From Polytrichum commune (Eukaryota > Streptophyta > Polytrichopsida > Polytrichales > Polytrichaceae), in contig OX485806.1 of the NCBI GenBank assembly GCA_950295325.1, positions 8,868,001 through 8,932,000 of the forward strand: 64,000 nt of DNA, read 5' to 3'. A program made the position numbers and the translations under genes. The stretch's first letter is position 1. Every line of letters starts with the position of its first letter. This document shows positions 1 to 64,000 of this stretch, in pieces. The notes beneath the pieces were generated by a model that was not told the origin of the DNA, did not search any database, and saw nothing but the letters and a program-made list of their open reading frames with translations.

Positions 1-560
1 GAGAGGGTGTTGGGTAATTGAAATTCAATAGCAACATGGAAGTCCAAAGAGAGACATGTATTGGGATCGATTGGGATATCATATGGAATTTGTGTTAGGT
101 TGAGGTGTTATCCAAGGACACCATCCTCTCTCTTACCTGGGTAATGGATTTGGGGTATCCTTGGGAAGGATATTATGACCCCCTCCATTTCTTCCGCTTC
201 TTTCCTTGGTACACCCCTAAGTACCCTATCTTCGATGGATTCACCATCGAAGAGCACATCCAACCCTTCTTCCATAGCCAATTTCTCCATGTTAGTGAAA
301 CCATACCAAAATTTTTGATGGAACCTTCGTTCCGGGAAAATAGAGTTTACCTGTGTGGCTTGTGGGCGTCGTTGTGGGGTTTGGTGTAGGGATTTGTTCG
401 GTGTTGTCTTCTCCCGGGTCCTCTTGGTGCCAATTTCCTTCACAGCTTGGTTCTCCTTTGCCTTCTCCGCTAAGAGCCGCATGAGGTTTTGTGTGGGTGT
501 GTCTACCTCCATGTTGTCATCATCTCCCAAGATGGGTCGGAATGTGGAAGGCGATGCCAT
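1..560 (-). pseudogene. Unrecognised minus-strand coding fragment
   Basis: The clearest open frame runs from an ATG at 560 down to a stop at 108 (150 codons). It begins MASPSTFRPILGDDDN and is rich in charged residues and in K/R-T-P segments. Past the stop the same frame stays open to the window edge and still reads like protein (IPYDIPIDPNTCLSLDF), so this is probably a gene broken by a nonsense change or cut by the window border. I recognise no domain. A retroelement gag or ORF1 remnant is possible from the context, but no zinc knuckle or capsid motif is visible. The start is the first ATG in the frame. Confidence is low to moderate that it was coding and low for any function. Confidence 0.35.
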
Positions 561-2480
561 GGTATCAAGCAGCTCCCCAATTTGTTCTTGGACTCAACCA
601 CTTTCGATAATCTGGGGGCCTAATTCTCTGAATGCTTGAATCTGGTTGTTGGGATGAATCAGCTCCACCGGCAGTGGCTCGTCGGGGGTGTTGGTAGCAA
701 CTTTGATGCCTCTCTAGTTGTTCCGGCAACCTCTTAGTTGCTCTTGCCACCCCACAGTCGCTCCAACTATTGCTGCTCCTCAGTTCCTCAATCGCTCCAA
801 CTGTTGCTGCTTCTCATCACATTTTTCGCTTCGGCCGGTCCTCCGCAGCTCCTAGCTTCTTCCGGTCTGGCAGCTCCTCTGCAGTTTCCTTTCGTCCCGG
901 CAGCTCCACTGTAGTGTAGTACAGGTCTTACAGTCACCGAATGTAGTTCTCTCCAGGACTTGCTAGTGAGTTTCCCTATCTGTAGTCTAGCTAAGCACTT
1001 TCGAAGAATGTTTTGATGGTTGCGGTTATAATCTATACTCAGATTTTTGAAGGTTGGTGGTGTAGTTCACCTTTTGTGTCCTCACTGGGTTTTCTCTGGG
1101 AGTTTATACTGTTGTTTCAAAAGACAGTGTAACTAATCTTTCTCTCGGTTACCTATTGTTTCAAGAAATCAGAGGTGGTATCTCTCATGTAATCTAGAAC
1201 TTAACTATTTCTCTTCTCTCACAGTCTATTTAATGTTTCCAAGAGTTTTGAAGTGGTGTATCGTATCTGCTCTAAATCTCTACCTCTCTTGCAATGGATT
1301 AGTGCTGTGGATCTGGGCCTCTCATAATTTATCTAATGTTTCCAAGAAATTTGAAGTGATGAATCGTATCTGCTCTAGATCTCTACCTCTCTTGCTATGA
1401 ATTTAGTGTTGTGGATATGGGCCGTGTGTCTGATCGGGGTGGTGGCAGGGATTTCTTGAGTTTTCGGGGGTTATTGGTGTGGTCTTGGCGGCAGTCTCCA
1501 GCGACAGGTGTGTAATTGTGGGGGTGGTTGCAGCGCTGTCTGATATATTCAGGCGAGGTAGGTGACGTTTCTGGGGGTTCCCTTCGGCGTTGGCTGTCGG
1601 TAATCTTCAGCAGCAATTGTTGGCACCTTCAAGTGGTGGTTGCGGCACGCTATGTTCTCTCCGACGATCGGTTTGTGGCACTCTGGGGTTCTCTCGGTGA
1701 TCTGTTGTGGTCCTTCCGGCGATCTGCTGCAGTACGCTGTGGGCCTTCCGGTGATCGGCTATGGTATGTTGTGAATCCTCCGGCGATCGACTACATCAGT
1801 AGCCAAGGCATAAGTAGCATCAATGGCGGCGTTTTCTGAGGGAGCTCTCGTCGGCGATGTGGGAGGTGGATCTCTAGTTTATGCAGGCAGCAGAAACAGC
1901 TACTCCTTCGGTACCCTTTCACAGATCTGTACCGATTCGTGTTTACGTCGTCACTTTGTGTGTTGGGGGGGGGGGGATTTACTCCAATCGATCTCTTTGA
2001 GTTCGGTGCTGAGTTCGGCGGTGAGCTCAGTGGTGGTGAGAGCGGTGGTGGTGAGATCGGTGGTGGTGGGATTGGCGGTGAGTTCAGGGTTGCACTCTCA
2101 GGGTATTCGGCTAGTCTCCTGGGTTACTGCTCCTTCGGCAGCCCACCTCAGCTCCTGCTCCTTCGACAGCTTTCTCACTCTTACTCCTTCGGCAGCTCTC
2201 CTCGGCTTCAGTTGTTGCTTACGTGGGTGATGTGGTAGTTCGGGAAGGGGGGATATATGATGGTGTTGTGGGTGGATGCGGGGGGAGGATTGCCTTCAGA
2301 TCACCGAAGAGGTGGGTGGAGAGGGAGGGGTGGATCGGGGAGCAACATACATGCTACTTCAACCCATCCACCCACGGCCTGACCTCCGGCAGCCTCTCGG
2401 TGGTCTTTCCGGCAGCCTCACGGCGACTCTACTCAAAAACTGAGAGTAGCACTCCTTTCCCTCATGGCGATCCACAAGGA
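561..2480. other. Gene-free stretch, G/T-rich, with degenerate short repeats
   Basis: No convincing gene is seen. The plus strand is G/T and C/T rich. A loose motif around TCCGGCGATC recurs between about 1650 and 1800, and CTCCTTCGGCAGC-like words recur between about 1890 and 2200. Short open frames here look like composition artefacts. The character resembles a degenerate retrotransposon LTR or leader, but I cannot place its ends. Confidence 0.4.
1226..1422 (+). repeat. Tandem duplication, about 100-bp unit, two copies
   Basis: Copies at about 1226-1318 and 1328-1422 share TAATGTTTCCAAGA, TCGTATCTGCTCTA and CTCTACCTCTCTTGC in the same order, with scattered substitutions. No coding sense is apparent. 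Confidence 0.7.
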
Positions 2481-2500
2481 TCATCTTTCCAAAATACCAT

Positions 2501-3116
2501 ATGAAATATAAGTACAATCACTTTACTTTACACATGCACAAAGACAAATCTCAAACGAAACAATATACACACCCAAAATGCAAACCCCACACAAAATACA
2601 TATTACACCCAAAATATAGTCCTCACCAAACATATAGACTCCACCAAAAATACAAACCCCACCCAACATACAAAGGACATCCAAAATACACATACTTCTT
2701 ACCCAAACAAGTAAGAAACATAACACCCGCCACAACCAACCCTCCCACCGCAACCAAATATATATTCACAAAATATCAAAAAGTAGACATGACCAAACCA
2801 AACACACCCAAAACTTACCCAAACCTCAAAACCCACCCAAAACTATACTACAACCCAAAACACAAATACCATGCAAAATACTCAACTTCCATGCTAAAAA
2901 TTAACAAAAACCATAATGAACTAAAACGAGCTCGGCCTACCGGCCTCGCCAATAAAGAAAACAAAAAAAGATAAACGAAAAGATCAACAAAACAAAAACA
3001 TACCAAAAAACCAAAACCACAACTAACACACCAAGACATAAACCACCCAACGCCCCCTACCAACAAAGGCCCATCAACTCAATTACTATATCCCCTATGA
3101 GATTAGAAATCCTTTT
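2501..3116 (+). pseudogene. LINE ORF1 5' fragment (copy C)
   Basis: An ATG at 2501 opens a 157-codon frame (stop at 2974) starting MKYKYNHFTL. It is clearly homologous to the LINE A ORF1 start at 36517 (MKHKYNHLTL). Both have strings of short basic units of the type HPKY-x-PH and both reach a shared RA-x-PTGLA segment. The plus strand is extremely A+C rich with few G, as in the other LINE pieces. The fragment ends where the gypsy element inserted (target duplication at 3112-3116) and resumes at 36316. Before that insertion the two ORF1 starts lay about 0.8 kb apart, so this is either a tandem 5' duplication of one LINE or two overlapping copies. Confidence 0.65.
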
Positions 3117-3866
3117 TGTTGAGAACAACATTAAGAAGCACAAATAAGGCACAAATGGAACTAAGAAGTGAAGACAGATCTCAAAACCATCACCGAATGA
3201 AGAAAGCTTGGACACTGGAAGAGGAAGCCGAACACTGGAGAGAAGCTCTCGGCTTCGGGCTTAGGGTATCGACACGGGAATAGGCCTCTTTCCCACGGCC
3301 TTACAAGGAAAACGCGCGGCTTTGGGTGCCGCTACTCACGGCGATAGGGTTCCCAACCCCGGGAATGGGCTCCCAGCGGGTTAGCAAAGGGGATTAACTA
3401 ATTAACATAGGAGACTATTATATGTAAGCATGTTAAGACTTATAAGAGGAATATATAGGGATTTTAGCAAGCATTAGAAAGTATACTTATTAGCATAAGT
3501 AAGTAGGATTTTGATCAAGGATGATTGTGATTTATATACGAAAAGGCATTATGACGGAGTATATAGGAATGTGGCAATCTTTTGAGAACATGATTATGGA
3601 ATGTAAAATGTTAGATATGCATTATGAGCATATAGAACAAGTTAGATTTTACAAACCATTTAGAAATCAATCAATTATGAAGACTTGATTGGATTCTTAA
3701 AAGCATGTAGCTACAACAAAGATATAGTAAAATCTTCATACTACAAACATTAGGGTAGTGAAACGGTTATAACCGTTTAAGATAGGAGTCATCTACGTAT
3801 ATCAAAGATAGCTAGTATCTATGGAAGTGGAAGATAACAACCACTCTTAGTATAGATTTTGGATAG
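3117..3866 (+). repeat. 5' LTR, first part (upstream U3)
   Basis: Matches 34085-34834 of the 3' LTR over its full 750 bp. It is cut at ATAG (3863-3866) by the 14.8-kb TIR element. The break falls about 12 bp upstream of the LTR TATA box, so the upstream U3 is now about 15 kb away from the core promoter. Confidence 0.95.
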
Positions 3867-3894
3867 AACACTATATTCGTTAAATTGAGACTTT
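3867..3894 (+). repeat. Left terminal inverted repeat, 28 bp
   Basis: Begins AACACTATATTCG and is the exact reverse complement of 18626-18653. The sequences diverge at base 29. Confidence 0.95.
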
Positions 3895-4398
3895 CTCTAG
3901 TCTCAAATTAATATATGGATCAAACAACATTCCGTGTTCCGAAACTATATTGCGAACAATCTCAAATATATTATATGTTCTAATATCCCAAATCTATTAT
4001 GTGTGGACATAAGCACATATGGTAGAGCACTCAACACCAACTTCATCAACAAAAACACTTTGGGTAGAGCACTCCAAACTAGTTTCACCCAAGAAACATA
4101 TAAAATGATTTCTATTATTAGCATGGTCAATAAAATATAGACATTGCAACATACAAAGTGCATGCAATAAATGCATTTTTCTTCAATGGAAAATTTAGTC
4201 CCAAACTTAATAAACAAAATGAACTTCACAACTGTATTGAAATATAGTAAATGGATATTCATCCAACCCCAAACAATATAGCATTCGCAAGCTCTACCCA
4301 AACTTTGCCCCAAGTTTGAGGAGCACACATATGAGTAATATATATTTGTCGAATTACATATTACACTATAATCATGCTAACACAATCCTACCAACTTC
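3895..4398. other. Left subterminal region, no gene seen
   Basis: AT-rich DNA. The decamer TAGAGCACTC occurs twice about 45 bp apart (near 4023 and 4066). Short open frames here have no recognisable content. Subterminal short repeats of this kind often bind transposases; that role is inference. Confidence 0.45.
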
Positions 4399-5145
4399 TC
4401 ATTCAACGTGGGTTGCTTCCTCTGCGATCCGAGCAAGGTTGTCTTTTGCAAAAGTTATGTACTTTTGAGGGATGGACACTGATCCACTATGATTTTTCCG
4501 TGGTTTCCATGCTATGAATATGGAATCTGTATCTACCCAAGATGGACCGTGCTCAGAATCCACCTTCCACCGAAAGTGTTGGTTTGTATCCCAGCCTGTA
4601 TAATGCCGAACAACATCTTCATTCCGTGCTGTCGGTCGGTAGTACTCTACTTGTATTTGTCGAAAATGAGGGCTGGAAGTTACAAAATTTGGATTGGACA
4701 AAGCTCTTGCCACCCACACTGGCTTTGCATATGTCTCATCTCCAGGACGCAAAATGAGCATATAACCTTCATAACAATCCACTGCAATGCGGAAAGATGG
4801 TGGGGGACGACTACTAGCAGGCCCCACGTAATGGTCGTCCACATCAAACTCCTCTCGAACCTCTCCATTTCCCAAAAGACTAGCCTCCGAAGCTTGTACA
4901 TTGACACGTGTTTGTGGCCAAAACCCATGCCTTAAAGTAAGGGGTGTATCTTGATGAAGGTTTGCCAAAGCGCCACGAACACGTGTCCAATATTGTATCC
5001 AACTTCCGTAACGAAGCCAACACGATCCACCAACATCCGCTACCCTCAAACTCTCCCAATATTGTATGAAGCCTGATATGCCTTTACAAATGTCCTCCAA
5101 ATTCTTCATGGGTATTGGTTTGCAAGGCTTAGGCTCTCCGTCAGG
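4399..5145 (-). pseudogene. Minus-strand gene fragment, possible BAH-like C-terminal region
   Basis: The open frame reads leftward from the solo LTR border at 5145 to a stop at 4399, about 248 codons belonging to the element. The first residues of the longer frame (up to 5193) lie inside the solo LTR and are not native. The C-terminal half has a BAH/Tudor-like look: a long-range beta pattern with YMLILRPGDETYAKPVWVAR, then IQVEYYRP and a W-rich end (WVDTDSIFIAWKP). That assignment is tentative. The 5' part of the gene is missing because solo LTR copy 1 lacks matching target duplications and appears to mark a deletion. It is divergent from the ParB/methylase gene on the other side of the LTR. 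It could be the C-terminus of a transposase or of a separate cargo protein. Function unknown. Confidence 0.5.
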
Positions 5146-8054
5146 TGTGGTACTTTTGGGCCACCCCCTTTCGAGGGAGCCTAAAAGTATCACACAAGCC
5201 CTTCGGTGAAGGTGGCCTGCATTTGCAGGCGCCCAAGCCGAACCCGGATGATAGGTGTATAACGTGAGTAGTTAGATTTTTAAGGGAGATTAAATATGCG
5301 TCGTAGTACCTCCGGAGGTTGGGCCTTAGTTTTTTACTAGTGTGGCTTTAAACTCCACTAACCAATTTCATATCTAGTTCTAACCTTAACCTACAACCTA
5401 TTCTACGCGCAGACGCACCAGCCTTGAAACCAAGGCAATCCTAATTTGTGAATTGGGATGGTTCTGATACACCCAACCGGGTGTGACTCATACCACCCTA
5501 ACTCAACGAACGGAATAACGACAATTTGATGGACCATTCAATTCTTTCTATTTCTTTATTTAGTTCTATTTAGTTTTCTAAGCGGGGGAACTTGGCCTAA
5601 GTCCCACCCTTCACACAAATTCCTTCTTAATTACTTACTTTTGTTTGCACGTCCTAACTCACTACATTAACATATTAGGCATCACCCCTTACCTCGGGTC
5701 TCTTGCCAACAAGGGTTTACGATTTATTTTGTATGTTTTGATTGTTAAATGTGTTTACACTAGATAGACCACGAAATGCAACTCAATGGGACCAGGGTGA
5801 CGGGCGACCTGTAGGTTCAACCTGTTGCGCAATCTTCATAAATTGGGGCCATTACTCCCAATCTATGGGGCCAACAACATAATAGTGGATTCGCGGGTCA
5901 TTAACCCCACCTTTCCACCAACAACATTCAGAGTGGTCGTGTCGGTGATTAATCCGACTTACCACACACGAAACTTGCTAATAAATGAAGCTACTACCAC
6001 AAAACATACCAAGGGCCCCGAAAACAATGGAGTTGGGTATTCCCTTGGCGGTCAAGTGGTCAAGCCATTTGACCTTACGAGATAGGTGAGTGGGTTTATA
6101 GATGCGTACCTTAGCCGCGCTCCCTCCAACCCTAAATGGAAGGCTAGCATTAGTAAATTTACCTCAATTCTCCTCGGTTGATTTGGGCTCGATGTAGGCC
6201 GAGCCGCTATCTCCTTCCTTGCTCCACTTCCCTAGCGTCGACCTTGCCTCCTTCTTTGTAACTAGTTTGTTAGTAAGCGTACCTTCGTTAACAATTAAAA
6301 TATAAAGTAGTTATTTTGCACTATAATTTAATCCTAAGAATAATATTTATACTTAGTGCACCTAATTATCTTTCCAATGATCTAAAAATCACTTGAATCG
6401 GATAAGAAATGCAAAAGTTATGAGGGTTGGAAGTGTGAGGTCGATTCAACCGACCCTTCCAACCCACCTATCTACCTTCTAACTTCAAAAATTCATAGCA
6501 CCTTCCTTACTACTTGGATCTAGGCTTTCCTTATACCATTGGAAAGCTATGAACAAGCTCTAACTAGAAAAATTATGACATCAGCAGGTTAAGCTAATAA
6601 AAATTCAGCAGACTCCTTGTAACACAGCAGTCAATCAAGAAGACTTAAACTATGTATTTCACCTTCAACAATTCATATCTAATTCAAATCTTATTCAAAT
6701 CAAACGTTCTATATGACCCTGGAGAGATATTAAAAAGATGTATTTGATAAAAATATGTGATTAGAAAGGTAAGCCGAAGTGAACCCAGCAGGTCCTCTGT
6801 AATGCAGCAGTCAACCAAAAGTTCTCAAACTATGTGTCCCATCTTGCATAATTCATATCTGGTTCAAATCATGCTCAAATCAAATGTTCTAAGCCATTTT
6901 GGAAAGCTACACAAAAGTTCTACTTGGGAAAAATATAATTTCTTGGAATTAAAATTCCTATTGGGCTCGCAGGTCTGATCCAGCAGCCGCTACCCACAAG
7001 ACCACCCAGTTTTTTCTACTCCATCTTTGAAAATTCATAACTAATTGTCATCTTAACCAAATCATAAATGGGAAACGGCTATGGATAGCTATAGGAAATA
7101 TCTCTAAGAGAAAAATGATAAGTATCTTGTTCTAGCTTTTGAACTAAGCCTTCAGGGCATTGGCAGATGAGGTCTATAATGCCTCTACTCAAAACTCTAC
7201 CATCCAACCTACCTCTACAAAAGAAGGAATCATTTTGTTGGTGTGTTAATAAACACACAACCTAACTAGGAGAGAGAGTAGAGGAGGTTCTCAAGCCTTT
7301 CTTTTAGACCATTGAGAATACATGCTAAAGGATTTTTTCCTAACTACATTGAAGCAGGGCTTCGTCCAAAAACTAGAGAAAGAGAGAGAGCTACAAGGTG
7401 GAAGGAGGGGTTTTTAAACCCTCTCACAAAAGGGTTGGACCCCTCCTCCACCGGATGCATTTTTCAAACCCTTTCCCGAAATTTTGGCTCGGGGGTTTTC
7501 CTGGTTGAGGTTGCCACCCTCTCGCCGAGGTGGCTCCGACAAAAAACCTTTAGAAATCTTTCTAATTTTTCCGCCATCGAGTTGGCAAGGGGCCAAGTGG
7601 GCAAGGGGGCAAGTGGGCAAGTATCCCCCTTGCTCTCTTTCTTTTTTTTTTCTTCAAAAGTCTTCAAGCCGATTTTATCTTCTTACGTAAAACACCTCCA
7701 ATAGTCTTGTGTGCCTCACACTAACTAATAAACTAACACTTGCTTAGCTAGCATTTACTAGCATTTGCTTAATAGCTAGCATCTACTAATATTTGCTTAG
7801 CTAGCATCTACTAACATTTGCTTAATAGCTAGCATCTACTAATATTTGCTTAGCTAGTTGTTTTTACTAGCTAGCATATTTTTTCTACTTTGCTATCTTC
7901 TAGCACTACTTAGTTTCATTTTGACCTTCCTTCTTCTAGGCTAAATGCTAAATGAACTAATTTTCCCTAAATTCCCTATCAATTCTAACTTTTAATGCTA
8001 ACATTCTAACTAAAAGTGATCCCGCAGAGTGGTGGACCACTCAAAGGGTTCACA
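5146..8054 (+). mobile_element. Solo LTR copy 1 (2909 bp), no matching target duplication
   Basis: Starts TGTGGTAC and ends GGTTCACA (TG...CA). It is nearly identical to copy 3 (38817-41672) and inverted relative to copy 2 (9805-12645). It is about 53 bp longer than copy 3 because of an extra tandem unit of GCTAGCATCTACTAA type near 7750-7850. Flanks are TCAGG on the left and TTTGG on the right, so there is no 5-bp target duplication, unlike copies 2 and 3. Recombination between LTRs of two different insertions, with loss of the DNA between, is the simplest explanation. Short open frames inside it are not genes. Confidence 0.85.
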
Positions 8055-8443
8055 TTTGGGTCGACCGACCCAAACACAGCCCAAACACAGCCCCTTGTTT
8101 GGGTCGCTCGACCCAAACACAAAACAAAGCATCATGTTTGGGCCGAACGACCCAAATATAACACAAAGCATCATGTTTGGGTCGAACGACCCAAACAAAG
8201 TCTTCTAATTATAAATTCATAAAGAAATCATCAATATAAAATTCACATCAACCCAAAATAATAATCAAGGAATGTATCAAGGAAAAGTATCAAGGAATCC
8301 TGCATGTCACAAACAATATAAAATGCAAATCCACCCAATAATCACAACATTCTTATTATCATTACAAATGATGCTGAAATATATAAATACACAATCCACC
8401 TAAACCTATTCATGTCGTAGATGTTTGGGTCGAACGACCGAAA
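8055..8443. repeat. Palindromic-site cluster 1 (five copies)
   Basis: Sites of the form TTTGGGTCG-NN-CGACCCAAA are at 8055-8074 (AC centre), 8098-8117 (CT), 8137-8156 (AA, one arm change), 8176-8195 (AA) and 8424-8443 (AA, one arm change). The first four are about 39-43 bp apart. The cluster lies directly upstream of the AG|ATG boundary of the ParB/methylase gene. The first site abuts solo LTR copy 1. Confidence 0.95.
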
Positions 8444-8470
8444 CTAACCTTGCACATTATTTTCTTACAG

Positions 8471-9796
8471 ATGGCTCCAAAGAAAAGACCCGGTGAAAGG
8501 TGGTTCATGCCTGTGCCGGACATGTTGTGGCAGGAGCACGAAACCCCGCAGGATGACTCCTATTCCCCTAAGGACGGGCTTGTCCTCGCGTGGTCTATAC
8601 AAGTGGTTAAGGGTTCGCAATACAAAATGATTTTTGTTGTGAAGGTTGGGACCGTGGAGAAGCACACATGGGCTACTCTTACGGGGTGGGAGGTGGCATC
8701 GGTTCAGTCTCTTGGAGACTACGTGGATGTCATCCTCGAGAACAACGCTGTCCAGAACGCGCATATGTTTATGCACCAGTTCTCCGAACCCTTTGACGCT
8801 ATCTATGCAAAAGAAACATGTGTAGAACCAGACGTCATAAAACCGGAGTCCATATTCATTGATAACAGTACATCGAACACAAAGGTGTCGAGCAGATTCA
8901 CGAAACTAAAGCATGCAATCAGCGTGCTCAACAAAGCCCTGCAGAGCAAAACCAAGTCTCAGCAACCCGTGAGGCGGAAAGCAACCACAGAGGAAGGAGC
9001 AGGGTCGTCAAGACCTCAATCGGTGAGGAAGCCGCGACCAGTACCGGCTGACTCGCGGAGGACCACTCCCTCCCAAACACCTGCGGATAGCGAGACGCCT
9101 ACACCTTCTGGGAGCCGTCAAACAACTCCATCCAAGAGGGGGAGAGAGTCATCTGTGATGACTGACGAGCCAGTCTCACCGGAGTTGCGTATGCCGAAGC
9201 CCGGCGAAGAGGTGGATGCAGGGGAGCTGCAGAAAATCGTGAACAATTTCACGACGAAATGCTCCCACTGTTTTTTCATGGGCAGGGATTTTAAGTTCGA
9301 CGTGAACATCAGCCAGTGCCATCTAGCGCCACCGGAGAAGTGTGTCCGGGCAAAGGAGGACGCCTACGTTGACTGGATAATCGCGCACATCGTTTGCGAG
9401 CAGTTTAAAGACGACAGGCAAACGATAGTAGTGATGCCACAGGGTCTCAAGAAAATGCCTACACCTGAAATGTGGCCCACAATTCAAAAGGGCGATTTTT
9501 GGCTCATAGACGGCCAGCACAGCGTGGAGGCATCCAAGAAAATCCAACTCATGAATGAGTGGGATGATCCGAACAATCAGAAGGAAAAGCTGAAGGTTTG
9601 GAAGGCACTGGTGGTGTGGTCTGACGACGAGACCAAGCTCAGCGACATCTCCCGGTACTTCAATATGGGAAATAAGAAGAGGGCCTACCAAGCTTCCTGG
9701 ATAAGGAATATTATGGCCTCGCGGGAGGTGTGGGAGTTCTATGGTAGGCATCCCAAGGAGAGGGAGAATGCGAAGGACAAGAATCCCAAATGGGAG
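8471..9796 (+). CDS. ParB/methylase-like gene, exon 1 (ParB/DGQH-like domain)
   Basis: Coding from ATG 8471 to a donor GAG|GTGAGT after 9796 (442 codons, phase 0). Residues about 1-165 are folded-looking with no recognised domain. About 165-235 is a K/R/S/T/P-rich linker. About 255-442 carries a ParB/sulfiredoxin-like signature: an IVVMPQGLKKMP strand, then WLIDGQHSVEASKK with DGQH at residues 347-350, like the ParB (D/E)G-(E/Q)-HR motif, then LKVWKALVVWSDDETK. The ATG follows TTTTCTTACAG, a good splice acceptor, so it may be an internal exon boundary and true 5' exons may have been lost at solo LTR copy 1. ParB-like plus DNA methylase fusions are known in phage and bacterial proteins; finding one in a plant transposon is unusual. 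The ParB call rests on motif reading only. Confidence 0.65.
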
Positions 9797-9804
9797 GTGA
9801 GTAT

Positions 9805-12645
9805 TGTGAACCCTTTGAATGGTCCACCACTCTGCGGGATCACTTTTAGTTAGAATGTTAGCATTAAAAGTTAGAATTGATAGGGAATTTAGGAAAAATT
9901 AGTTCATTTAGCATTTAGCCTAGAAGAAGGAAGGTCAAAATGAAACTAAGTAGTGCTAGAAGATAGCAAAGTAGAAAAAATGTGCTAGCTAGTAAAAACA
10001 ACTAGCTAAGCAAATATTAGTAGATGCTAGTTATTAAGCAAATGTTAGTAGATGCTAGCTAAGCAAGTGTTAGTTTATTAGTTAGTGTGAGGCACACAAG
10101 ACTATTGGAGGTGTTTTACGTAAGAAGATAAAATCGGCTTGAAGACTTTTGAAGACAAAAAAAGAAAGAGAGCAAGGGGGATACTTGCCCACTTGCCCCC
10201 TTGCCAACTCGATGGCGGAAAAATTAGAAAGATTTCTAAAGGTTTTTTGTCGGAGCCACCTCGGCGAGAGGGTGGCAACCTCAACCGGGAAAACCCCCGA
10301 GCCAAAATTTCGGGAAAGGGTTTGAAAAAATGGATCCGGTGGAGGAGGGGTCCAACCCTTTTGTGAGAGGGTTTAAAAACCCCTCCTTCCACCTTGTAGC
10401 TCTCTCTCTTTCTCTAGTTTTTGGGCGAAGCCCTGCTTCAATGTAGTTAGGAAAAAATCCTTTAGCATGTATTCTCAATGGTCTAGAAGAAAGGCTTGAG
10501 AACCTCCTCTACTCTCTCTCTCCTAGTTAGGTTGTGTGTTTATTAACACACCAACAAAATTATTCCTTCTTTTGTAGAGGTAGGTTGGATGGTAGAGTTT
10601 TGAGTAGAGGCATTATAGACCTCATCTGCCAATGCCCTGAAGGCTTAGTTCAAAAGCTAGAACAAGATACTTATCATTTTTCTCTTAGAGAGATTTCATA
10701 TAGCTATCCATAGCCGTTTCCCATTTGTGATTTGGTTGAGATGACAATTAGTTATGGATTTTCAAAGATGGAGTAGAAAAACTGGGTGGTCTTGTGGGTA
10801 GCGGCTGCTGGATCAGACCTGCGAGCCCAATAGAAATTTTAATTCCAAGAAATTATATTTTTCCCAAGTAGAACTTTTGTGTAGCTTTCCAAAATGGCTT
10901 AGAACATTTGATTTGAGCATGATTTGAATTAGATATGAATTGTGCAAGATGGGACACATAGTTTGAGAACTTTTGGTTGACTGCTGCATTACAGAGGACC
11001 TGCTGGGTTCACTTCGGCTTACCTTTCTAATCACATATTTTTATCAAATACATCTTTTTAATATCTCTCCAGGGTCATATAGAACGTTTGATTTGACTAA
11101 GATTTGAATTAGATATGAATTGTTGAAGGCGAGATACATAGTTTAAGCCTTCTTGATTGACTGATGTGTTACAAGGAGTCCGCTGAATTTCTATTAGCTT
11201 AACCTGATGATGTCATAATTTTTCTAGTTAGAGCTTGTTCATAGCTTTCCAATGGTATAAGGAAAGCCTAGATCCAAGTAGTAAGGAATGTGCTATGAAT
11301 TTTTGAAGTTAGAAGGTAGATAGGTGGGTTGGAAGGGTCGGTTGAATCGACCTCACACTTCCAACCCTCATAACTTTTGCATTTCTTATCCGATTAGAGT
11401 GATTTTTAGATCATTGGAAAGATAATTTGGTGCACTAAGTATAAATATTATGCTTAGGATTAAATTACAGGGCAGAATAACACTTTATATTTTAATTGTT
11501 AACTAAGGTACGCTTACTACCAAACTAGTTACAAAGAAGGAGGCAAGGTCGACGCTCGGAAAGTGGAGCAAGGAAGGAGGTAGCGGCTCGGCCTACATCA
11601 AGCCCAAATCAACCGAGGAAAATTGAGGTAAATTAACTAACCTTAAGCCTTCCATTTATGATTGGAGGGAGCACGGCTAAGGTACGCATCTATAAACCCA
11701 CTCACCTATCTCGTAAGGTCAAGTGGCTTGACCACTTGACCGCCAAGGGAGTACCCAATTCCATTGTTTTCGGGGCCCTTGGTATGTTTTGTGGTAGTAG
11801 CTTCATTTATTAGCAAGTTTCGTGTGTGGTAAGTCGGATTAATCACCGACACGACCACTCTGAATGTTGTTGGTGGAAAGGTGGGGTTAATGACCCGCGA
11901 ATCCACTATTATGTTGTTGGCCCCATAGATTGGGAGTAATGGCCCCAATTTATGAAGATTGCGCAACAGGTTGAACCTACAGGTCGCCCGTCACCCTGGT
12001 CCCATTGAGTTGCATTTCGTGGTCTATCCAGTGTAAACACATTTAACAATCAAAACATACAAAATAAATCGTAAACCCTTGTTGGCAAAAGACCCGAGGT
12101 AAGGGGTGATGCCTAATATATTAATGTAGTAAGTTAGGACGTGCAACCAAAAGTAAGTAATTAAGAAGGAATTTGTGTGAAGGGTGGGACTTAGGCCAAG
12201 TTCCCCCGCTTAGAAAACTAAATAGAACTAAATAAAGAAATAGAAAGAATTGAATGGTCCATCAAATTGTCGTTATTCCGTTCGTTGAGTTAGGGTGGTA
12301 TGAGTCACACCCGGTTGGGTGTATCAGAACCATCCCAATTCACAAATTAGGATTGCCTTGGTTTCAAGGCTGGTGCGTCTGCGCGTAGAATAGGTTGTAG
12401 GTTAAGGTTAGAACTAGATATGAAATTGGTTAGTGGAGTTTAAAGCCACACTAGTAAAAAACTAAGGCCTAACCTCCGGAGGTACTACGATGCATATTTA
12501 ATCTCCCTTAAAAATCTAACTACTCACGTTATACACCTATCATCCGGGTTCGGCTTGGGCGCCTGCAAATGCAGGTCACCTTCACCGAAGGGCTTGTGTG
12601 ATACTTTTAGGCTTCCTCGAAAGGGGGTGGCCCAAAAGTACCACA
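9805..12645 (-). mobile_element. Solo LTR copy 2 (2841 bp), inverted, in intron 1
   Basis: Reverse complement of the same LTR family: on the plus strand it starts TGTGAACC and ends GTACCACA. The perfect 5-bp target duplication AGTAT is at 9800-9804 and 12646-12650. The left duplication is the end of the donor sequence GTGAGTAT, so insertion kept the splice donor intact. It carries more point differences from copies 1 and 3 than those two show to each other, so it is probably older. Confidence 0.93.
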
Positions 12646-12652
12646 AGTATTG

Positions 12653-12811
12653 TTTAGGTCGACCGACCCAAACTCATGATGCAGCCTTGTTTATTTAGTT
12701 TGGGTCGACCGATCCAAACTCCTGATGCAGCTAGTTTATTTAGTTTGGGTCGATCGACCCAAACAATTGTTGCAGTCTTGTGTTTTTTTAGTTTTGGTCG
12801 ATCGACCCAAA
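12653..12811. repeat. Palindromic-site cluster 2 (four copies, in intron 1)
   Basis: Sites at 12653-12672 (AC centre, one arm change), 12699-12718 (AC, one change), 12744-12763 (AT, perfect) and 12792-12811 (AT, one change). Spacing is 45-48 bp. The cluster lies between the LTR and the acceptor of intron 1. Confidence 0.95.
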
Positions 12812-12902
12812 CTGTTGTTGCAGATGTTGGTCATGATATGGGTTGGAAATCACATGTACATATCTAACACGCATTCAAATGTTCTGTTTTGTGGACGTGC
12901 AG

Positions 12903-14234
12903 GATTTCAAATACCAAATGATCAACAAATTCTCCTCCATTGATAATTCGAGCCACAAGCAGAAGAAATACAGCGACCTCAAGGGGGAGATTTACTTGAT
13001 TACAACATCTGACTCAGTTTGGAGGAAGTGGAAAACCGTGTTTGAAAAGCACGAGACGGGGGATTTGATCGACCCTGACACTGGCATTTTCTTCAGCCAA
13101 ACCTCGCGCTTCAAGCAGATGAAGCCTCTCGTGAGAGAGTTCTTTAGAACTCTTCAAGGGCTGTCAGAGACGGAGGTGGAGAAGGCGGCATCTCACATCT
13201 TGCACGTGGCACCCACGGCAAAGAGGTGTTGGGTGCACCCGAAGATTGTCTTCCAAAAGCCCAAATCCTTCGTTCCTTCATGCTACACCATGAAGGAATG
13301 GACGGATAACAGGAAAAAGAAGACGACTATCGTGCAGGAGCTGCATAAACTAGTGCCAGAGAGGAATATTGTCGTGGACGGCGAGGTCCATGAGGCTAAC
13401 TAGAGAGCATTCAAAGCTGAATATAAGTTCACCAGTGCCTCCATGGCGGCTCTAATAAGGGAAGCGGGGGACGACTTCTTGCGGGCCAAGATGGTGAAGG
13501 GTGGGAAGAACCGGGCGCTTCTCGATCACACAGCGCGTGCGTTCTCGAACTTCATCAAGGAGAAGAAGATTGTCCAGTTTGAAGGGGAAGCGTACTTCAA
13601 CCTTGTCACCGCCGACCCGTTGAAAATTCAGGGCTGGCCAGGTCAAGACGCCAGAATGGTGATAAGGACGAAAGCAAGGGACCGCTTTCCTTTTGGGATG
13701 ATTGATTTCAGGAATATTCCTGGAAGCTCATTTGAGGGCACCATGAGCACCCTCTTCTATGACCCCTTCCTATCTAAGTTCGTCGATTATGCAAGCCCTA
13801 AGTTCAGGGAGGTAGATATCTGGCTTTGGATAGTCGAGGATAGGAGGGCGGAGCAGGTGTACGAGCTTGTCCGGAAACTGCAGCCGGAGTATGCAGTCTC
13901 CAAGTCTCACTACATCGCCGCACCGGCGGAGGGGGCTTACACGACGTTGAGGGACAAGAAGACCAAGTTCGTCAACGTCTTGTGTTTGTACTTCGTGTAC
14001 AAAGCGGAGTTGCTGAAGGTGCCGAACCACCCTATATCCCGGATGGACAAACTCTTCCAAGTTCCAGAAGGGTTGGGTGCCAACAAGTGCCTCTACGACG
14101 AGGCTAAATACGCGAACTATCCTTTAGATGAGCTGCGGATGGAATTTTACGTGAGAATGATGAGGACGCTGACGAGGAGAGGGGATTGCATCTTCAACGT
14201 CTTCGGAGGCTCTAAACCTATCTATGCTGCCATG
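12903..14234 (+). CDS. ParB/methylase-like gene, exon 2 (methyltransferase-like region, one in-frame stop)
   Basis: 444 codons between acceptor GTGCAG|GATTTC and donor ATG|GTAAGC, phase 0 at both ends. A TAG at 13401-13403 interrupts an otherwise continuous frame (VHEAN*RAFKAEY), so this copy is inactive unless the stop is read through or avoided. The last 70 residues resemble the C-terminal part of beta-class N4/N6 DNA methyltransferases: YPLDELRMEFYVRMMRTLT, then GDCIFNVFGGSKPIYAAM, matching 'KP-x-EL...LI...T-x-x-GD-x-(V/I)-(L/F)-(D/N)-x-F-x-GS...AA'. The Gly-x-Gly of the SAM loop is altered (FGGSK) and no clear DPPY motif is visible upstream, so catalysis may be lost or divergent. The window between (IWLWIVEDRRAEQVYELVRK...FVNVLCLYFVYKAE) fits the expected middle of such a fold. 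Homology inferred by eye. Confidence 0.6.
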
Positions 14235-14390
14235 GTAAGCGACTTTCTATAACTCGTGCGCAGTTTGGGTCGATCGACCCAAACTAGGCTCTTTGTTGGT
14301 TTGGGTCGATCGACCCAAACTACACATTGTACTTGGTCTTGTTTATGTCCCTCGCCTAATTCTAATGTCTATATAACTTGGATTGTGCAG
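14235..14390 (+). other. Intron 2 of the ParB/methylase-like gene (156 bp)
   Basis: Donor ATG|GTAAGC and acceptor GATTGTGCAG|ATG. It contains palindromic sites at 14264-14283 and 14300-14319, both with AT centre, perfect, 36 bp apart. Removal joins IYAAM to MSGLSIYSYIED in phase 0, restoring a methyltransferase-like helix-strand-acid pattern across the junction. Confidence 0.75.
14264..14319. repeat. Palindromic-site cluster 3 (two copies, in intron 2)
   Basis: 14264-14283 and 14300-14319, both exact TTTGGGTCGATCGACCCAAA, a perfect 20-bp palindrome. They occupy about a quarter of a 156-bp intron. Confidence 0.97.
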
Positions 14391-15887
14391 ATGTCGGGGC
14401 TGAGTATATACTCCTACATAGAGGATGGCGATCTGCCATTTTACAGGACGCAGAGATCGCTGGCGAAGAAGATGGACATCCTCGATTGGATCCCGGGTAG
14501 CTACGTCGACGAGGTTGTTCAGGGGGGCGAAAACCCTCTTGATAGGGTGAGGCGGATCAACCCGGAAGAAATGGCCATGAGGGCCACAACCCAAGTACCC
14601 GAACCTCTTGTCGGGTTGCATCCGGGCAATCCGTCCCGCACAGAAGGTGGCGATGTCGAGGAGGAGGAGGAAGAAGAGGAGCACGGGGAGGCGGAGAAGG
14701 AAGGCGACGTGGAGGAAGGGGCAACGGGCTTCACTCAAGAATCCGAAGCCCCTCAACGGAAGAAGGCGATGCGGGCGGCAACCCCGCAGAGTAAGCTCGT
14801 GCCCGTCCTGACGGTGGACGATGCACGGGACATGTACTCCAGGAACGCGACCGCCACGTTCAGGGAGAGGAGGAAGATGAAGGGGAAGAAGTTGTATGGT
14901 GACTACTCCGTGGAGGAGACCATTGCCATAAGCAGCGAGGATGACGATGACATTGAGCTCGCCAAACGGCTAAGATCAGATCCCCCGTCCCCGACAGCGT
15001 TCGCTGGCATGGTTAGGGTGAAGCCCGAGGTCCTGACTGTGGAGGAGGCGAACGAGAAGATGAGGAGGGACGAGGAGCAGCGAGTCCGCCTGCAGAAGGC
15101 TGCCGCGGAGGAACCCTCAATGCGGAACGAGGTAGCAGAGCTAAGGGCTCTCCTGTTGGAGCAGGAGCGACAGAGGGCGATGGCCCAACCTCCATCCCAC
15201 GCCGAATTGATATCACAAGTGATACAAGGAATGTGGGCGCAAGGTTTGGTGGTGGCTCCCTCCAGCTCCTTCCCGCACTTGCCCCCCGGCTTCCCTGCGC
15301 AGAGCATCCCTCAGCAGCCTATGCCGCAATCGTCTTTCAGCTTCCAGCACTTGATGCGGCCCCACCAAGTTCCGTACGCGCCGGTCCAGCAAGTGGATGA
15401 CCCCAACATCTGGCGCGTATCTGGAGCTTCCTCCCCTTTGGGCCCTCCACCACTTCGGCCCCCCATAGTCATGGCGCCCCCTCACCAATCGGACGACCCC
15501 AGGATGTTTGGGTCGACCGACCCAAACCCACCATCCACTGGAGTGTCCGAAGGGCCCTCTCCAGATGCAGGACAGTTTGGGTCGGGCGACCCAAATCCCG
15601 TTGCAGCGCAATCCTCCCTTGACCAACATGGGTGTCAACTAGACATGGCCATGCTAGATGTTGAAGGCCTGCAAGGGCCTGGTGATACCTCTACTCCTAA
15701 CCAAATCGATGAACCCATGCATGATGCACATGCGGAGATTGGTTTAGGACAAGGGCCTGATGCCGATCGTTTGCAGGAGAAGGTTCCTGACGTCGTCGGA
15801 GAAGGCGGTGGCGAGAGAGGCGGGGCAGCGGGGACGGTGGAGGCTTCCACATCGTCGAGACATGACCAGGGCGAGGTAATACATTGA
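14391..15887 (+). CDS. ParB/methylase-like gene, exon 3 (end of fold plus disordered tail)
   Basis: 498 codons then TGA. The first 40 residues (GLSIYSYIEDGDLPFYRTQRS) look like the strand and acidic residue that follow the SAM-binding loop in DNA methyltransferases ('G-R-x-x-(I/V)-x-x-E-x-D...Y...A..R'). The rest is low complexity: an acidic block of 8 Glu, basic segments, a predicted helix with heptad-like spacing around residues 215-265 (ELRALLLEQERQRA), then a long P/Q/M-rich tail. Two palindromic sites lie in frame and are translated FGSTDPN (15507-15526) and FGSGDPN (15576-15595). Codon use is GC-rich compared with the neighbouring retroelements. The stop is followed within 12 bp by another palindromic site. 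Confidence 0.65.
   Translation: MSGLSIYSYIEDGDLPFYRTQRSLAKKMDILDWIPGSYVDEVVQGGENPLDRVRRINPEEMAMRATTQVPEPLVGLHPGNPSRTEGGDVEEEEEEEEHGEAEKEGDVEEGATGFTQESEAPQRKKAMRAATPQSKLVPVLTVDDARDMYSRNATATFRERRKMKGKKLYGDYSVEETIAISSEDDDDIELAKRLRSDPPSPTAFAGMVRVKPEVLTVEEANEKMRRDEEQRVRLQKAAAEEPSMRNEVAELRALLLEQERQRAMAQPPSHAELISQVIQGMWAQGLVVAPSSSFPHLPPGFPAQSIPQQPMPQSSFSFQHLMRPHQVPYAPVQQVDDPNIWRVSGASSPLGPPPLRPPIVMAPPHQSDDPRMFGSTDPNPPSTGVSEGPSPDAGQFGSGDPNPVAAQSSLDQHGCQLDMAMLDVEGLQGPGDTSTPNQIDEPMHDAHAEIGLGQGPDADRLQEKVPDVVGEGGGERGGAAGTVEASTSSRHDQGEVIH
15507..15595. repeat. Palindromic sites inside the coding exon (two copies)
   Basis: 15507-15526 (AC centre) and 15576-15595 (GG centre). Both are in the reading frame of exon 3 and give near-identical heptapeptides, FGSTDPN and FGSGDPN. 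Confidence 0.95.
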
Positions 15888-15898
15888 GCCCTCCCCAG

Positions 15899-15918
15899 TT
15901 TGGGTCGACCGACCCAAA
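15899..15918. repeat. Palindromic site just after the ParB/methylase stop codon
   Basis: Exact TTTGGGTCG-AC-CGACCCAAA, 12 bp past the TGA at 15885-15887. This is the last good copy; a degenerate relative is near 18157-18175. Confidence 0.95.
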
Positions 15919-16375
15919 CTTCCTGGGTCATTGTCTTGTTGGCGTGGTCGTGTCCCCCTTGCTAGGAGGAAATGCACACCCCCTGCCCCCCCCCCCCCAT
16001 GCTCTACACTTGCTCCCCCTCCCCCCAACGTGCCCCCCCCGCGATCCCCTTCGTCTCACCTGCACTCGACTACGCTCGACCTTGGCGGCGCGCAACCAAT
16101 TTTGTAGATGTAGAATTAGGATAGTGTGAATGCCCTCGTTCACCGCGGTCCCCCCCCCCCCCAATCAAATTGTACATAGAGATTTGTAAAAATAAAATTA
16201 TTATTTTTGGCACCCATATGTTTGCATCCGTGTCCCAATGTATATTGTTCGCCTTGTATGTTTTTGTTGCCACCAATGGTCCAATTCTTCTTGTGTTTGC
16301 ACAAAATTTCCGTTCTGCTTGAGATGGACATAGCATAACATAGTCCTCGCCGCCTTCTCTCGCTCGTCGCCGCAG
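15919..16375. other. Gap between cargo genes, C-rich tracts
   Basis: No gene seen. Poly-C runs occur near 15990 and 16146. The end (CTCGTCGCCGCAG at 16363-16375) is a plausible splice acceptor for the next exon, so part of this gap may be the 5' UTR intron or upstream exon of the FCP1-like gene. Confidence 0.4.
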
Positions 16376-17188
16376 GGTTCGGAGCATAGCGTCGCGGCTC
16401 CCCACCGATCCTCTCCGAGGAGTGTGGAGGACAGCGCGGTGGTCCCCCCGATTTTGCCCTCGCCACCTTCGCCTCCCAAGACCCGGTTCCTCGTGCTAGA
16501 CCTCAACGGGGTCCTTGTCCAGTGCGTGCATTGTCCGAGGGTCCCAACGGTCCCTTTCTGCAAGCCCGAGGACGCCAACTACGATGGTCCCCCCGCGTAC
16601 ATCAAAAGCAAGCTAGTGTACCTCCGCCCGTGGCTTCGGCGCTTCCTGCAGGTCGCCCTATCCAAATGGTGGGTGATCATTTGGAGCTCCATGAAGTCCG
16701 AGAATACCCAGGCCGTCGTGGAGTTCATCTTCAAGGGACTCCAACCCCCGTGCTTGGTCCTAGGACAGGATTCTTGTAGAACGTTATACACCCCCGAGGG
16801 CAGGGTTGTGAAGAAGCCCAACAACCCCGCCGTAAACCAGTTTCTTAAGGTCTTGAAGCCAGTCGTATGGGACCAGCGTCCGACCATGGTCGGCTGTCCC
16901 TACGACGTTCGCCCCACCCGTGACAACACGTTGATGGTGGACGACAGCGCTTCCAAAAACATTTTGAACCCGACCTCGAACTTCATAGTTTGCCCCACGT
17001 GGACGGTCGAGAAGGTCCGAGACCGCTTTTTGTTAGACCTACTTAAGTACATTCAAACGCTCGTGGGGAGCGGACTACCCGTGCCCCGGTTCCTTAGTTG
17101 TAATCCGATAGGCGAAAGATACATGGATCCGAAGGACTATATGTACAGAGAGTTGTACGCTCACGCGAAATATAATAAATTCATTTGA
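16376..17188 (+). CDS. FCP1/NLI-interacting-factor-like HAD phosphatase, main exon
   Basis: An open frame from a possible acceptor at 16375|16376 to TGA at 17186-17188 (270 codons; the catalytic frame is certain from about 16424). It has an FCP1-homology HAD fold: FLVLDLNGVL (motif I, D42 and N44), then LVYLRPWLRRFL and VIIWSSMKSENTQAVVEFIF (motif II WSS), then a basic KKPNNPAVNQFLKVL segment and NTLMVDDSASKNILNP (motif III, D189-D190). Canonical FCP1/SCP enzymes have D-x-D-x-T/V in motif I; here the second Asp is Asn, a change I believe also occurs in plant FCP1-like proteins, so activity is uncertain. Normal substrates of the family are phospho-Ser sites such as the RNA polymerase II C-terminal domain. 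It lies about 500 bp after the ParB/methylase gene on the same strand within the TIR element, so it is mobile cargo. Confidence 0.75.
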   Translation, partial: GSEHSVAAPHRSSPRSVEDSAVVPPILPSPPSPPKTRFLVLDLNGVLVQCVHCPRVPTVPFCKPEDANYDGPPAYIKSKLVYLRPWLRRFLQVALSKWWVIIWSSMKSENTQAVVEFIFKGLQPPCLVLGQDSCRTLYTPEGRVVKKPNNPAVNQFLKVLKPVVWDQRPTMVGCPYDVRPTRDNTLMVDDSASKNILNPTSNFIVCPTWTVEKVRDRFLLDLLKYIQTLVGSGLPVPRFLSCNPIGERYMDPKDYMYRELYAHAKYNKFI

Positions 17189-17307
17189 GATACTACATGG
17201 TGTGCCATTGTGTGTGATATATTATGCCTGAATTGTATATCGATTTTCACATGCTCCCCCCTCCCCCCCTCCCCTTGGGTTTTGTTTTGTTTCCTTTTTT
17301 GCGCCAG

Positions 17308-17661
17308 CGTTTGGAGCCCTCGATTGAGATCGTCAGCGAATCAAACTTGGGGAGCTTCTTCTACGAGACCGTCTACGATGCCGCGTCCACCATCGACTAC
17401 TCCAAGGAGCCTATCGACGCCGGCGTCGTCGATAGCCCCCCACCCAAGCAAATCTTCCGGCCATCTCCGTCCCCGTCGCCGCTCAAGGGCATAAATCGCA
17501 AATGTGTCCGGACGTCCCCCTCTCGGCCCGGCGGCAGTATTACACCTCAACGGCGTCTGCGAATGGACGCTCGGCCCACGAAGAGTGGCACCCTTCCTAT
17601 CCCTTTGCGGGACGCCTTGCCCCTCCTCGCCAACTCCGACGGGAACGCCCCCGGTGACAAG
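17308..17661 (+). CDS. Downstream exon following the FCP1-like frame
   Basis: 118 codons between acceptor TTTTTGCGCCAG (ends 17307) and donor AAG|GTGAAC, phase 0. Begins RLEPSIEIVSESNLGSFFYETVYD and becomes P/S/R-rich. I did not find a phase-0 donor at the end of the preceding FCP1-like exon, so its link to that gene is likely from order and spacing but not proven. No domain recognised. Confidence 0.5.
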
Positions 17662-17797
17662 GTGAACCCCCCCCCCCTCCAAAAAAACATGGTTAACCAC
17701 GCATTACAATCATCCCGCACTTCGAAAATGAACGTGTGACACGTTTGGGTCTTCCTCCCTTAACTAACACGTGTGTTCTTGCATTCACGCGTTGCAG

Positions 17798-18115
17798 GTT
17801 GCTCCCGCCCGTAAACCTATGCGGGATGATCCGTCCGTCGAGTTGGAGCGTTTCTACTCCATGACCAGAAATGCAAGACAGTCCACTTCATCGTATTCGA
17901 ATTCTTCGTCGTATAATTCGGGCGGCCGACGGAATCCAAAATGTGTTATTGTTGGCTGTCACCCCAAGAATGGCTATAGTCGCGGGGCGGAGATTTTCAG
18001 GAATGTTGAAGCAATGCGAGCAAAAGAAGCCGCAGCAAAAGAAAAAGAGGCAAAAGAAAAAAAAGCAAAAGAAAATGAAGTAAAAGAAAAAGAGGTAGTC
18101 TCCGAGGCTAGATAG
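17798..18115 (+). CDS. Terminal exon, Ser-rich then K/E-rich tail
   Basis: Acceptor GCGTTGCAG|GTTGCTCCC joins in phase 0 to the exon ending at 17661 (…GDK|VAPARKP). 105 codons then TAG at 18113-18115. A Ser/Tyr-rich stretch is followed by CVIVGCHPKNGYSRGAEIF and then an A/K/E repeat (AKEKEAKEKKAKE), probably helical. It ends the FCP1-side transcription unit. No function assigned. Confidence 0.55.
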   Translation, partial: VAPARKPMRDDPSVELERFYSMTRNARQSTSSYSNSSSYNSGGRRNPKCVIVGCHPKNGYSRGAEIFRNVEAMRAKEAAAKEKEAKEKKAKENEVKEKEVVSEAR

Positions 18116-18256
18116 GCCATAGTAGGCGTAGGGTTGTGGGCCATAGGCAAGAACATTTTGGGTCGCACTATCCAATGGATGTGTGGTGTTAGCATGCTAT
18201 GCATTTTACATGCCACACTTTGTATGTTTTTTTTGCAATAATATAAGTGTCACATG

Positions 18257-18505
18257 ATTTCCCCTTCCATATGGTCTAAGGTTTGGATTGCCCTACCTAA
18301 ACCATCACAAATATGAGTTTGGAATATTTTGTATGTTATATTATATTGGTTCACATATTTCCCCTTCAATATGATCTATGGTTTGGATTGCCCTACCTAA
18401 ACCATATTCATACAAGTTTTTGTGCGATAATATGAATGTTTTAAGATTTCCCCTTCAACTTGGCCTAAGGTTTGGATTGCCCACCCTAAACAATCCCAAA
18501 TATGA
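18257..18505 (+). repeat. Right subterminal direct repeats, about 60 bp, three copies
   Basis: Copies start at about 18257, 18357 and 18446. Each reads ATTTCCCCTTC then GGTTTGGATTGCCC, then a C-rich step to TAAAC-A-ATC/ATT. They lie 150-400 bp inside the right TIR and are likely transposase-binding or structural subterminal repeats. Confidence 0.8.
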
Positions 18506-18625
18506 GTTATTAATGGGGTTCTTGTTCTAAACACCCGCTTCAAAGTGTTCGCATCTTACAACTTTCTCCAATATGTGTTTCATTTATCCTTGTTCTTATT
18601 TTTGTGAATGTCTCAAAATGCCCAA

Positions 18626-18653
18626 AAAGTCTCAATTTAACGAATATAGTGTT
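18626..18653 (-). repeat. Right terminal inverted repeat, 28 bp
   Basis: Exact inverse of 3867-3894, followed by the duplicated ATAG at 18654-18657. Confidence 0.95.
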
Positions 18654-18668
18654 ATAGGGAGAAAAGAC

Positions 18669-18675
18669 TATATAA
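18669..18675 (+). promoter_or_regulatory. LTR TATA box
   Basis: TATATAA in the context GACTATATAAGGG; the partner copy is at 34846-34852 in the 3' LTR. The TIR element inserted only about 12 bp upstream of it. Confidence 0.7.
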
Positions 18676-19373
18676 GGGAAGCAAATTAGGAGACTATCAC
18701 CTCATTTTCTACACAACGAAGTTATCACAAATTTGAGTGTCAAAAACACTTGAGTTTCTTTGTATCTCTCCTCTCGGAGCTCTTTTGCAATACAATATCT
18801 TTTCCACAAATGTGTGTGACCTTTTTCTTTCTCTTTCTCAAGTCGAACTACGAGTTGTCAATTGGTACTTGTGACTCAAGAGATTATTAAACGAGAGAAG
18901 AGTAGGTGCTTTAAGAAAGAACTCAAAGTATTAGTGCGAGGGTGAGAACAAAGCGCTCAAGAAGAGTTGGAGTATCAATGGAACTTTGAGAGTAGTTGTT
19001 GTGAGTAGTAACGACAATTTGACTTGAACGTCGGAATTACGATTGACTCTCTAAAGTGGAACTTATCATTGAACTCCTCAAAAGGGAATTATAAATATAC
19101 ATGTGATTGAATGATTGAAGAATTATATGCATGTTTAAAGCAAAACCACTTAACGATTACAAACTCCTTCAAAAGAGGAGGAGCTTATTATTGAAAATTA
19201 CATAATTGACTTATAAGTATTATACATATTATACTACATATTGATTGTTGAACTTGTGATTGACAAGAATGATGAAGACATTAATTCACATCAAAGTTTG
19301 AATACATATGAATGAAGTAATATTGATATAAGATAATCTACTTACTACAATTGTTATTGAACTTCTTTTAAAA

Positions 19374-19650
19374 TACTTTGTGAGTTGTTGGATGTCATTA
19401 CAATTTGAAGGATTATTTATTAAAGAGAAGATCTCTCTCTCTCTCTTGAGCAAAACTCAAGAGAGATAGGTTTACTTCTCGTCATCAAGAAACACTTTGT
19501 AGTAAAAGTGCTTTCTCTCTTAAGATACTTTGTGAGTTGTTGGATGTCATTACAAGTAAAGGATTAACTATTGAAGAGAAGAGTTCTCTCTCTTGAGAAA
19601 AACTCAAGAGAGTTATAATTACTATCGTCATCAAGAAACACTTTGAAGTT
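19374..19650 (+). repeat. LTR tandem duplication with two perfect hairpins
   Basis: Two copies of about 145 bp start with TACTTTGTGAGTTGTTGGAT and each contains a 10-bp stem hairpin: 19441-19465 (stem CTCTCTTGAG, loop CAAAA) and 19588-19612 (same stem, loop AAAAA). The same structures recur in the 3' LTR near 35618-35642 and 35765-35789. They would be present in the retroelement RNA. Confidence 0.8.
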
Positions 19651-20141
19651 AAACGTGACATTGCAAAACAATCAACGATGTGTTCATGAAATTTCAAACT
19701 ACTATATATATATATGTCAAGTTACAATATTATAAGTAGTAACACTTGAGCTTAAAAAGGAAGACTCAAGAATATTAGATCTTCCTCATCGTTATAAGAT
19801 TATTATCAATTGTGTAATTGATGTGTATGAACTACAAAACTTAATGATTCATAGAACTTATTGAAACTATATGTTATTGTTACACCTCTTGAAGCTTTCT
19901 TAAATCTAAAGGTTCTTATTGTCAATGATGCCTTACATTGAGAACAAGAACTAAGATAATGAGATTGTGTTCACTCCGATAATATATTCATATCATAAGG
20001 AGAAGAGAGGAGTTATTAATTCGGGAACCGAGCATATTGATGAGGCACGGTAGTTCTCAAGCGAATATAAATTTACGTGATGAGCATCGTGAGTCTTCTT
20101 AGCTAATTTTGCAAAGGACCGACCCACGGCGTCCATCATTT

Positions 20142-20159
20142 TGGCGACCATGCTGGGGA
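20142..20159 (+). other. Primer binding site, tRNA-Arg type
   Basis: TGGCGACCATGCTGGGGA lies 3 bp after the 5' LTR end. Its first eight bases complement a tRNA 3' end of GGTCGCCA, as in Ogre/Tat-lineage elements, which use tRNA-Arg. Exact tRNA match not checked. Confidence 0.7.
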
Positions 20160-20340
20160 TTTCTTGCTATTAATGTGTCTCGGTGATTTTTAAGTGGGAA
20201 AGGGACGAAAGCGGAGGTTCTTGGCGAATGCGTTAACTAAGCACGTGGAGAATTACGCCAAGAAGAGCGGATAACCGCAACGTCATATCTACCAAATGGA
20301 ACTTAACACGATTCGGAGATAATGCGCCTTACTAGTAAGA

Positions 20341-21571
20341 ATGTCAAATGAGAAGAGACATACGGAAGACGACCAAGAAATACGTGATACGTTGAATGAA
20401 TTAAACTTCATCACTTTTTGCGAGGTGATACTCAAGGAGATCGAAACTCAAGAGAAATTCTATCAAGTGGAGATTGAGGAATCCCTACTTTACAAATTGT
20501 GGCACACAACGGGAGAAAATTCCAATGAACAACAAACAAAATTGGAACGTTAAATCAAAGGAGAAGATAGTGAACGACCAAAAGGAACTAATATCAAGTT
20601 GGCCGTGGGAATATCCCGATTACATCAAAGAATCTAACAAAGCGGAAGAATGGATTAGCACCAAACGATTTCGTGACTTAATGGTATGTATGAACCGAGT
20701 GTACATCGATCAAGCTTGGAGAAGTTTTGAAGAAAGGCGGATTAGTTTCACGTACCGATCGGAGTTTGAGAAACGAATCAAAGACTTACCCGAAGAATTA
20801 CAAGCCATCATATTTTCAAAAGTGTGGAACAAAGGCAAGGATACATTGTGGGAATGCATGCCGGGAACAACAAAACAAAGTGGGTACCATTATAATCTAG
20901 AAGGGTTCTTTTACGTCATATACTACACACGAGTAATGGTACCGGCTACGATCAATGATTCCTTGGTTGAGAACGTCCATTGCCGCGATAACTTACGAGA
21001 AAGATTAGAAGAAGGATCCGAAGAGAAGCATTTAATCGGACCACTTGAAGCCTCACATGTTGAAAGAGCGATTTTGAGAAAAATTGAGAGATCAAACGTG
21101 AAAGGAGTATACGTGATTGATGATACTATAGAAGACATTGACACTAAAGGAAGTGTGAGTCATTGGCCTTGGGAGTACCCGAAGTTTAGTTGGGACAAAA
21201 AGGTACTAACTCAATATGAAGGAGTAAAGAGGTTCCATGATTTGATGTGGAACATGCACAAAGTTTATAAGACAAAAGCAACCAAGAACTTTATCAAGAA
21301 ACAAATCGGATTTACTTATCGATCGGAGTTTGAGAGGAGAATCTACGAACTACCGGAAGAACTACAAGCAAAGATATTCTCAAAGGTGTGGAATCACGGG
21401 AGAATTGGAATCGGAAGGTGGGCAAAAGGCGCCACAAGTCATAGAGGGTACCACTACCCGCAAGAGGGATTATTATACAACTTGTACTTCGAAAGGGTGA
21501 TGATAAAACTCTACAACGGACTAGAGAAATTGGAAAATAGTGAGCGAGGGTTGATCAAGTTAAACGAGTGA
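20341..21571 (+). pseudogene. Extra ORF upstream of gag (ORF1), duplicated WPWEYP domain
   Basis: An ATG at 20341 opens a 70-codon frame ending at 20553. The main frame continues one register over from about 20525 (first in-frame ATG) to 21571. A frameshift therefore probably splits one original ORF of about 400 residues. The main part holds two copies of a ~115-residue domain: the first starts WPWEYPDYIKE, the second WPWEYPKFSWD. Both then share KRF-(R/H)-DLM, FTYRSEFE-(K/R)-RI, LPEELQA-(I/K)-IFSKVWN and GYHY. An ORF before gag is a known mark of Ogre/Tat elements and its function is unknown there. I recognise no domain of known function. Confidence 0.75.
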
Positions 21572-21618
21572 AATTTTAGAGAATCCATTGGGGGAGAAAG
21601 AGAAAATTTATGAAGAGA

Positions 21619-21892
21619 TAGTTTGTCCGAAGAACCGTACTAGCGAAAGGATGAATATAGATGCACATAGTTGAAGCCGGGAGGGCCGACTAGGGTGATC
21701 TAAGATCATGCTAAGTAGTGTTAATGTACGACGAAGAGGAAGGGAAAACTAATTGAGTCAAGAAGAATAGTGTGTCCTAAGAACCGTACTAGCGAAAGGG
21801 TGAATATAGAATGCACATAGTTGAAGCCGGGAGGGCCAACTAGGGTGGTCTAAGATCATGCTAAGTAGTGTTAATGTACGACGAAGAGGAAG
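21619..21892 (+). repeat. Leader duplication that repeats the gag start
   Basis: Copies at about 21619-21742 and 21769-21892 share GAACCGTACTAGCGAAAGG, TAGTTGAAGCCGGGAGGGCC and the gag start ATGTACGACGAAGAGGAAG. In the first copy that ATG (21724) meets a stop after about 10 codons; in the second (21874) it opens gag. Confidence 0.9.
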
Positions 21893-24114
21893 ACACTAGG
21901 GAGCGAAGTCGTTCGCCGCCATCTAGGAGAGAGGCCGAGGCCGAACGTAAGCACATTAACCGTATGCAACATGGAGTAAACCCCAATAGCGAGGAAGGAA
22001 GAGCCGAGAGGCAAAGAAGAGAGAGAGCGGAACGATACGAGAGACGGGCAAAACAAAGAGCCGAAGGTCTTGAAGTATCTAGATCACCATCCCCACCACT
22101 AACAAGTGATAATCTAGACCAACCATCACCTTACGAATACGAAAATATAAATAGAGAAGAACAAGGAGATACCGTCACTCCATTAGGAACATTCGAAACA
22201 TACAATAGAGAGGGAATACCCCGGAATATTAATTTTGATCAAGACACACAAGAAAGCATAGTAGAGAACGAAAATTCAACAACAACTCAAAGTGAGGAAC
22301 CAACATCAAGACAAGTCAACCAAACATTTGAAGAATTTTTGCAACAAGTAAGGGCTAGTGAACAAAGATTTGACTATAGGGTACCAATTAATAGCACAAC
22401 AAGATCCGGAACAACGTCATTAGGAACGAATATTGGAAGTTCCGGAGGAGGAAGAGGAAGTGGAACTATAGCCATGTCGGGAGGAGCACCACCCCTGCCT
22501 AGAAGAGGAAAGATACCTCTTCCCACATACAAAGGAAAAGAGGATCCGGACACTTACATACAAGAGTATGTCAATATATGTCATGCCAATCAAGAAGGAA
22601 CCGATGCGGAGAAATTAAGATTGTTTCCGGTGACTCTAGAGAAAAAGGCACTAGAATGGTACACTCAATTTCCCGCAAATCACTTTTTGAATTGGAACGA
22701 TTTGAAGACAACTTTTATCCAACGATTCCGATCAACTAAATCGGAAGGGGAGATCATCAACAACTTGTCACATGTAAAGCAAAAGAAAGATGAATCGGTG
22801 GAAGAGTTTTATGAGCGAGTAATGGTAGCGGCGGCTAAAATTCAACCCGCACCGGGAGAACAAATTAGAAAAACTTGGTTCATAAATGGACTAAGGAAAG
22901 AATACGAGAAGTATGTGAGCATTTTACCAAGTGATACTTTGGAGGAAGCATTAGCTTCGGCACGGAAGATTGAGATGAGCAAGACTAAGAAAGAAAGGAT
23001 GAAGGAAGACGAATCAAGTGGAGATTCAAGTAGTGATTCCGATGATGATAGAAGAAGGAAGAAAAAGGGAAAGGCTAAGAAAGCCGATGTTACTAAGGAT
23101 GATTTAAAGGCTCTTAAACAAGAGATAGAGGAACTAGCCATCGGCACTCGGAAGTTTAGGACGGGAGTCACTTGCCGGAGATGCCGAAATGAAGGCCATT
23201 ATTCAAATGAGTGCCAATTAAAAAGTTGCTCGAATTGCAATAGCACTACACACAATACAAATGAATGTGTTTATGATGGAAGAAGGCGAGAAAGGAGATT
23301 TGGAGTGAATCAAGTACAACCACAATTAAACAACAACCGGAGAAGGGCGGGAGCCGAGCCTCCGAGATTTAGAGATGAAGAGAGACCGCGGTTCGGGGAG
23401 AATCGGCGAGATATGAGATACCCCTATCAAGGGAGGGATAAGCTAAGGGATGAAGGATACCCCTATAACGGGCAGGAATACCGAAGAGGAGATCGGTACC
23501 CGTACGACAATTACCGGAGCGAAGCGACATACCCCTACCGAAGCCAATACTACCCAAGGGAAGAAGAATACCCCTATCAGGGCGGCCCTAGAGGACCCAT
23601 TAATCACGGGAGATTGGAGTACCCCAGGGATGTGATGGACAACAATGGCTAAAAAGCCGCGCCGAGAATCGGGTACACTGGCCTACCGCGACGGGAAGGC
23701 AACGCCGATGAGTGCTATTATTGTCATCAACAGGGTCATAGAAAACCGGAATGCTCATTGTTTAGGAAACATCAAGAAGAAGCGAATGATTACGCGAAGA
23801 AGCCCACGGTGGCGGCAAATGTAGTGACACCAAGTGTGTGTGTGATGACGAGAGCCCAAAGAGCGGCGAAAGAAAACTCTAAGGAAGAGAGTGAATCGGA
23901 AGATGAAGGAGATGATAGAAAGAGCGAAGACTCGGAGAATAGTGATGATGAAGATGGTGAGAACACCATAAAGGTTATGGATGATGATAGTGAAGATGAG
24001 CAAATGTCACAGGAGGTGCGGGATGCACCGGATGACTTAACATGGAAGAAGAATCGGGAGATTCACCATGGAGAAACCGGTGAAGACGCCAAGGAGAAGG
24101 CGAAAGGAACTTAG
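21874..24114 (+). pseudogene. Gag polyprotein with three CCHC zinc knuckles, one in-frame stop
   Basis: The ATG at 21874 (MYDEEEDTRERSRSPP) starts an acidic, RS-rich N-terminus. The Retrotrans_gag capsid-like domain lies at about 22490-22975 (IPLPTYKGKEDPDTYIQEY, ALEWYTQF, FYERV). An acidic/K-rich linker is followed by two CCHC knuckles (CRRCRNEGHYSNEC and CSNCNSTTHNTNEC). After an R/Y/P-rich repeat region (RYPY, GYPY, EYPY units) comes a TAA at 23650-23652. The same frame then continues to a third knuckle (CYYCHQQGHRKPEC) and an acidic tail ending at 24114. Gag packages the element RNA. Because the knuckle after the stop is intact, the stop looks recent, or is bypassed. Confidence 0.85.
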
Positions 24115-24300
24115 GTCACAGGAGGTGCGGGATGCACCGGAGGACTTAGAACGGAAGAAGAATCGGGAGATTCACGATGAAGAAAACGAAGAGCTTAGTG
24201 AAAATGAGAATGAGCCCAGGATGAGGCGAAAGGAAAATGAGTCACAGGAGGTGCGGGATGCACCGGAGGACTCGGAATGGAAGAAGAAGCGGGAGATACA
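24006..24300 (+). repeat. Three tandem SQEVRDAP-type repeats at the gag/pol boundary
   Basis: GTCACAGGAGGTGCGGGATG begins at 24006, 24115 and 24240, encoding SQEVRDAP(D/E)D followed by KKN/KREIH. The first spacing (109 bp) is not a multiple of three, and this is where the open frame passes from the gag register to the pol register. Confidence 0.85.
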
Positions 24301-27070
24301 CCGCCAAGTAACGAATACGATTAAGAAGATACAACGGGAAGCGGGCGAAGATCTTTTAGAGCCAGAAGATCTTGCAACGGAGTACCGGACGTCGTCTAGG
24401 AGAAAAGCGACGGAAGAAGAACCCCGATCAAGGGTAGGACAAATTATTCGAAAAGTACTAGATTCAACTCAAGCAAATATAACGATAGGGCAACTTTTGG
24501 AGATAGCCCCTTAGTGCAAAAGAAAAGTAATGGAAGCAATTTACACAAACGGGCGAGATGAGAGGAAAGTACCTCAAACGTATCTCGTAGCCACGAAAGA
24601 CTTTGATGAAGAAATGCCGATGATAGCGGTATGGACTAAGAATCGGCGAATATCCAATGTATTACTCGATGGAGGATCGGGAGTGAACATTATTACGGAC
24701 ACTTTGATGGACAAATTGGGGATAGAAAAACAACTTGAAGTGGCACCATTTACAATCAAAATGGCGGATCAAAGAAAAGTAATGCCACTAGGAATCATCA
24801 AAAATTTGAAAATCACTATTGGAGGATTGACCTTTAAGATTACCGTGACGGTAATGAAGATGGAAAATCAAGAAAATTGTTACTCAATGCTACTTGGACG
24901 ACCATGGCTTAAGCAAGCACGGGCCAAGCACGATTGGGGAAAGAGTCAACTAATTTTATATCAAAATGGAATAGATGTATGTATTGGTACAAATCGAAGA
25001 CCGAAACTTCCGGATTCATCAAGACCAATCAACATTGAAGGCTTTGATTGGGAAGCCGGATTAACCGATGAAGAGGAACAAGTAGTTTATCAAGCTTATC
25101 CAAGCTTACACCACATAGCCGATGTGGAGCTAGATGGATTGAAGCAATTATATGAAACCGATTGCAATATGGTTATGACAAGCGTCGAAGGAGAAAAGAT
25201 GAAGAATATCAACAAAAAGGGACCTAAAACAAAGGCCAAGAAAGAGGAAAGGCAAGTCCCTAAACTCAAAGAAGGAACTCCAAAACAAAAGGAAGACATG
25301 GGAGAGAAACCGGTCTATCCACCTCACTTTTATGAGATGAAGGAAGGAGAACAAGCGATCGATCGAACACCGGCATCCGAAGCGGTGAAAGGAAAGACAA
25401 TCGCCGGATGGACCATTGAAGATGAAGATATGATAAAGGAGATTAACTTGGGAACAACGGAGGATCCAAAAATGGTACGAATAGGAAAGGAACTTGACCC
25501 TACCTATGAAAACCAAGTGATTGAGATGCTAAGGGATTACAAGGATGTATTCGCATGGACGTATGAAGATATGAAAGGGATACCACCTCACATTTGTAAA
25601 CACAAGATAGAGCTCAAACCAAATACCAAGCCGATCAAGCAAAGTAGATATCGAATGAATCCGAACTATGCGGCGAAGGTGAAAGAGGAGATTGACAAAT
25701 TACTCAAAGCCGGATTCATCTACCCGGTAGATAGAGCGGAATGGCTCTCACCTATAGTGATAGTACCAAAGAAAAATGGAAAGTTAAGAGTATGTGTAGA
25801 TTATCGGAAACACAACGGAGCAACAAAATCCGACCCATTTCCATTACCATTTACGGAAGAAATCCTTGAAACGGTAGCCGGACACGAAATGTTATCGCTA
25901 CTAGACGGGTTTAGTGGCTATAATCAAGTAAGGGTAGCACCGGAGGATCAACCAAAAACCTGCTTTATTACGGAATGGGGGGCTTATGCTACTAGAGTGA
26001 TGTCATTTGGACTAATGAGCGCACCATCTACTTTCCAAAGGGGAGTAATGACGATATTCGCGGAGTTTCTAAACAATTTTATGAAAGTATTTTTGGACGA
26101 TTTTAGTATATATGGGACAAAGGCGGATCACATCAAACACCTTAAGCTTTGTCTCCAACGATGTAGAGAGTGTGGATTAAGTCTTAATCCGGAGAAGTGC
26201 ATGATTTATGTGACCTCGGGAAGATTACTTGGTCACGTGGTTTGCAAAGAGGGACTTTTGATAGATCCCAAAAAGATCTCCGTGATACAAAACTTACCAC
26301 CACGAACAAATGTCAAGAGTTTACGAGCATTCTTAGGCTCGGTAACATACCATAGGAGATTCATATGGATGTTTGCACAAATTACGAGATCTCTTTATGC
26401 TCTCCTCAAAAAGGATGAAGCATTTGAATGGACGACAAATTGCCAACAAACATTTGAACTAGTCAAGAGACTTCTAACTACGACACCAATACTAATGGCT
26501 CCAAATTGGTCAATGGAATTCCATGTCCATTGTGATGCATCAAACATAGCCATTGGAGCGGTACTAGCGTAAAAGGTGAATGGAAATATTAATTCACCTA
26601 TATATTATGCAAGCCGATTACTAAATCAAGCGGAGAAAAATTATAGTACAACGGAACGCGAAGCATTAGCAATGGTATATTCGGTAAACAAATTCCGACA
26701 CTACCTTTTGGCGAATCATTTCGTGTTTTACATGGATCATCAAGCATTGTTATACTTGATAAATAGACCGATAATCTCGGGGAGAATCGCAAGATGGATG
26801 CTTCTTCTACAAGAATACGATTTTGAGATTGTGTATATGCCCGGGAGACGACACGTGATGGCGGATCACCTCTCAAGAATCGATAATGGAGAACCACCCA
26901 CCGGAGTAAACGATCAACTACCGGATGCCAATTTATTTTGTATGGAGGTACTAGAAGAAGAAGATGATTACATGGAAGAAAAAGAGCAATCAAATGAAGG
27001 AAATGAACAAGGAAAGGAAAATGTGACACCATGCCTTGAATGGTACATGGTCTATATTCAACCAACGGAA
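24115..27070 (+). pseudogene. Pol: aspartic protease, reverse transcriptase, RNase H (in-frame stops)
   Basis: One register runs through TAG 24512 and TAA 26570. Protease: NVLLDGGSGVNII near 24660, with DGGS in place of the usual DTGA/S, as in Tat/Athila-type plant elements. Reverse transcriptase at about 25620-26330: LSPIVIVPKKNGKLRVCVDYR, LLDGFSGYNQ, SFGLMSAPSTFQR and the catalytic KVFLDDFSIY (F-x-DD variant), then LGHVV. RNase H: FHVHCDASNIAIGAVLA, a stop at 26570, then INSPIYYASR, YSTTEREALA and FVFYMDHQAL. RT copies element RNA to DNA, and RNase H removes the template. The stops make this copy non-functional on its own. Confidence 0.9.
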
Positions 27071-28960
27071 GATTGGAGAAAACCGTTCAAAGAATATCTC
27101 AAGTATGGAAAGTTGTTGACAATAGGGACAACGGAAGAAGAACAAACACGCATAAGAAGAGCGAGTGAACCCTACGTCATGGATGGAGATAAATTAATAC
27201 GAATTAGCCCAAGTGGAGAATAAAAAACATGCATAGCGGGACAAGTTATTGAGGAGATCATCGCGGAAGCGCATGAACAAGAAGGCCGTCATCAAACCTT
27301 CGAAAATACTTGGCTCACCATATTAAGTGGACCTTATTGGTGGCCAACAAGAAAGAGGGACGTAGCAAGTTATTGCGAAGAATGTCCGGTTTGCTTACGA
27401 TAAAATGAAGGACGAATACATGAACTAGAAAATGATACTCTAGTACTAGACTCGGTATCGGATGACGAGTCAACTACGGAAGAAAACCACTCGACGGATT
27501 GGAGAACACCCTATTTTGAGTATTTAAGAAATGGGCAAGTAAATGGAGAAAATATTACCAATGAAAAACAACTTCGATGGGCAAACAAATGCAAGCGGTT
27601 CGTTCTCAACGGAGGAACCTTGATAAGATTACTACCCAACGGAGATACGCGAATATGCGTCACACAAAGTCGAGGAGGAAAACTCATAGCGGCCACTCAC
27701 AACGCAAAAGGCAAGCATTTGACCTTACCTATGACTAAGCAATTAATATTCTTTAGTCCTTATTGGTGGCCTACAATTGACGAAGACATCAAGTATCACG
27801 CGGAATACGAATGTGAAGAATGCATGTTACAACTCAATGGGAAGCAAGAAGAGATGAATCTAAAAGATAAACAAGTGACTATATTAAAGCAAATGTCACC
27901 ATCGGATTGGAGAAAACCTTACCTCGAATACTTATTATTCGGAAAGGTAATGAGCAATGACTTAACTGGAGAAGAGAAGGAACGGATTGCGAATAGAAGT
28001 CAATTCTTCGCCATCATGAATGGGAAACTAATGAGACGATTTGTCGCCAATGAGATACCTAAAGAATGCATTTCGGAGAATCGGATACAAGGATTTTTAA
28101 AGGAACTTCATGAAAAATATCAAACATGTGAAGAAATGATAAAACAAGCAACACAAGGACCATATTGGTGGCCTACGATGACTCGCAATATTCAAAGTTT
28201 CATCAAACAAAGAAATGGTACTAGACCAACGACACGAAAGAATGAATCAACCAATTTGGATTGGAGAGCACCAATAGTAGAGTACTTGATTCAAGGAACA
28301 ACCGGAGATCGACATCCATTTGAACAAGAGAATGGAACTTACTTTATGGAATAGGGAGAATTACGGAAGGAAGTAGACCACGGAGAAACGAAAATATGTA
28401 TCACGGGAGATCCAATCAAGCATCTAATCAAAAGAGTGCATGAACAAAATGGTTATCATCTCAACCCGAATGATACAATTCAACAAATATTTAACGGGCC
28501 TTATTGGTGGCTTACCATAGTACAAGATACGGAACATTATATCAATGGAGAATGTCCGAAATGTAAGAAGAAAGCAACAACCAAAATTCAATGCCGGGCA
28601 ATTACCACCGATCAACAAGAAGATTGGAGAACACCATTTATTGACTACTTATCGCACGGGAGATTGACAACACCGGCAACAACTTCTCAAAGACAACAAA
28701 TAGCGATAAGAAGTAGACCTTTTCAACTCATCAACGGAGACCAATTAATCAAAGAAGGAGCCGATGGCATGAAAGGAGATGTGTATCCGGACCAATTACC
28801 GAGGCGATCATTGCTGAAGCACATGAGGGCATTGCGGGAGGACATTTCGCGGCAAACATCACATTACACAAAATATTAACGGCTCTTTATTGGTGGCCTA
28901 CTATGAAAAGGGACGTGTATATGTATTGCAAACAATGCGACATATGCCAAAGAGTGGGAT
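27071..28960 (+). repeat. Five in-frame repeats of linker plus HHCC zinc-binding module
   Basis: Each unit begins DWR-x-P-x-x-EYL and leads to a YWWPT block with an integrase-type H-H-C-C finger. Units start at 27071, 27497, 27905, 28259 and 28622; the intervals 426, 408, 354 and 363 bp are all multiples of three. Fingers: unit 1 HEQEGRH…CPVC, unit 2 HNAKGKH…CEEC, unit 3 degenerate (no C-x-x-C), unit 4 HEQNGYH…CPKC, unit 5 HEGIAGGH…CDIC (the canonical one next to the core). Stops are at 27221, 27401 and 28352, and there is a one-register shift near 28790. Ordinary gypsy pol has one such unit. The repeats differ from one another, so the amplification is older than this insertion. Confidence 0.9.
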
Positions 28961-30270
28961 CCAAAGTATCCAAGTCCGCACAACCATTACACCCAATCAT
29001 GCCTACGGAAGTGTTTCAAAGATGGGGATTGGACTTTATAGGTCCAATTAATCCTCCCGCCAAAGGTACTAAAAATAGATACATCATCACCGCTACGGAT
29101 TACACTACCAAATGGGTTGAAGCAAGAGCACTTAAGGATAACATTGCGGCATCAACCGCGAAATTCATATTTGAGGAGATCATCACCAAATTCGGATGTC
29201 CGATTGAACTAGTTAGTGACCAAGGGAGTCACTTTCTAAATGAGACGATCCAAATCTTAACCAAGACGTTTATGGTCTTACGTCGGAAATCAACAACTTA
29301 CTACCCTCAAGCTAATGGCCAAGCCGAAAGCACGAACAAAGTTATTAAAACAACACTTACCAAAATGGTAAACGCAAATCGCACGGATTGGGACACAAAA
29401 TTATATGCGGCATTATGGGCATATAGAACGGCATACAAAGTCACCACAAAGCATACACCATTCTCATTGGTATTTGGAACGGAAGCATTACTTCCATTGA
29501 CATTCATTTACCACGAGGAGAATCTACAAAGGAGTCAAGAATGGCATCCCGTTCTTAAACGGAGAATGGAACAATTAAAGACACTAGACTTAACTCGCAT
29601 CGAAGCAGAGGAGAATATCGAGCATACTCAAACCATGAGAAAAAGAAGACAAGATAAAACCTTAATGGAAGGCAAGAGGTGCAAACATTGCAAGAAACCC
29701 TCTTATGAGACCAAGGAAACGACTGACAACACTCATCAAGCAAAGGAAAAGTCACAAGAACAAAATAAAAGTCCCAAATTTTACAAGGGTCAAAAGATTT
29801 TGTGGCATCAAAGGATGAACAAACCCGGACCGGGCAAATTTCGAATCCGATGGAGTGGACCTTACGAAATTACAGAAGTTTATGACAACAATACCATGGA
29901 TGTAAGCACATTACAAGGAGAAAATCTCGGAAGGGTGAATATGAGTAAGATTAAACCTTACCATGAACCCCTTGAAGCAAAGGCGTATGTTCTAGAAGTG
30001 GATGACACCGCGAACTCCTCACTTGACAATACAAGTACGAATTGTATAAACGGATCCATCAATACCAATCACAACAAGGGAGAATCAAGCCATTCAAGGA
30101 AACCATGCTCATTTTACGAAGGACAAAGAGTGGTAACCAAATATAGATCAAACAAACAAGTTAACATACCTGTTGAGAACCAAGAATGGGTGGGCCCATA
30201 CACCATCACAAAGATCCATGAGGACGATACCATTGAGATCAAGACTATTCATCACAAACAATTGGGGTGA
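28903..30270 (+). CDS. Integrase core and two GPY/F-like C-terminal modules
   Basis: The frame actually enters upstream (EAHEGIAGGHF near 28810) after a frameshift; the ATG at 28903 is not a real start. The finger ends CDICQR. The DDE core has GLDFIGPI (first D), ELVSDQGSHF (second D) and QANGQAESTNKV (E). The C-terminus has KFYKGQKILWHQ…IRWSGPYEITEVY…SKIKPYHEP, then a second similar unit FYEGQRVVTKY…EWVGPYTITKIHEDD, cut by TGA at 30268-30270. Integrase inserts the cDNA; GPY/F modules are thought to help multimerisation and targeting. No chromodomain is seen. Confidence 0.9.
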   Translation: MKRDVYMYCKQCDICQRVGSKVSKSAQPLHPIMPTEVFQRWGLDFIGPINPPAKGTKNRYIITATDYTTKWVEARALKDNIAASTAKFIFEEIITKFGCPIELVSDQGSHFLNETIQILTKTFMVLRRKSTTYYPQANGQAESTNKVIKTTLTKMVNANRTDWDTKLYAALWAYRTAYKVTTKHTPFSLVFGTEALLPLTFIYHEENLQRSQEWHPVLKRRMEQLKTLDLTRIEAEENIEHTQTMRKRRQDKTLMEGKRCKHCKKPSYETKETTDNTHQAKEKSQEQNKSPKFYKGQKILWHQRMNKPGPGKFRIRWSGPYEITEVYDNNTMDVSTLQGENLGRVNMSKIKPYHEPLEAKAYVLEVDDTANSSLDNTSTNCINGSINTNHNKGESSHSRKPCSFYEGQRVVTKYRSNKQVNIPVENQEWVGPYTITKIHEDDTIEIKTIHHKQLG

Positions 30271-31590
30271 TGGAAATCCAAGATGTTTTTACCATATGAC
30301 GGAGTTAATTCCAACCAAGTTAATACTTTTGATCAAGGAGGGATGAATATTTTTACATCCCCGGATTATGATGAAGTCCACTATAAAATGAATGCTATTT
30401 CGTACAACCATTGAGAATGGAAACTTGTGATGATTCCCTTACAAAAATCAAACCAAGGGTAATGATAAGAAACTACCTTATTCATCCATCACCAAAAGGG
30501 ACCTCAAACAGGCGATCAACCAATGGGGCACAATTAAGGGAAACCAAAGGTTCCATTCAATTATTACCAAGAAGAGCCAATTGCCACGAAAAGGTGACAC
30601 ACCCACATCCATTGGAAAATTCAACCGCACCCACACTTTACGATTATTATACAACCACATCAATCAAGGACAACACACACGACAAGTACGAAACCACGAA
30701 GAACGCCAACATATTAACCATAATATGGTTACATGTGTCAGAATTGGTACTTAATCCTCGTAGTACTATTACTCCACAATTGGTACTTACCACAATGGAA
30801 TTCATCCTTCCATTCATCCGACAACGTTACTCACTTAGTCACCACCAACATTCAACGGAAAGATTATATAAATAACCAAGCTTTGACGACATGGTTTCAA
30901 CCACAATCGGAAGAACTTCAAGGATTCAAACTAAGGACTTCAAAGTTATTACCAAAAATTCAGCTCAAATCCAATTTAATTTTTATTGGAGGGGTCCGCG
31001 CAAGGCGAACCCCAAGAAAGGCGAGAACACTGCACAAGGCATCGTTCTCTTTAGTTTTTATCTGCACAAAGGACACCACGAGTCAGGAAAAACCACCACA
31101 ACAAGCAATTACAACTAAAGGCCATAAAGAAATTACCTTTTTCCATTCCATCAGGAAAAGAATGAGAATGCCACCAAGATGCCAGCTCAAAACCAACATG
31201 GTTAAGAAGATTGCCGAAATTGACCAATTGGCACCAAGAACAGTAACCACATTAACCGAAAACATCATTAGCAGGAGTGCAACCCACACATTAGTAACAG
31301 ATTCACCAAGGTTACCTTTGGAACCTACAGACCACAGCTCTCTTTCGAAGCTGTTCAGTCTGAGTGACAACGCAAAGCTGTCTTCTTCGAATTCCCAGAA
31401 CCTTTTAGGGTCGTCAAGGGATATCCAGAGGCTGGTTCAGCCTTTCACTTGCGCAAATTTCGGAACACTTATCACAGTTTACCATACTTACCAGGAACAG
31501 TCCCGAATTAGTTCGAGTAAGCTCATAGACTTAGTAGAGCAGCTGATAGAAGTTATTAGCTTTCAGGATACCAGTAGAAGGGCTACCACC
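30271..31590 (+). other. Spacer between integrase and the 3' ORF
   Basis: The integrase register goes on a little past the stop (WKSKMFLPYDG), matching the end of the first GPY unit. Further on, short frames exist (for example 30411-30875) but none has recognisable content or clear coding character. In Ogre/Tat-type elements this zone is often untranslated. Confidence 0.45.
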
Positions 31591-33813
31591 ATGAAGCTCA
31601 CTCCCAAAGAAAAGGGGAAGGTTGTAATGACCAGGTCAATCCAAGATGTCACGTTCACCACTGAGATGGCCGCACTGGATTTCGAACCAACCCGGGAGGA
31701 GGAAACATTTTTGCAGATTATTGGGATAGATAGGTTTATAACCAGAGTGACATGGGAGATCATGAATGTACCAGTGGTACAAGAGGTCATAGCAAATCTC
31801 AACCCTGACACAATGCAGTCAGTATTAAACGGCCAAGTCTTTCAGATTTTTCCTAAGGATTGGCGCAACAAAAAGAGAGTTGTTTTCTACATTGCAACAT
31901 TTTCAGCAACGCGGGAGCCAGGAACTCCCAAAGTCAGACCAATGGATATTTTTCCAAGCTTCAATGACAAAGCAAGAACCAAGGCAGGAACGTGCAAGAT
32001 TTCAGAATGCACTATTCAGGAAGCAAAGCGACCACTGAGGTTTTTCAACTCTCTCTTCCTGTTGAGAACTAGTGCAAATACTATTCCTTGTTCAGTTGTC
32101 ATGCACATTACAGATGCTTTGAATGGAAAAACGGTAGATTGGCCAGAAATATTTAGAGAGATCATAGTAGCGGAACTCAAAAGTCTCAAAGAGGAACTTT
32201 TCAAGGACAAGAACAATATCTTGAGGTCAATGCTGGGACCCCCTCTTACTATGTTGCTCATTACTGAGGGTTTATTAACAGTCCAGCAAGAACTAGGGGC
32301 AGGCATATTGATGCCTTCAGAGTTAGAACAAAAACCAAACAACAAAAAGAGGAAATTCGAGAATGAATTGGAGCACACAGAGGGCAACTCATCTAAGTGC
32401 AAGGAGAATCCACAGATTTTAGTTGCCAGAATGGAACCTGCGATGACCAAAACTGTGCTTATAAGCACAACGGAGAACACTGCAGCACAGTCCAACCCAG
32501 CGGCACTAAATGACATTTTTCAAAAACTGAGTCACACCACACAGATGCTGGAGAATTGGCTCACAACGGCTTCAATTTCACCCAACAGCACAGAACCCAA
32601 CGATATCACAGGGTGTGAGGAAACCAACTCGACGGCACAGAGAAAAATTTTGGACTTAGAGTCACAAATACATAAACTCCAAGAAACATCTGCTGCAGCA
32701 GAGGAACAGAGTCGGCAGATTGCCGAAACCACTCAGCTACAGATAAGTGAACTTCAACACAAAAATGCTACTCTACACCACCAGTATGAAGCGGCACTTG
32801 CCACCAACCAGCAAATAGCCGCAGAAAAAGAGGGACTTCAGCAAGAAGCGGCACTATTGCAAAGCCAGCATGCTACGGCATTGACAGAGATCCAACATGT
32901 CACCGCCGTTTCCCACGAACACCAACGACGACTACAGGAGCGCATCCATGCTGATCGCCAAGCAGCCACACAAATCACCTACCAGCAGCTTACCTCTTTG
33001 CGCAACACCATCGCCAAACTCCGGCAGCAGACCTCAACACAGCTGCAAGCCTTCCAAAGCGAGCTCGAAACATACAAAACCCATCTCAACGGGTTAGGTG
33101 AACAGACAGATCCAGACCCAGATCGAATAATGGAACTCGCTAAATTGGAGGCTTTCGACCAATGGATCCAGAAGAACCCCGAAACAGAGGAACAATTGAC
33201 AGCACAAACCATGTTACAGACGGTCACAACAAAATTAAATCACATGTTTCGCAACCTAAAAACAGAGTTGTATCAAGCAATCACAGAGAGAGACGAACTT
33301 CAAGCAAGGGTCGAAGAACACCAGGAAGCCAGATCGGCTCTACCGCAATGGGAAACACTCCTCGGATCAGACAGAATTGAAGATCCAGTCAACATTGTTA
33401 CAGCAACAATGAAAAACTTACCACCTCCTATTAGTATTTATCAATACTATCTAGCCTTCAAACCAATGATCTTCAATTGGAGCAGCCTTCCGGACATTCG
33501 GATCAAGAGCCATCTTTCACCAGAACAGTTTCGAGCATTATGGGAAAGGGCTAATTCCACAGCTAAGGATTTGCTCGTCTTTATGTGGGTCATAAAGGAT
33601 CTATTCATTCAAAAGGGTGTACTAGAGGTTACCACAGCCAATCCACCCTTCTACATTACCAGGTTTTGTGTAGCAGCTCTTACCCATATCAGTAAACATC
33701 ACGACGAATTTTATACAAATGTCGAAAACAGGAACTCCTTACCGCAACTGGAACCTTACGACCTAGACGTTATAATGGAGATTCAAGAAACAACAAATAC
33801 CCAATTCCCATAA
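31591..33813 (+). CDS. Extra 3' ORF of the gypsy element, coiled-coil protein
   Basis: 741 codons from ATG 31591, chosen for its ACCACCATG context and because the frame upstream (open from about 30733) looks non-coding. The intact frame has no stops, unlike gag-pol. Residues about 1-260 form a folded-looking domain (TFTTEMAALDFEPTREEE, QVFQIFPKDWRNKKRV, LRFFNSLFLLRTSANTIP). About 350-600 is a long coiled coil (LDLESQIHKLQE, AAEKEGLQQEAALLQSQ, TITELR-like heptads). The C-terminal ~120 residues are folded again (FWMWVIKDLF-like, ITRFCVAALTHISKHH). No signal peptide or membrane segment is visible, so it is not an env. The position matches the extra 3' ORFs of some Tat/Athila elements. Function unknown. 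Confidence 0.7.
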   Translation: MKLTPKEKGKVVMTRSIQDVTFTTEMAALDFEPTREEETFLQIIGIDRFITRVTWEIMNVPVVQEVIANLNPDTMQSVLNGQVFQIFPKDWRNKKRVVFYIATFSATREPGTPKVRPMDIFPSFNDKARTKAGTCKISECTIQEAKRPLRFFNSLFLLRTSANTIPCSVVMHITDALNGKTVDWPEIFREIIVAELKSLKEELFKDKNNILRSMLGPPLTMLLITEGLLTVQQELGAGILMPSELEQKPNNKKRKFENELEHTEGNSSKCKENPQILVARMEPAMTKTVLISTTENTAAQSNPAALNDIFQKLSHTTQMLENWLTTASISPNSTEPNDITGCEETNSTAQRKILDLESQIHKLQETSAAAEEQSRQIAETTQLQISELQHKNATLHHQYEAALATNQQIAAEKEGLQQEAALLQSQHATALTEIQHVTAVSHEHQRRLQERIHADRQAATQITYQQLTSLRNTIAKLRQQTSTQLQAFQSELETYKTHLNGLGEQTDPDPDRIMELAKLEAFDQWIQKNPETEEQLTAQTMLQTVTTKLNHMFRNLKTELYQAITERDELQARVEEHQEARSALPQWETLLGSDRIEDPVNIVTATMKNLPPPISIYQYYLAFKPMIFNWSSLPDIRIKSHLSPEQFRALWERANSTAKDLLVFMWVIKDLFIQKGVLEVTTANPPFYITRFCVAALTHISKHHDEFYTNVENRNSLPQLEPYDLDVIMEIQETTNTQFP

Positions 33814-34069
33814 TTCCTTTCCGCGCTGGATACCTTAGCAGCGGAAGATACTACCCTGTTACATGAGGCTCACCACCACCACCAGAACTTGACAAGGAAA
33901 TTCTCGGACTCGTTTCCGCAAACATTTCACCGGATTCAATTACACGGCTATATTACACGAGCATTAGAGGACAGAAGAAATACACTAGAGCACCGACAGA
34001 TTTCCACTCCACATTCCCGAACCCTCCTTTACCTCCCTCAGTACGATCCTGAGGGCAGGATCTTCCTCT

Positions 34070-34084
34070 CGGGAGGTGGTAAAA
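34070..34084 (+). other. Polypurine tract
   Basis: CGGGAGGTGGTAAAA immediately precedes the 3' LTR TGTTG, the expected position for plus-strand DNA priming. Confidence 0.65.
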
Positions 34085-36315
34085 TGTTGAGAACAACATT
34101 AAGAAGCACAAATAAGGCACAAATGGAACTAAGAAGTGAAGACAGATCTCAAAACCATCACCGAATGAAGAAAGCTTGGACACTGGAAGAGGAAGCCGAA
34201 CACTGGAGAGAAGCTCTCGGCTTCGGGCTTAGGGTATCGACACGGGAATAGGCCTCTTTCCCACGGCCTTACAAGGAAAACGCGCGGCTTTGGGTGCCGC
34301 TACTCACGGCGATAGGGTTCCCAACCCCGGGAATGGGCTCCCAGCGGGTTAGCAAAGGGGATTAACTAATTAACATAGGAGACTATTATATGTAAGCATG
34401 TTAAGACTTATAAGAGGAATATATAGGGATTTTAGCAAGCATTAGAAAGTATACTTATTAGCATAAGTAAGTAGGATTTTGATCAAGGATGATTGTGATT
34501 TATATACGAAAAGGCATTATGACGGAGTATATAGGAATGTGGCAATCTTTTGAGAACATGATTATGGAATGTAAAATGTTAGATATGCATTATGAGCATA
34601 TAGAACAAGTTAGATTTTACAAACCATTTAGAAATCAATCAATTATGAAGACTTGATTGGATTCTTAAAAGCATGTAGCTACAACAAAGATATAGTAAAA
34701 TCTTCATACTACAAACATTAGGGTAGTGAAACGGTTATAACCGTTTAAGATAGGAGTCATCTACGTATATCAAAGATAGCTAGTATCTATGGAAGTGGAA
34801 GATAACAACCACTCTTAGTATAGATTTTGGATAGGGAGAAAAGACTATATAAGGGAAGCAAATTAGGAGACTATCACCTCATTTTCTACACAACGAAGTT
34901 ATCACAAATTTGAGTGTCAAAAACACTTGAGTTTCTTTGTATCTCTCCTCTCGGAGCTCTTTTGCAATACAATATCTTTTCCACAAATGTGTGTGACCTT
35001 TTTCTTTCTCTTTCTCAAGTCGAACTACGAGTTGTCAATTGGTACTTGTGACTCAAGAGATTATTAAACGAGAGAAGAGTAGGTGCTTTAAGAAAGAACT
35101 CAAAGTATTAGTGCGAGGGTGAGAACAAAGCGCTCAAGAAGAGTTGGAGTATCAATGGAACTTTGAGAGTAGTTGTTGTGAGTAGTAACGACAATTTGAC
35201 TTGAACGTCGGAATTACGATTGACTCTCTAAAGTGGAACTTATCATTGAACTCCTCAAAAGGGAATTATAAATATACATGTGATTGAATGATTGAAGAAT
35301 TATATGCATGTTTAAAGCAAAACCACTTAACGATTACAAACTCCTTCAAAAGAGGAGGAGCTTATTATTGAAAATTACATAATTGACTTATAAGTATTAT
35401 ACATATTATACTACATATTGATTGTTGAACTTGTGATTGACAAGAATGATGAAGACATTAATTCACATCAAAGTTTGAATACATATGAATGAAGTAATAT
35501 TGATATAAGATAATCTACTTACTACAATTGTTATTGAACTTCTTTTAAAATACTTTGTGAGTTGTTGGATGTCATTACAATTTGAAGGATTATTTATTAA
35601 AGAGAAGATCTCTCTCTCTCTCTTGAGCAAAACTCAAGAGAGATAGGTTTACTTCTCGTCATCAAGAAACACTTTGTAGTAAAAGTGCTTTCTCTCTTAA
35701 GATACTTTGTGAGTTGTTGGATGTCATTACAAGTAAAGGATTAACTATTGAAGAGAAGAGTTCTCTCTCTTGAGAAAAACTCAAGAGAGTTATAATTACT
35801 ATCGTCATCAAGAAACACTTTGAAGTTAAACGTGACATTGCAAAACAATCAACGATGTGTTCATGAAATTTCAAACTACTATATATATATATGTCAAGTT
35901 ACAATATTATAAGTAGTAACACTTGAGCTTAAAAAGGAAGACTCAAGAATATTAGATCTTCCTCATCGTTATAAGATTATTATCAATTGTGTAATTGATG
36001 TGTATGAACTACAAAACTTAATGATTCATAGAACTTATTGAAACTATATGTTATTGTTACACCTCTTGAAGCTTTCTTAAATCTAAAGGTTCTTATTGTC
36101 AATGATGCCTTACATTGAGAACAAGAACTAAGATAATGAGATTGTGTTCACTCCGATAATATATTCATATCATAAGGAGAAGAGAGGAGTTATTAATTCG
36201 GGAACCGAGCATATTGATGAGGCACGGTAGTTCTCAAGCGAATATAAATTTACGTGATGAGCATCGTGAGTCTTCTTAGCTAATTTTGCAAAGGAACGAC
36301 CCACGGCGTCCATCA
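34085..36315 (+). repeat. 3' LTR (2231 bp), intact
   Basis: Starts TGTTGAGAAC and ends GTCCATCA, followed by the target duplication CTTTT (36316-36320). TATA at 34846-34852. It serves as the undisturbed reference that proves the TIR-element insertion in the 5' LTR. Confidence 0.97.
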
Positions 36316-36516
36316 CTTTTGTATTCCTCTAATACAAACATCTACGCTGCCCTACAACCACAATACACCTCTTATGCAAAAACATATATACCATCAAAAA
36401 ACAAAGAAACCCGACCACACCCTAGTATCATATACACACCTACAACAAAGTGCACACTCTATAATACTAGATATCATCATACCAAGCATGATATCCTACA
36501 ATACCCAAAATACCAT

Positions 36517-37866
36517 ATGAAACACAAGTACAATCACCTTACTCTATACACACACAAAGAAAATACTCAAACGATATACTACACGCATCCAAAATGCAAA
36601 CCCCATCCAAACTCCATATTGCACCCAAAATATAGACCTCAACAAAAATACAAACTTCATAATACACGTAAAACCTTACCAAAAATTAACATAAAGTTTA
36701 AGCCTACGGACAAACAAAAGAAACAAACAAACATAACCAAAGCACACATCCAAAATATAAAACACACATATACAAAACCAAAACCATATCAAACACAAAA
36801 GACAATAAGAAAACATACAAACACACACCATATCACTACAAATACAACAACCCACAATATCACCCCACCCCTTTCAAAAAATCCCCTAAAACACCAAAAC
36901 ATAAAAACACAAAACATAATCCACGACAACCACCTAAGACGGGCTTGGCCTACCGGCCTCGCCCAAAATCAAAAAAACAAAATAAAAAACAAAAAAACAA
37001 AAAAATACAAAACTACACATACCAAACAAACACAAAAAAGAACCACCGAACACCCTAGCCACATAACAAACCTAGACACTAAAATAAATAAAAATAAGAA
37101 ACAACAATACACAACACACAAAGAACGTAATAACCTCCTCATAATCCAAACATTTTCCTTACACTTACTAATACTACGAAGCGGGGACATTGAAACCAAC
37201 CCGGGACCCATGCCTAACATCCTACAAACACACCCAAACACACACAAAAATAGATGTAAAAAATACTTTATAGAATGCACAATCAAATTACAACCTGAAT
37301 ACCAACATCTAGCAAAACAATTCTCCCCTATCATAAACCTAACACATCCAAAACACCACGAAGCAATTATAAACTACCCATACCTATCAAGATACATCTA
37401 CAGAAACCAACATCACCCACCACCACGCATACTATACGCACTAATTACCACAATTAGCCCAGTAATAGAAACATGCAACCATCTATTAATACAAACCCCA
37501 GAACCTGATTGGACAACCACAGTTCTATAACGCATGACCTCACTCCAAAACCCACCCGAAAGACACATCACAACCACGCACCCATACATACAATTCTTAC
37601 AAACAAATCAAGACATCATCAACCCACCCAAAACCATTCACAAAAAACTATATAACTTCATCAAACAAAATAATACACCCCTAAATATACAGATAATAAT
37701 AGACAAATTTCCCTTTCTACCAGAAGAATTACTTACAGAAGATTTAAAATGCAAAGACCCGCTACATGAATACTCCCACCCCCCGCCACTACCCGACATA
37801 CCCACGTTGCGCCCCCAAGAAAACCAAACAACAAATCACAACACACACCTAATTACCAAAAAATAA
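36517..37866 (+). pseudogene. LINE A ORF1 with internal 2A motif
   Basis: ATG 36517 (MKHKYNHLTL), same start as copy C at 2501. It is very basic, with HPKCKPH/HPKYRPQ units and long K/N/T/H-rich stretches, so likely RNA-binding. At 37177-37209 it reads R-S-G-D-I-E-T-N-P-G-P after a hydrophobic run (LLIIQTFSLHLLIL), the arrangement seen at 2A ribosome-skipping sites near the N-terminus of several LINE ORFs. TAA at 37528-37530 interrupts; the same register then continues (MTSLQNPPERH) to 37866. If 2A works, the basic N-terminal part would be released as its own protein and the following part would start with Pro. Confidence 0.75.
37177..37209 (+). other. 2A-type ribosome-skipping motif (D-I-E-T-N-P-G-P)
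   Basis: Fits the 2A consensus D-(V/I)-E-x-N-P-G-P exactly, with the usual S-G before it and a Leu/Ile-rich stretch upstream. Skipping would occur between the final Gly and Pro (37206/37207). Activity not tested. Confidence 0.85.
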
Positions 37867-38579
37867 ACATGGCAGATACAGTCATACGCTCTTGAATAGC
37901 ATACAGCTTCTACGCAGTACCTTACTCCATACCAGCTATAAAAAAACTAGATAAAAAAATCATAGCACTTTACAAAACGATTTGCGGGATACCCAAATGT
38001 ACATCTAACATCGCTACACAACTTCCACACAACCTATTTGGAATCGAAACATTCTCACTACAAAATGCCTATCTAAGATGCATTGGAGAACAACTACAAA
38101 ATGCCTTCAATGACAAAGGGAGAATTGGGAAAATATATACTGGTCTATTACAATTCATACTCGCCAAATATGGGGGTTCTCAAGAAATCACTCGCCTTAA
38201 ATACCACCACTGTGTTAGATCACCCATCACTAGAACATTGTTCCTGCTCAAACATAAAGCCGGAGTCCATCTAAAAAGCATAATACATAACTTCCTACTA
38301 ACCCCATCCTCACTTGAAACTACATGGATGCAAGAAGCACAAACGCTACATGGCCTTAACTCCAACACCTCACTTAAACTACTACACAAACTACTTATAC
38401 ATAATATAACCACACTAGACCAAATTACCATGCATAATGGTACCACTCTAATGAACAAAGACGAATTCAAAATCTACCACTCCACTCCTTCTAAACTTAT
38501 CCAAAGCGCACTTAATATAGCTAATCAACTATTCTGCCACCCCCCCTGCAACCAATGCCCCATACCTTGCCAATAACAT
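37867..38579 (+). pseudogene. LINE A reverse transcriptase C-terminal remnant
   Basis: Reads MADTVIRS*IAYSFYAVPYS…, homologous to LINE B from about 48685 (MVDTVIRAGIAYSFYAVPYS). A TGA replaces a Gly codon. It continues with ICGIPKC, ETFSLQNAYLRCIGEQL and a Cys-rich end (CHPPCNQCPIPC). The fingers, palm and endonuclease present in LINE B are absent, and ORF1 runs straight into this point. Confidence 0.75.
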
Positions 38580-38816
38580 CACCCATCAAGATCCCTTAAA
38601 AATAAATATATAATAAGAAATCACAACATCCTACCTCACACACCGCCTGCCCCCGTACACCCCCCTAACCTCCCCAACCCCCATCTCCCCCCAACAACAT
38701 GCTTAAAAACCCCCGACAATTCTCCATACACAAAATACTCGATAACAAACAAAAACAATCTAATGACCACAATGGAATAAAAAGAACAGTCACGTCATAC
38801 CTATGTCAATGGACCA

Positions 38817-41672
38817 TGTGGTACTTTTGGGCCACCCCCTTTCGAGGGAGCCTAAAAGTATCACACAAGCCCTTCGGTGAAGGTGGCCTGCATTTGCAGG
38901 CGCCCAAGCCGAACCCGGATGATAGGTGTATAACGTGAGTAGTTAGATTTTTAAGGGAGATTAAATATGCGTCGTAGTACCTCCGGAGGTTGGGCCTTAG
39001 TTTTTTACTAGTGTGGCTTTAAACTCCACTAACCAATTTCATATCTAGTTCTAACCTTAACCTACAACCTATTCTACGCGCAGACGCACCAGCCTTGAAA
39101 CCAAGGCAATCCTAATTTGTGAATTGGGATGGTTCTGATACACCCAACCGGGTGTGACTCATACCACCCTAACTCAACGAACGGAATAACGACAATTTGA
39201 TGGACCATTCAATTCTTTCTATTTCTTTATTTAGTTCTATTTAGTTTTCTAAGCGGGGGAACTTGGCCTAAGTCCCACCCTTCACACAAATTCCTTCTTA
39301 ATTACTTACTTTTGTTTGCACGTCCTAACTCACTACATTAACATATTAGGCATCACCCCTTACCTCGGGTCTCTTGCCAACAAGGGTTTACGATTTATTT
39401 TGTATGTTTTGATTGTTAAATGTGTTTACACTAGATAGACCACGAAATGCAACTCAATGGGACCAGGGTGACGGGCGACCTGTAGGTTCAACCTGTTGCG
39501 CAATCTTCATAAATTGGGGCCATTACTCCCAATCTATGGGGCCAACAACATAATAGTGGATTCGCGGGTCATTAACCCCACCTTTCCACCAACAACATTC
39601 AGAGTGGTCGTGTCGGTGATTAATCCGACTTACCACACACGAAACTTGCTAATAAATGAAGCTACTACCACAAAACATACCAAGGGCCCCGAAAACAATG
39701 GAGTTGGGTATTCCCTTGGCGGTCAAGTGGTCAAGCCATTTGACCTTACGAGATAGGTGAGTGGGTTTATAGATGCGTACCTTAGCCGCGCTCCCTCCAA
39801 CCCTAAATGGAAGGCTAGCATTAGTAAATTTACCTCAATTCTCCTCGGTTGATTTGGGCTCGATGTAGGCCGAGCCGCTATCTCCTTCCTTGCTCCACTT
39901 CCCTAGCGTCGACCTTGCCTCCTTCTTTGTAACTAGTTTGTTAGTAAGCGTACCTTCGTTAACAATTAAAATATAAAGTAGTTATTTTGCACTATAATTT
40001 AATCCTAAGAATAATATTTATACTTAGTGCACCTAATTATCTTTCCAATGATCTAAAAATCACTTGAATCGGATAAGAAATGCAAAAGTTATGAGGGTTG
40101 GAAGTGTGAGGTCGATTCAACCGACCCTTCCAACCCACCTATCTACCTTCTAACTTCAAAAATTCATAGCACCTTCCTTACTACTTGGATCTAGGCTTTC
40201 CTTATACCATTGGAAAGCTATGAACAAGCTCTAACTAGAAAAATTATGACATCAGCAGGTTAAGCTAATAAAAATTCAGCAGACTCCTTGTAACACAGCA
40301 GTCAATCAAGAAGACTTAAACTATGTATTTCACCTTCAACAATTCATATCTAATTCAAATCTTATTCAAATCAAACGTTCTATATGACCCTGGAGAGATA
40401 TTAAAAAGATGTATTTGATAAAAATATGTGATTAGAAAGGTAAGCCGAAGTGAACCCAGCAGGTCCTCTGTAATGCAGCAGTCAACCAAAAGTTCTCAAA
40501 CTATGTGTCCCATCTTGCATAATTCATATCTGGTTCAAATCATGCTCAAATCAAATGTTCTAAGCCATTTTGGAAAGCTACACAAAAGTTCTACTTGGGA
40601 AAAATATAATTTCTTGGAATTAAAATTCCTATTGGGCTCGCAGGTCTGATCCAGCAGCCGCTACCCACAAGACCACCCAGTTTTTTCTACTCCATCTTTG
40701 AAAATTCATAACTAATTGTCATCTTAACCAAATCATAAATGGGAAACGGCTATGGATAGCTATAGGAAATATCTCTAAGAGAAAAATGATAAGTATCTTG
40801 TTCTAGCTTTTGAACTAAGCCTTCAGGGCATTGGCAGATGAGGTCTATAATGCCTCTACTCAAAACTCTACCATCCAACCTACCTCTACAAAAGAAGGAA
40901 TCATTTTGTTGGTGTGTTAATAAACACACAACCTAACTAGGAGAGAGAGTAGAGGAGGTTCTCAAGCCTTTCTTTTAGACCATTGAGAATACATGCTAAA
41001 GGATTTTTTCCTAACTACATTGAAGCAGGGCTTCGTCCAAAAACTAGAGAAAGAGAGAGAGCTACAAGGTGGAAGGAGGGGTTTTTAAACCCTCTCACAA
41101 AAGGGTTGGACCCCTCCTCCACCGGATGCATTTTTCAAACCCTTTCCCGAAATTTTGGCTCGGGGGTTTTCCTGGTTGAGGTTGCCACCCTCTCGCCGAG
41201 GTGGCTCCGACAAAAAACCTTTAGAAATCTTTCTAATTTTTCCGCCATCGAGTTGGCAAGGGGCCAAGTGGGCAAGGGGGCAAGTGGGCAAGTATCCCCC
41301 TTGCTCTCTTTCTTTTTTTTTTCTTCAAAAGTCTTCAAGCCGATTTTATCTTCTTACGTAAAACACCTCCAATAGTCTTGTGTGCCTCACACTAACTAAT
41401 AAACTAACACTTGCTTAGCTAGCATCTACTAACATTTGCTTAATAGCTAGCATCTACTAATATTTGCTTAGCTAGTTGTTTTTACTAGCTAGCACATTTT
41501 TTCTACTTTGCTATCTTCTAGCACTACTTAGTTTCATTTTGACCTTCCTTCTTCTAGGCTAAATGCTAAATGAACTAATTTTCCCTAAATTCCCTATCAA
41601 TTCTAACTTTTAATGCTAACATTCTAACTAAAAGTGATCCCGCAGAGTGGTGGACCACTCAAAGGGTTCACA
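38817..41672 (+). mobile_element. Solo LTR copy 3 (2856 bp) in LINE A
   Basis: Starts TGTGGTAC and ends GGTTCACA, with a perfect 5-bp target duplication GACCA at 38812-38816 and 41673-41677. Near-identical to copy 1. It interrupts the LINE frame between YLCQWTM and the NKWRTQ-like continuation. No internal retroelement genes remain, so it is a product of LTR-LTR recombination. Open frames within it are not genes. Confidence 0.95.
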
Positions 41673-41677
41673 GACCA

Positions 41678-43337
41678 CAACAAATAACAACACATATAAT
41701 AAATGGCGAACCCAAAGGGACCTATACCCCTATTGTGAAGCCAACATATGCAATCACAACACAAACTTGTTTATCCAATATTACACAGAAAGACAACACA
41801 AACATTTTTCAAACATCATTAACGCCTACTTCACCATAGAACAACACCGAGACACAAGATATGTCACACCAACCACAATAATTCCACTAGCACATATCTC
41901 TATTAGTGAATGCAACCCAGAAAACGACATTGAAACAAACTCTGATACTATCCAAACACAATTCGATGTCGCTCACATATACGAAGACAATGGAAGGCAT
42001 CTCATCACCATCCCGAAAGCTAGACTAACATGGCTATGGAAACAATACCAATTGGCAAAAAATACCACACATGGTTTAGAACCATCTACCCAATCATTCG
42101 AAACTGAAATTGTTTGGCTATACCAAAGATACAAATACCGTATCCCAAAAAACGACCCACTCAAAAAAACCCAATATACAATACCAACTCAAATATTAGA
42201 TCTACTAATTACAACATTCAATATTAACTACTCATATTTTTCATCCCCGGTTACATGTCCTACACAATTCACCCAATTCTACTTACCATTCTCATGAGAC
42301 ATAATATTTGGATCTTTGGCTAAAGCGTTTGACTATAAATGGCAAGGAATCGGATACGCACATCCGCACACTTCAACAGACCTACAACAAGCCATACACT
42401 GGGCACGCATGGCGGCCCAAAATGACCCTTACACAATCACTATAATTATATCCCTAGACACTGATTGGTACCAAAACTCGAACCCACACACAGGCCCATT
42501 CCCAGACACACATGTCATTGCCCATTTCGCCGCTGACACAATCACATATGTAGAACCGACAATACCCCCCGAGCTCAATATCACAAGGAAAGAACCATCT
42601 ACCATGCAAATATTTTGTATCCATCACCAAAATAATAACATAGGCACCTACGAACAAATGAAGTTAATAAATGACACAGCAAATAACCTACAAATACTAC
42701 AAAGCCACACTCAAATTGCACCACCCATCCCTCCGAACATCACCGTTAATCCTACCAAAAAATGGGCTAAATCAAACTACCCAAACACACCCCTACACAA
42801 TAATATTCCCATCCCACAACTTCCAAACTACCAAACTAACTTACCGCTAAAATTCCACCCCCAATTTAGCTACTACACGGACGGATCCTTTATAAAACCC
42901 AAAGAAATTACCCCTGGGGTATGGAAAAGAGAAAGAGCAGGATACGGTATCTATAGCCCCAAAGGCTTAAATATCGCCAAAAGACTTCATGGACATCAAA
43001 ACATACTACGTGCAGAAATGATGGCTATACATAAAACACTAAGAATCATCAACACACAATTTCCTAATGAACCCGCATTTATATTCACAGACAGTCTAAA
43101 CGTATTATACCTACTCAACACACAAATTAAACACCCCACTCTCCATAATAGTCACCCAGACCAAACCACACTTAATTCCATGGTAAAAATCCTTCAAAAC
43201 CGTACACAGCCAATCACACTATACAAAGTCAGAGCACACGTCAACATTGACGGTAATGAAAAAGCGGATAAACTAACAAAAGACGGGTTAGAATTAGAAC
43301 ACAGAATTGCCATCACTACAAGAAAATGGGTGTATAA
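41678..43337 (+). pseudogene. LINE A connection and RNase H domain
   Basis: The register runs through a TGA at 42295-42297 (an Arg codon in LINE B) to the insertion at 43337. The first half (ISVIECNP-like, EDNGRHLITIPKARL) matches LINE B 49454-50300. RNase H signature: FSYYTDGSFIKP (first D), RAEMMAIHKTL (E), FIFTDSLNVLYLL (second D), VRAHVNIDGNEKADKL (H and last D). All four acidic positions are present. RNase H degrades the RNA strand during cDNA synthesis. Confidence 0.85.
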
Positions 43338-43620
43338 TTGACAAAAATGTGACACTAAAATGTCCGAAGTGACAAAATCAGCTCAAAGCTATGAATTTTT
43401 GTCAATTCGGACATTATTCAAAATTTGTATCAATTTTCTGTCATCAGATTCATATATTTCACATTTAACTTATTCCCTTCACCTGAGCATGTGTCTCATA
43501 TTTATTAACAACAAAAGGTGTTACAAAAGGTTTTTAATTATTGTAATTACTAGTATAAGTAATTAATATAAATAATGTATTTACTATAATTAATGTAATA
43601 ACTAATTTAATTAATTAATG

Positions 43621-43800
43621 TAAATACTGAAATTACCAATTTAAGTAAATGGGGAAATTACCAATTTAAGTAAATACTGAAATTTGTTAATTTAAGTAAA
43701 TACTGAAATTTGCTAATTTAGGTAAATACTGAAATTTGCTAATTTAGGTAAATACTGAAATTTGCTAATTTAAGTAAATACTGAAATTTGCTATTTTCAG
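43621..43800 (+). repeat. 26-bp tandem repeat, about seven copies
   Basis: The unit is close to TAAATACTGAAATTTGCTAA plus TTTAGG, with minor changes between copies. AT-rich. Confidence 0.85.
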
Positions 43801-44046
43801 TAAAATACTGAAATTATTGTAATTAATGTAGTTAAAATAATTACAATAATTACTGTAATAATGTTTAGGAGTATTTTTGTAAATTGTTTTTAATACAAAT
43901 ACAATACGTACTAATTAAAAACAGTAAATACATTAATTCTATGCTTGTTTTTACTTTCACTAATTAAAAAATATATATACATAAGTTTATAAGTCTTATG
44001 GCTTCTTCATACAAAACTCTTACATACTTGGCCTATATCATGTAAT

Positions 44047-44275
44047 GAGCGGTGGCTTAGTGGCTAAGGCCTTCACACTATAGCCAAGAGGTTCAAGGTT
44101 CGATCCCCTTGACCCCTCACCCTTGGCTTCGCCTAGGGTAGGTAGGTGGCTTTGTCCATTAGCCTAGGTTAGGTGAGGTGGCCCTTCGCCCTTAGACCTA
44201 TGTGAGTAGGCCCCGAATGCGAGGGTGGATTACTAATTTAGGATTTTTTTACTAATATAACTTGGACATTAAACC
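44047..44275 (+). mobile_element. tRNA-derived SINE (plus strand)
   Basis: A box TGGCTTAGTGG at 44053-44063 and B box GGTTCGATCCC at 44097-44107, at tRNA-like spacing, followed by an unrelated body (CTAGGGTAGGTAGGTGGC, GTGAGTAGGCCCCGAATG) and a T-rich end. Target duplication not identified; the 3' limit is approximate. Confidence 0.7.
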
Positions 44276-44488
44276 ACATCACCATGGGTAAATGGCGAGG
44301 TAAAGAGAATCCAACATGGCAAGGGGGCCGGAGTAAATGGAATCCTACGTGTATAATAATCCCAGATGACAAAGAAATTGACAGAACTCTATTAATTGTA
44401 TGACCGAATCAAGGTGCCCTATATGACACCCAAATTAATAGAATTTCGTCACATTTTTGTCAAATAGGTCATATAAACTCTTGTAGTG

Positions 44489-45509
44489 CATCCACCCATA
44501 CGAACATGCCCATGCCACCCCGTACTATTATCAAAAGGACGTCTGGGCCTCGATGGCAGACGTCCCAGACAAAGGCCCAGTAAGATTCTTAGAAAAACAA
44601 ATTAAAAAATATGATAGGGAAACCAATATAGCAATCATGGCCACACAAACCCCCAACACGTGTAAATGGACAGAAAATATAAACATTGACAAAGAATTGT
44701 CCAACAAATTCTGGACAAATCCCTTAATCACAGACAAACAAAAATCTTGCCTTATTAAATTCCGCACAGGAACATACATGGGTAATGCTAGAAAACAAAT
44801 GTTCTTTGGTCACCAGAGGTACCCCTCTATCACGTGCCCTATATGCAATTCAAATGACCCAGACACTTGGCTACATGTACTACTGAAATGTAACCAACAA
44901 TATATACACTCACTACGAATTAAAAGACATAACAAAGCAGTCGGAGAAATTAGGAAGCTCCTAATCTCGTCCGAAAAATCCCGATGTTTTACCCTCATGA
45001 ATGCCGGTACCTTCAATAACAATCCCCAAGAAAATATTGTCCCCAATTGGCTACTCCCCTGCGCATGTAACACACAAAGATGTCATTGCAATGCAAGGTT
45101 TCGCCCTGACATACTATGCGTCAAAGGATTACCATATCAAAATGACCCTCCCATCGACGTTGACCCTAACCTCACCATACAACTTATTGAATTCACATAT
45201 TGTAATGACAGATTTTTCCCAGAAACTATTGAAGCAAAAAACAACAAATACAAACCACTGATTGATAGTATCGCCTCCAGAGGATGGAAAATTGAACCAC
45301 TTATTGTCATCACAGCCGGGGCCCGAGCTACGGCCCACATCCCATCTATGAAAATACTAGAAGAAAATCTCAAAATACCCATGGTTACCATCAAAAATAC
45401 CTTTAAAAATATTAATACCATTGCAATACAATATGCCATGTCCATCCTCCTCCATAAGAGGAGAATTGAAAACCACCAACCGCTCCCCCAAAACTTAGAC
45501 CCTCCATAA
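44489..45509 (+). pseudogene. LINE A ORF2 C-terminal region with CCHC
   Basis: Continues the LINE frame (TPYYYQKDVW…DKGPVRFLE). It contains CPICNSNDPDTWLHVLLKC, a C-x2-C…H…C zinc motif as in many LINE ORF2 C-termini, then IKRHNKAV and a second Cys-rich patch (CACNTQRCHCNARF). It ends TAA at 45507-45509. Uninterrupted from about 44553. Confidence 0.8.
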
Positions 45510-45960
45510 AATCCAAAACTTATATAATATCTAGTATCTATTTACAGCTCAGAATGAGGGATTGGTGCCGGTTGGTTGGTACAAATTTCCTGCCTTTTAT
45601 TCACTTGCAGCACCAAGTCACGTATTACATTTTAGACGATCATACGGACTCGACTGCAATCGAACCCGGAACGTCTTAACTCAAACATCCTCCCACAACC
45701 AACCGAGGAATCATGACTTGGCGTTCACACTCATAACAAAAACACTAATTATACCTAAAAGGCATGCACCGCCGTGGGCCATGATCGGCCCACGTTATTT
45801 GTTTCTCGGTTACTATAGTGTCCATCCTCGAAAGAGGAAAGTAGTTTTGTCCCAACTTCCCCATGTCCTGTGGGCATCGGGTTGTTGGCATTACGAACGG
45901 ACACTCTATTCACACCGGCCCCTAAAAGGGACCGGAGTTTCTATCTATCTATCTATCTAT
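45510..45960 (+). other. LINE A 3' UTR with antisense tRNA-like segment and TCTA tail
   Basis: It holds a stretch (about 45635-45725) whose reverse complement looks tRNA-like (GGGTTCGATTG B box). The last ~150 bp (ACTATAGTGTCCATCC … GGGACCGGAGTTTC) are shared with LINE B and with the SINE at 54057-54419. It ends in five or six TCTA units. Confidence 0.75.
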
Positions 45961-45963
45961 CTA

Positions 45964-46828
45964 CATGGAACGCCTCGTCACTAAACACAACCCTACCAAA
46001 CCTCCACCAACTTATATCATATACATCAAATAACCCCGCAATCATCACTATACAAGAAACCAAACTAATCGTAAAAAAATCCACAAAATACATACAAAAT
46101 CTATTCCCACAATACAAACTAATATTTAACAACACACATACATTAACAAGATGTATACAACAAAGAATGCCATATACACCTGCAAGAGGTGGACTCCTTG
46201 CACTCATAAACAAATCATACGCATATCCCGGTAACATCACCAAAATCCCCACTCCAGCTGCAATATCACCATACTTACAAATAACAAAAATAAACAACCA
46301 ACCCCTACAACCATGGCTACTAATACACATCTACATGCCATCATACGAAGAGGACATACGATTTATACCAATAATACAACAAAACATTACACAACAAACC
46401 ACTAACCATCCAAATAACACATTTATCCTATGTGGAGACTTTAACAGAGTCATAGCCCTAATTGGAAGACAAAATGAATACATAATAACACCACCACAAG
46501 CTGAAGATATAGAATGGCAAACATTTACGAACAACTTCCAACTCACATATATTCCCACGAATAGCTCATACTCTAGACAAGGAGGTCAAGACTACAACCA
46601 AACTAGTTTAATAGATGGATATTACATTAAAACACCCAATAATGCTCTATATTCATCAACCACAAATAATGACCATAACCTAAACTCAGATCATTCTCCA
46701 GTAACACTACATATATCACCAAATACACTACTAGCCCGTTGTATGCCACCAACAACAGGCAAACCACCAAGACTACTAAACCCCATCCCACAAACAAATA
46801 TCGAAATATTCAAAAAAAAAAAAATTTG
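45964..46828 (+). pseudogene. LINE B AP-endonuclease domain
   Basis: Motifs in order: TWNASSLN (N), IITIQETKL (catalytic E), GGLLALI, FILCGDFNRV (D, N) and LNSDHSPVTLHI (terminal S-D-H). The enzyme nicks target DNA for target-primed reverse transcription. The frame is lost at the poly-A run near 46804-46820. Confidence 0.88.
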
Positions 46829-47599
46829 AAGAAAATGCATTCCAAATAAACGAACTCACAAACACATTAAACAACAATCAAATAACAACGGCACAATGGC
46901 AAACATCCTGCACTAAGCTAGACCACCTAATTCACCAAATTTCTGTAAAAATCCAAGCCACGTGTAGTGCACCACCCCTCCTAGACCTCACAAACCGAAC
47001 ATCTCAACAAGGAGGTTTTTTACCAAGACAACTACAAACAAAATGGAAAAAACATCTCTCCACCTACCACTTAATTAGGAAAACAATCTACCAAATAAAG
47101 AATTCACCAAACTGGTTCACACACCTAATAATAGAAGAACTACGTAATCATACTCAGGTCGCTATCCCAACTCCCCCCCCAAATCAAGAACCTAACCAAC
47201 AAGAATGGATAAAAACACTAGTCCAAATAGCCAAAACCGCAAATATACATGCTCGTAAAATTACCATAAAATACACCCAAGAATGCATCAAAAAAGCCAT
47301 TACCAAATACAAACAATTATATGAAAAAAATCCAAAAAAATTTAATAAAAGAGTCTTCAAAAACCAAGAAACACCCCCACTTGACTGCATTACAGATGAA
47401 CACAACAACATACTTACAAATCCTGTAGACATAGCCAACGAAATTCACAAACAACAATCCATTAACAATGGACCCACAATACCAACATGTTATCACCAAC
47501 CAGAACACACACCATACTGTACATGTGGTGTAAGACAATACCCCTGGCATCACCTAGATGGATTCATCATTGACAAGAGAGGAAACCCATAAACCCCAA
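46829..47599 (+). pseudogene. LINE B linker between endonuclease and RT
   Basis: A/C-rich, in broken frames. Words such as WKKHLSTYHLIRKT and FNKRVFKNQE look like the helical linker found between EN and RT in LINEs. No separate gene. Confidence 0.5.
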
Positions 47600-48792
47600 T
47601 ACATGAATACTTCGACAGAGAAACATACGACACCTGCCTTGAAAACCTAGCAAACAACAAAACACCAGACCCCGATAAAATTCCCAATATAATTATAAAG
47701 AATATGCCCGAAAGCTTTTACAAATAAAAACAAATTCCAACATCGTGGAAAATAAGCTTAACCATACTCTTATATAAAAAAGGAGATCCCTCAAAACTAT
47801 CAAACCATAGACCAATTGCACTCGCAAACACAATATACAAATTTTTTACAAGTACCCTAACATTCATATTATCAGCATATGGGGAAAAATACCAAATCCT
47901 ACACGACAGCCAAGAAGGATTCAGAGCAGAAAAAAACACGTCCATACAACTCCAACTCCTCATAGCAGCATTAGAAGATGCAAGATTCACAAACCAAGAT
48001 ATATACCTATTATATATTGACTTCAAAAATGTCTTTGGGTCCCTCGACCACGCAAGGCTGTTAGCAATAACAAAAGACTTAGGTTATCCAGAAGATGCGG
48101 TGACCCTAATAGAAAACATTTATTCTAACTCCAATACCATATTCACCGGTGAACACTTCCGAAAGACAAAACCTATACCAATACAAAGAGGCACAATACA
48201 AGGCGACACACTCAGCCCATACATTTTCCTAATATTCCTAGAACCTCTACTAAGATGGCTACAAAGAAGAAATAATGGATACACATTTGGTACGTCCAAA
48301 CTAACAATCAGCTCGGCAACATACGCAGACGATTTGGCCGCTAACACAAGCAATCTTCAATCGATACGAACACAACTAAGCAAACTAGACAAATACTGTG
48401 ATTGGGCCGGAATGAATTTAGGAGTGCCAAAATGTGCTATCACAGGATGTCCAAATAAATCAAAAATAAAACCAGAAACATTTAAAGCCAAAATCCAAGC
48501 CCAAAACATCAACTGTAGGAACCAACTACTACCTATCCTACACCAAAACGAACCCTACGTCTATTTAGGTATACAACTAGTACCCTCACTAAAATGGAAG
48601 CTCCAAACACACATCACGTTGGCCAAAATAATAAACCAATACAAAGAACTAACAAAATGTCCAGCTACATTCAAACAAAAAATAAGCATGGTCGACACCG
48701 TCATCAGAGCGGGTATAGCCTATAGCTTCTACGCAGTTCCATACTCATTACCAACTATCAAAATATTAGACAAAGAAATAATTGGAATCTAA
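47600..48792 (+). pseudogene. LINE B reverse transcriptase
   Basis: Motifs: KTPDPDKIPNIIIK (start of RT), LLYKKGDPSKLSNHRPIAL, YLLYIDFKNVFGSLDH (motif A, first D), QGDTLSPYIFLIFLEPLL (motif B), YADDLA (motif C, DD pair), NLGVPKCAI (motif D/E). Stops are at 47590-47592, about 47725 and 48790-48792. The family makes cDNA by target-primed reverse transcription. Confidence 0.88.
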
Positions 48793-50300
48793 AAAATAAT
48801 CTGCGGACTACCCAAATGCACAGCAAATGTAATAACCCAACTACCACATGACATATTTGGACTAGAAGCATTTTCATTAAAAAAATGCCTATCTAAGATG
48901 TATTAGCGAACAACTTAGAAACGCACTTAACGACCCCGGAAGATTAGGAATAATATACAAAGGGCTCATACAACATATACTAGCCAAATACGGTGGGACA
49001 GAGGACATACAAAGAATCAAATACCAGGATTGTATAAGATCACCTACAACACGAACACTATTTCTAATGAAATAAGAAGGAGGAACTCACCTCAAAAGCA
49101 TAGAAGCAAACTTCCAACTCCACACAACAAAATGGAGAACATAAGCCACAGCCGAACTACCACAACTAGACCCCGAGCTATCCCTAAAACTACTTCATAA
49201 ACTCCTAACCCACAACATACATAAAGTAAAACACATCTCCCTCCCTAATGGCACAAACTTAATGTCCCCAAAATACTTCCAAATATATTATAAAACACCG
49301 ACAAAACTTGAAAAAACTGCACTACGTAAAGCAGAGCAACTTTTTTGCCAGCAAAGTTGCAACCAAAACTTCACAAACCCATGTAACAGACACCCACAAG
49401 TCCGTACACTGAAAGCAAAATATATATAAGAAAATAGAGAATTAACACCTAGAATGCAAGAAAATCCCTTACACCTACCGCTACCACAACAACCCCAGCA
49501 ACCCAATCCATCCCTCAACATAAAAAATAACCCTTTCAGATTCTCCATCCACATTATATTGAACCACAAATCAAACGAAACCAAAGATAAGTATAAAATA
49601 ACAAAAAAATTCAACACTTACCTATGCCAATGGTCAGTCCAAAACAACACCACATATAACAAATGGTTACCAGAATGTGAACTCTTCCCACTAAACCAAC
49701 CTCCAGTAATCAAACACAACATCAAATTACTAAAAAAATACTACACAAGACAACAACACAACTACTATAAAAATATCGTACAAACACACCTAGCCCCCAT
49801 ACAAACCAAAGATCCAAGATTTATACCACCACCTACAATAATACCATACACTCAAATATCAGTAATAGAATGTAACCCAAAAAAATATATTGTCACTACA
49901 GAAAACACGATACACACACAAAACGAATTAACAAATATATATGAAGACACCGGAAGACACCTCATTACTATCCCAACCACAAGACTATAATGGCCATGAC
50001 AACAATACAACATAGACAAATACAGCACACATGGCCTGGTACCTCCCCCACAATCATTTGAAACAGAAGTAGTCTGGCTCTACCAAAGATATAACTCTAA
50101 AAAACCAAAAAAATACCCACAAAAAACATCACAACACACTCTCCCAGAAAATCTCTTTGATTCCATCACTAAAACATTCAATATCACACATTCATACTTC
50201 TCCTCACCAGTAATATGCTCTACACATATTACTAAATTTTACTCTCCATTTGCAAGAGACAAAGTCTTTGGATCACTAGGCACTGCCTTCCAATATAAAT
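48793..50300 (+). pseudogene. LINE B RT C-terminus and connection region
   Basis: Homologous to LINE A 37940-38816 and 41678-42300 (IICGLPKC, LPHDIFGLEAF, YLCQWSV, NKWLPECEL, ISVIECNP). Several stops. The longest clean piece is 49454-49990. Confidence 0.7.
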
Positions 50301-50308
50301 GGAAGGGA

Positions 50309-51300
50309 ATGGGGTATGCCCATCTACACAATGAAGAAACAACCCAACAAGCAATACATTGGGCAAGACTAACAGCAAAAAACGACCCAAACAACATTAC
50401 ACTACTAGTCACACCGGACATTAATTGGTACCAAAACTACTCACCACACATCGGACCATTTCCGGACACACATGTAGTAGTCCATTTCAATGCAGACACC
50501 ATCACATATGACGAACCAACAACCCCCCAAAACATAAACAAAACTCGTATAGAACCATTAGCAATACACATCTTCTGTATCCACCACCAAAACCACAACA
50601 TTGGCACACCCGACCAAATAGACACAATCAAAACAGTAACCAAAAATCTACAAATAACACAATACCACATACAAAAGGCTACACCCAAATCCCGCAATAC
50701 TCTAGTAAATAAAAACACTAAATGGAACAAATTACCCTACCCACCCCACATCAACCCATCAACCACAAATACACCACCATTACCAAACTTCGAAAAAAAC
50801 ATGATATTAAAATTCCCACCACAATACAACTACTACACAGACGGCTCATTCGTCCCACCCATACAAGCCAATGACAGACATTGGAAGAAGAAAAAAAGCT
50901 GGCTATGGAATTTACAACCCAACAAAAGCATAAATACATATCTCAAAAAGACTACCTAGCCTACAAACCAACTTTAGGGCCGAACTAATGGCCATACACA
51001 AAACACTCAGATTAATCACTACCAAATACACAAATAAACCAGTACACATATTCACAGACTACCTTAACTGTCTATATGTACTTAACACTCAAATAAAACA
51101 CCCTACCCACCATGACAACCATGCTGACAAAACTATATTAACATCTATGGTAGAAATGCTAAAAAACCGAACACGACCTACTACGATATATAAAGTAAAA
51201 GCACACACGAACATTGATGGAAATGAGCAAGCAAACCAATTAGCAAAACACGGCGCCAAAAAGAGATATAGATTCGCTGCCAAATCATACAAATTTGTAC
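50309..51300 (+). pseudogene. LINE B RNase H domain (frameshifted)
   Basis: GYAHLHNEETTQQAIHWARL matches LINE A. RNase H: NYYTDGSF (first D), then a frame change near 50890-50960, AELMAIHKTLRL (E), IFTDYLNCLYVL (second D), VKAHTNIDGNEQANQL (last D). Confidence 0.8.
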
Positions 51301-52275
51301 ATACCACACCATACTACTTCCAAAAAGACACCTGGCCGGGACCAAACAAACGACCTGACAAAGGCCCTGTCAGATGCCTCGAAACATACACAACTAAACA
51401 TGACCAAGTTAACAACCTAAAAACCATGTCAGAACAATTCCCTAACATTAGCAAATGGACAATGAACCCTGACATAAATAATGAAATATCTAATAATTTC
51501 TGGTCTAATCCTGTTATATCAGACTCACAAAAGACATGCATACTAAAATTCCGAACTGGACAATACATAAGCAATGCTAGAAAACAACTATTTTTTGGCA
51601 TAGAAAGATTCCCATCTATTACATGCCCAATCTTTAATTTCTCTGATGCAGATACATGGCTACATGTACTGTTAAAATGCAATCAACACCATATACATGC
51701 CCTAAGAACCAAAAGGCATAACAAAGCAGTATGGAAACTAAGAAAACTGATCCTATCATCGCAAAAATCAAGATGCTACATCCTCATGAATGCAGGGACA
51801 TTCGACAACAACCCACAAGAGAATACAGTCCCCACATGGCTCCTACCATGTACATGTGAACAACAAAGATGCCACTGCAACGCACGATTTAAACCCGACC
51901 TCCTGTGTATCAAAGAACTCCCACACCAAAGCACCACACCAACAGACAACCTCACGGTACAATTTATTGAATTCACATTCACAAATGACAGATTCCCACA
52001 AGATACAATTGATAATAAAATTTAAAAATACCAACTACTAATTAATGGCATCACCCAACAAGGTTGGAAAATAGACCCACTTATAGTCATCTCGGCTGGA
52101 GCTAGAGGAACCACACACACCCCGTCAATGAAACAACTAGAACAAACATTCAAACTACCTCAAAATTCTATAAACCATACATTCAAAGAAATAAACACCA
52201 TTGCTATACAACATGCCAGTTCAATCCTTCTACATAAAAGACGTATTGAAAATAACCAAGCAATACCAACAGAAT
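51301..52275 (+). pseudogene. LINE B ORF2 C-terminal region with zinc motif
   Basis: CPIFNFSDADTWLHVLLKC: the second Cys of the C-x2-C pair in LINE A is Phe here. It continues TKRHNKAVWKLR, CTCEQQRCHCNARF and, after TAA at 52021, homologous sequence to about 52275. Confidence 0.75.
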
Positions 52276-52795
52276 AATAAATAAATAAACAAACAAATAA
52301 AACAACAAAGATAAGAAAAAGACCACAAGATAGTCCTTTATTTATTGAACAATATTAACACCAATAGCTCAGGAAGACGGGTAGGAGCCGGCTGGTTGGT
52401 ACAATTTTCCTGCCTTTAAAATCACTAGCAGCACCAAGTCATGTATAACACACTAAACGCTCAGACAGACTCAACGGGAGTCGAACCCGGACCGCCTACA
52501 TGTAGTTAAACATCCTCCCTCAACCAACCAAGGAAACATGACTTGGCGACCACCAAACACAACAAATTACAACTTATACTACAACACTGCAGCAACTACG
52601 TGCTAAACAACTAAGGAGGGTTACCTTTATTGTTGTTTTCTGGTTACTATAGTGTCCATCACCGGAAGGGGAGAGTAGTACTGTCCAAATTTCCCCTTGT
52701 CTGGTAGGCATTGGGTCATTTGACAATACGAACGGACACTTCATTCACCCCGGCCCCTTTAAATAGGGACCGGAGTTTCTATCTATCTATCTATC
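52276..52795 (+). other. LINE B 3' UTR with antisense tRNA-like segment and TCTA tail
   Basis: Reverse complement of about 52470-52560 reads like a tRNA: A-box-like TGGTTGAGGGAG and B box GGTTCGACTCC, with tRNA-like spacing. The final ~150 bp match LINE A and the SINE tail. Confidence 0.75.
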
Positions 52796-52935
52796 TGCGG
52801 GTTGTTGTCCCGGTCGTGGCGGTGTTCTTGCGCCCGAGGGGCCGCGCCCCCCCTCGGTGTGGGCGTGGGGGTGTTCTTTTTCTTGGTTTATTCATTTTAG
52901 CGTTGGCGGTTGGCCTTTGTCTCAAAAAAAAAGAA
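52796..52935 (+). mobile_element. Short retro-fragment with A-tail
   Basis: GC-rich DNA (GGGGCCGCGCCCCCC) unlike its surroundings, then TTGGTTTATTCATTTTAG and TCTC followed by nine A. Looks like a 5'-truncated retrocopy or L1 3' end. No duplication found. Confidence 0.4.
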
Positions 52936-53144
52936 GGAAATAATATACAAGCTCATCATGTGCACGGGTTTTCCTCCTTTCTTTGAGATTACTAAAGAGG
53001 GACAAGGAGGATGTACTTGGCAACTTGCAACCCACCCTCTAAAATGAGCCCCATCCCACTCACCAGATGAACTCATATGAATTTTTATATTGGACGAGCT
53101 TACTTAGATGTTGCGAATGCCCAACTTTAGGTTGGCTTATGCTA
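52936..53144 (+). repeat. Direct repeat, copy 1 (209 bp)
   Basis: Begins GGAAATAATATACAAGCTCA. Pairs with 53667-53875, same length and about 95% alike by eye. The ~520 bp between them hold no gene. They could be short LTRs of a TRIM-like element or a segmental duplication. Confidence 0.85.
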
Positions 53145-53666
53145 GTTGTGAAACGCCAAAGTTTATTTATCATGTGGCTCTAAGATTACCACTTGGTGTA
53201 AGTTGGGCCCGTGTCTAAAGGCTCTTATTTTTAATCATGACTAAATTTGGACTAATGGATTGTTGACTTTATATCTATATGTTTAGGTACCCACAACTAA
53301 GATGATTCTAGTCTCAATAAGGGCGGCCATGAGCACTTCAAAACCATATACAAGTAATTATTTTTTACATTGTTATAATTCAATGCTTTCAATATAAGGG
53401 TTTAAATGCCAACATAGAGTAATACAATAAGGATTATGATATTATGTGAGAATATATATGTGGGTTTTTCAACAATAAAAAGACAAACATCAATCTCTAT
53501 GTTATTTCTTTTAATAATATTCTAAATATATGGGCAACCCAATGAATGAGGTAGATTAGCAATAAACATGATATATATGTATATATGTATGTTTGTCCAA
53601 TTTAATAAGGAGGATCCAAAGCCATATCATGCACAACCTCTCAACCACGCTAACTCAATAATGTTG

Positions 53667-53875
53667 GGAAATAATATACAAGCTCACCATGTGCACATGT
53701 TTTCCTCCTTTCTTTGAGATTACTAAAGAGGGACAAGGAGGATGTACTTGCCAACTTGCAACCCACCCTCTAAAATGAGCCCCATCCCACTCACCCGATG
53801 AACTCATATGAATTTTTATACTGGACGAGCTTACGTAGATGTTGCGAATGCCCAACTTTAGGTCGTCTTATGCTA
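53667..53875 (+). repeat. Direct repeat, copy 2 (209 bp)
   Basis: See copy 1 at 52936-53144; shared words include GAGATTACTAAAGAGGGACA and ATGAGCCCCATCCCACTCAC. Confidence 0.85.
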
Positions 53876-54056
53876 ATGTGTCGACATTCAACAGTGTTTG
53901 GAACATTTACTACCACAGTAATAAAGTACATTCTTATTTTTACAGGTGGTTACCATACATATTGATCAACAAAGTTATAAGTTTTGGTATTATGATTTTG
54001 ACCCAAGATAATTTGATTGAGTAAGAGACAACCTATTTGTGCAGGCAACCTCACTA

Positions 54057-54419
54057 GATAGAAACTCTGGTCCCTTTTTAGCAAGGGGCCGGAGTGAATG
54101 AAGTGTCCGTTCGTAATGCCAATGGACCCGATGCCCACTGGACAAGGGGACATTGGGACAATACTACTCTCCCCTTTCGAGGATGGACACTATAGTGACA
54201 CACTATACTAGTTCCTAGCTAGCCACTAGTGCCTTGAAGATACCGGACATGGTATCCCCCCAAAGGGCTTTGAGGTACCCATACAACAAGGTCTAAGGAC
54301 CCCCCACCATAGTTGGGTGGACTAAGGTGGTGAGCACCACGCCGGCATGAGGAATAGAACCCACAACCTCCTCATTGGGGGCCATGAGCCCTAACCACCA
54401 AGCCAAGGCCCGTGATGCC
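54057..54419 (-). mobile_element. tRNA-headed SINE with LINE-derived 3' tail
   Basis: 363 bp on the minus strand, flanked by a perfect 11-bp target duplication CAACCTCACTA (54046-54056 and 54420-54430). The head has A box TGGCTTGGTGG and B box GGGTTCTATTC (54353-54363 on the plus strand). The tail (about 54057-54200) matches the last ~150 bp of LINE A and LINE B up to the TCTATCTA end. This structure means the LINE machinery can recognise and copy it. Confidence 0.92.
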
Positions 54420-54430
54420 CAACCTCACTA

Positions 54431-57400
54431 CATATAATCAAAATGTACACAACATTCTTTAGTGCTTGCAAAATGAACTTAGTGAGCCCAAGAAGTCCCA
54501 TGCCCATTATGCAATTATATCTTTGGAATGCGAATTTCCTCCTCCACTTATGCTAAAATTGATTGGTTTGGGTGGCAAGGGTTGTAATATAGTGCCATGC
54601 TATAGAAACATGGACACTCTCTTGGAATTGTGAATGTTATGTAGGTAGAGTATTTAAGGGTGGTCAGTGATCCTAGAAATTTCTACTATTAAATTATGTT
54701 TTGAATTTAGTCTAAACCATTAGCAGATTGTGGATGATTCCCATGAACTCATCCATTATCTGTGAAAAAATTATGCATGGGTGGAGCTTAACACATATCT
54801 TATGTTTTATGGGACAAAGTAAAAAGTATTTGAAACCTTAAATGTGTGTAAGATGGTCTTTAGTATTCAACGCATGATGATTTGGTCTTTGTGTTGGAGC
54901 CAATGACGGTGTCCTAGTTGCCATTTGTTTTAAAGAATGGAACATTTAGAGCAATTTTCTATTTTCAAAGATGGAATAGTCTGGCTCTATGTGCAGGCCC
55001 GGCACTTAGAAATCATGCTTTCATCGACATGTATGCTTTGTGAAAAATCATCACAAAATGAAATTTAGTACCTCAAGCTCATTCTGATGGCAATAAACTC
55101 AAGCAAGATTCACCAATTAACTAAGTGTTTCCCCTTGATTTAAGGCAGAGGGTGCTTAAACCAACACTTTAAGCTATTGCACATACATATGGCTATGTGG
55201 TTCATATATAAAATATATAACCATATTAAAGAAAAAATATATTTAGTTTCAATTGAATATTTGATGAATACTCAAAGTCAAAACTACTAGCTTCCTTAAA
55301 CCAATCCATAGGCTCCGTGTATGGCAACCTCGCATATGATGAGGACCCCCACTTTCATTGCCTGAAACCAACACAACATGGTTGGGTACTAGACCCAAAC
55401 TACATCAAAACCCAAGTAGTGATGATACGCAAAGCCACACGGCTACCTCCATGATCCCATCCAATTCGCTTGCAAAACCATCACCTTGCATCCCGGGAAC
55501 CAACCCCCTTGCATCCTAGGAAATGACCCTTGTGTGCTTTGTGGGGCTACCTCCTTGGCGTTGTGATAAAGTGGCTATAATAGGCATTGACAAGCCACCC
55601 AAATCCCACCTTGAACCAACTTGAGATAGAGTGGAGCCTGTTACCTACCCTACATGAAGGTAGTGAACGCCGCTATGAGGTGGCATCACTAATGGCACCT
55701 AAAACCGTCACTCCGTGGGCCTAGACACTCCTACACTGCCGAGTATGGTTCAAAGTTGTAGAGTGTTGGCAATTGGGAGGCGTTTATAGGTGTTGGTTTT
55801 GGATGGGGTGTTGGTTTTAGCACCCTCTACTGCATGTTACAAGAATCCAAACCTCTTGCAATCGATCATAATATGCTCATCTATCCTAGTCTAAACATGA
55901 GAGAAGTCTAAATATTCTACATAGTTATGAGGTTAACAACCCCATCAAACTTATATCTAGTTCGTCACATTATTGGATGATATATAGATAAATAGATAAC
56001 ATTGCCCAATAACGTGGGCCCTCATAATATAATAGTGGAATGTTGGGAGCTCACTTCGAATGTGAGTCTCCATGTGCAACTTTTTGAGCATCCGCCTTAT
56101 ATTCTAAGAGCTCACAAAATGAGAATTGACCAGTAGTAATGTCATGAAGTGATGAGGGGAAGGGCTCCACATGTGCTATAATGGCATCTTGTAGGAATTC
56201 CAAGAGTTAGAGGACTAAAATTGGTTTGATGTATGTAACAAATATCGCATAACTGAAGGACGTGAATATCTAAAAGACTAAACATACTAACCACACACAA
56301 CATCCATGACCAACAATTAGCACCTCAACGACACTTACCAAAAGGTATCAATTGACATGAATGGGAAAAACAACATGAATTTTGATGCAACCAAGAGAAG
56401 TCTTTTGCATATAGTGTTGAAGCACCATCAAAGGATCATATCCATGTAATTGAGAATGAAAAAAGTAGTTTTGGTCTTTCTATATCCATAAAATTCGTTG
56501 TTTTGATGAGAAACTTGATATAACATAACATTACTCAACAATACGGTGTTGCACCGTGGGGCCCGGAATTTTGTGCACATCATATGTCTTTTACGTTGGG
56601 CCACCCCTATAAAATGAACAATTCTCAAATTGAGTATTGTTCATTTTGCAAGGATGAACCCAACATGTGCTACATCAATCTGGGCTTGCTTACTAGGAAT
56701 TTTAGGTACTACATGTCGAGTAAAATTATAAAGTAAATTATGCTCATTGCTAGGGAGTCCACGTGGGTGGCCAACCTACTGGGTAGGTTAGCATTGTGCC
56801 AGTTGGTAACTTGGCACAAAGTTGAGAACATTGACAACTCGAAATAAAGGCTAGTTAGCTACTAACAACTACACAATTTAGAATTGAAGTGAGCTACAAC
56901 CTACTAGCAATGTGTAAATGTGATGGATTGGTTGAAACCCACAAATATTATATGGAGAGTTGATAAAATAATATGCTCGTGGAGTGATCATAAATTGAAT
57001 CACATTGATTGAGTTATATATGAGTATTTCATGAAATACAAAGGATTTTTAAGCATCCATGAAAATTGAAGACGAAGCTTTAGGAGGTGATGGGTGTTGT
57101 CAATATAGCTAAGTATAGGAAGTTGGTAAGAAGTGATTGTGTTTTAGCAAGATGGGCAATCAAACATTAAACAATTTCACGTACAAGTCTTGGGGTGTGC
57201 CGTACATTACTTAGGCAAAGGTGGGAGGGGGAGGGGGTTATGTTATGACACGAGGTGTTCTGCAAGTGTAGTGAATAATACAATCATTTGGTAAGCTAAG
57301 TTAGCCATACTCATGTTTCTGAAGCAACTTGATAGATTGTTTTGCTACTTAGGCGAGTTCTTGTTGTGCCCTTGTTTTTCCAACCTCGGCGGAGGTGCAC

Positions 57401-59324
57401 CTTGCTATTTAGTTCACAAGCTTGCTTAATTTGGCATGTTCTTGTAGCCTTGGTTTTTGGTTCTCTTTGAGTCATTACTTTGTTTCTAATTTTGTCATAA
57501 GATCCATTGAGTTAGGTCAGTGTTTGGCGGGGTATCCTTTCTTTGGGGGGGGGGGCAGTGTGTTAAAAAGTTAAGGATATAGGTGCAAACAACCACTATT
57601 TTATAGGGGGGTATTACTTTCAATTTTTTTTTTTCACATGCTATCATTATAAAAGTTTCTACTTTGGGTTAATAGAAAAATGGCTTGCATTACTTATAAT
57701 TCCAAATTACCTATTATTCCATACCCTATAGTACTTTAAAGATGTCCAGTGCCATTTTTGATACCCTATATTACTCTTAAGTCCATTTATAATTTTTTGC
57801 CCCCATGTTTTTAAAATACCCTATCATTTGTTCGCACGTATATTGCTACTCCAACCAATGACTACACCCCCCCAATATCCTTTGAGAACGGGTTGTTTTG
57901 GAATTCATAAGTCATAGTAATTTTGTCTTTGAAGACAAAGTGTTATGCTTGGATACAATTTTTGACAAAAGTTTGGGTTAATTTGAGTTTGGAGGCATGT
58001 GTATAAGACCCCATGAGCATTTATGGGTAAGGAATGTGGGTCTCATGTGGTCACTTTTCTTGGACATCATATTAGAGAGAGATATGGCAAGGCTTGTAGG
58101 TAAGAATGTTTAAAAATCAACAAAAAAAATACATGTGTTATGGGTAGATTGGACCTTATGCTCGAAATTGTTCTAAGTTCAACTTGGAAGACAATAAGAA
58201 GGGCCTATGTGACTATTTGAAGAGATAGATAATCCTCACTTTGACCTCTTATATTTGCAGCAAGTCATTTCCAATTTTGAAATTTGATTGATCACAATCT
58301 TCATAAATCAAGCATGTTGATAACACATGAGACAAATTGAATGTTCCCATTCAATCCAACGGCCAATGTTGTATGTGGAGCTGGAAGTGCGGCCTACAAT
58401 AGGGCCACATACTGTATATCTCTTGGGCACTTCCTATCTCACATATGCAATGGAAATATGTAAGTTTCTTTCAGGAATGACTTCAGTGACACCAAATCTC
58501 GGGATGCTTTAATCCAATTCCCCATGAATGAGCTTCATTTGCAGCCTCTTGGAGCCCGATTGTGGGCTCCTCGGGGGATTGTATTGTAGGCTTTTTTATA
58601 AAAAAAAACCTATGCTACAAGTTGATTCTTTTGCTCTCTATTACAAGTGGTTACTTCTGTCCGTTGATCATGTTTGCAACACAACCCCCTATTTGAGCAC
58701 GACTCTTTGACATGGATTCTAGTGTCTTGGTTGTAAATGTATTCCTTAACACAACCAAAATTTTGATTTAAAACTTCACGGAATATATTCTTTCAAAATT
58801 TAGTTTTCAGAAGAAGTCTTTGTTTGGTCAATGGTCCACTCCCCAATGAGCATTGCTTCTTGCAGGGTTTTGGTGCCTTCATTGTAATTAAATTCTCTTG
58901 CCATGGAATTTCAGTTGTTGAGACTTGAGAGTCTTGCAGAACAATTTGGCAGAGGACATGTCGGACTTTGAAGCAATGTTGACTTTGTGTTTTTCCATAA
59001 TGTCACATGTTGCACTGATTCTCTTGTATCACGCATCCATGCTAACATTGCATAAATTTTTACTGGTATCATGTGCACTTTGGTTGCTATAAAGCATGAT
59101 ATTACGGAGTTTGGAGTGTACACAAGTGGTATAGAGTAGACATACCCATTTATGATACCCTCCCCAATCTTATTACATATAGTCCCTTAAAGCCGTGAAG
59201 TTCCACACATCTAGAGCCGTCATTTTCCAACATGATGGGAAAAAGTCATTTTAGCCACGACATTGCCTCTTTCTACGTCCTGAATCATGACCATGGGGGG
59301 TGGTCCGTCTCCGATTCCACATAA
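54431..59324. other. Gene-free intergenic DNA
   Basis: AT-rich. I see no coding region, RNA gene or recognisable element. The longest open frames are 60-70 codons without motifs. Features noted: a 37-bp palindrome at 56611-56647 and a G-run near 57545. Confidence 0.5.
56611..56647. repeat. 37-bp near-perfect palindrome
   Basis: AAAATGAACAAT … ATTGTTCATTTT with a second nested inverted pair (CTCAA/TTGAG) in the middle. It would form a 12-bp outer stem. Confidence 0.85.
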
Positions 59325-59326
59325 TA

Positions 59327-59813
59327 TAGTCCACCCTCGATAAATGTTACACTTATAAACGTTAACTCATTATATTTGTTAACAAAATCGTACTCCCCTC
59401 ATATTGCTAACTAGAATGTTAACTATGTTGAATGTTAACAATAATTTACTCCCCACTTTGTTAATTTGCCACTTATAAATATTAACCTACGAAATACATC
59501 CAATAATGTGTGATGACATCCATTACATTGACTCACAACCTTTCAAAGTGGCAAACGCCACCAAATTTGACTTTTGTGATCAAATTACTCATGTGGACTA
59601 CATTGATTCTTATTTTGTTTCATAAAAATAAAAGATTGATTTGATACACAAACTTTATATATGATAATTTTGCAAAACTCTCCCTTTATAATTGTAATGA
59701 ATTTATATTTGTTAAGCATTCAAAAAGCTCCCTTTATAACTGTTACAATTTAACTCACTATAAATGTTAGGAAAATTTTACTCCAGAGCCTAACATTTAT
59801 AGGGGGTGGACTG
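59327..59813. mobile_element. pogo/Lemi1-like MITE (487 bp)
   Basis: The ends are inverted repeats of about 23 bp: left TAGTCCACCCTCGATAAATG, right (reverse complement) CAGTCCACCCCCTATAAATG, flanked by TA on both sides. The C-A-G-T…CCTC-x-ATAA pattern and TA duplication fit pogo-type Tc1/mariner MITEs such as Lemi1/Emigrant. AT-rich inside, no coding. Confidence 0.75.
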
Positions 59814-59815
59814 TA

Positions 59816-61791
59816 TGGTAACCGACAGTGTCAGATTCCCCACCATCTACAAGTCAACCCCAAAAACAATGATGAGTCAGACTGCAGCCTTGAAGGCCCC
59901 TAAGTTAATTGAAGTTCAACGAACCAAGGCTTAGCAAGCAGCAGCTCTGCTGCAACAATGGCAAGTTGGGGTTAATTGTGTTATCTGGGGGAGAGGTAAC
60001 TTCCAGAGAGTCGTTTCGGAAGGCACTCACAAGCCTGAGATCCGCAGCCTTGCCACTTTTGGGTTTCTGCAGGTTGATCAAAGGACAGTTCCTTCTCGCT
60101 CCCTCCGAAGTCATGATTCATGATGATGATGGTGGTGGTGATGATGAACTTGGCGTTGCAGGCAGAGTCTAACTTAACTAGTTGGCATGGAGGGTGTTGC
60201 ATCAGACGATCTGGCCATCAGTGCAGCTGGGTGGTGGTCTCGGTATTTGAGGAAACCTTTCAATATTGTTCAAGAGTATTCGATCTCATCATGATCCTCA
60301 CATAGCAAGTTCGATAGGATCCGTGGGTCCGGAGGTTCTAGTGCTGGTTTCGGTCACCCAGGTTGAGGCGAGGGCATGTGAAGAATCTCTGCAGCAGACA
60401 GCAGTCGAGTCGGTAACCGAATTCCTGTGCTGGATCGAGGTATCATCTTTCCGGCACAGAAGGAAGCTAGTAGGAGAGATTAAAAGAAAGGTTATGGCCA
60501 ACGTGTGAATTGAATCGAATCTCATCAAGTCGAAGAGTCTCCTCTACCGATTGCAGGAAGAGGCGTAGTTGGAGGCCAAGAGTACTCCTCAGTCATCAGT
60601 TGTACTGGGAGGAGGAACTCACTTGGGGAGAAGATGGTGGCCTCTGGGGGCACTAGCTGGCGAGTGCCTCAGAATGTCAGGTACTTAGAACTAGGGTTTA
60701 CAATTTTGTGTGGGTCTCATAATGAACAACCAAGTAATTTAGTGTACTATGTGACATACTGTTGAAACCATATTGATTGTTTCACCATTTGGATGTCGAT
60801 GCTGCTGTAATGAGAAGGAACAGAACTTGTAGAGTTTGCAATGATAGACAGAATAGAAAAGAAAACAAAGAAGGAAAACGACGCCGCGGCAGTTGTCACG
60901 AGTTATGGTGTTGATGCTTCATTTTCGAGCTCGCCTAAGTCTACGTAATCCTGAAATGGGCAGTGCGACAATTAGAGGACTCTCCGTGATGAATACTATT
61001 GCCGTCTTTCAAAGGTGTTCACTGGCCGGCCGGCACTTATCCCCTAGGTTCACACATGGTGGTTGGTTGAAATTACGCGGTTTATGTGGATACCCACACT
61101 GTGATTGGGTGGATCACAGGTGGTAAGGTGCACAGGAAACAAGTGCTAAGAAGGTCGGTCTCCCCATTATCAAGTAGTATCCCGGCCTCAGGCTGCTTAG
61201 CCTCGGAGTTCCCATAGGATCTGGATTGATAAGCCCGGTATACCTTGCTTCAATAGTGTATAATGAACGATACAATGCCGTAGTTAATCTCTGTCGACCC
61301 CTCTAGCTACTGTTGTTGATTTTGTAAAAGTGGAGATTTAATACTGATATTGAGTAGCTGATGTGGGAATCATGATGGTGGGTGTCAGGTGATAAGATCA
61401 CTTTCAAGGTGTCTTATATCATGATATCTGGGGCGATTGGGCTGGCCTCATACATGTTCAGTGCTGTGTGCGCTTCAACTCCGCAAGAAGAAGGTGCTTA
61501 CTACTCCGCAAATATAAGATGCAGACAGGCCTCTAATTAATTAAGGCTATTTTCTCTTCTTTATATCAAACCTCCAAACTTAGACCATTACTTAATGTAT
61601 GGAAGAGTAGTAGGCTGGCAGGAGCCAACTGATTATTATATACTGAAATGTGGCGATTGAACATGTAGTGTTCCGGAAGTTGGAGATTGTAGAAACAAAT
61701 TTTGGTGACAGGCAAATCTGTGGCTCTCATCAAATCTTTGACAGTCTGAAATAAGAGACACATCTTATTTGTAGTTATTTAGTGTGTGAAG
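59816..61791. other. Upstream region of the kinase gene, no gene supported
   Basis: Open frames at 59909-60172 and 60266-60508 have no recognisable motif; a GAT/GGT microsatellite-like run lies at 60120-60145. Might include a decayed exon or the kinase 5' UTR. The kinase promoter must lie here, but I cannot define a TATA box with confidence. Confidence 0.4.
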
Positions 61792-63474
61792 ATGGCAGGT
61801 TCGGTAGACATTCTCGGCCGCTGTAAAGATTTGATAGAACATGTACAGTACCTTGTATCAGCTGAAAACCCTAACCCTCCGCAAATCAACAAGCAGCAGT
61901 GCGAGCTTTTGGCTGAAAAGCTTCCAAGGCTTCAAGGAGCCATACTCAAGTTTGAGGTAGAGACGTATCGTGAACCATTAGCAAACAAGGAGACCGAAGG
62001 CTCAGAAATTGCCTCCTTGATGATCCCAGCTGCGGAGTTGAATTCAGTGCTTGAACGAATTACGGCCCTAATTGAAGAGTGTTGTTGCGGCACCGATGGA
62101 TGGTTAAACACAGCTCTCAAGCAAGGGGACCTCAAAGAGACCTTCTTGGGAATTCTCTACGACTCCGAATGGCATGAGAAACTCATCTGCAACATTTTAC
62201 TCACATCCATAACATTCGACAAAAATGTATTCCACGCCGGAGAATGTGAAGGGAAGTTGAGTGTGGTTGAGTATCTCGATTTATTGGTCGCAGCAAAGCA
62301 GGATCAAGAGACTCTCAAGAACCGCTTAAGAGACTTGAAGAAGAATCACGAATGTGACGAAGATGATGTAAGGTGTCAACGTGAACCATCCTCTCAATGT
62401 CTTGCAACGCAGCTGCTGGTAATTCTAAATGTGAAACCCTCGGACATAGCTATCGACTCGAGTGGCTTAACCTCTTCACCTCTCATCTTCTGGGTGAGCC
62501 CCGATGATTTGTCCCGAGGCGATGTACTCGGCACGGGAGGGTTCGGAGTGGTCCGAGAAACTACATGGTTAGGGTTGAGATTTGCAAAGAAAGAGTTCAA
62601 GGGAGGAGACAACAAATTCTTCAGGCAAGAAATTGGTGCTCTTGCAGGGTTAAACCATCCACACATTGTGCGGTTGGTGTGTTGTGCGATGGACAAACGT
62701 ATCTGTTCCTTGGTGATAGAGCTAATGGACACCGATCTCTATAACTTTCTCGAAGAGTACCGAGAAAACATCCCCTCCGGAACAACAACAAAAAGTTCTC
62801 CGTTCTCACACATCCAATCCGTTGACCTAATGCTTCAAATAGCCGAAGGCATCCGGTACATTCACAGCAAGGGCTTGGCACACCGAGACCTCAAGTCACC
62901 GAACATCCTCATCAAATTCCCTGAGCCTTCCAAGGCTTTGGGACCTCCAGAACCTTCAGACAGAGATTCGACATTAGTGAAGGGCAACGACTCAGGCTGC
63001 AACAATAGCAGGGTGTTCCTTGTTAAAGTGGCTGATTTCGGTCTCACAAAAATTAAGAATGCCAGCACCAGATACTCTCACATGACATTGAACACCGGTA
63101 CCCGGAAGTGGATGGCACCGGAGGTTTACAAGGTGCAGGATTATGATGAAGATGAGGAGCAGTTGCCAGATCGGTTCCAGCCTTTTAAAATCGATGTGTA
63201 TAGCTTTGGAATTGTGTGCTTCGAATTGCTCACCGGTGAGGAGCCTTTTGCTGATAGCAACCAAGGTGAGCTTTACGGCAGGTTAAAAGGCGGAGAGCGG
63301 CCTCCAATCCCTGTAGATTGCCCTGCAAGATTGGCAAACCTCATTCAACGTTGCTGGGATGGCAATCCTCGAAATCGGCCGGAATTTCACGACATCTGCA
63401 AGGAGCTTCGGTACATCAAGGGTTTGCTCCTTCTTGGTAAGCTTCCATTCCGTCCCCAACTCCGGTGGGTGTAA
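61792..63474 (+). CDS. TKL-type protein kinase with helical N-terminal domain (plant MLKL-like candidate)
   Basis: 560 residues, single exon. ATG 61792 is chosen (MAGSVDILGRC); an in-frame GTG lies 6 bp upstream but is not a plausible start. Residues 1-230 are mostly helical, with INKQQCELLAEKL and ALIEECCCGTDGWLNTALKQ, a layout resembling the HeLo-type N-terminal bundle of plant MLKL proteins. Kinase domain about 240-545: P-loop GTGGFG (247-252), lysine in RFAKKEF (266/267), HRDLKSPN (364-371), DFG (415), MAPE (442), DVYSFGIVCFELLTG, RCWDGNPRNRPEF. All catalytic residues are present, so it is predicted active. An insert of ~35 residues lies between the catalytic loop and DFG. No signal peptide or membrane segment: cytoplasmic. 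Likely a host signalling gene. The MLKL link is inference from layout. Confidence 0.9.
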   Translation: MAGSVDILGRCKDLIEHVQYLVSAENPNPPQINKQQCELLAEKLPRLQGAILKFEVETYREPLANKETEGSEIASLMIPAAELNSVLERITALIEECCCGTDGWLNTALKQGDLKETFLGILYDSEWHEKLICNILLTSITFDKNVFHAGECEGKLSVVEYLDLLVAAKQDQETLKNRLRDLKKNHECDEDDVRCQREPSSQCLATQLLVILNVKPSDIAIDSSGLTSSPLIFWVSPDDLSRGDVLGTGGFGVVRETTWLGLRFAKKEFKGGDNKFFRQEIGALAGLNHPHIVRLVCCAMDKRICSLVIELMDTDLYNFLEEYRENIPSGTTTKSSPFSHIQSVDLMLQIAEGIRYIHSKGLAHRDLKSPNILIKFPEPSKALGPPEPSDRDSTLVKGNDSGCNNSRVFLVKVADFGLTKIKNASTRYSHMTLNTGTRKWMAPEVYKVQDYDEDEEQLPDRFQPFKIDVYSFGIVCFELLTGEEPFADSNQGELYGRLKGGERPPIPVDCPARLANLIQRCWDGNPRNRPEFHDICKELRYIKGLLLLGKLPFRPQLRWV

Positions 63475-64000
63475 ACGGATATAGTAATGTTAGATACATT
63501 GCAGAGTACTGAGTTCCGGTAGAATGTCCTTCTACATTTTGAATGTGCAGTGTTAATGATACGAATGCTATATATTGTCAATCGGAAATAATTCGCACAG
63601 CAACATCTTTCTATCTAGGTATTGTCTCGCTGTTTGATGTCGATACCAGTGTGGGACTGGTATCGTCTTTTTCTGATACCGTGTGGGTATCTATAACAAG
63701 GATTTGAAATTTTTGGGTACGAGTAGGGTATGGGTATTTGACAGTACTTTAGTTTTCGATACATTCGGGTCTAGATACCATGCAAGAACCTTCATACCTA
63801 GGCAAAACCACCCTAGTATCAATATGGTTTAGAATGGTATGGACACAAACAATAACTTGGTTTACAAAGATTCTTTCACCTTGACATCACACCAAATATC
63901 AATATTTAAGTGGTATTACAATTTTGAAATCCACAGGTAGGTTCTTTGATACAATGATTGGTGTTGATCATTGATACCATGCATTCACCTATATAGCAGA
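63475..64000. other. Downstream of the kinase, GATACC-rich with a hairpin
   Basis: No gene. GATACC/GGTATC words recur from 63600 to the end. A perfect hairpin GATACCAGT-GTGGG-ACTGGTATC lies at 63642-63664, about 170 bp after the stop. Confidence 0.6.

Follow-up and report, generated by a model that had tools for sequence, protein, structure and literature searches.

Clustered 22-bp palindromes around one gene of a Polytrichum commune DNA transposon are candidate self-recognition sites

Introduction

Accessory genes that combine ParB-like and DNA methyltransferase parts have been described in giant algal transposons such as Sola1-1_Ec32 of Ectocarpus, and further ParB-methyltransferase cases are cited for green and red algae (PMC12477816). 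It has been proposed that these proteins bind the transposon that carries them and modify it, in a passage that names no target sequence; giant transposons that contain nested insertions, or whose transposases are absent or broken, are described as well (PMC12477816). Among the best 8-20 matches per listing in the open-licence literature, we found no description of the target sequence of a transposon ParB-methyltransferase protein. The short motifs that VANC binds are repeated in tandem within introns and other non-coding sequence of the element that encodes it (PMC5735166), and activation of Spm by TnpA correlates with demethylation (PMC10398659).

We analyzed a window of 64,000 nucleotides from Polytrichum commune (GCA_950295325.1, contig OX485806.1), in which an initial annotation, made from the letters alone, had placed 14 palindromes in a gene labeled ParB/methylase (hereafter gene 1). 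Judged by termini, 4-bp duplication, and empty site, gene 1 lies inside a DNA transposon, as the ParB-methyltransferase accessory class requires. The locus shares with Sola1-1_Ec32 a giant DNA transposon and a long accessory protein with ParB-like and methyltransferase-like motifs; it differs in that family profiles do not support these domains, gene 1 is either next to or fused with an FCP1-like phosphatase gene, and palindromic sites are present. Sola elements make a 4-bp target duplication, as does this one. VANDAL elements of Arabidopsis are of a different kind by their termini, yet VANC targets are, like the sites here, short motifs in tandem clusters within non-coding parts of the element (predicted here, with binding putative). 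The VANC21 motif is the 9-bp YAGTATTAY, in contrast to a 22-bp palindrome here, and no VANC domain was matched by Pfam in the element pieces searched. Spm/En resembles this element in having CACTA within the termini and an element-encoded acting protein (proposed in the present case). TnpA, however, binds at short subterminal sites and Spm/En elements duplicate 3 bp; here 4 bp are duplicated and the best sites are internal. We rejected membership of EnSpm/CACTA, which has CACTR ends and a 3-bp duplication; the ends here are AACACTA with a 4-bp ATAG duplication. Finally, clustered palindromes adjoin a gene with a ParB-like motif both here and in bacterial ParB-parS systems. Unlike those systems, the element has no ParB profile match, no ParA that we found, and a motif without the arginine; the parS palindrome also differs in sequence from the 22-mer.

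Results

To describe the sites, we searched the window by pattern and recovered all 14 at their reported positions (Table 1). Nine have perfect arms, and five (8137, 8424, 12653, 12699, and 12792) carry one arm mismatch; in 100 shuffles, sites with at most three mismatches numbered 0.02 on average and 1 at most. The arms of the 20-bp unit first described hold, but the unit is better taken as 22 bp, GTTTGGGTCG-AN-CGACCCAAAC, with one more palindromic base per side (G in 13 of the 14 sites, C in 12). Fourteen of 18 arm columns are invariant, whereas in the center, column 10 is A in 12/14 sites and column 11 is free. The information content is about 35 bits, which would in principle suffice to pick a single family out of a gigabase genome.

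Comparing the sites of this one element copy, we found arms 96.2% identical over 77 pairs drawn between the six clusters, while the 15-bp flanks of the same pairs were 22.1% and 26.1% identical (random 15-mers, 25.1%). The initial claim of conserved arms around a varying center is thereby borne out. Within clusters (n = 14 pairs), flanks were 45% and 51% identical and arms 96%, and tandem repeats with partly shared spacers are the units of both four-site clusters (periods in Table 1). Since arms are kept between clusters whose flanks are at random identity, the constraint appears to act on the letters and not to reflect plain duplication; we rejected a microsatellite origin, with arms no more conserved than spacers. 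Spacing within clusters is mostly 36-48 bp, with no fixed helical phase by eye. All 28 arm CpGs are intact, which, with only five arm substitutions, is not significant alone as CpG sparing.

Table 1. Coordinates of features in the window
Feature	Coordinates	Strand	Remarks
DNA transposon holding all 14 sites, 14.8 kb	3867..18653	.	28-bp terminal inverted repeats, 4-bp duplication
Target duplication ATAG	3863-3866 / 18654-18657		Flanks of transposon
Left terminal inverted repeat	3867..3894	+	Begins AACACTATATTCG
Right terminal inverted repeat	18626..18653	-	
Diverged relative, left subterminal region	4058..4079	.	Site at 4059, 5/20 mismatches
Solo LTR, directly beside site 8055	5146..8054	+	Flanks TCAGG left, TTTGG right; no matching target duplication
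Upstream cluster, sites 8055, 8098, 8137, 8176	8054..8196	.	Tandem period 39
Site 8424	8423..8444	.	27 bp ahead of predicted start codon; possible 5' UTR intron
Gene 1, predicted exons 8471-9796, 12903-14234, 14391-15887	8471..15887	+	No family match above cut-off
Gene 1 motif-like strings	DGQHS 9509; DPF 13761; FGGS 14202	+	
Solo LTR in predicted intron 1	9805..12645	-	Target duplication AGTAT
Predicted intron 1 cluster, sites 12653, 12699, 12744, 12792	12652..12812	.	Tandem period 45
Predicted intron 2 pair, sites 14264, 14300	14263..14320	.	
Sites 15507 and 15576, within open reading frame	15506..15596	.	Common frame, giving FGS[TG]DPN
Site 15899	15898..15919	.	Directly past stop codon or in possible third intron (donor 15876)
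FCP1/NIF-like phosphatase gene	16376..18112	+	Pfam NIF E 8.8e-14 for 16424-17188
Weak relative in FCP1-like gene region	17743..17764	.	5/20 mismatches; possibly chance
Diverged relative	18156..18177	.	Site 18157; left nine-base arm intact, right arm decayed
Right subterminal array, three diverged palindromes (18282, 18382, 18471)	18281..18492	.	

By the predicted gene structure, 12 of the 14 sites are non-coding and two lie in a reading frame. In the gene-1 stretch this bias has P of about 2e-6 by site and 0.004 by cluster, for stretches that we chose ourselves. Third-position GC drops from 0.73 to 0.48 across the final 381 bases of gene 1, which makes the coding status of the sequence around the two "coding" sites less certain; as they stand, these sites misfit a purely non-coding rule. 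The proposal that the palindromes are confined to gene 1 is accurate, within the window, for those with at most one arm mismatch, most of which lie beside coding sequence (upstream, in predicted introns, or at the 3' end). It does not extend to diverged relatives, which occur elsewhere in the transposon.

Relatives with at most 5/20 mismatches occupy six places, all inside the transposon and including both subterminal regions; none lies in the other 49 kb of the window or in the two solo LTRs. Because three of them form a tandem array, they amount to about four independent relatives. The relative at 18157 is a 15th site with three mismatches, and the right-end group that it forms with 18282, 18382, and 18471 was equaled in 0/2000 shuffles. 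As many relatives as the one at 4059 arose in 8/2000 shuffles of the left arm, and as many as the one at 17744 in 43/2000. Sites had initially been reported absent from the left arm, solo LTRs, FCP1-like gene, and flanks, which, once the diverged relatives are counted, remains correct for the solo LTRs and flanks only. Palindromes with shuffled arms gave widely spread counts at this threshold (mean 0.63, maximum 18; 300 controls), with at least five subterminal hits in 3/5000 controls and at least one in 145/5000. The half-site GTTTRGGTAGRGC that we scanned was derived from our own hits, so significance rests on the shuffle and shuffled-arm tests alone. The subterminal relatives match the 22-mer at only 75-80% and may be bound by a different protein.

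The transposon is inserted in one LTR of a Gypsy-type element, the other LTR copy of which provides the empty site (34831-34834). These two LTRs differ at 1 position in 2231 bp, which indicates a recent insertion. No Sola transposase was recognized among the element open reading frames (ORFs) searched against Pfam, and it may have been lost by deletion beside the solo LTR at 5146-8054. A left-arm ORF matched TraI_2 alone (E 0.19).

The ParB/methylase label of gene 1 rests on short motifs and finds no backing in family profiles, but it may still be right, given the published ParB plus methyltransferase accessory genes of algal transposons (PMC12477816). Pfam gave no ParB, ParA, or methylase match, even when cut-out cores were searched with the E threshold relaxed to 10, a search in which HMMER filters discard most weak matches. 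A profile built from 14 viral cores, chosen by a ParB/sulfiredoxin-type motif and not by Pfam membership, ranked the gene-1 exon 3/301, no better than shuffles. These two results tell against the suggested analogy with parS arrays; likewise, no ParA partner was found among the longer element ORFs outside the solo LTRs. Around DGQHSVEASKK, hhalign aligned 19 columns at a probability of 73%, which became 22 columns at 47% when given the whole exon. The ParB/sulfiredoxin-type superfamily has a conserved active-site arginine (PMC5512222), at which position, by our placement of the residue, gene 1 has a serine. The methylase-like part reads DPF and FGGS. Active methylases carry DPPY and FxGxG, so this part may be inactive.

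No recognized DNA-binding domain in gene 1 scored above the Pfam cut-off. The piece at 12906-13400 returned only three sub-threshold matches (LutB_C, HTH_70, and DurN; E 0.06-0.13), of which HTH_70 (E 0.072; 13.7 bits, with the cut-off at 27) is the sole helix-turn-helix hint. PHROGs and NCBIfam gave matches only to unrelated or unknown families for gene-1 pieces (E 0.08-0.32) and weak, below-cut-off HAD-phosphatase matches for the FCP1-like part. Nothing useful came from tblastn of exon A of gene 1 and the FCP1-like part against phage records, or from related viral loci for two gene-1 pieces. Among solved structures, one query had no sequence match and another a single match at E 0.85; two single-sequence structure predictions were uninformative (pLDDT 35). 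A sigma-70 scan is not meaningful in a eukaryote. The second predicted exon has an in-frame stop at 13401, so the sites are possibly relics in the present copy. Donor 15876 and acceptor 16376 share a phase, and the FCP1-like gene could therefore form the 3' portion of gene 1.

Discussion

Conserved arms, a free center, clustering, and confinement to the element look like the targets of a dimeric protein, as the initial annotation had proposed. We lean towards the view that this giant DNA transposon is recognized at the palindromes by a protein that it encodes, so that they serve as self-recognition sites. The binder would most likely be the gene 1 product, since the sites lie in and around gene 1. 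A dimer of it would sit on every 22-bp palindrome, with GTTTGGGTCG read by both subunits. Where such dimers gather, in the upstream region, the introns, and the 3' end, they would mark the element's own non-coding DNA. The element might thereby be kept open against host silencing, or be modified; perhaps it also sets its own dose and brings its ends together via the diverged subterminal copies. The working likeness would be to VANC targets in VANDAL and to TnpA in Spm. A more specific reading, which we put forward only tentatively, takes the 22-bp palindrome as the target proper to an accessory protein of the ParB-methyltransferase type. This protein, of bacterial derivation, would recognize palindromes spread across the whole element and restrict its modifying or opening action to the DNA of that element, and it might be coupled to a CTD-type phosphatase from the same transcript.

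Several other explanations were weighed. Transposase sites are usually subterminal, and diverged versions in both subterminal regions, together with inverted termini, would suit palindromes bound by a transposase (missing here) or a TnpA-like protein, serving end synapsis and transcription repression independently of the gene 1 product. We consider this unlikely: the best sites lie inside the element around gene 1, separated in its present state by about 2.7 to 6.0 kb from the closer terminus, and the subterminal matches are the weakest. Enhancers usually form upstream and intronic clusters, as these sites do, but about 35 bits over 22 bp exceeds what the usual host transcription factor reads, and beyond the 14 sites the arm TTTGGGTCG recurs only at 18157 in the element and at 50383 in the rest of the window. 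We therefore give little credence to a host factor's enhancer array exploited by the element.

It is similarly improbable that the sites act as RNA hairpins, each forming in the transcript an 8-9 bp stem closed by a GNNC loop, with a role in splicing or RNA binding. The first site of each predicted intron does lie near the donor (10 bp in intron 1, 29 bp in intron 2, and 23 bp in the doubtful third), and the A-first center is an asymmetry not required of a DNA dimer. However, 11 distinct sequences show zero compensatory changes in nine pairs, the 5-18 pair is broken in 3/11, pairing is no better than in shuffles, and the first four sites are possibly upstream of transcription; for want of compensatory change, we dropped hairpins as the main reading. 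Least credible is that a small palindromic repeat spread neutrally, or was duplicated in tandem, with no function. Two clusters are indeed tandem arrays with similar flanks, but arm identity holds across six clusters with unrelated flanks, coding and non-coding sites have the same letters, and both the nested LTRs and the remainder of the window lack them. The 2-bp center resembles serine-recombinase crossover sites, a candidate that we set aside because no recombinase was matched among the element ORFs searched in Pfam. We also rejected a known viral or bacterial site: the palindrome occurred in 0 viral contigs and once in a single prokaryote contig, giving no sign of a common microbial site, in a prokaryote search that may omit records close to the genome of the window itself.

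A high-information 22-bp palindrome in 14 copies in and around a ParB-methyltransferase-like gene is a concrete candidate sequence for testing self-recognition. If bound by the element's own product, it would add to VANC and TnpA a further sequence-specific system for anti-silencing or self-modification; if it is a ParB-methyltransferase target, a eukaryotic transposon would have its own addressed epigenetic immunity. New here is that, within the window, even the weaker relatives of the site are found only inside the transposon.

Near-identical palindromes with conserved arms

A search of the 64-kb window for the palindrome TTTGGGTCGNNCGACCCAAA, allowing up to three mismatches, returned 15 matches against an expectation of 0.02 from shuffled sequence. 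Fourteen (nine perfect and five with one mismatch) are exactly the sites of the initial annotation, in number and in position, and they form six clusters; the fifteenth, at 18157, carries three mismatches. After alignment of the sites, the repeat unit is 22 bp, GTTTGGGTCG-AN-CGACCCAAAC, and an A comes first in the centre of 12/14 sites. The conserved arms reported earlier were confirmed: across 77 between-cluster site pairs they are 96.2% identical, whereas the flanks (22.1% and 26.1%) are at the random level (25.1%). The two four-site clusters are tandem repeats with periods of about 39 and 45 bp, respectively, and their spacers are less conserved than the arms.

The sites lie in a DNA transposon nested in an LTR element

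All 14 sites are inside a DNA transposon inserted in a Gypsy-type LTR element, whose coding part has Pfam matches to gag, protease, reverse transcriptase, and integrase. The transposon has 28-bp terminal inverted repeats beginning AACACTATATTCG and a 4-bp target duplication, ATAG; the other LTR of the Gypsy-type element provides the empty site. These two LTRs are identical except at one of their 2231 positions, and the transposon insertion is therefore recent. Since solo LTR copy one lacks a matching flanking duplication, a recombination deletion inside the transposon is suggested at this point, and it could have taken out the transposase. The left-part ORF had no family match above the cut-off in Pfam; it may represent a truncated transposase or some other accessory gene. 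Elsewhere in the window, LINE-like elements (36300-54200) show a reverse transcriptase match and contain segments of about 1.4-1.5 kb that recur, 67-69% alike, and a protein kinase gene of plant-like look occupies one open frame (61783-63474). Together, the Gypsy-type element and the kinase gene would suggest a plant-like host.

Features of the transposon and its host element (window positions)
Feature	Position	Strand	Details
Gypsy-type LTR element	3117-36315		duplication CTTTT; LTRs 2231 bp
Intact LTR of Gypsy-type element	34085-36315
DNA transposon	3867-18653		14,787 bp; splits 5' LTR of Gypsy-type element
Left-part ORF	4399-5145	-	about 248 aa; cut at 5145 by solo LTR
Solo LTR copy one	5146-8054		~2.9 kb; no matching duplication (TCAGG vs TTTGG); ends directly at site 8055
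Solo LTR copy two	9805-12645	inverted	~2.9 kb; duplication AGTAT
Gene 1, predicted exons	8471-9796, 12903-14234, 14391-15887	+	in-frame stop 13401-13403
Six site clusters	8055-8176, 8424, 12653-12792, 14264-14300, 15507-15576, 15899

Diverged relatives occur at both ends of the transposon

The next-best matches to the 22-mer consensus in the whole window (up to 5/20 mismatches) are at 4059, 17744, 18157, 18282, 18382, and 18471. All six fall within the transposon; three form a tandem array, which leaves about four independent relatives. The sites had been described as confined to gene 1. None of these relatives is in the two solo LTRs or in the 49 kb outside the transposon, but they do extend past the gene, into the left arm (4059) and the right end. 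The right-end group was equalled in 0 of 2000 dinucleotide shuffles, the left-arm relative in 8 of 2000, and relative 17744 in 43 of 2000; as many subterminal matches were reached by 3 of 5000 arm-shuffled palindromes. A half-site scan, designed after the matches were seen, found GTTTGGGTAGAGC-like half-sites in the left arm at 4058 and, inverted, at 4291, and GTTTAGGTAGGGC at the right end at 18290 and 18390. With diverged relatives at both ends, sites of this family seem to be present along the transposon, strongest around gene 1 and diverged at the two ends.

Most sites fall in predicted non-coding DNA of gene 1

Gene 1 exons were predicted from splice consensus, and the in-frame stop means that this copy looks broken or is mis-modelled. 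Relative to this model, four sites are upstream, another is 27 bp 5' of the start codon, four are in intron 1, two are in intron 2, two are in-frame near the C terminus, and one is directly past the stop. The predicted non-coding DNA of this stretch holds 12/14 sites (P about 2e-6 when sites are counted, 0.004 when clusters are). Both coding sites share one frame and read FGS[TG]DPN; given gene 1's own codon use, the probability that these five codons match the palindrome is 0.002 in one copy, and so the letters repeat, not the peptide alone. Third-position GC falls in the last part of gene 1, making its coding status there less sure. As donor 15876 and acceptor 16376 are in phase, the FCP1/NIF-like phosphatase encoded downstream (Pfam NIF, E 8.8e-14; DLNG in the first motif, by our reading) may be part of the same predicted protein.

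The gene 1 product resembles ParB/methylase proteins at motif level

The ParB/methylase label was based on the strings DGQHSVEASKK (9509), DPF (13761), and GDCIFNVFGGS (around 14202). These motif-like strings are present, but Pfam gave nothing above cut-off for gene-1 pieces and no match at all for cut-out cores. PHROGs and NCBIfam returned only matches of E 0.08-0.32 for the pieces, a sequence search of exon A among solved structures found no match, and structure prediction without an alignment gave no usable model. A sub-threshold helix-turn-helix match in Pfam (HTH_70, E 0.072) marks the piece before the in-frame stop (12906-13400) as a possible DNA-binding part. Against a profile of 14 viral cores picked by a ParB/sulfiredoxin-type motif, with membership not checked against Pfam, the gene-1 exon ranked third in a set made up of itself plus 300 shuffles; hhalign to this profile aligned 19 columns at the DGQHSVEASKK motif with 73% probability, or 47% with the whole exon. 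Where the superfamily has an active-site arginine (PMC5512222), the motif, by our placement of that residue, appears to have a serine. The resemblance is at the level of motifs, and the product is possibly a degenerate member.

Palindromes as candidate self-recognition sites

The best-supported reading, which rests on one transposon copy, is that the palindromes are self-recognition sites: an element-encoded dimer would bind palindromes spread over the transposon's non-coding DNA, and bound dimers would keep that DNA active or mark it. Alternatively, the sites might act as RNA hairpins in the transcript, which would fit the predominance of A-first centres and the closeness of sites to predicted donors (10, 29, and 23 bp); this reading is weaker because compensatory changes are absent among the site sequences.

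For self-recognition, the closest worked example is VANC: in its own VANDAL it binds to introns as well as intergenic and terminal regions, at short motifs arranged in tandem (PMC5735166), with loss of methylation as a result (PMC5735166, PMC10398659); Spm TnpA and MURA are named alongside it (PMC10398659). Among the matches listed in the open-licence literature, we found no target site for ParB-methyltransferase transposon proteins; Iyer et al. 2011 and Petroll et al. 2025 might describe targets. Caution over the ParB/methylase label is countered by such genes being in print for algal transposons: the 21.5-kb Sola1-1_Ec32 carries a gene for a 1104-aa ParB-like and N4C/N6A methyltransferase protein, similar proteins are cited there from transposons of green algae and of red algae (Iyer et al. 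2011; Petroll et al. 2025), and these proteins are proposed to bind and modify their own transposon (PMC12477816). Retrotransposons are also known to capture a methyltransferase (PMC5890265). Giant transposons described with Sola1-1_Ec32 contain nested insertions, and their transposases are absent or broken (PMC12477816), as is the case here.
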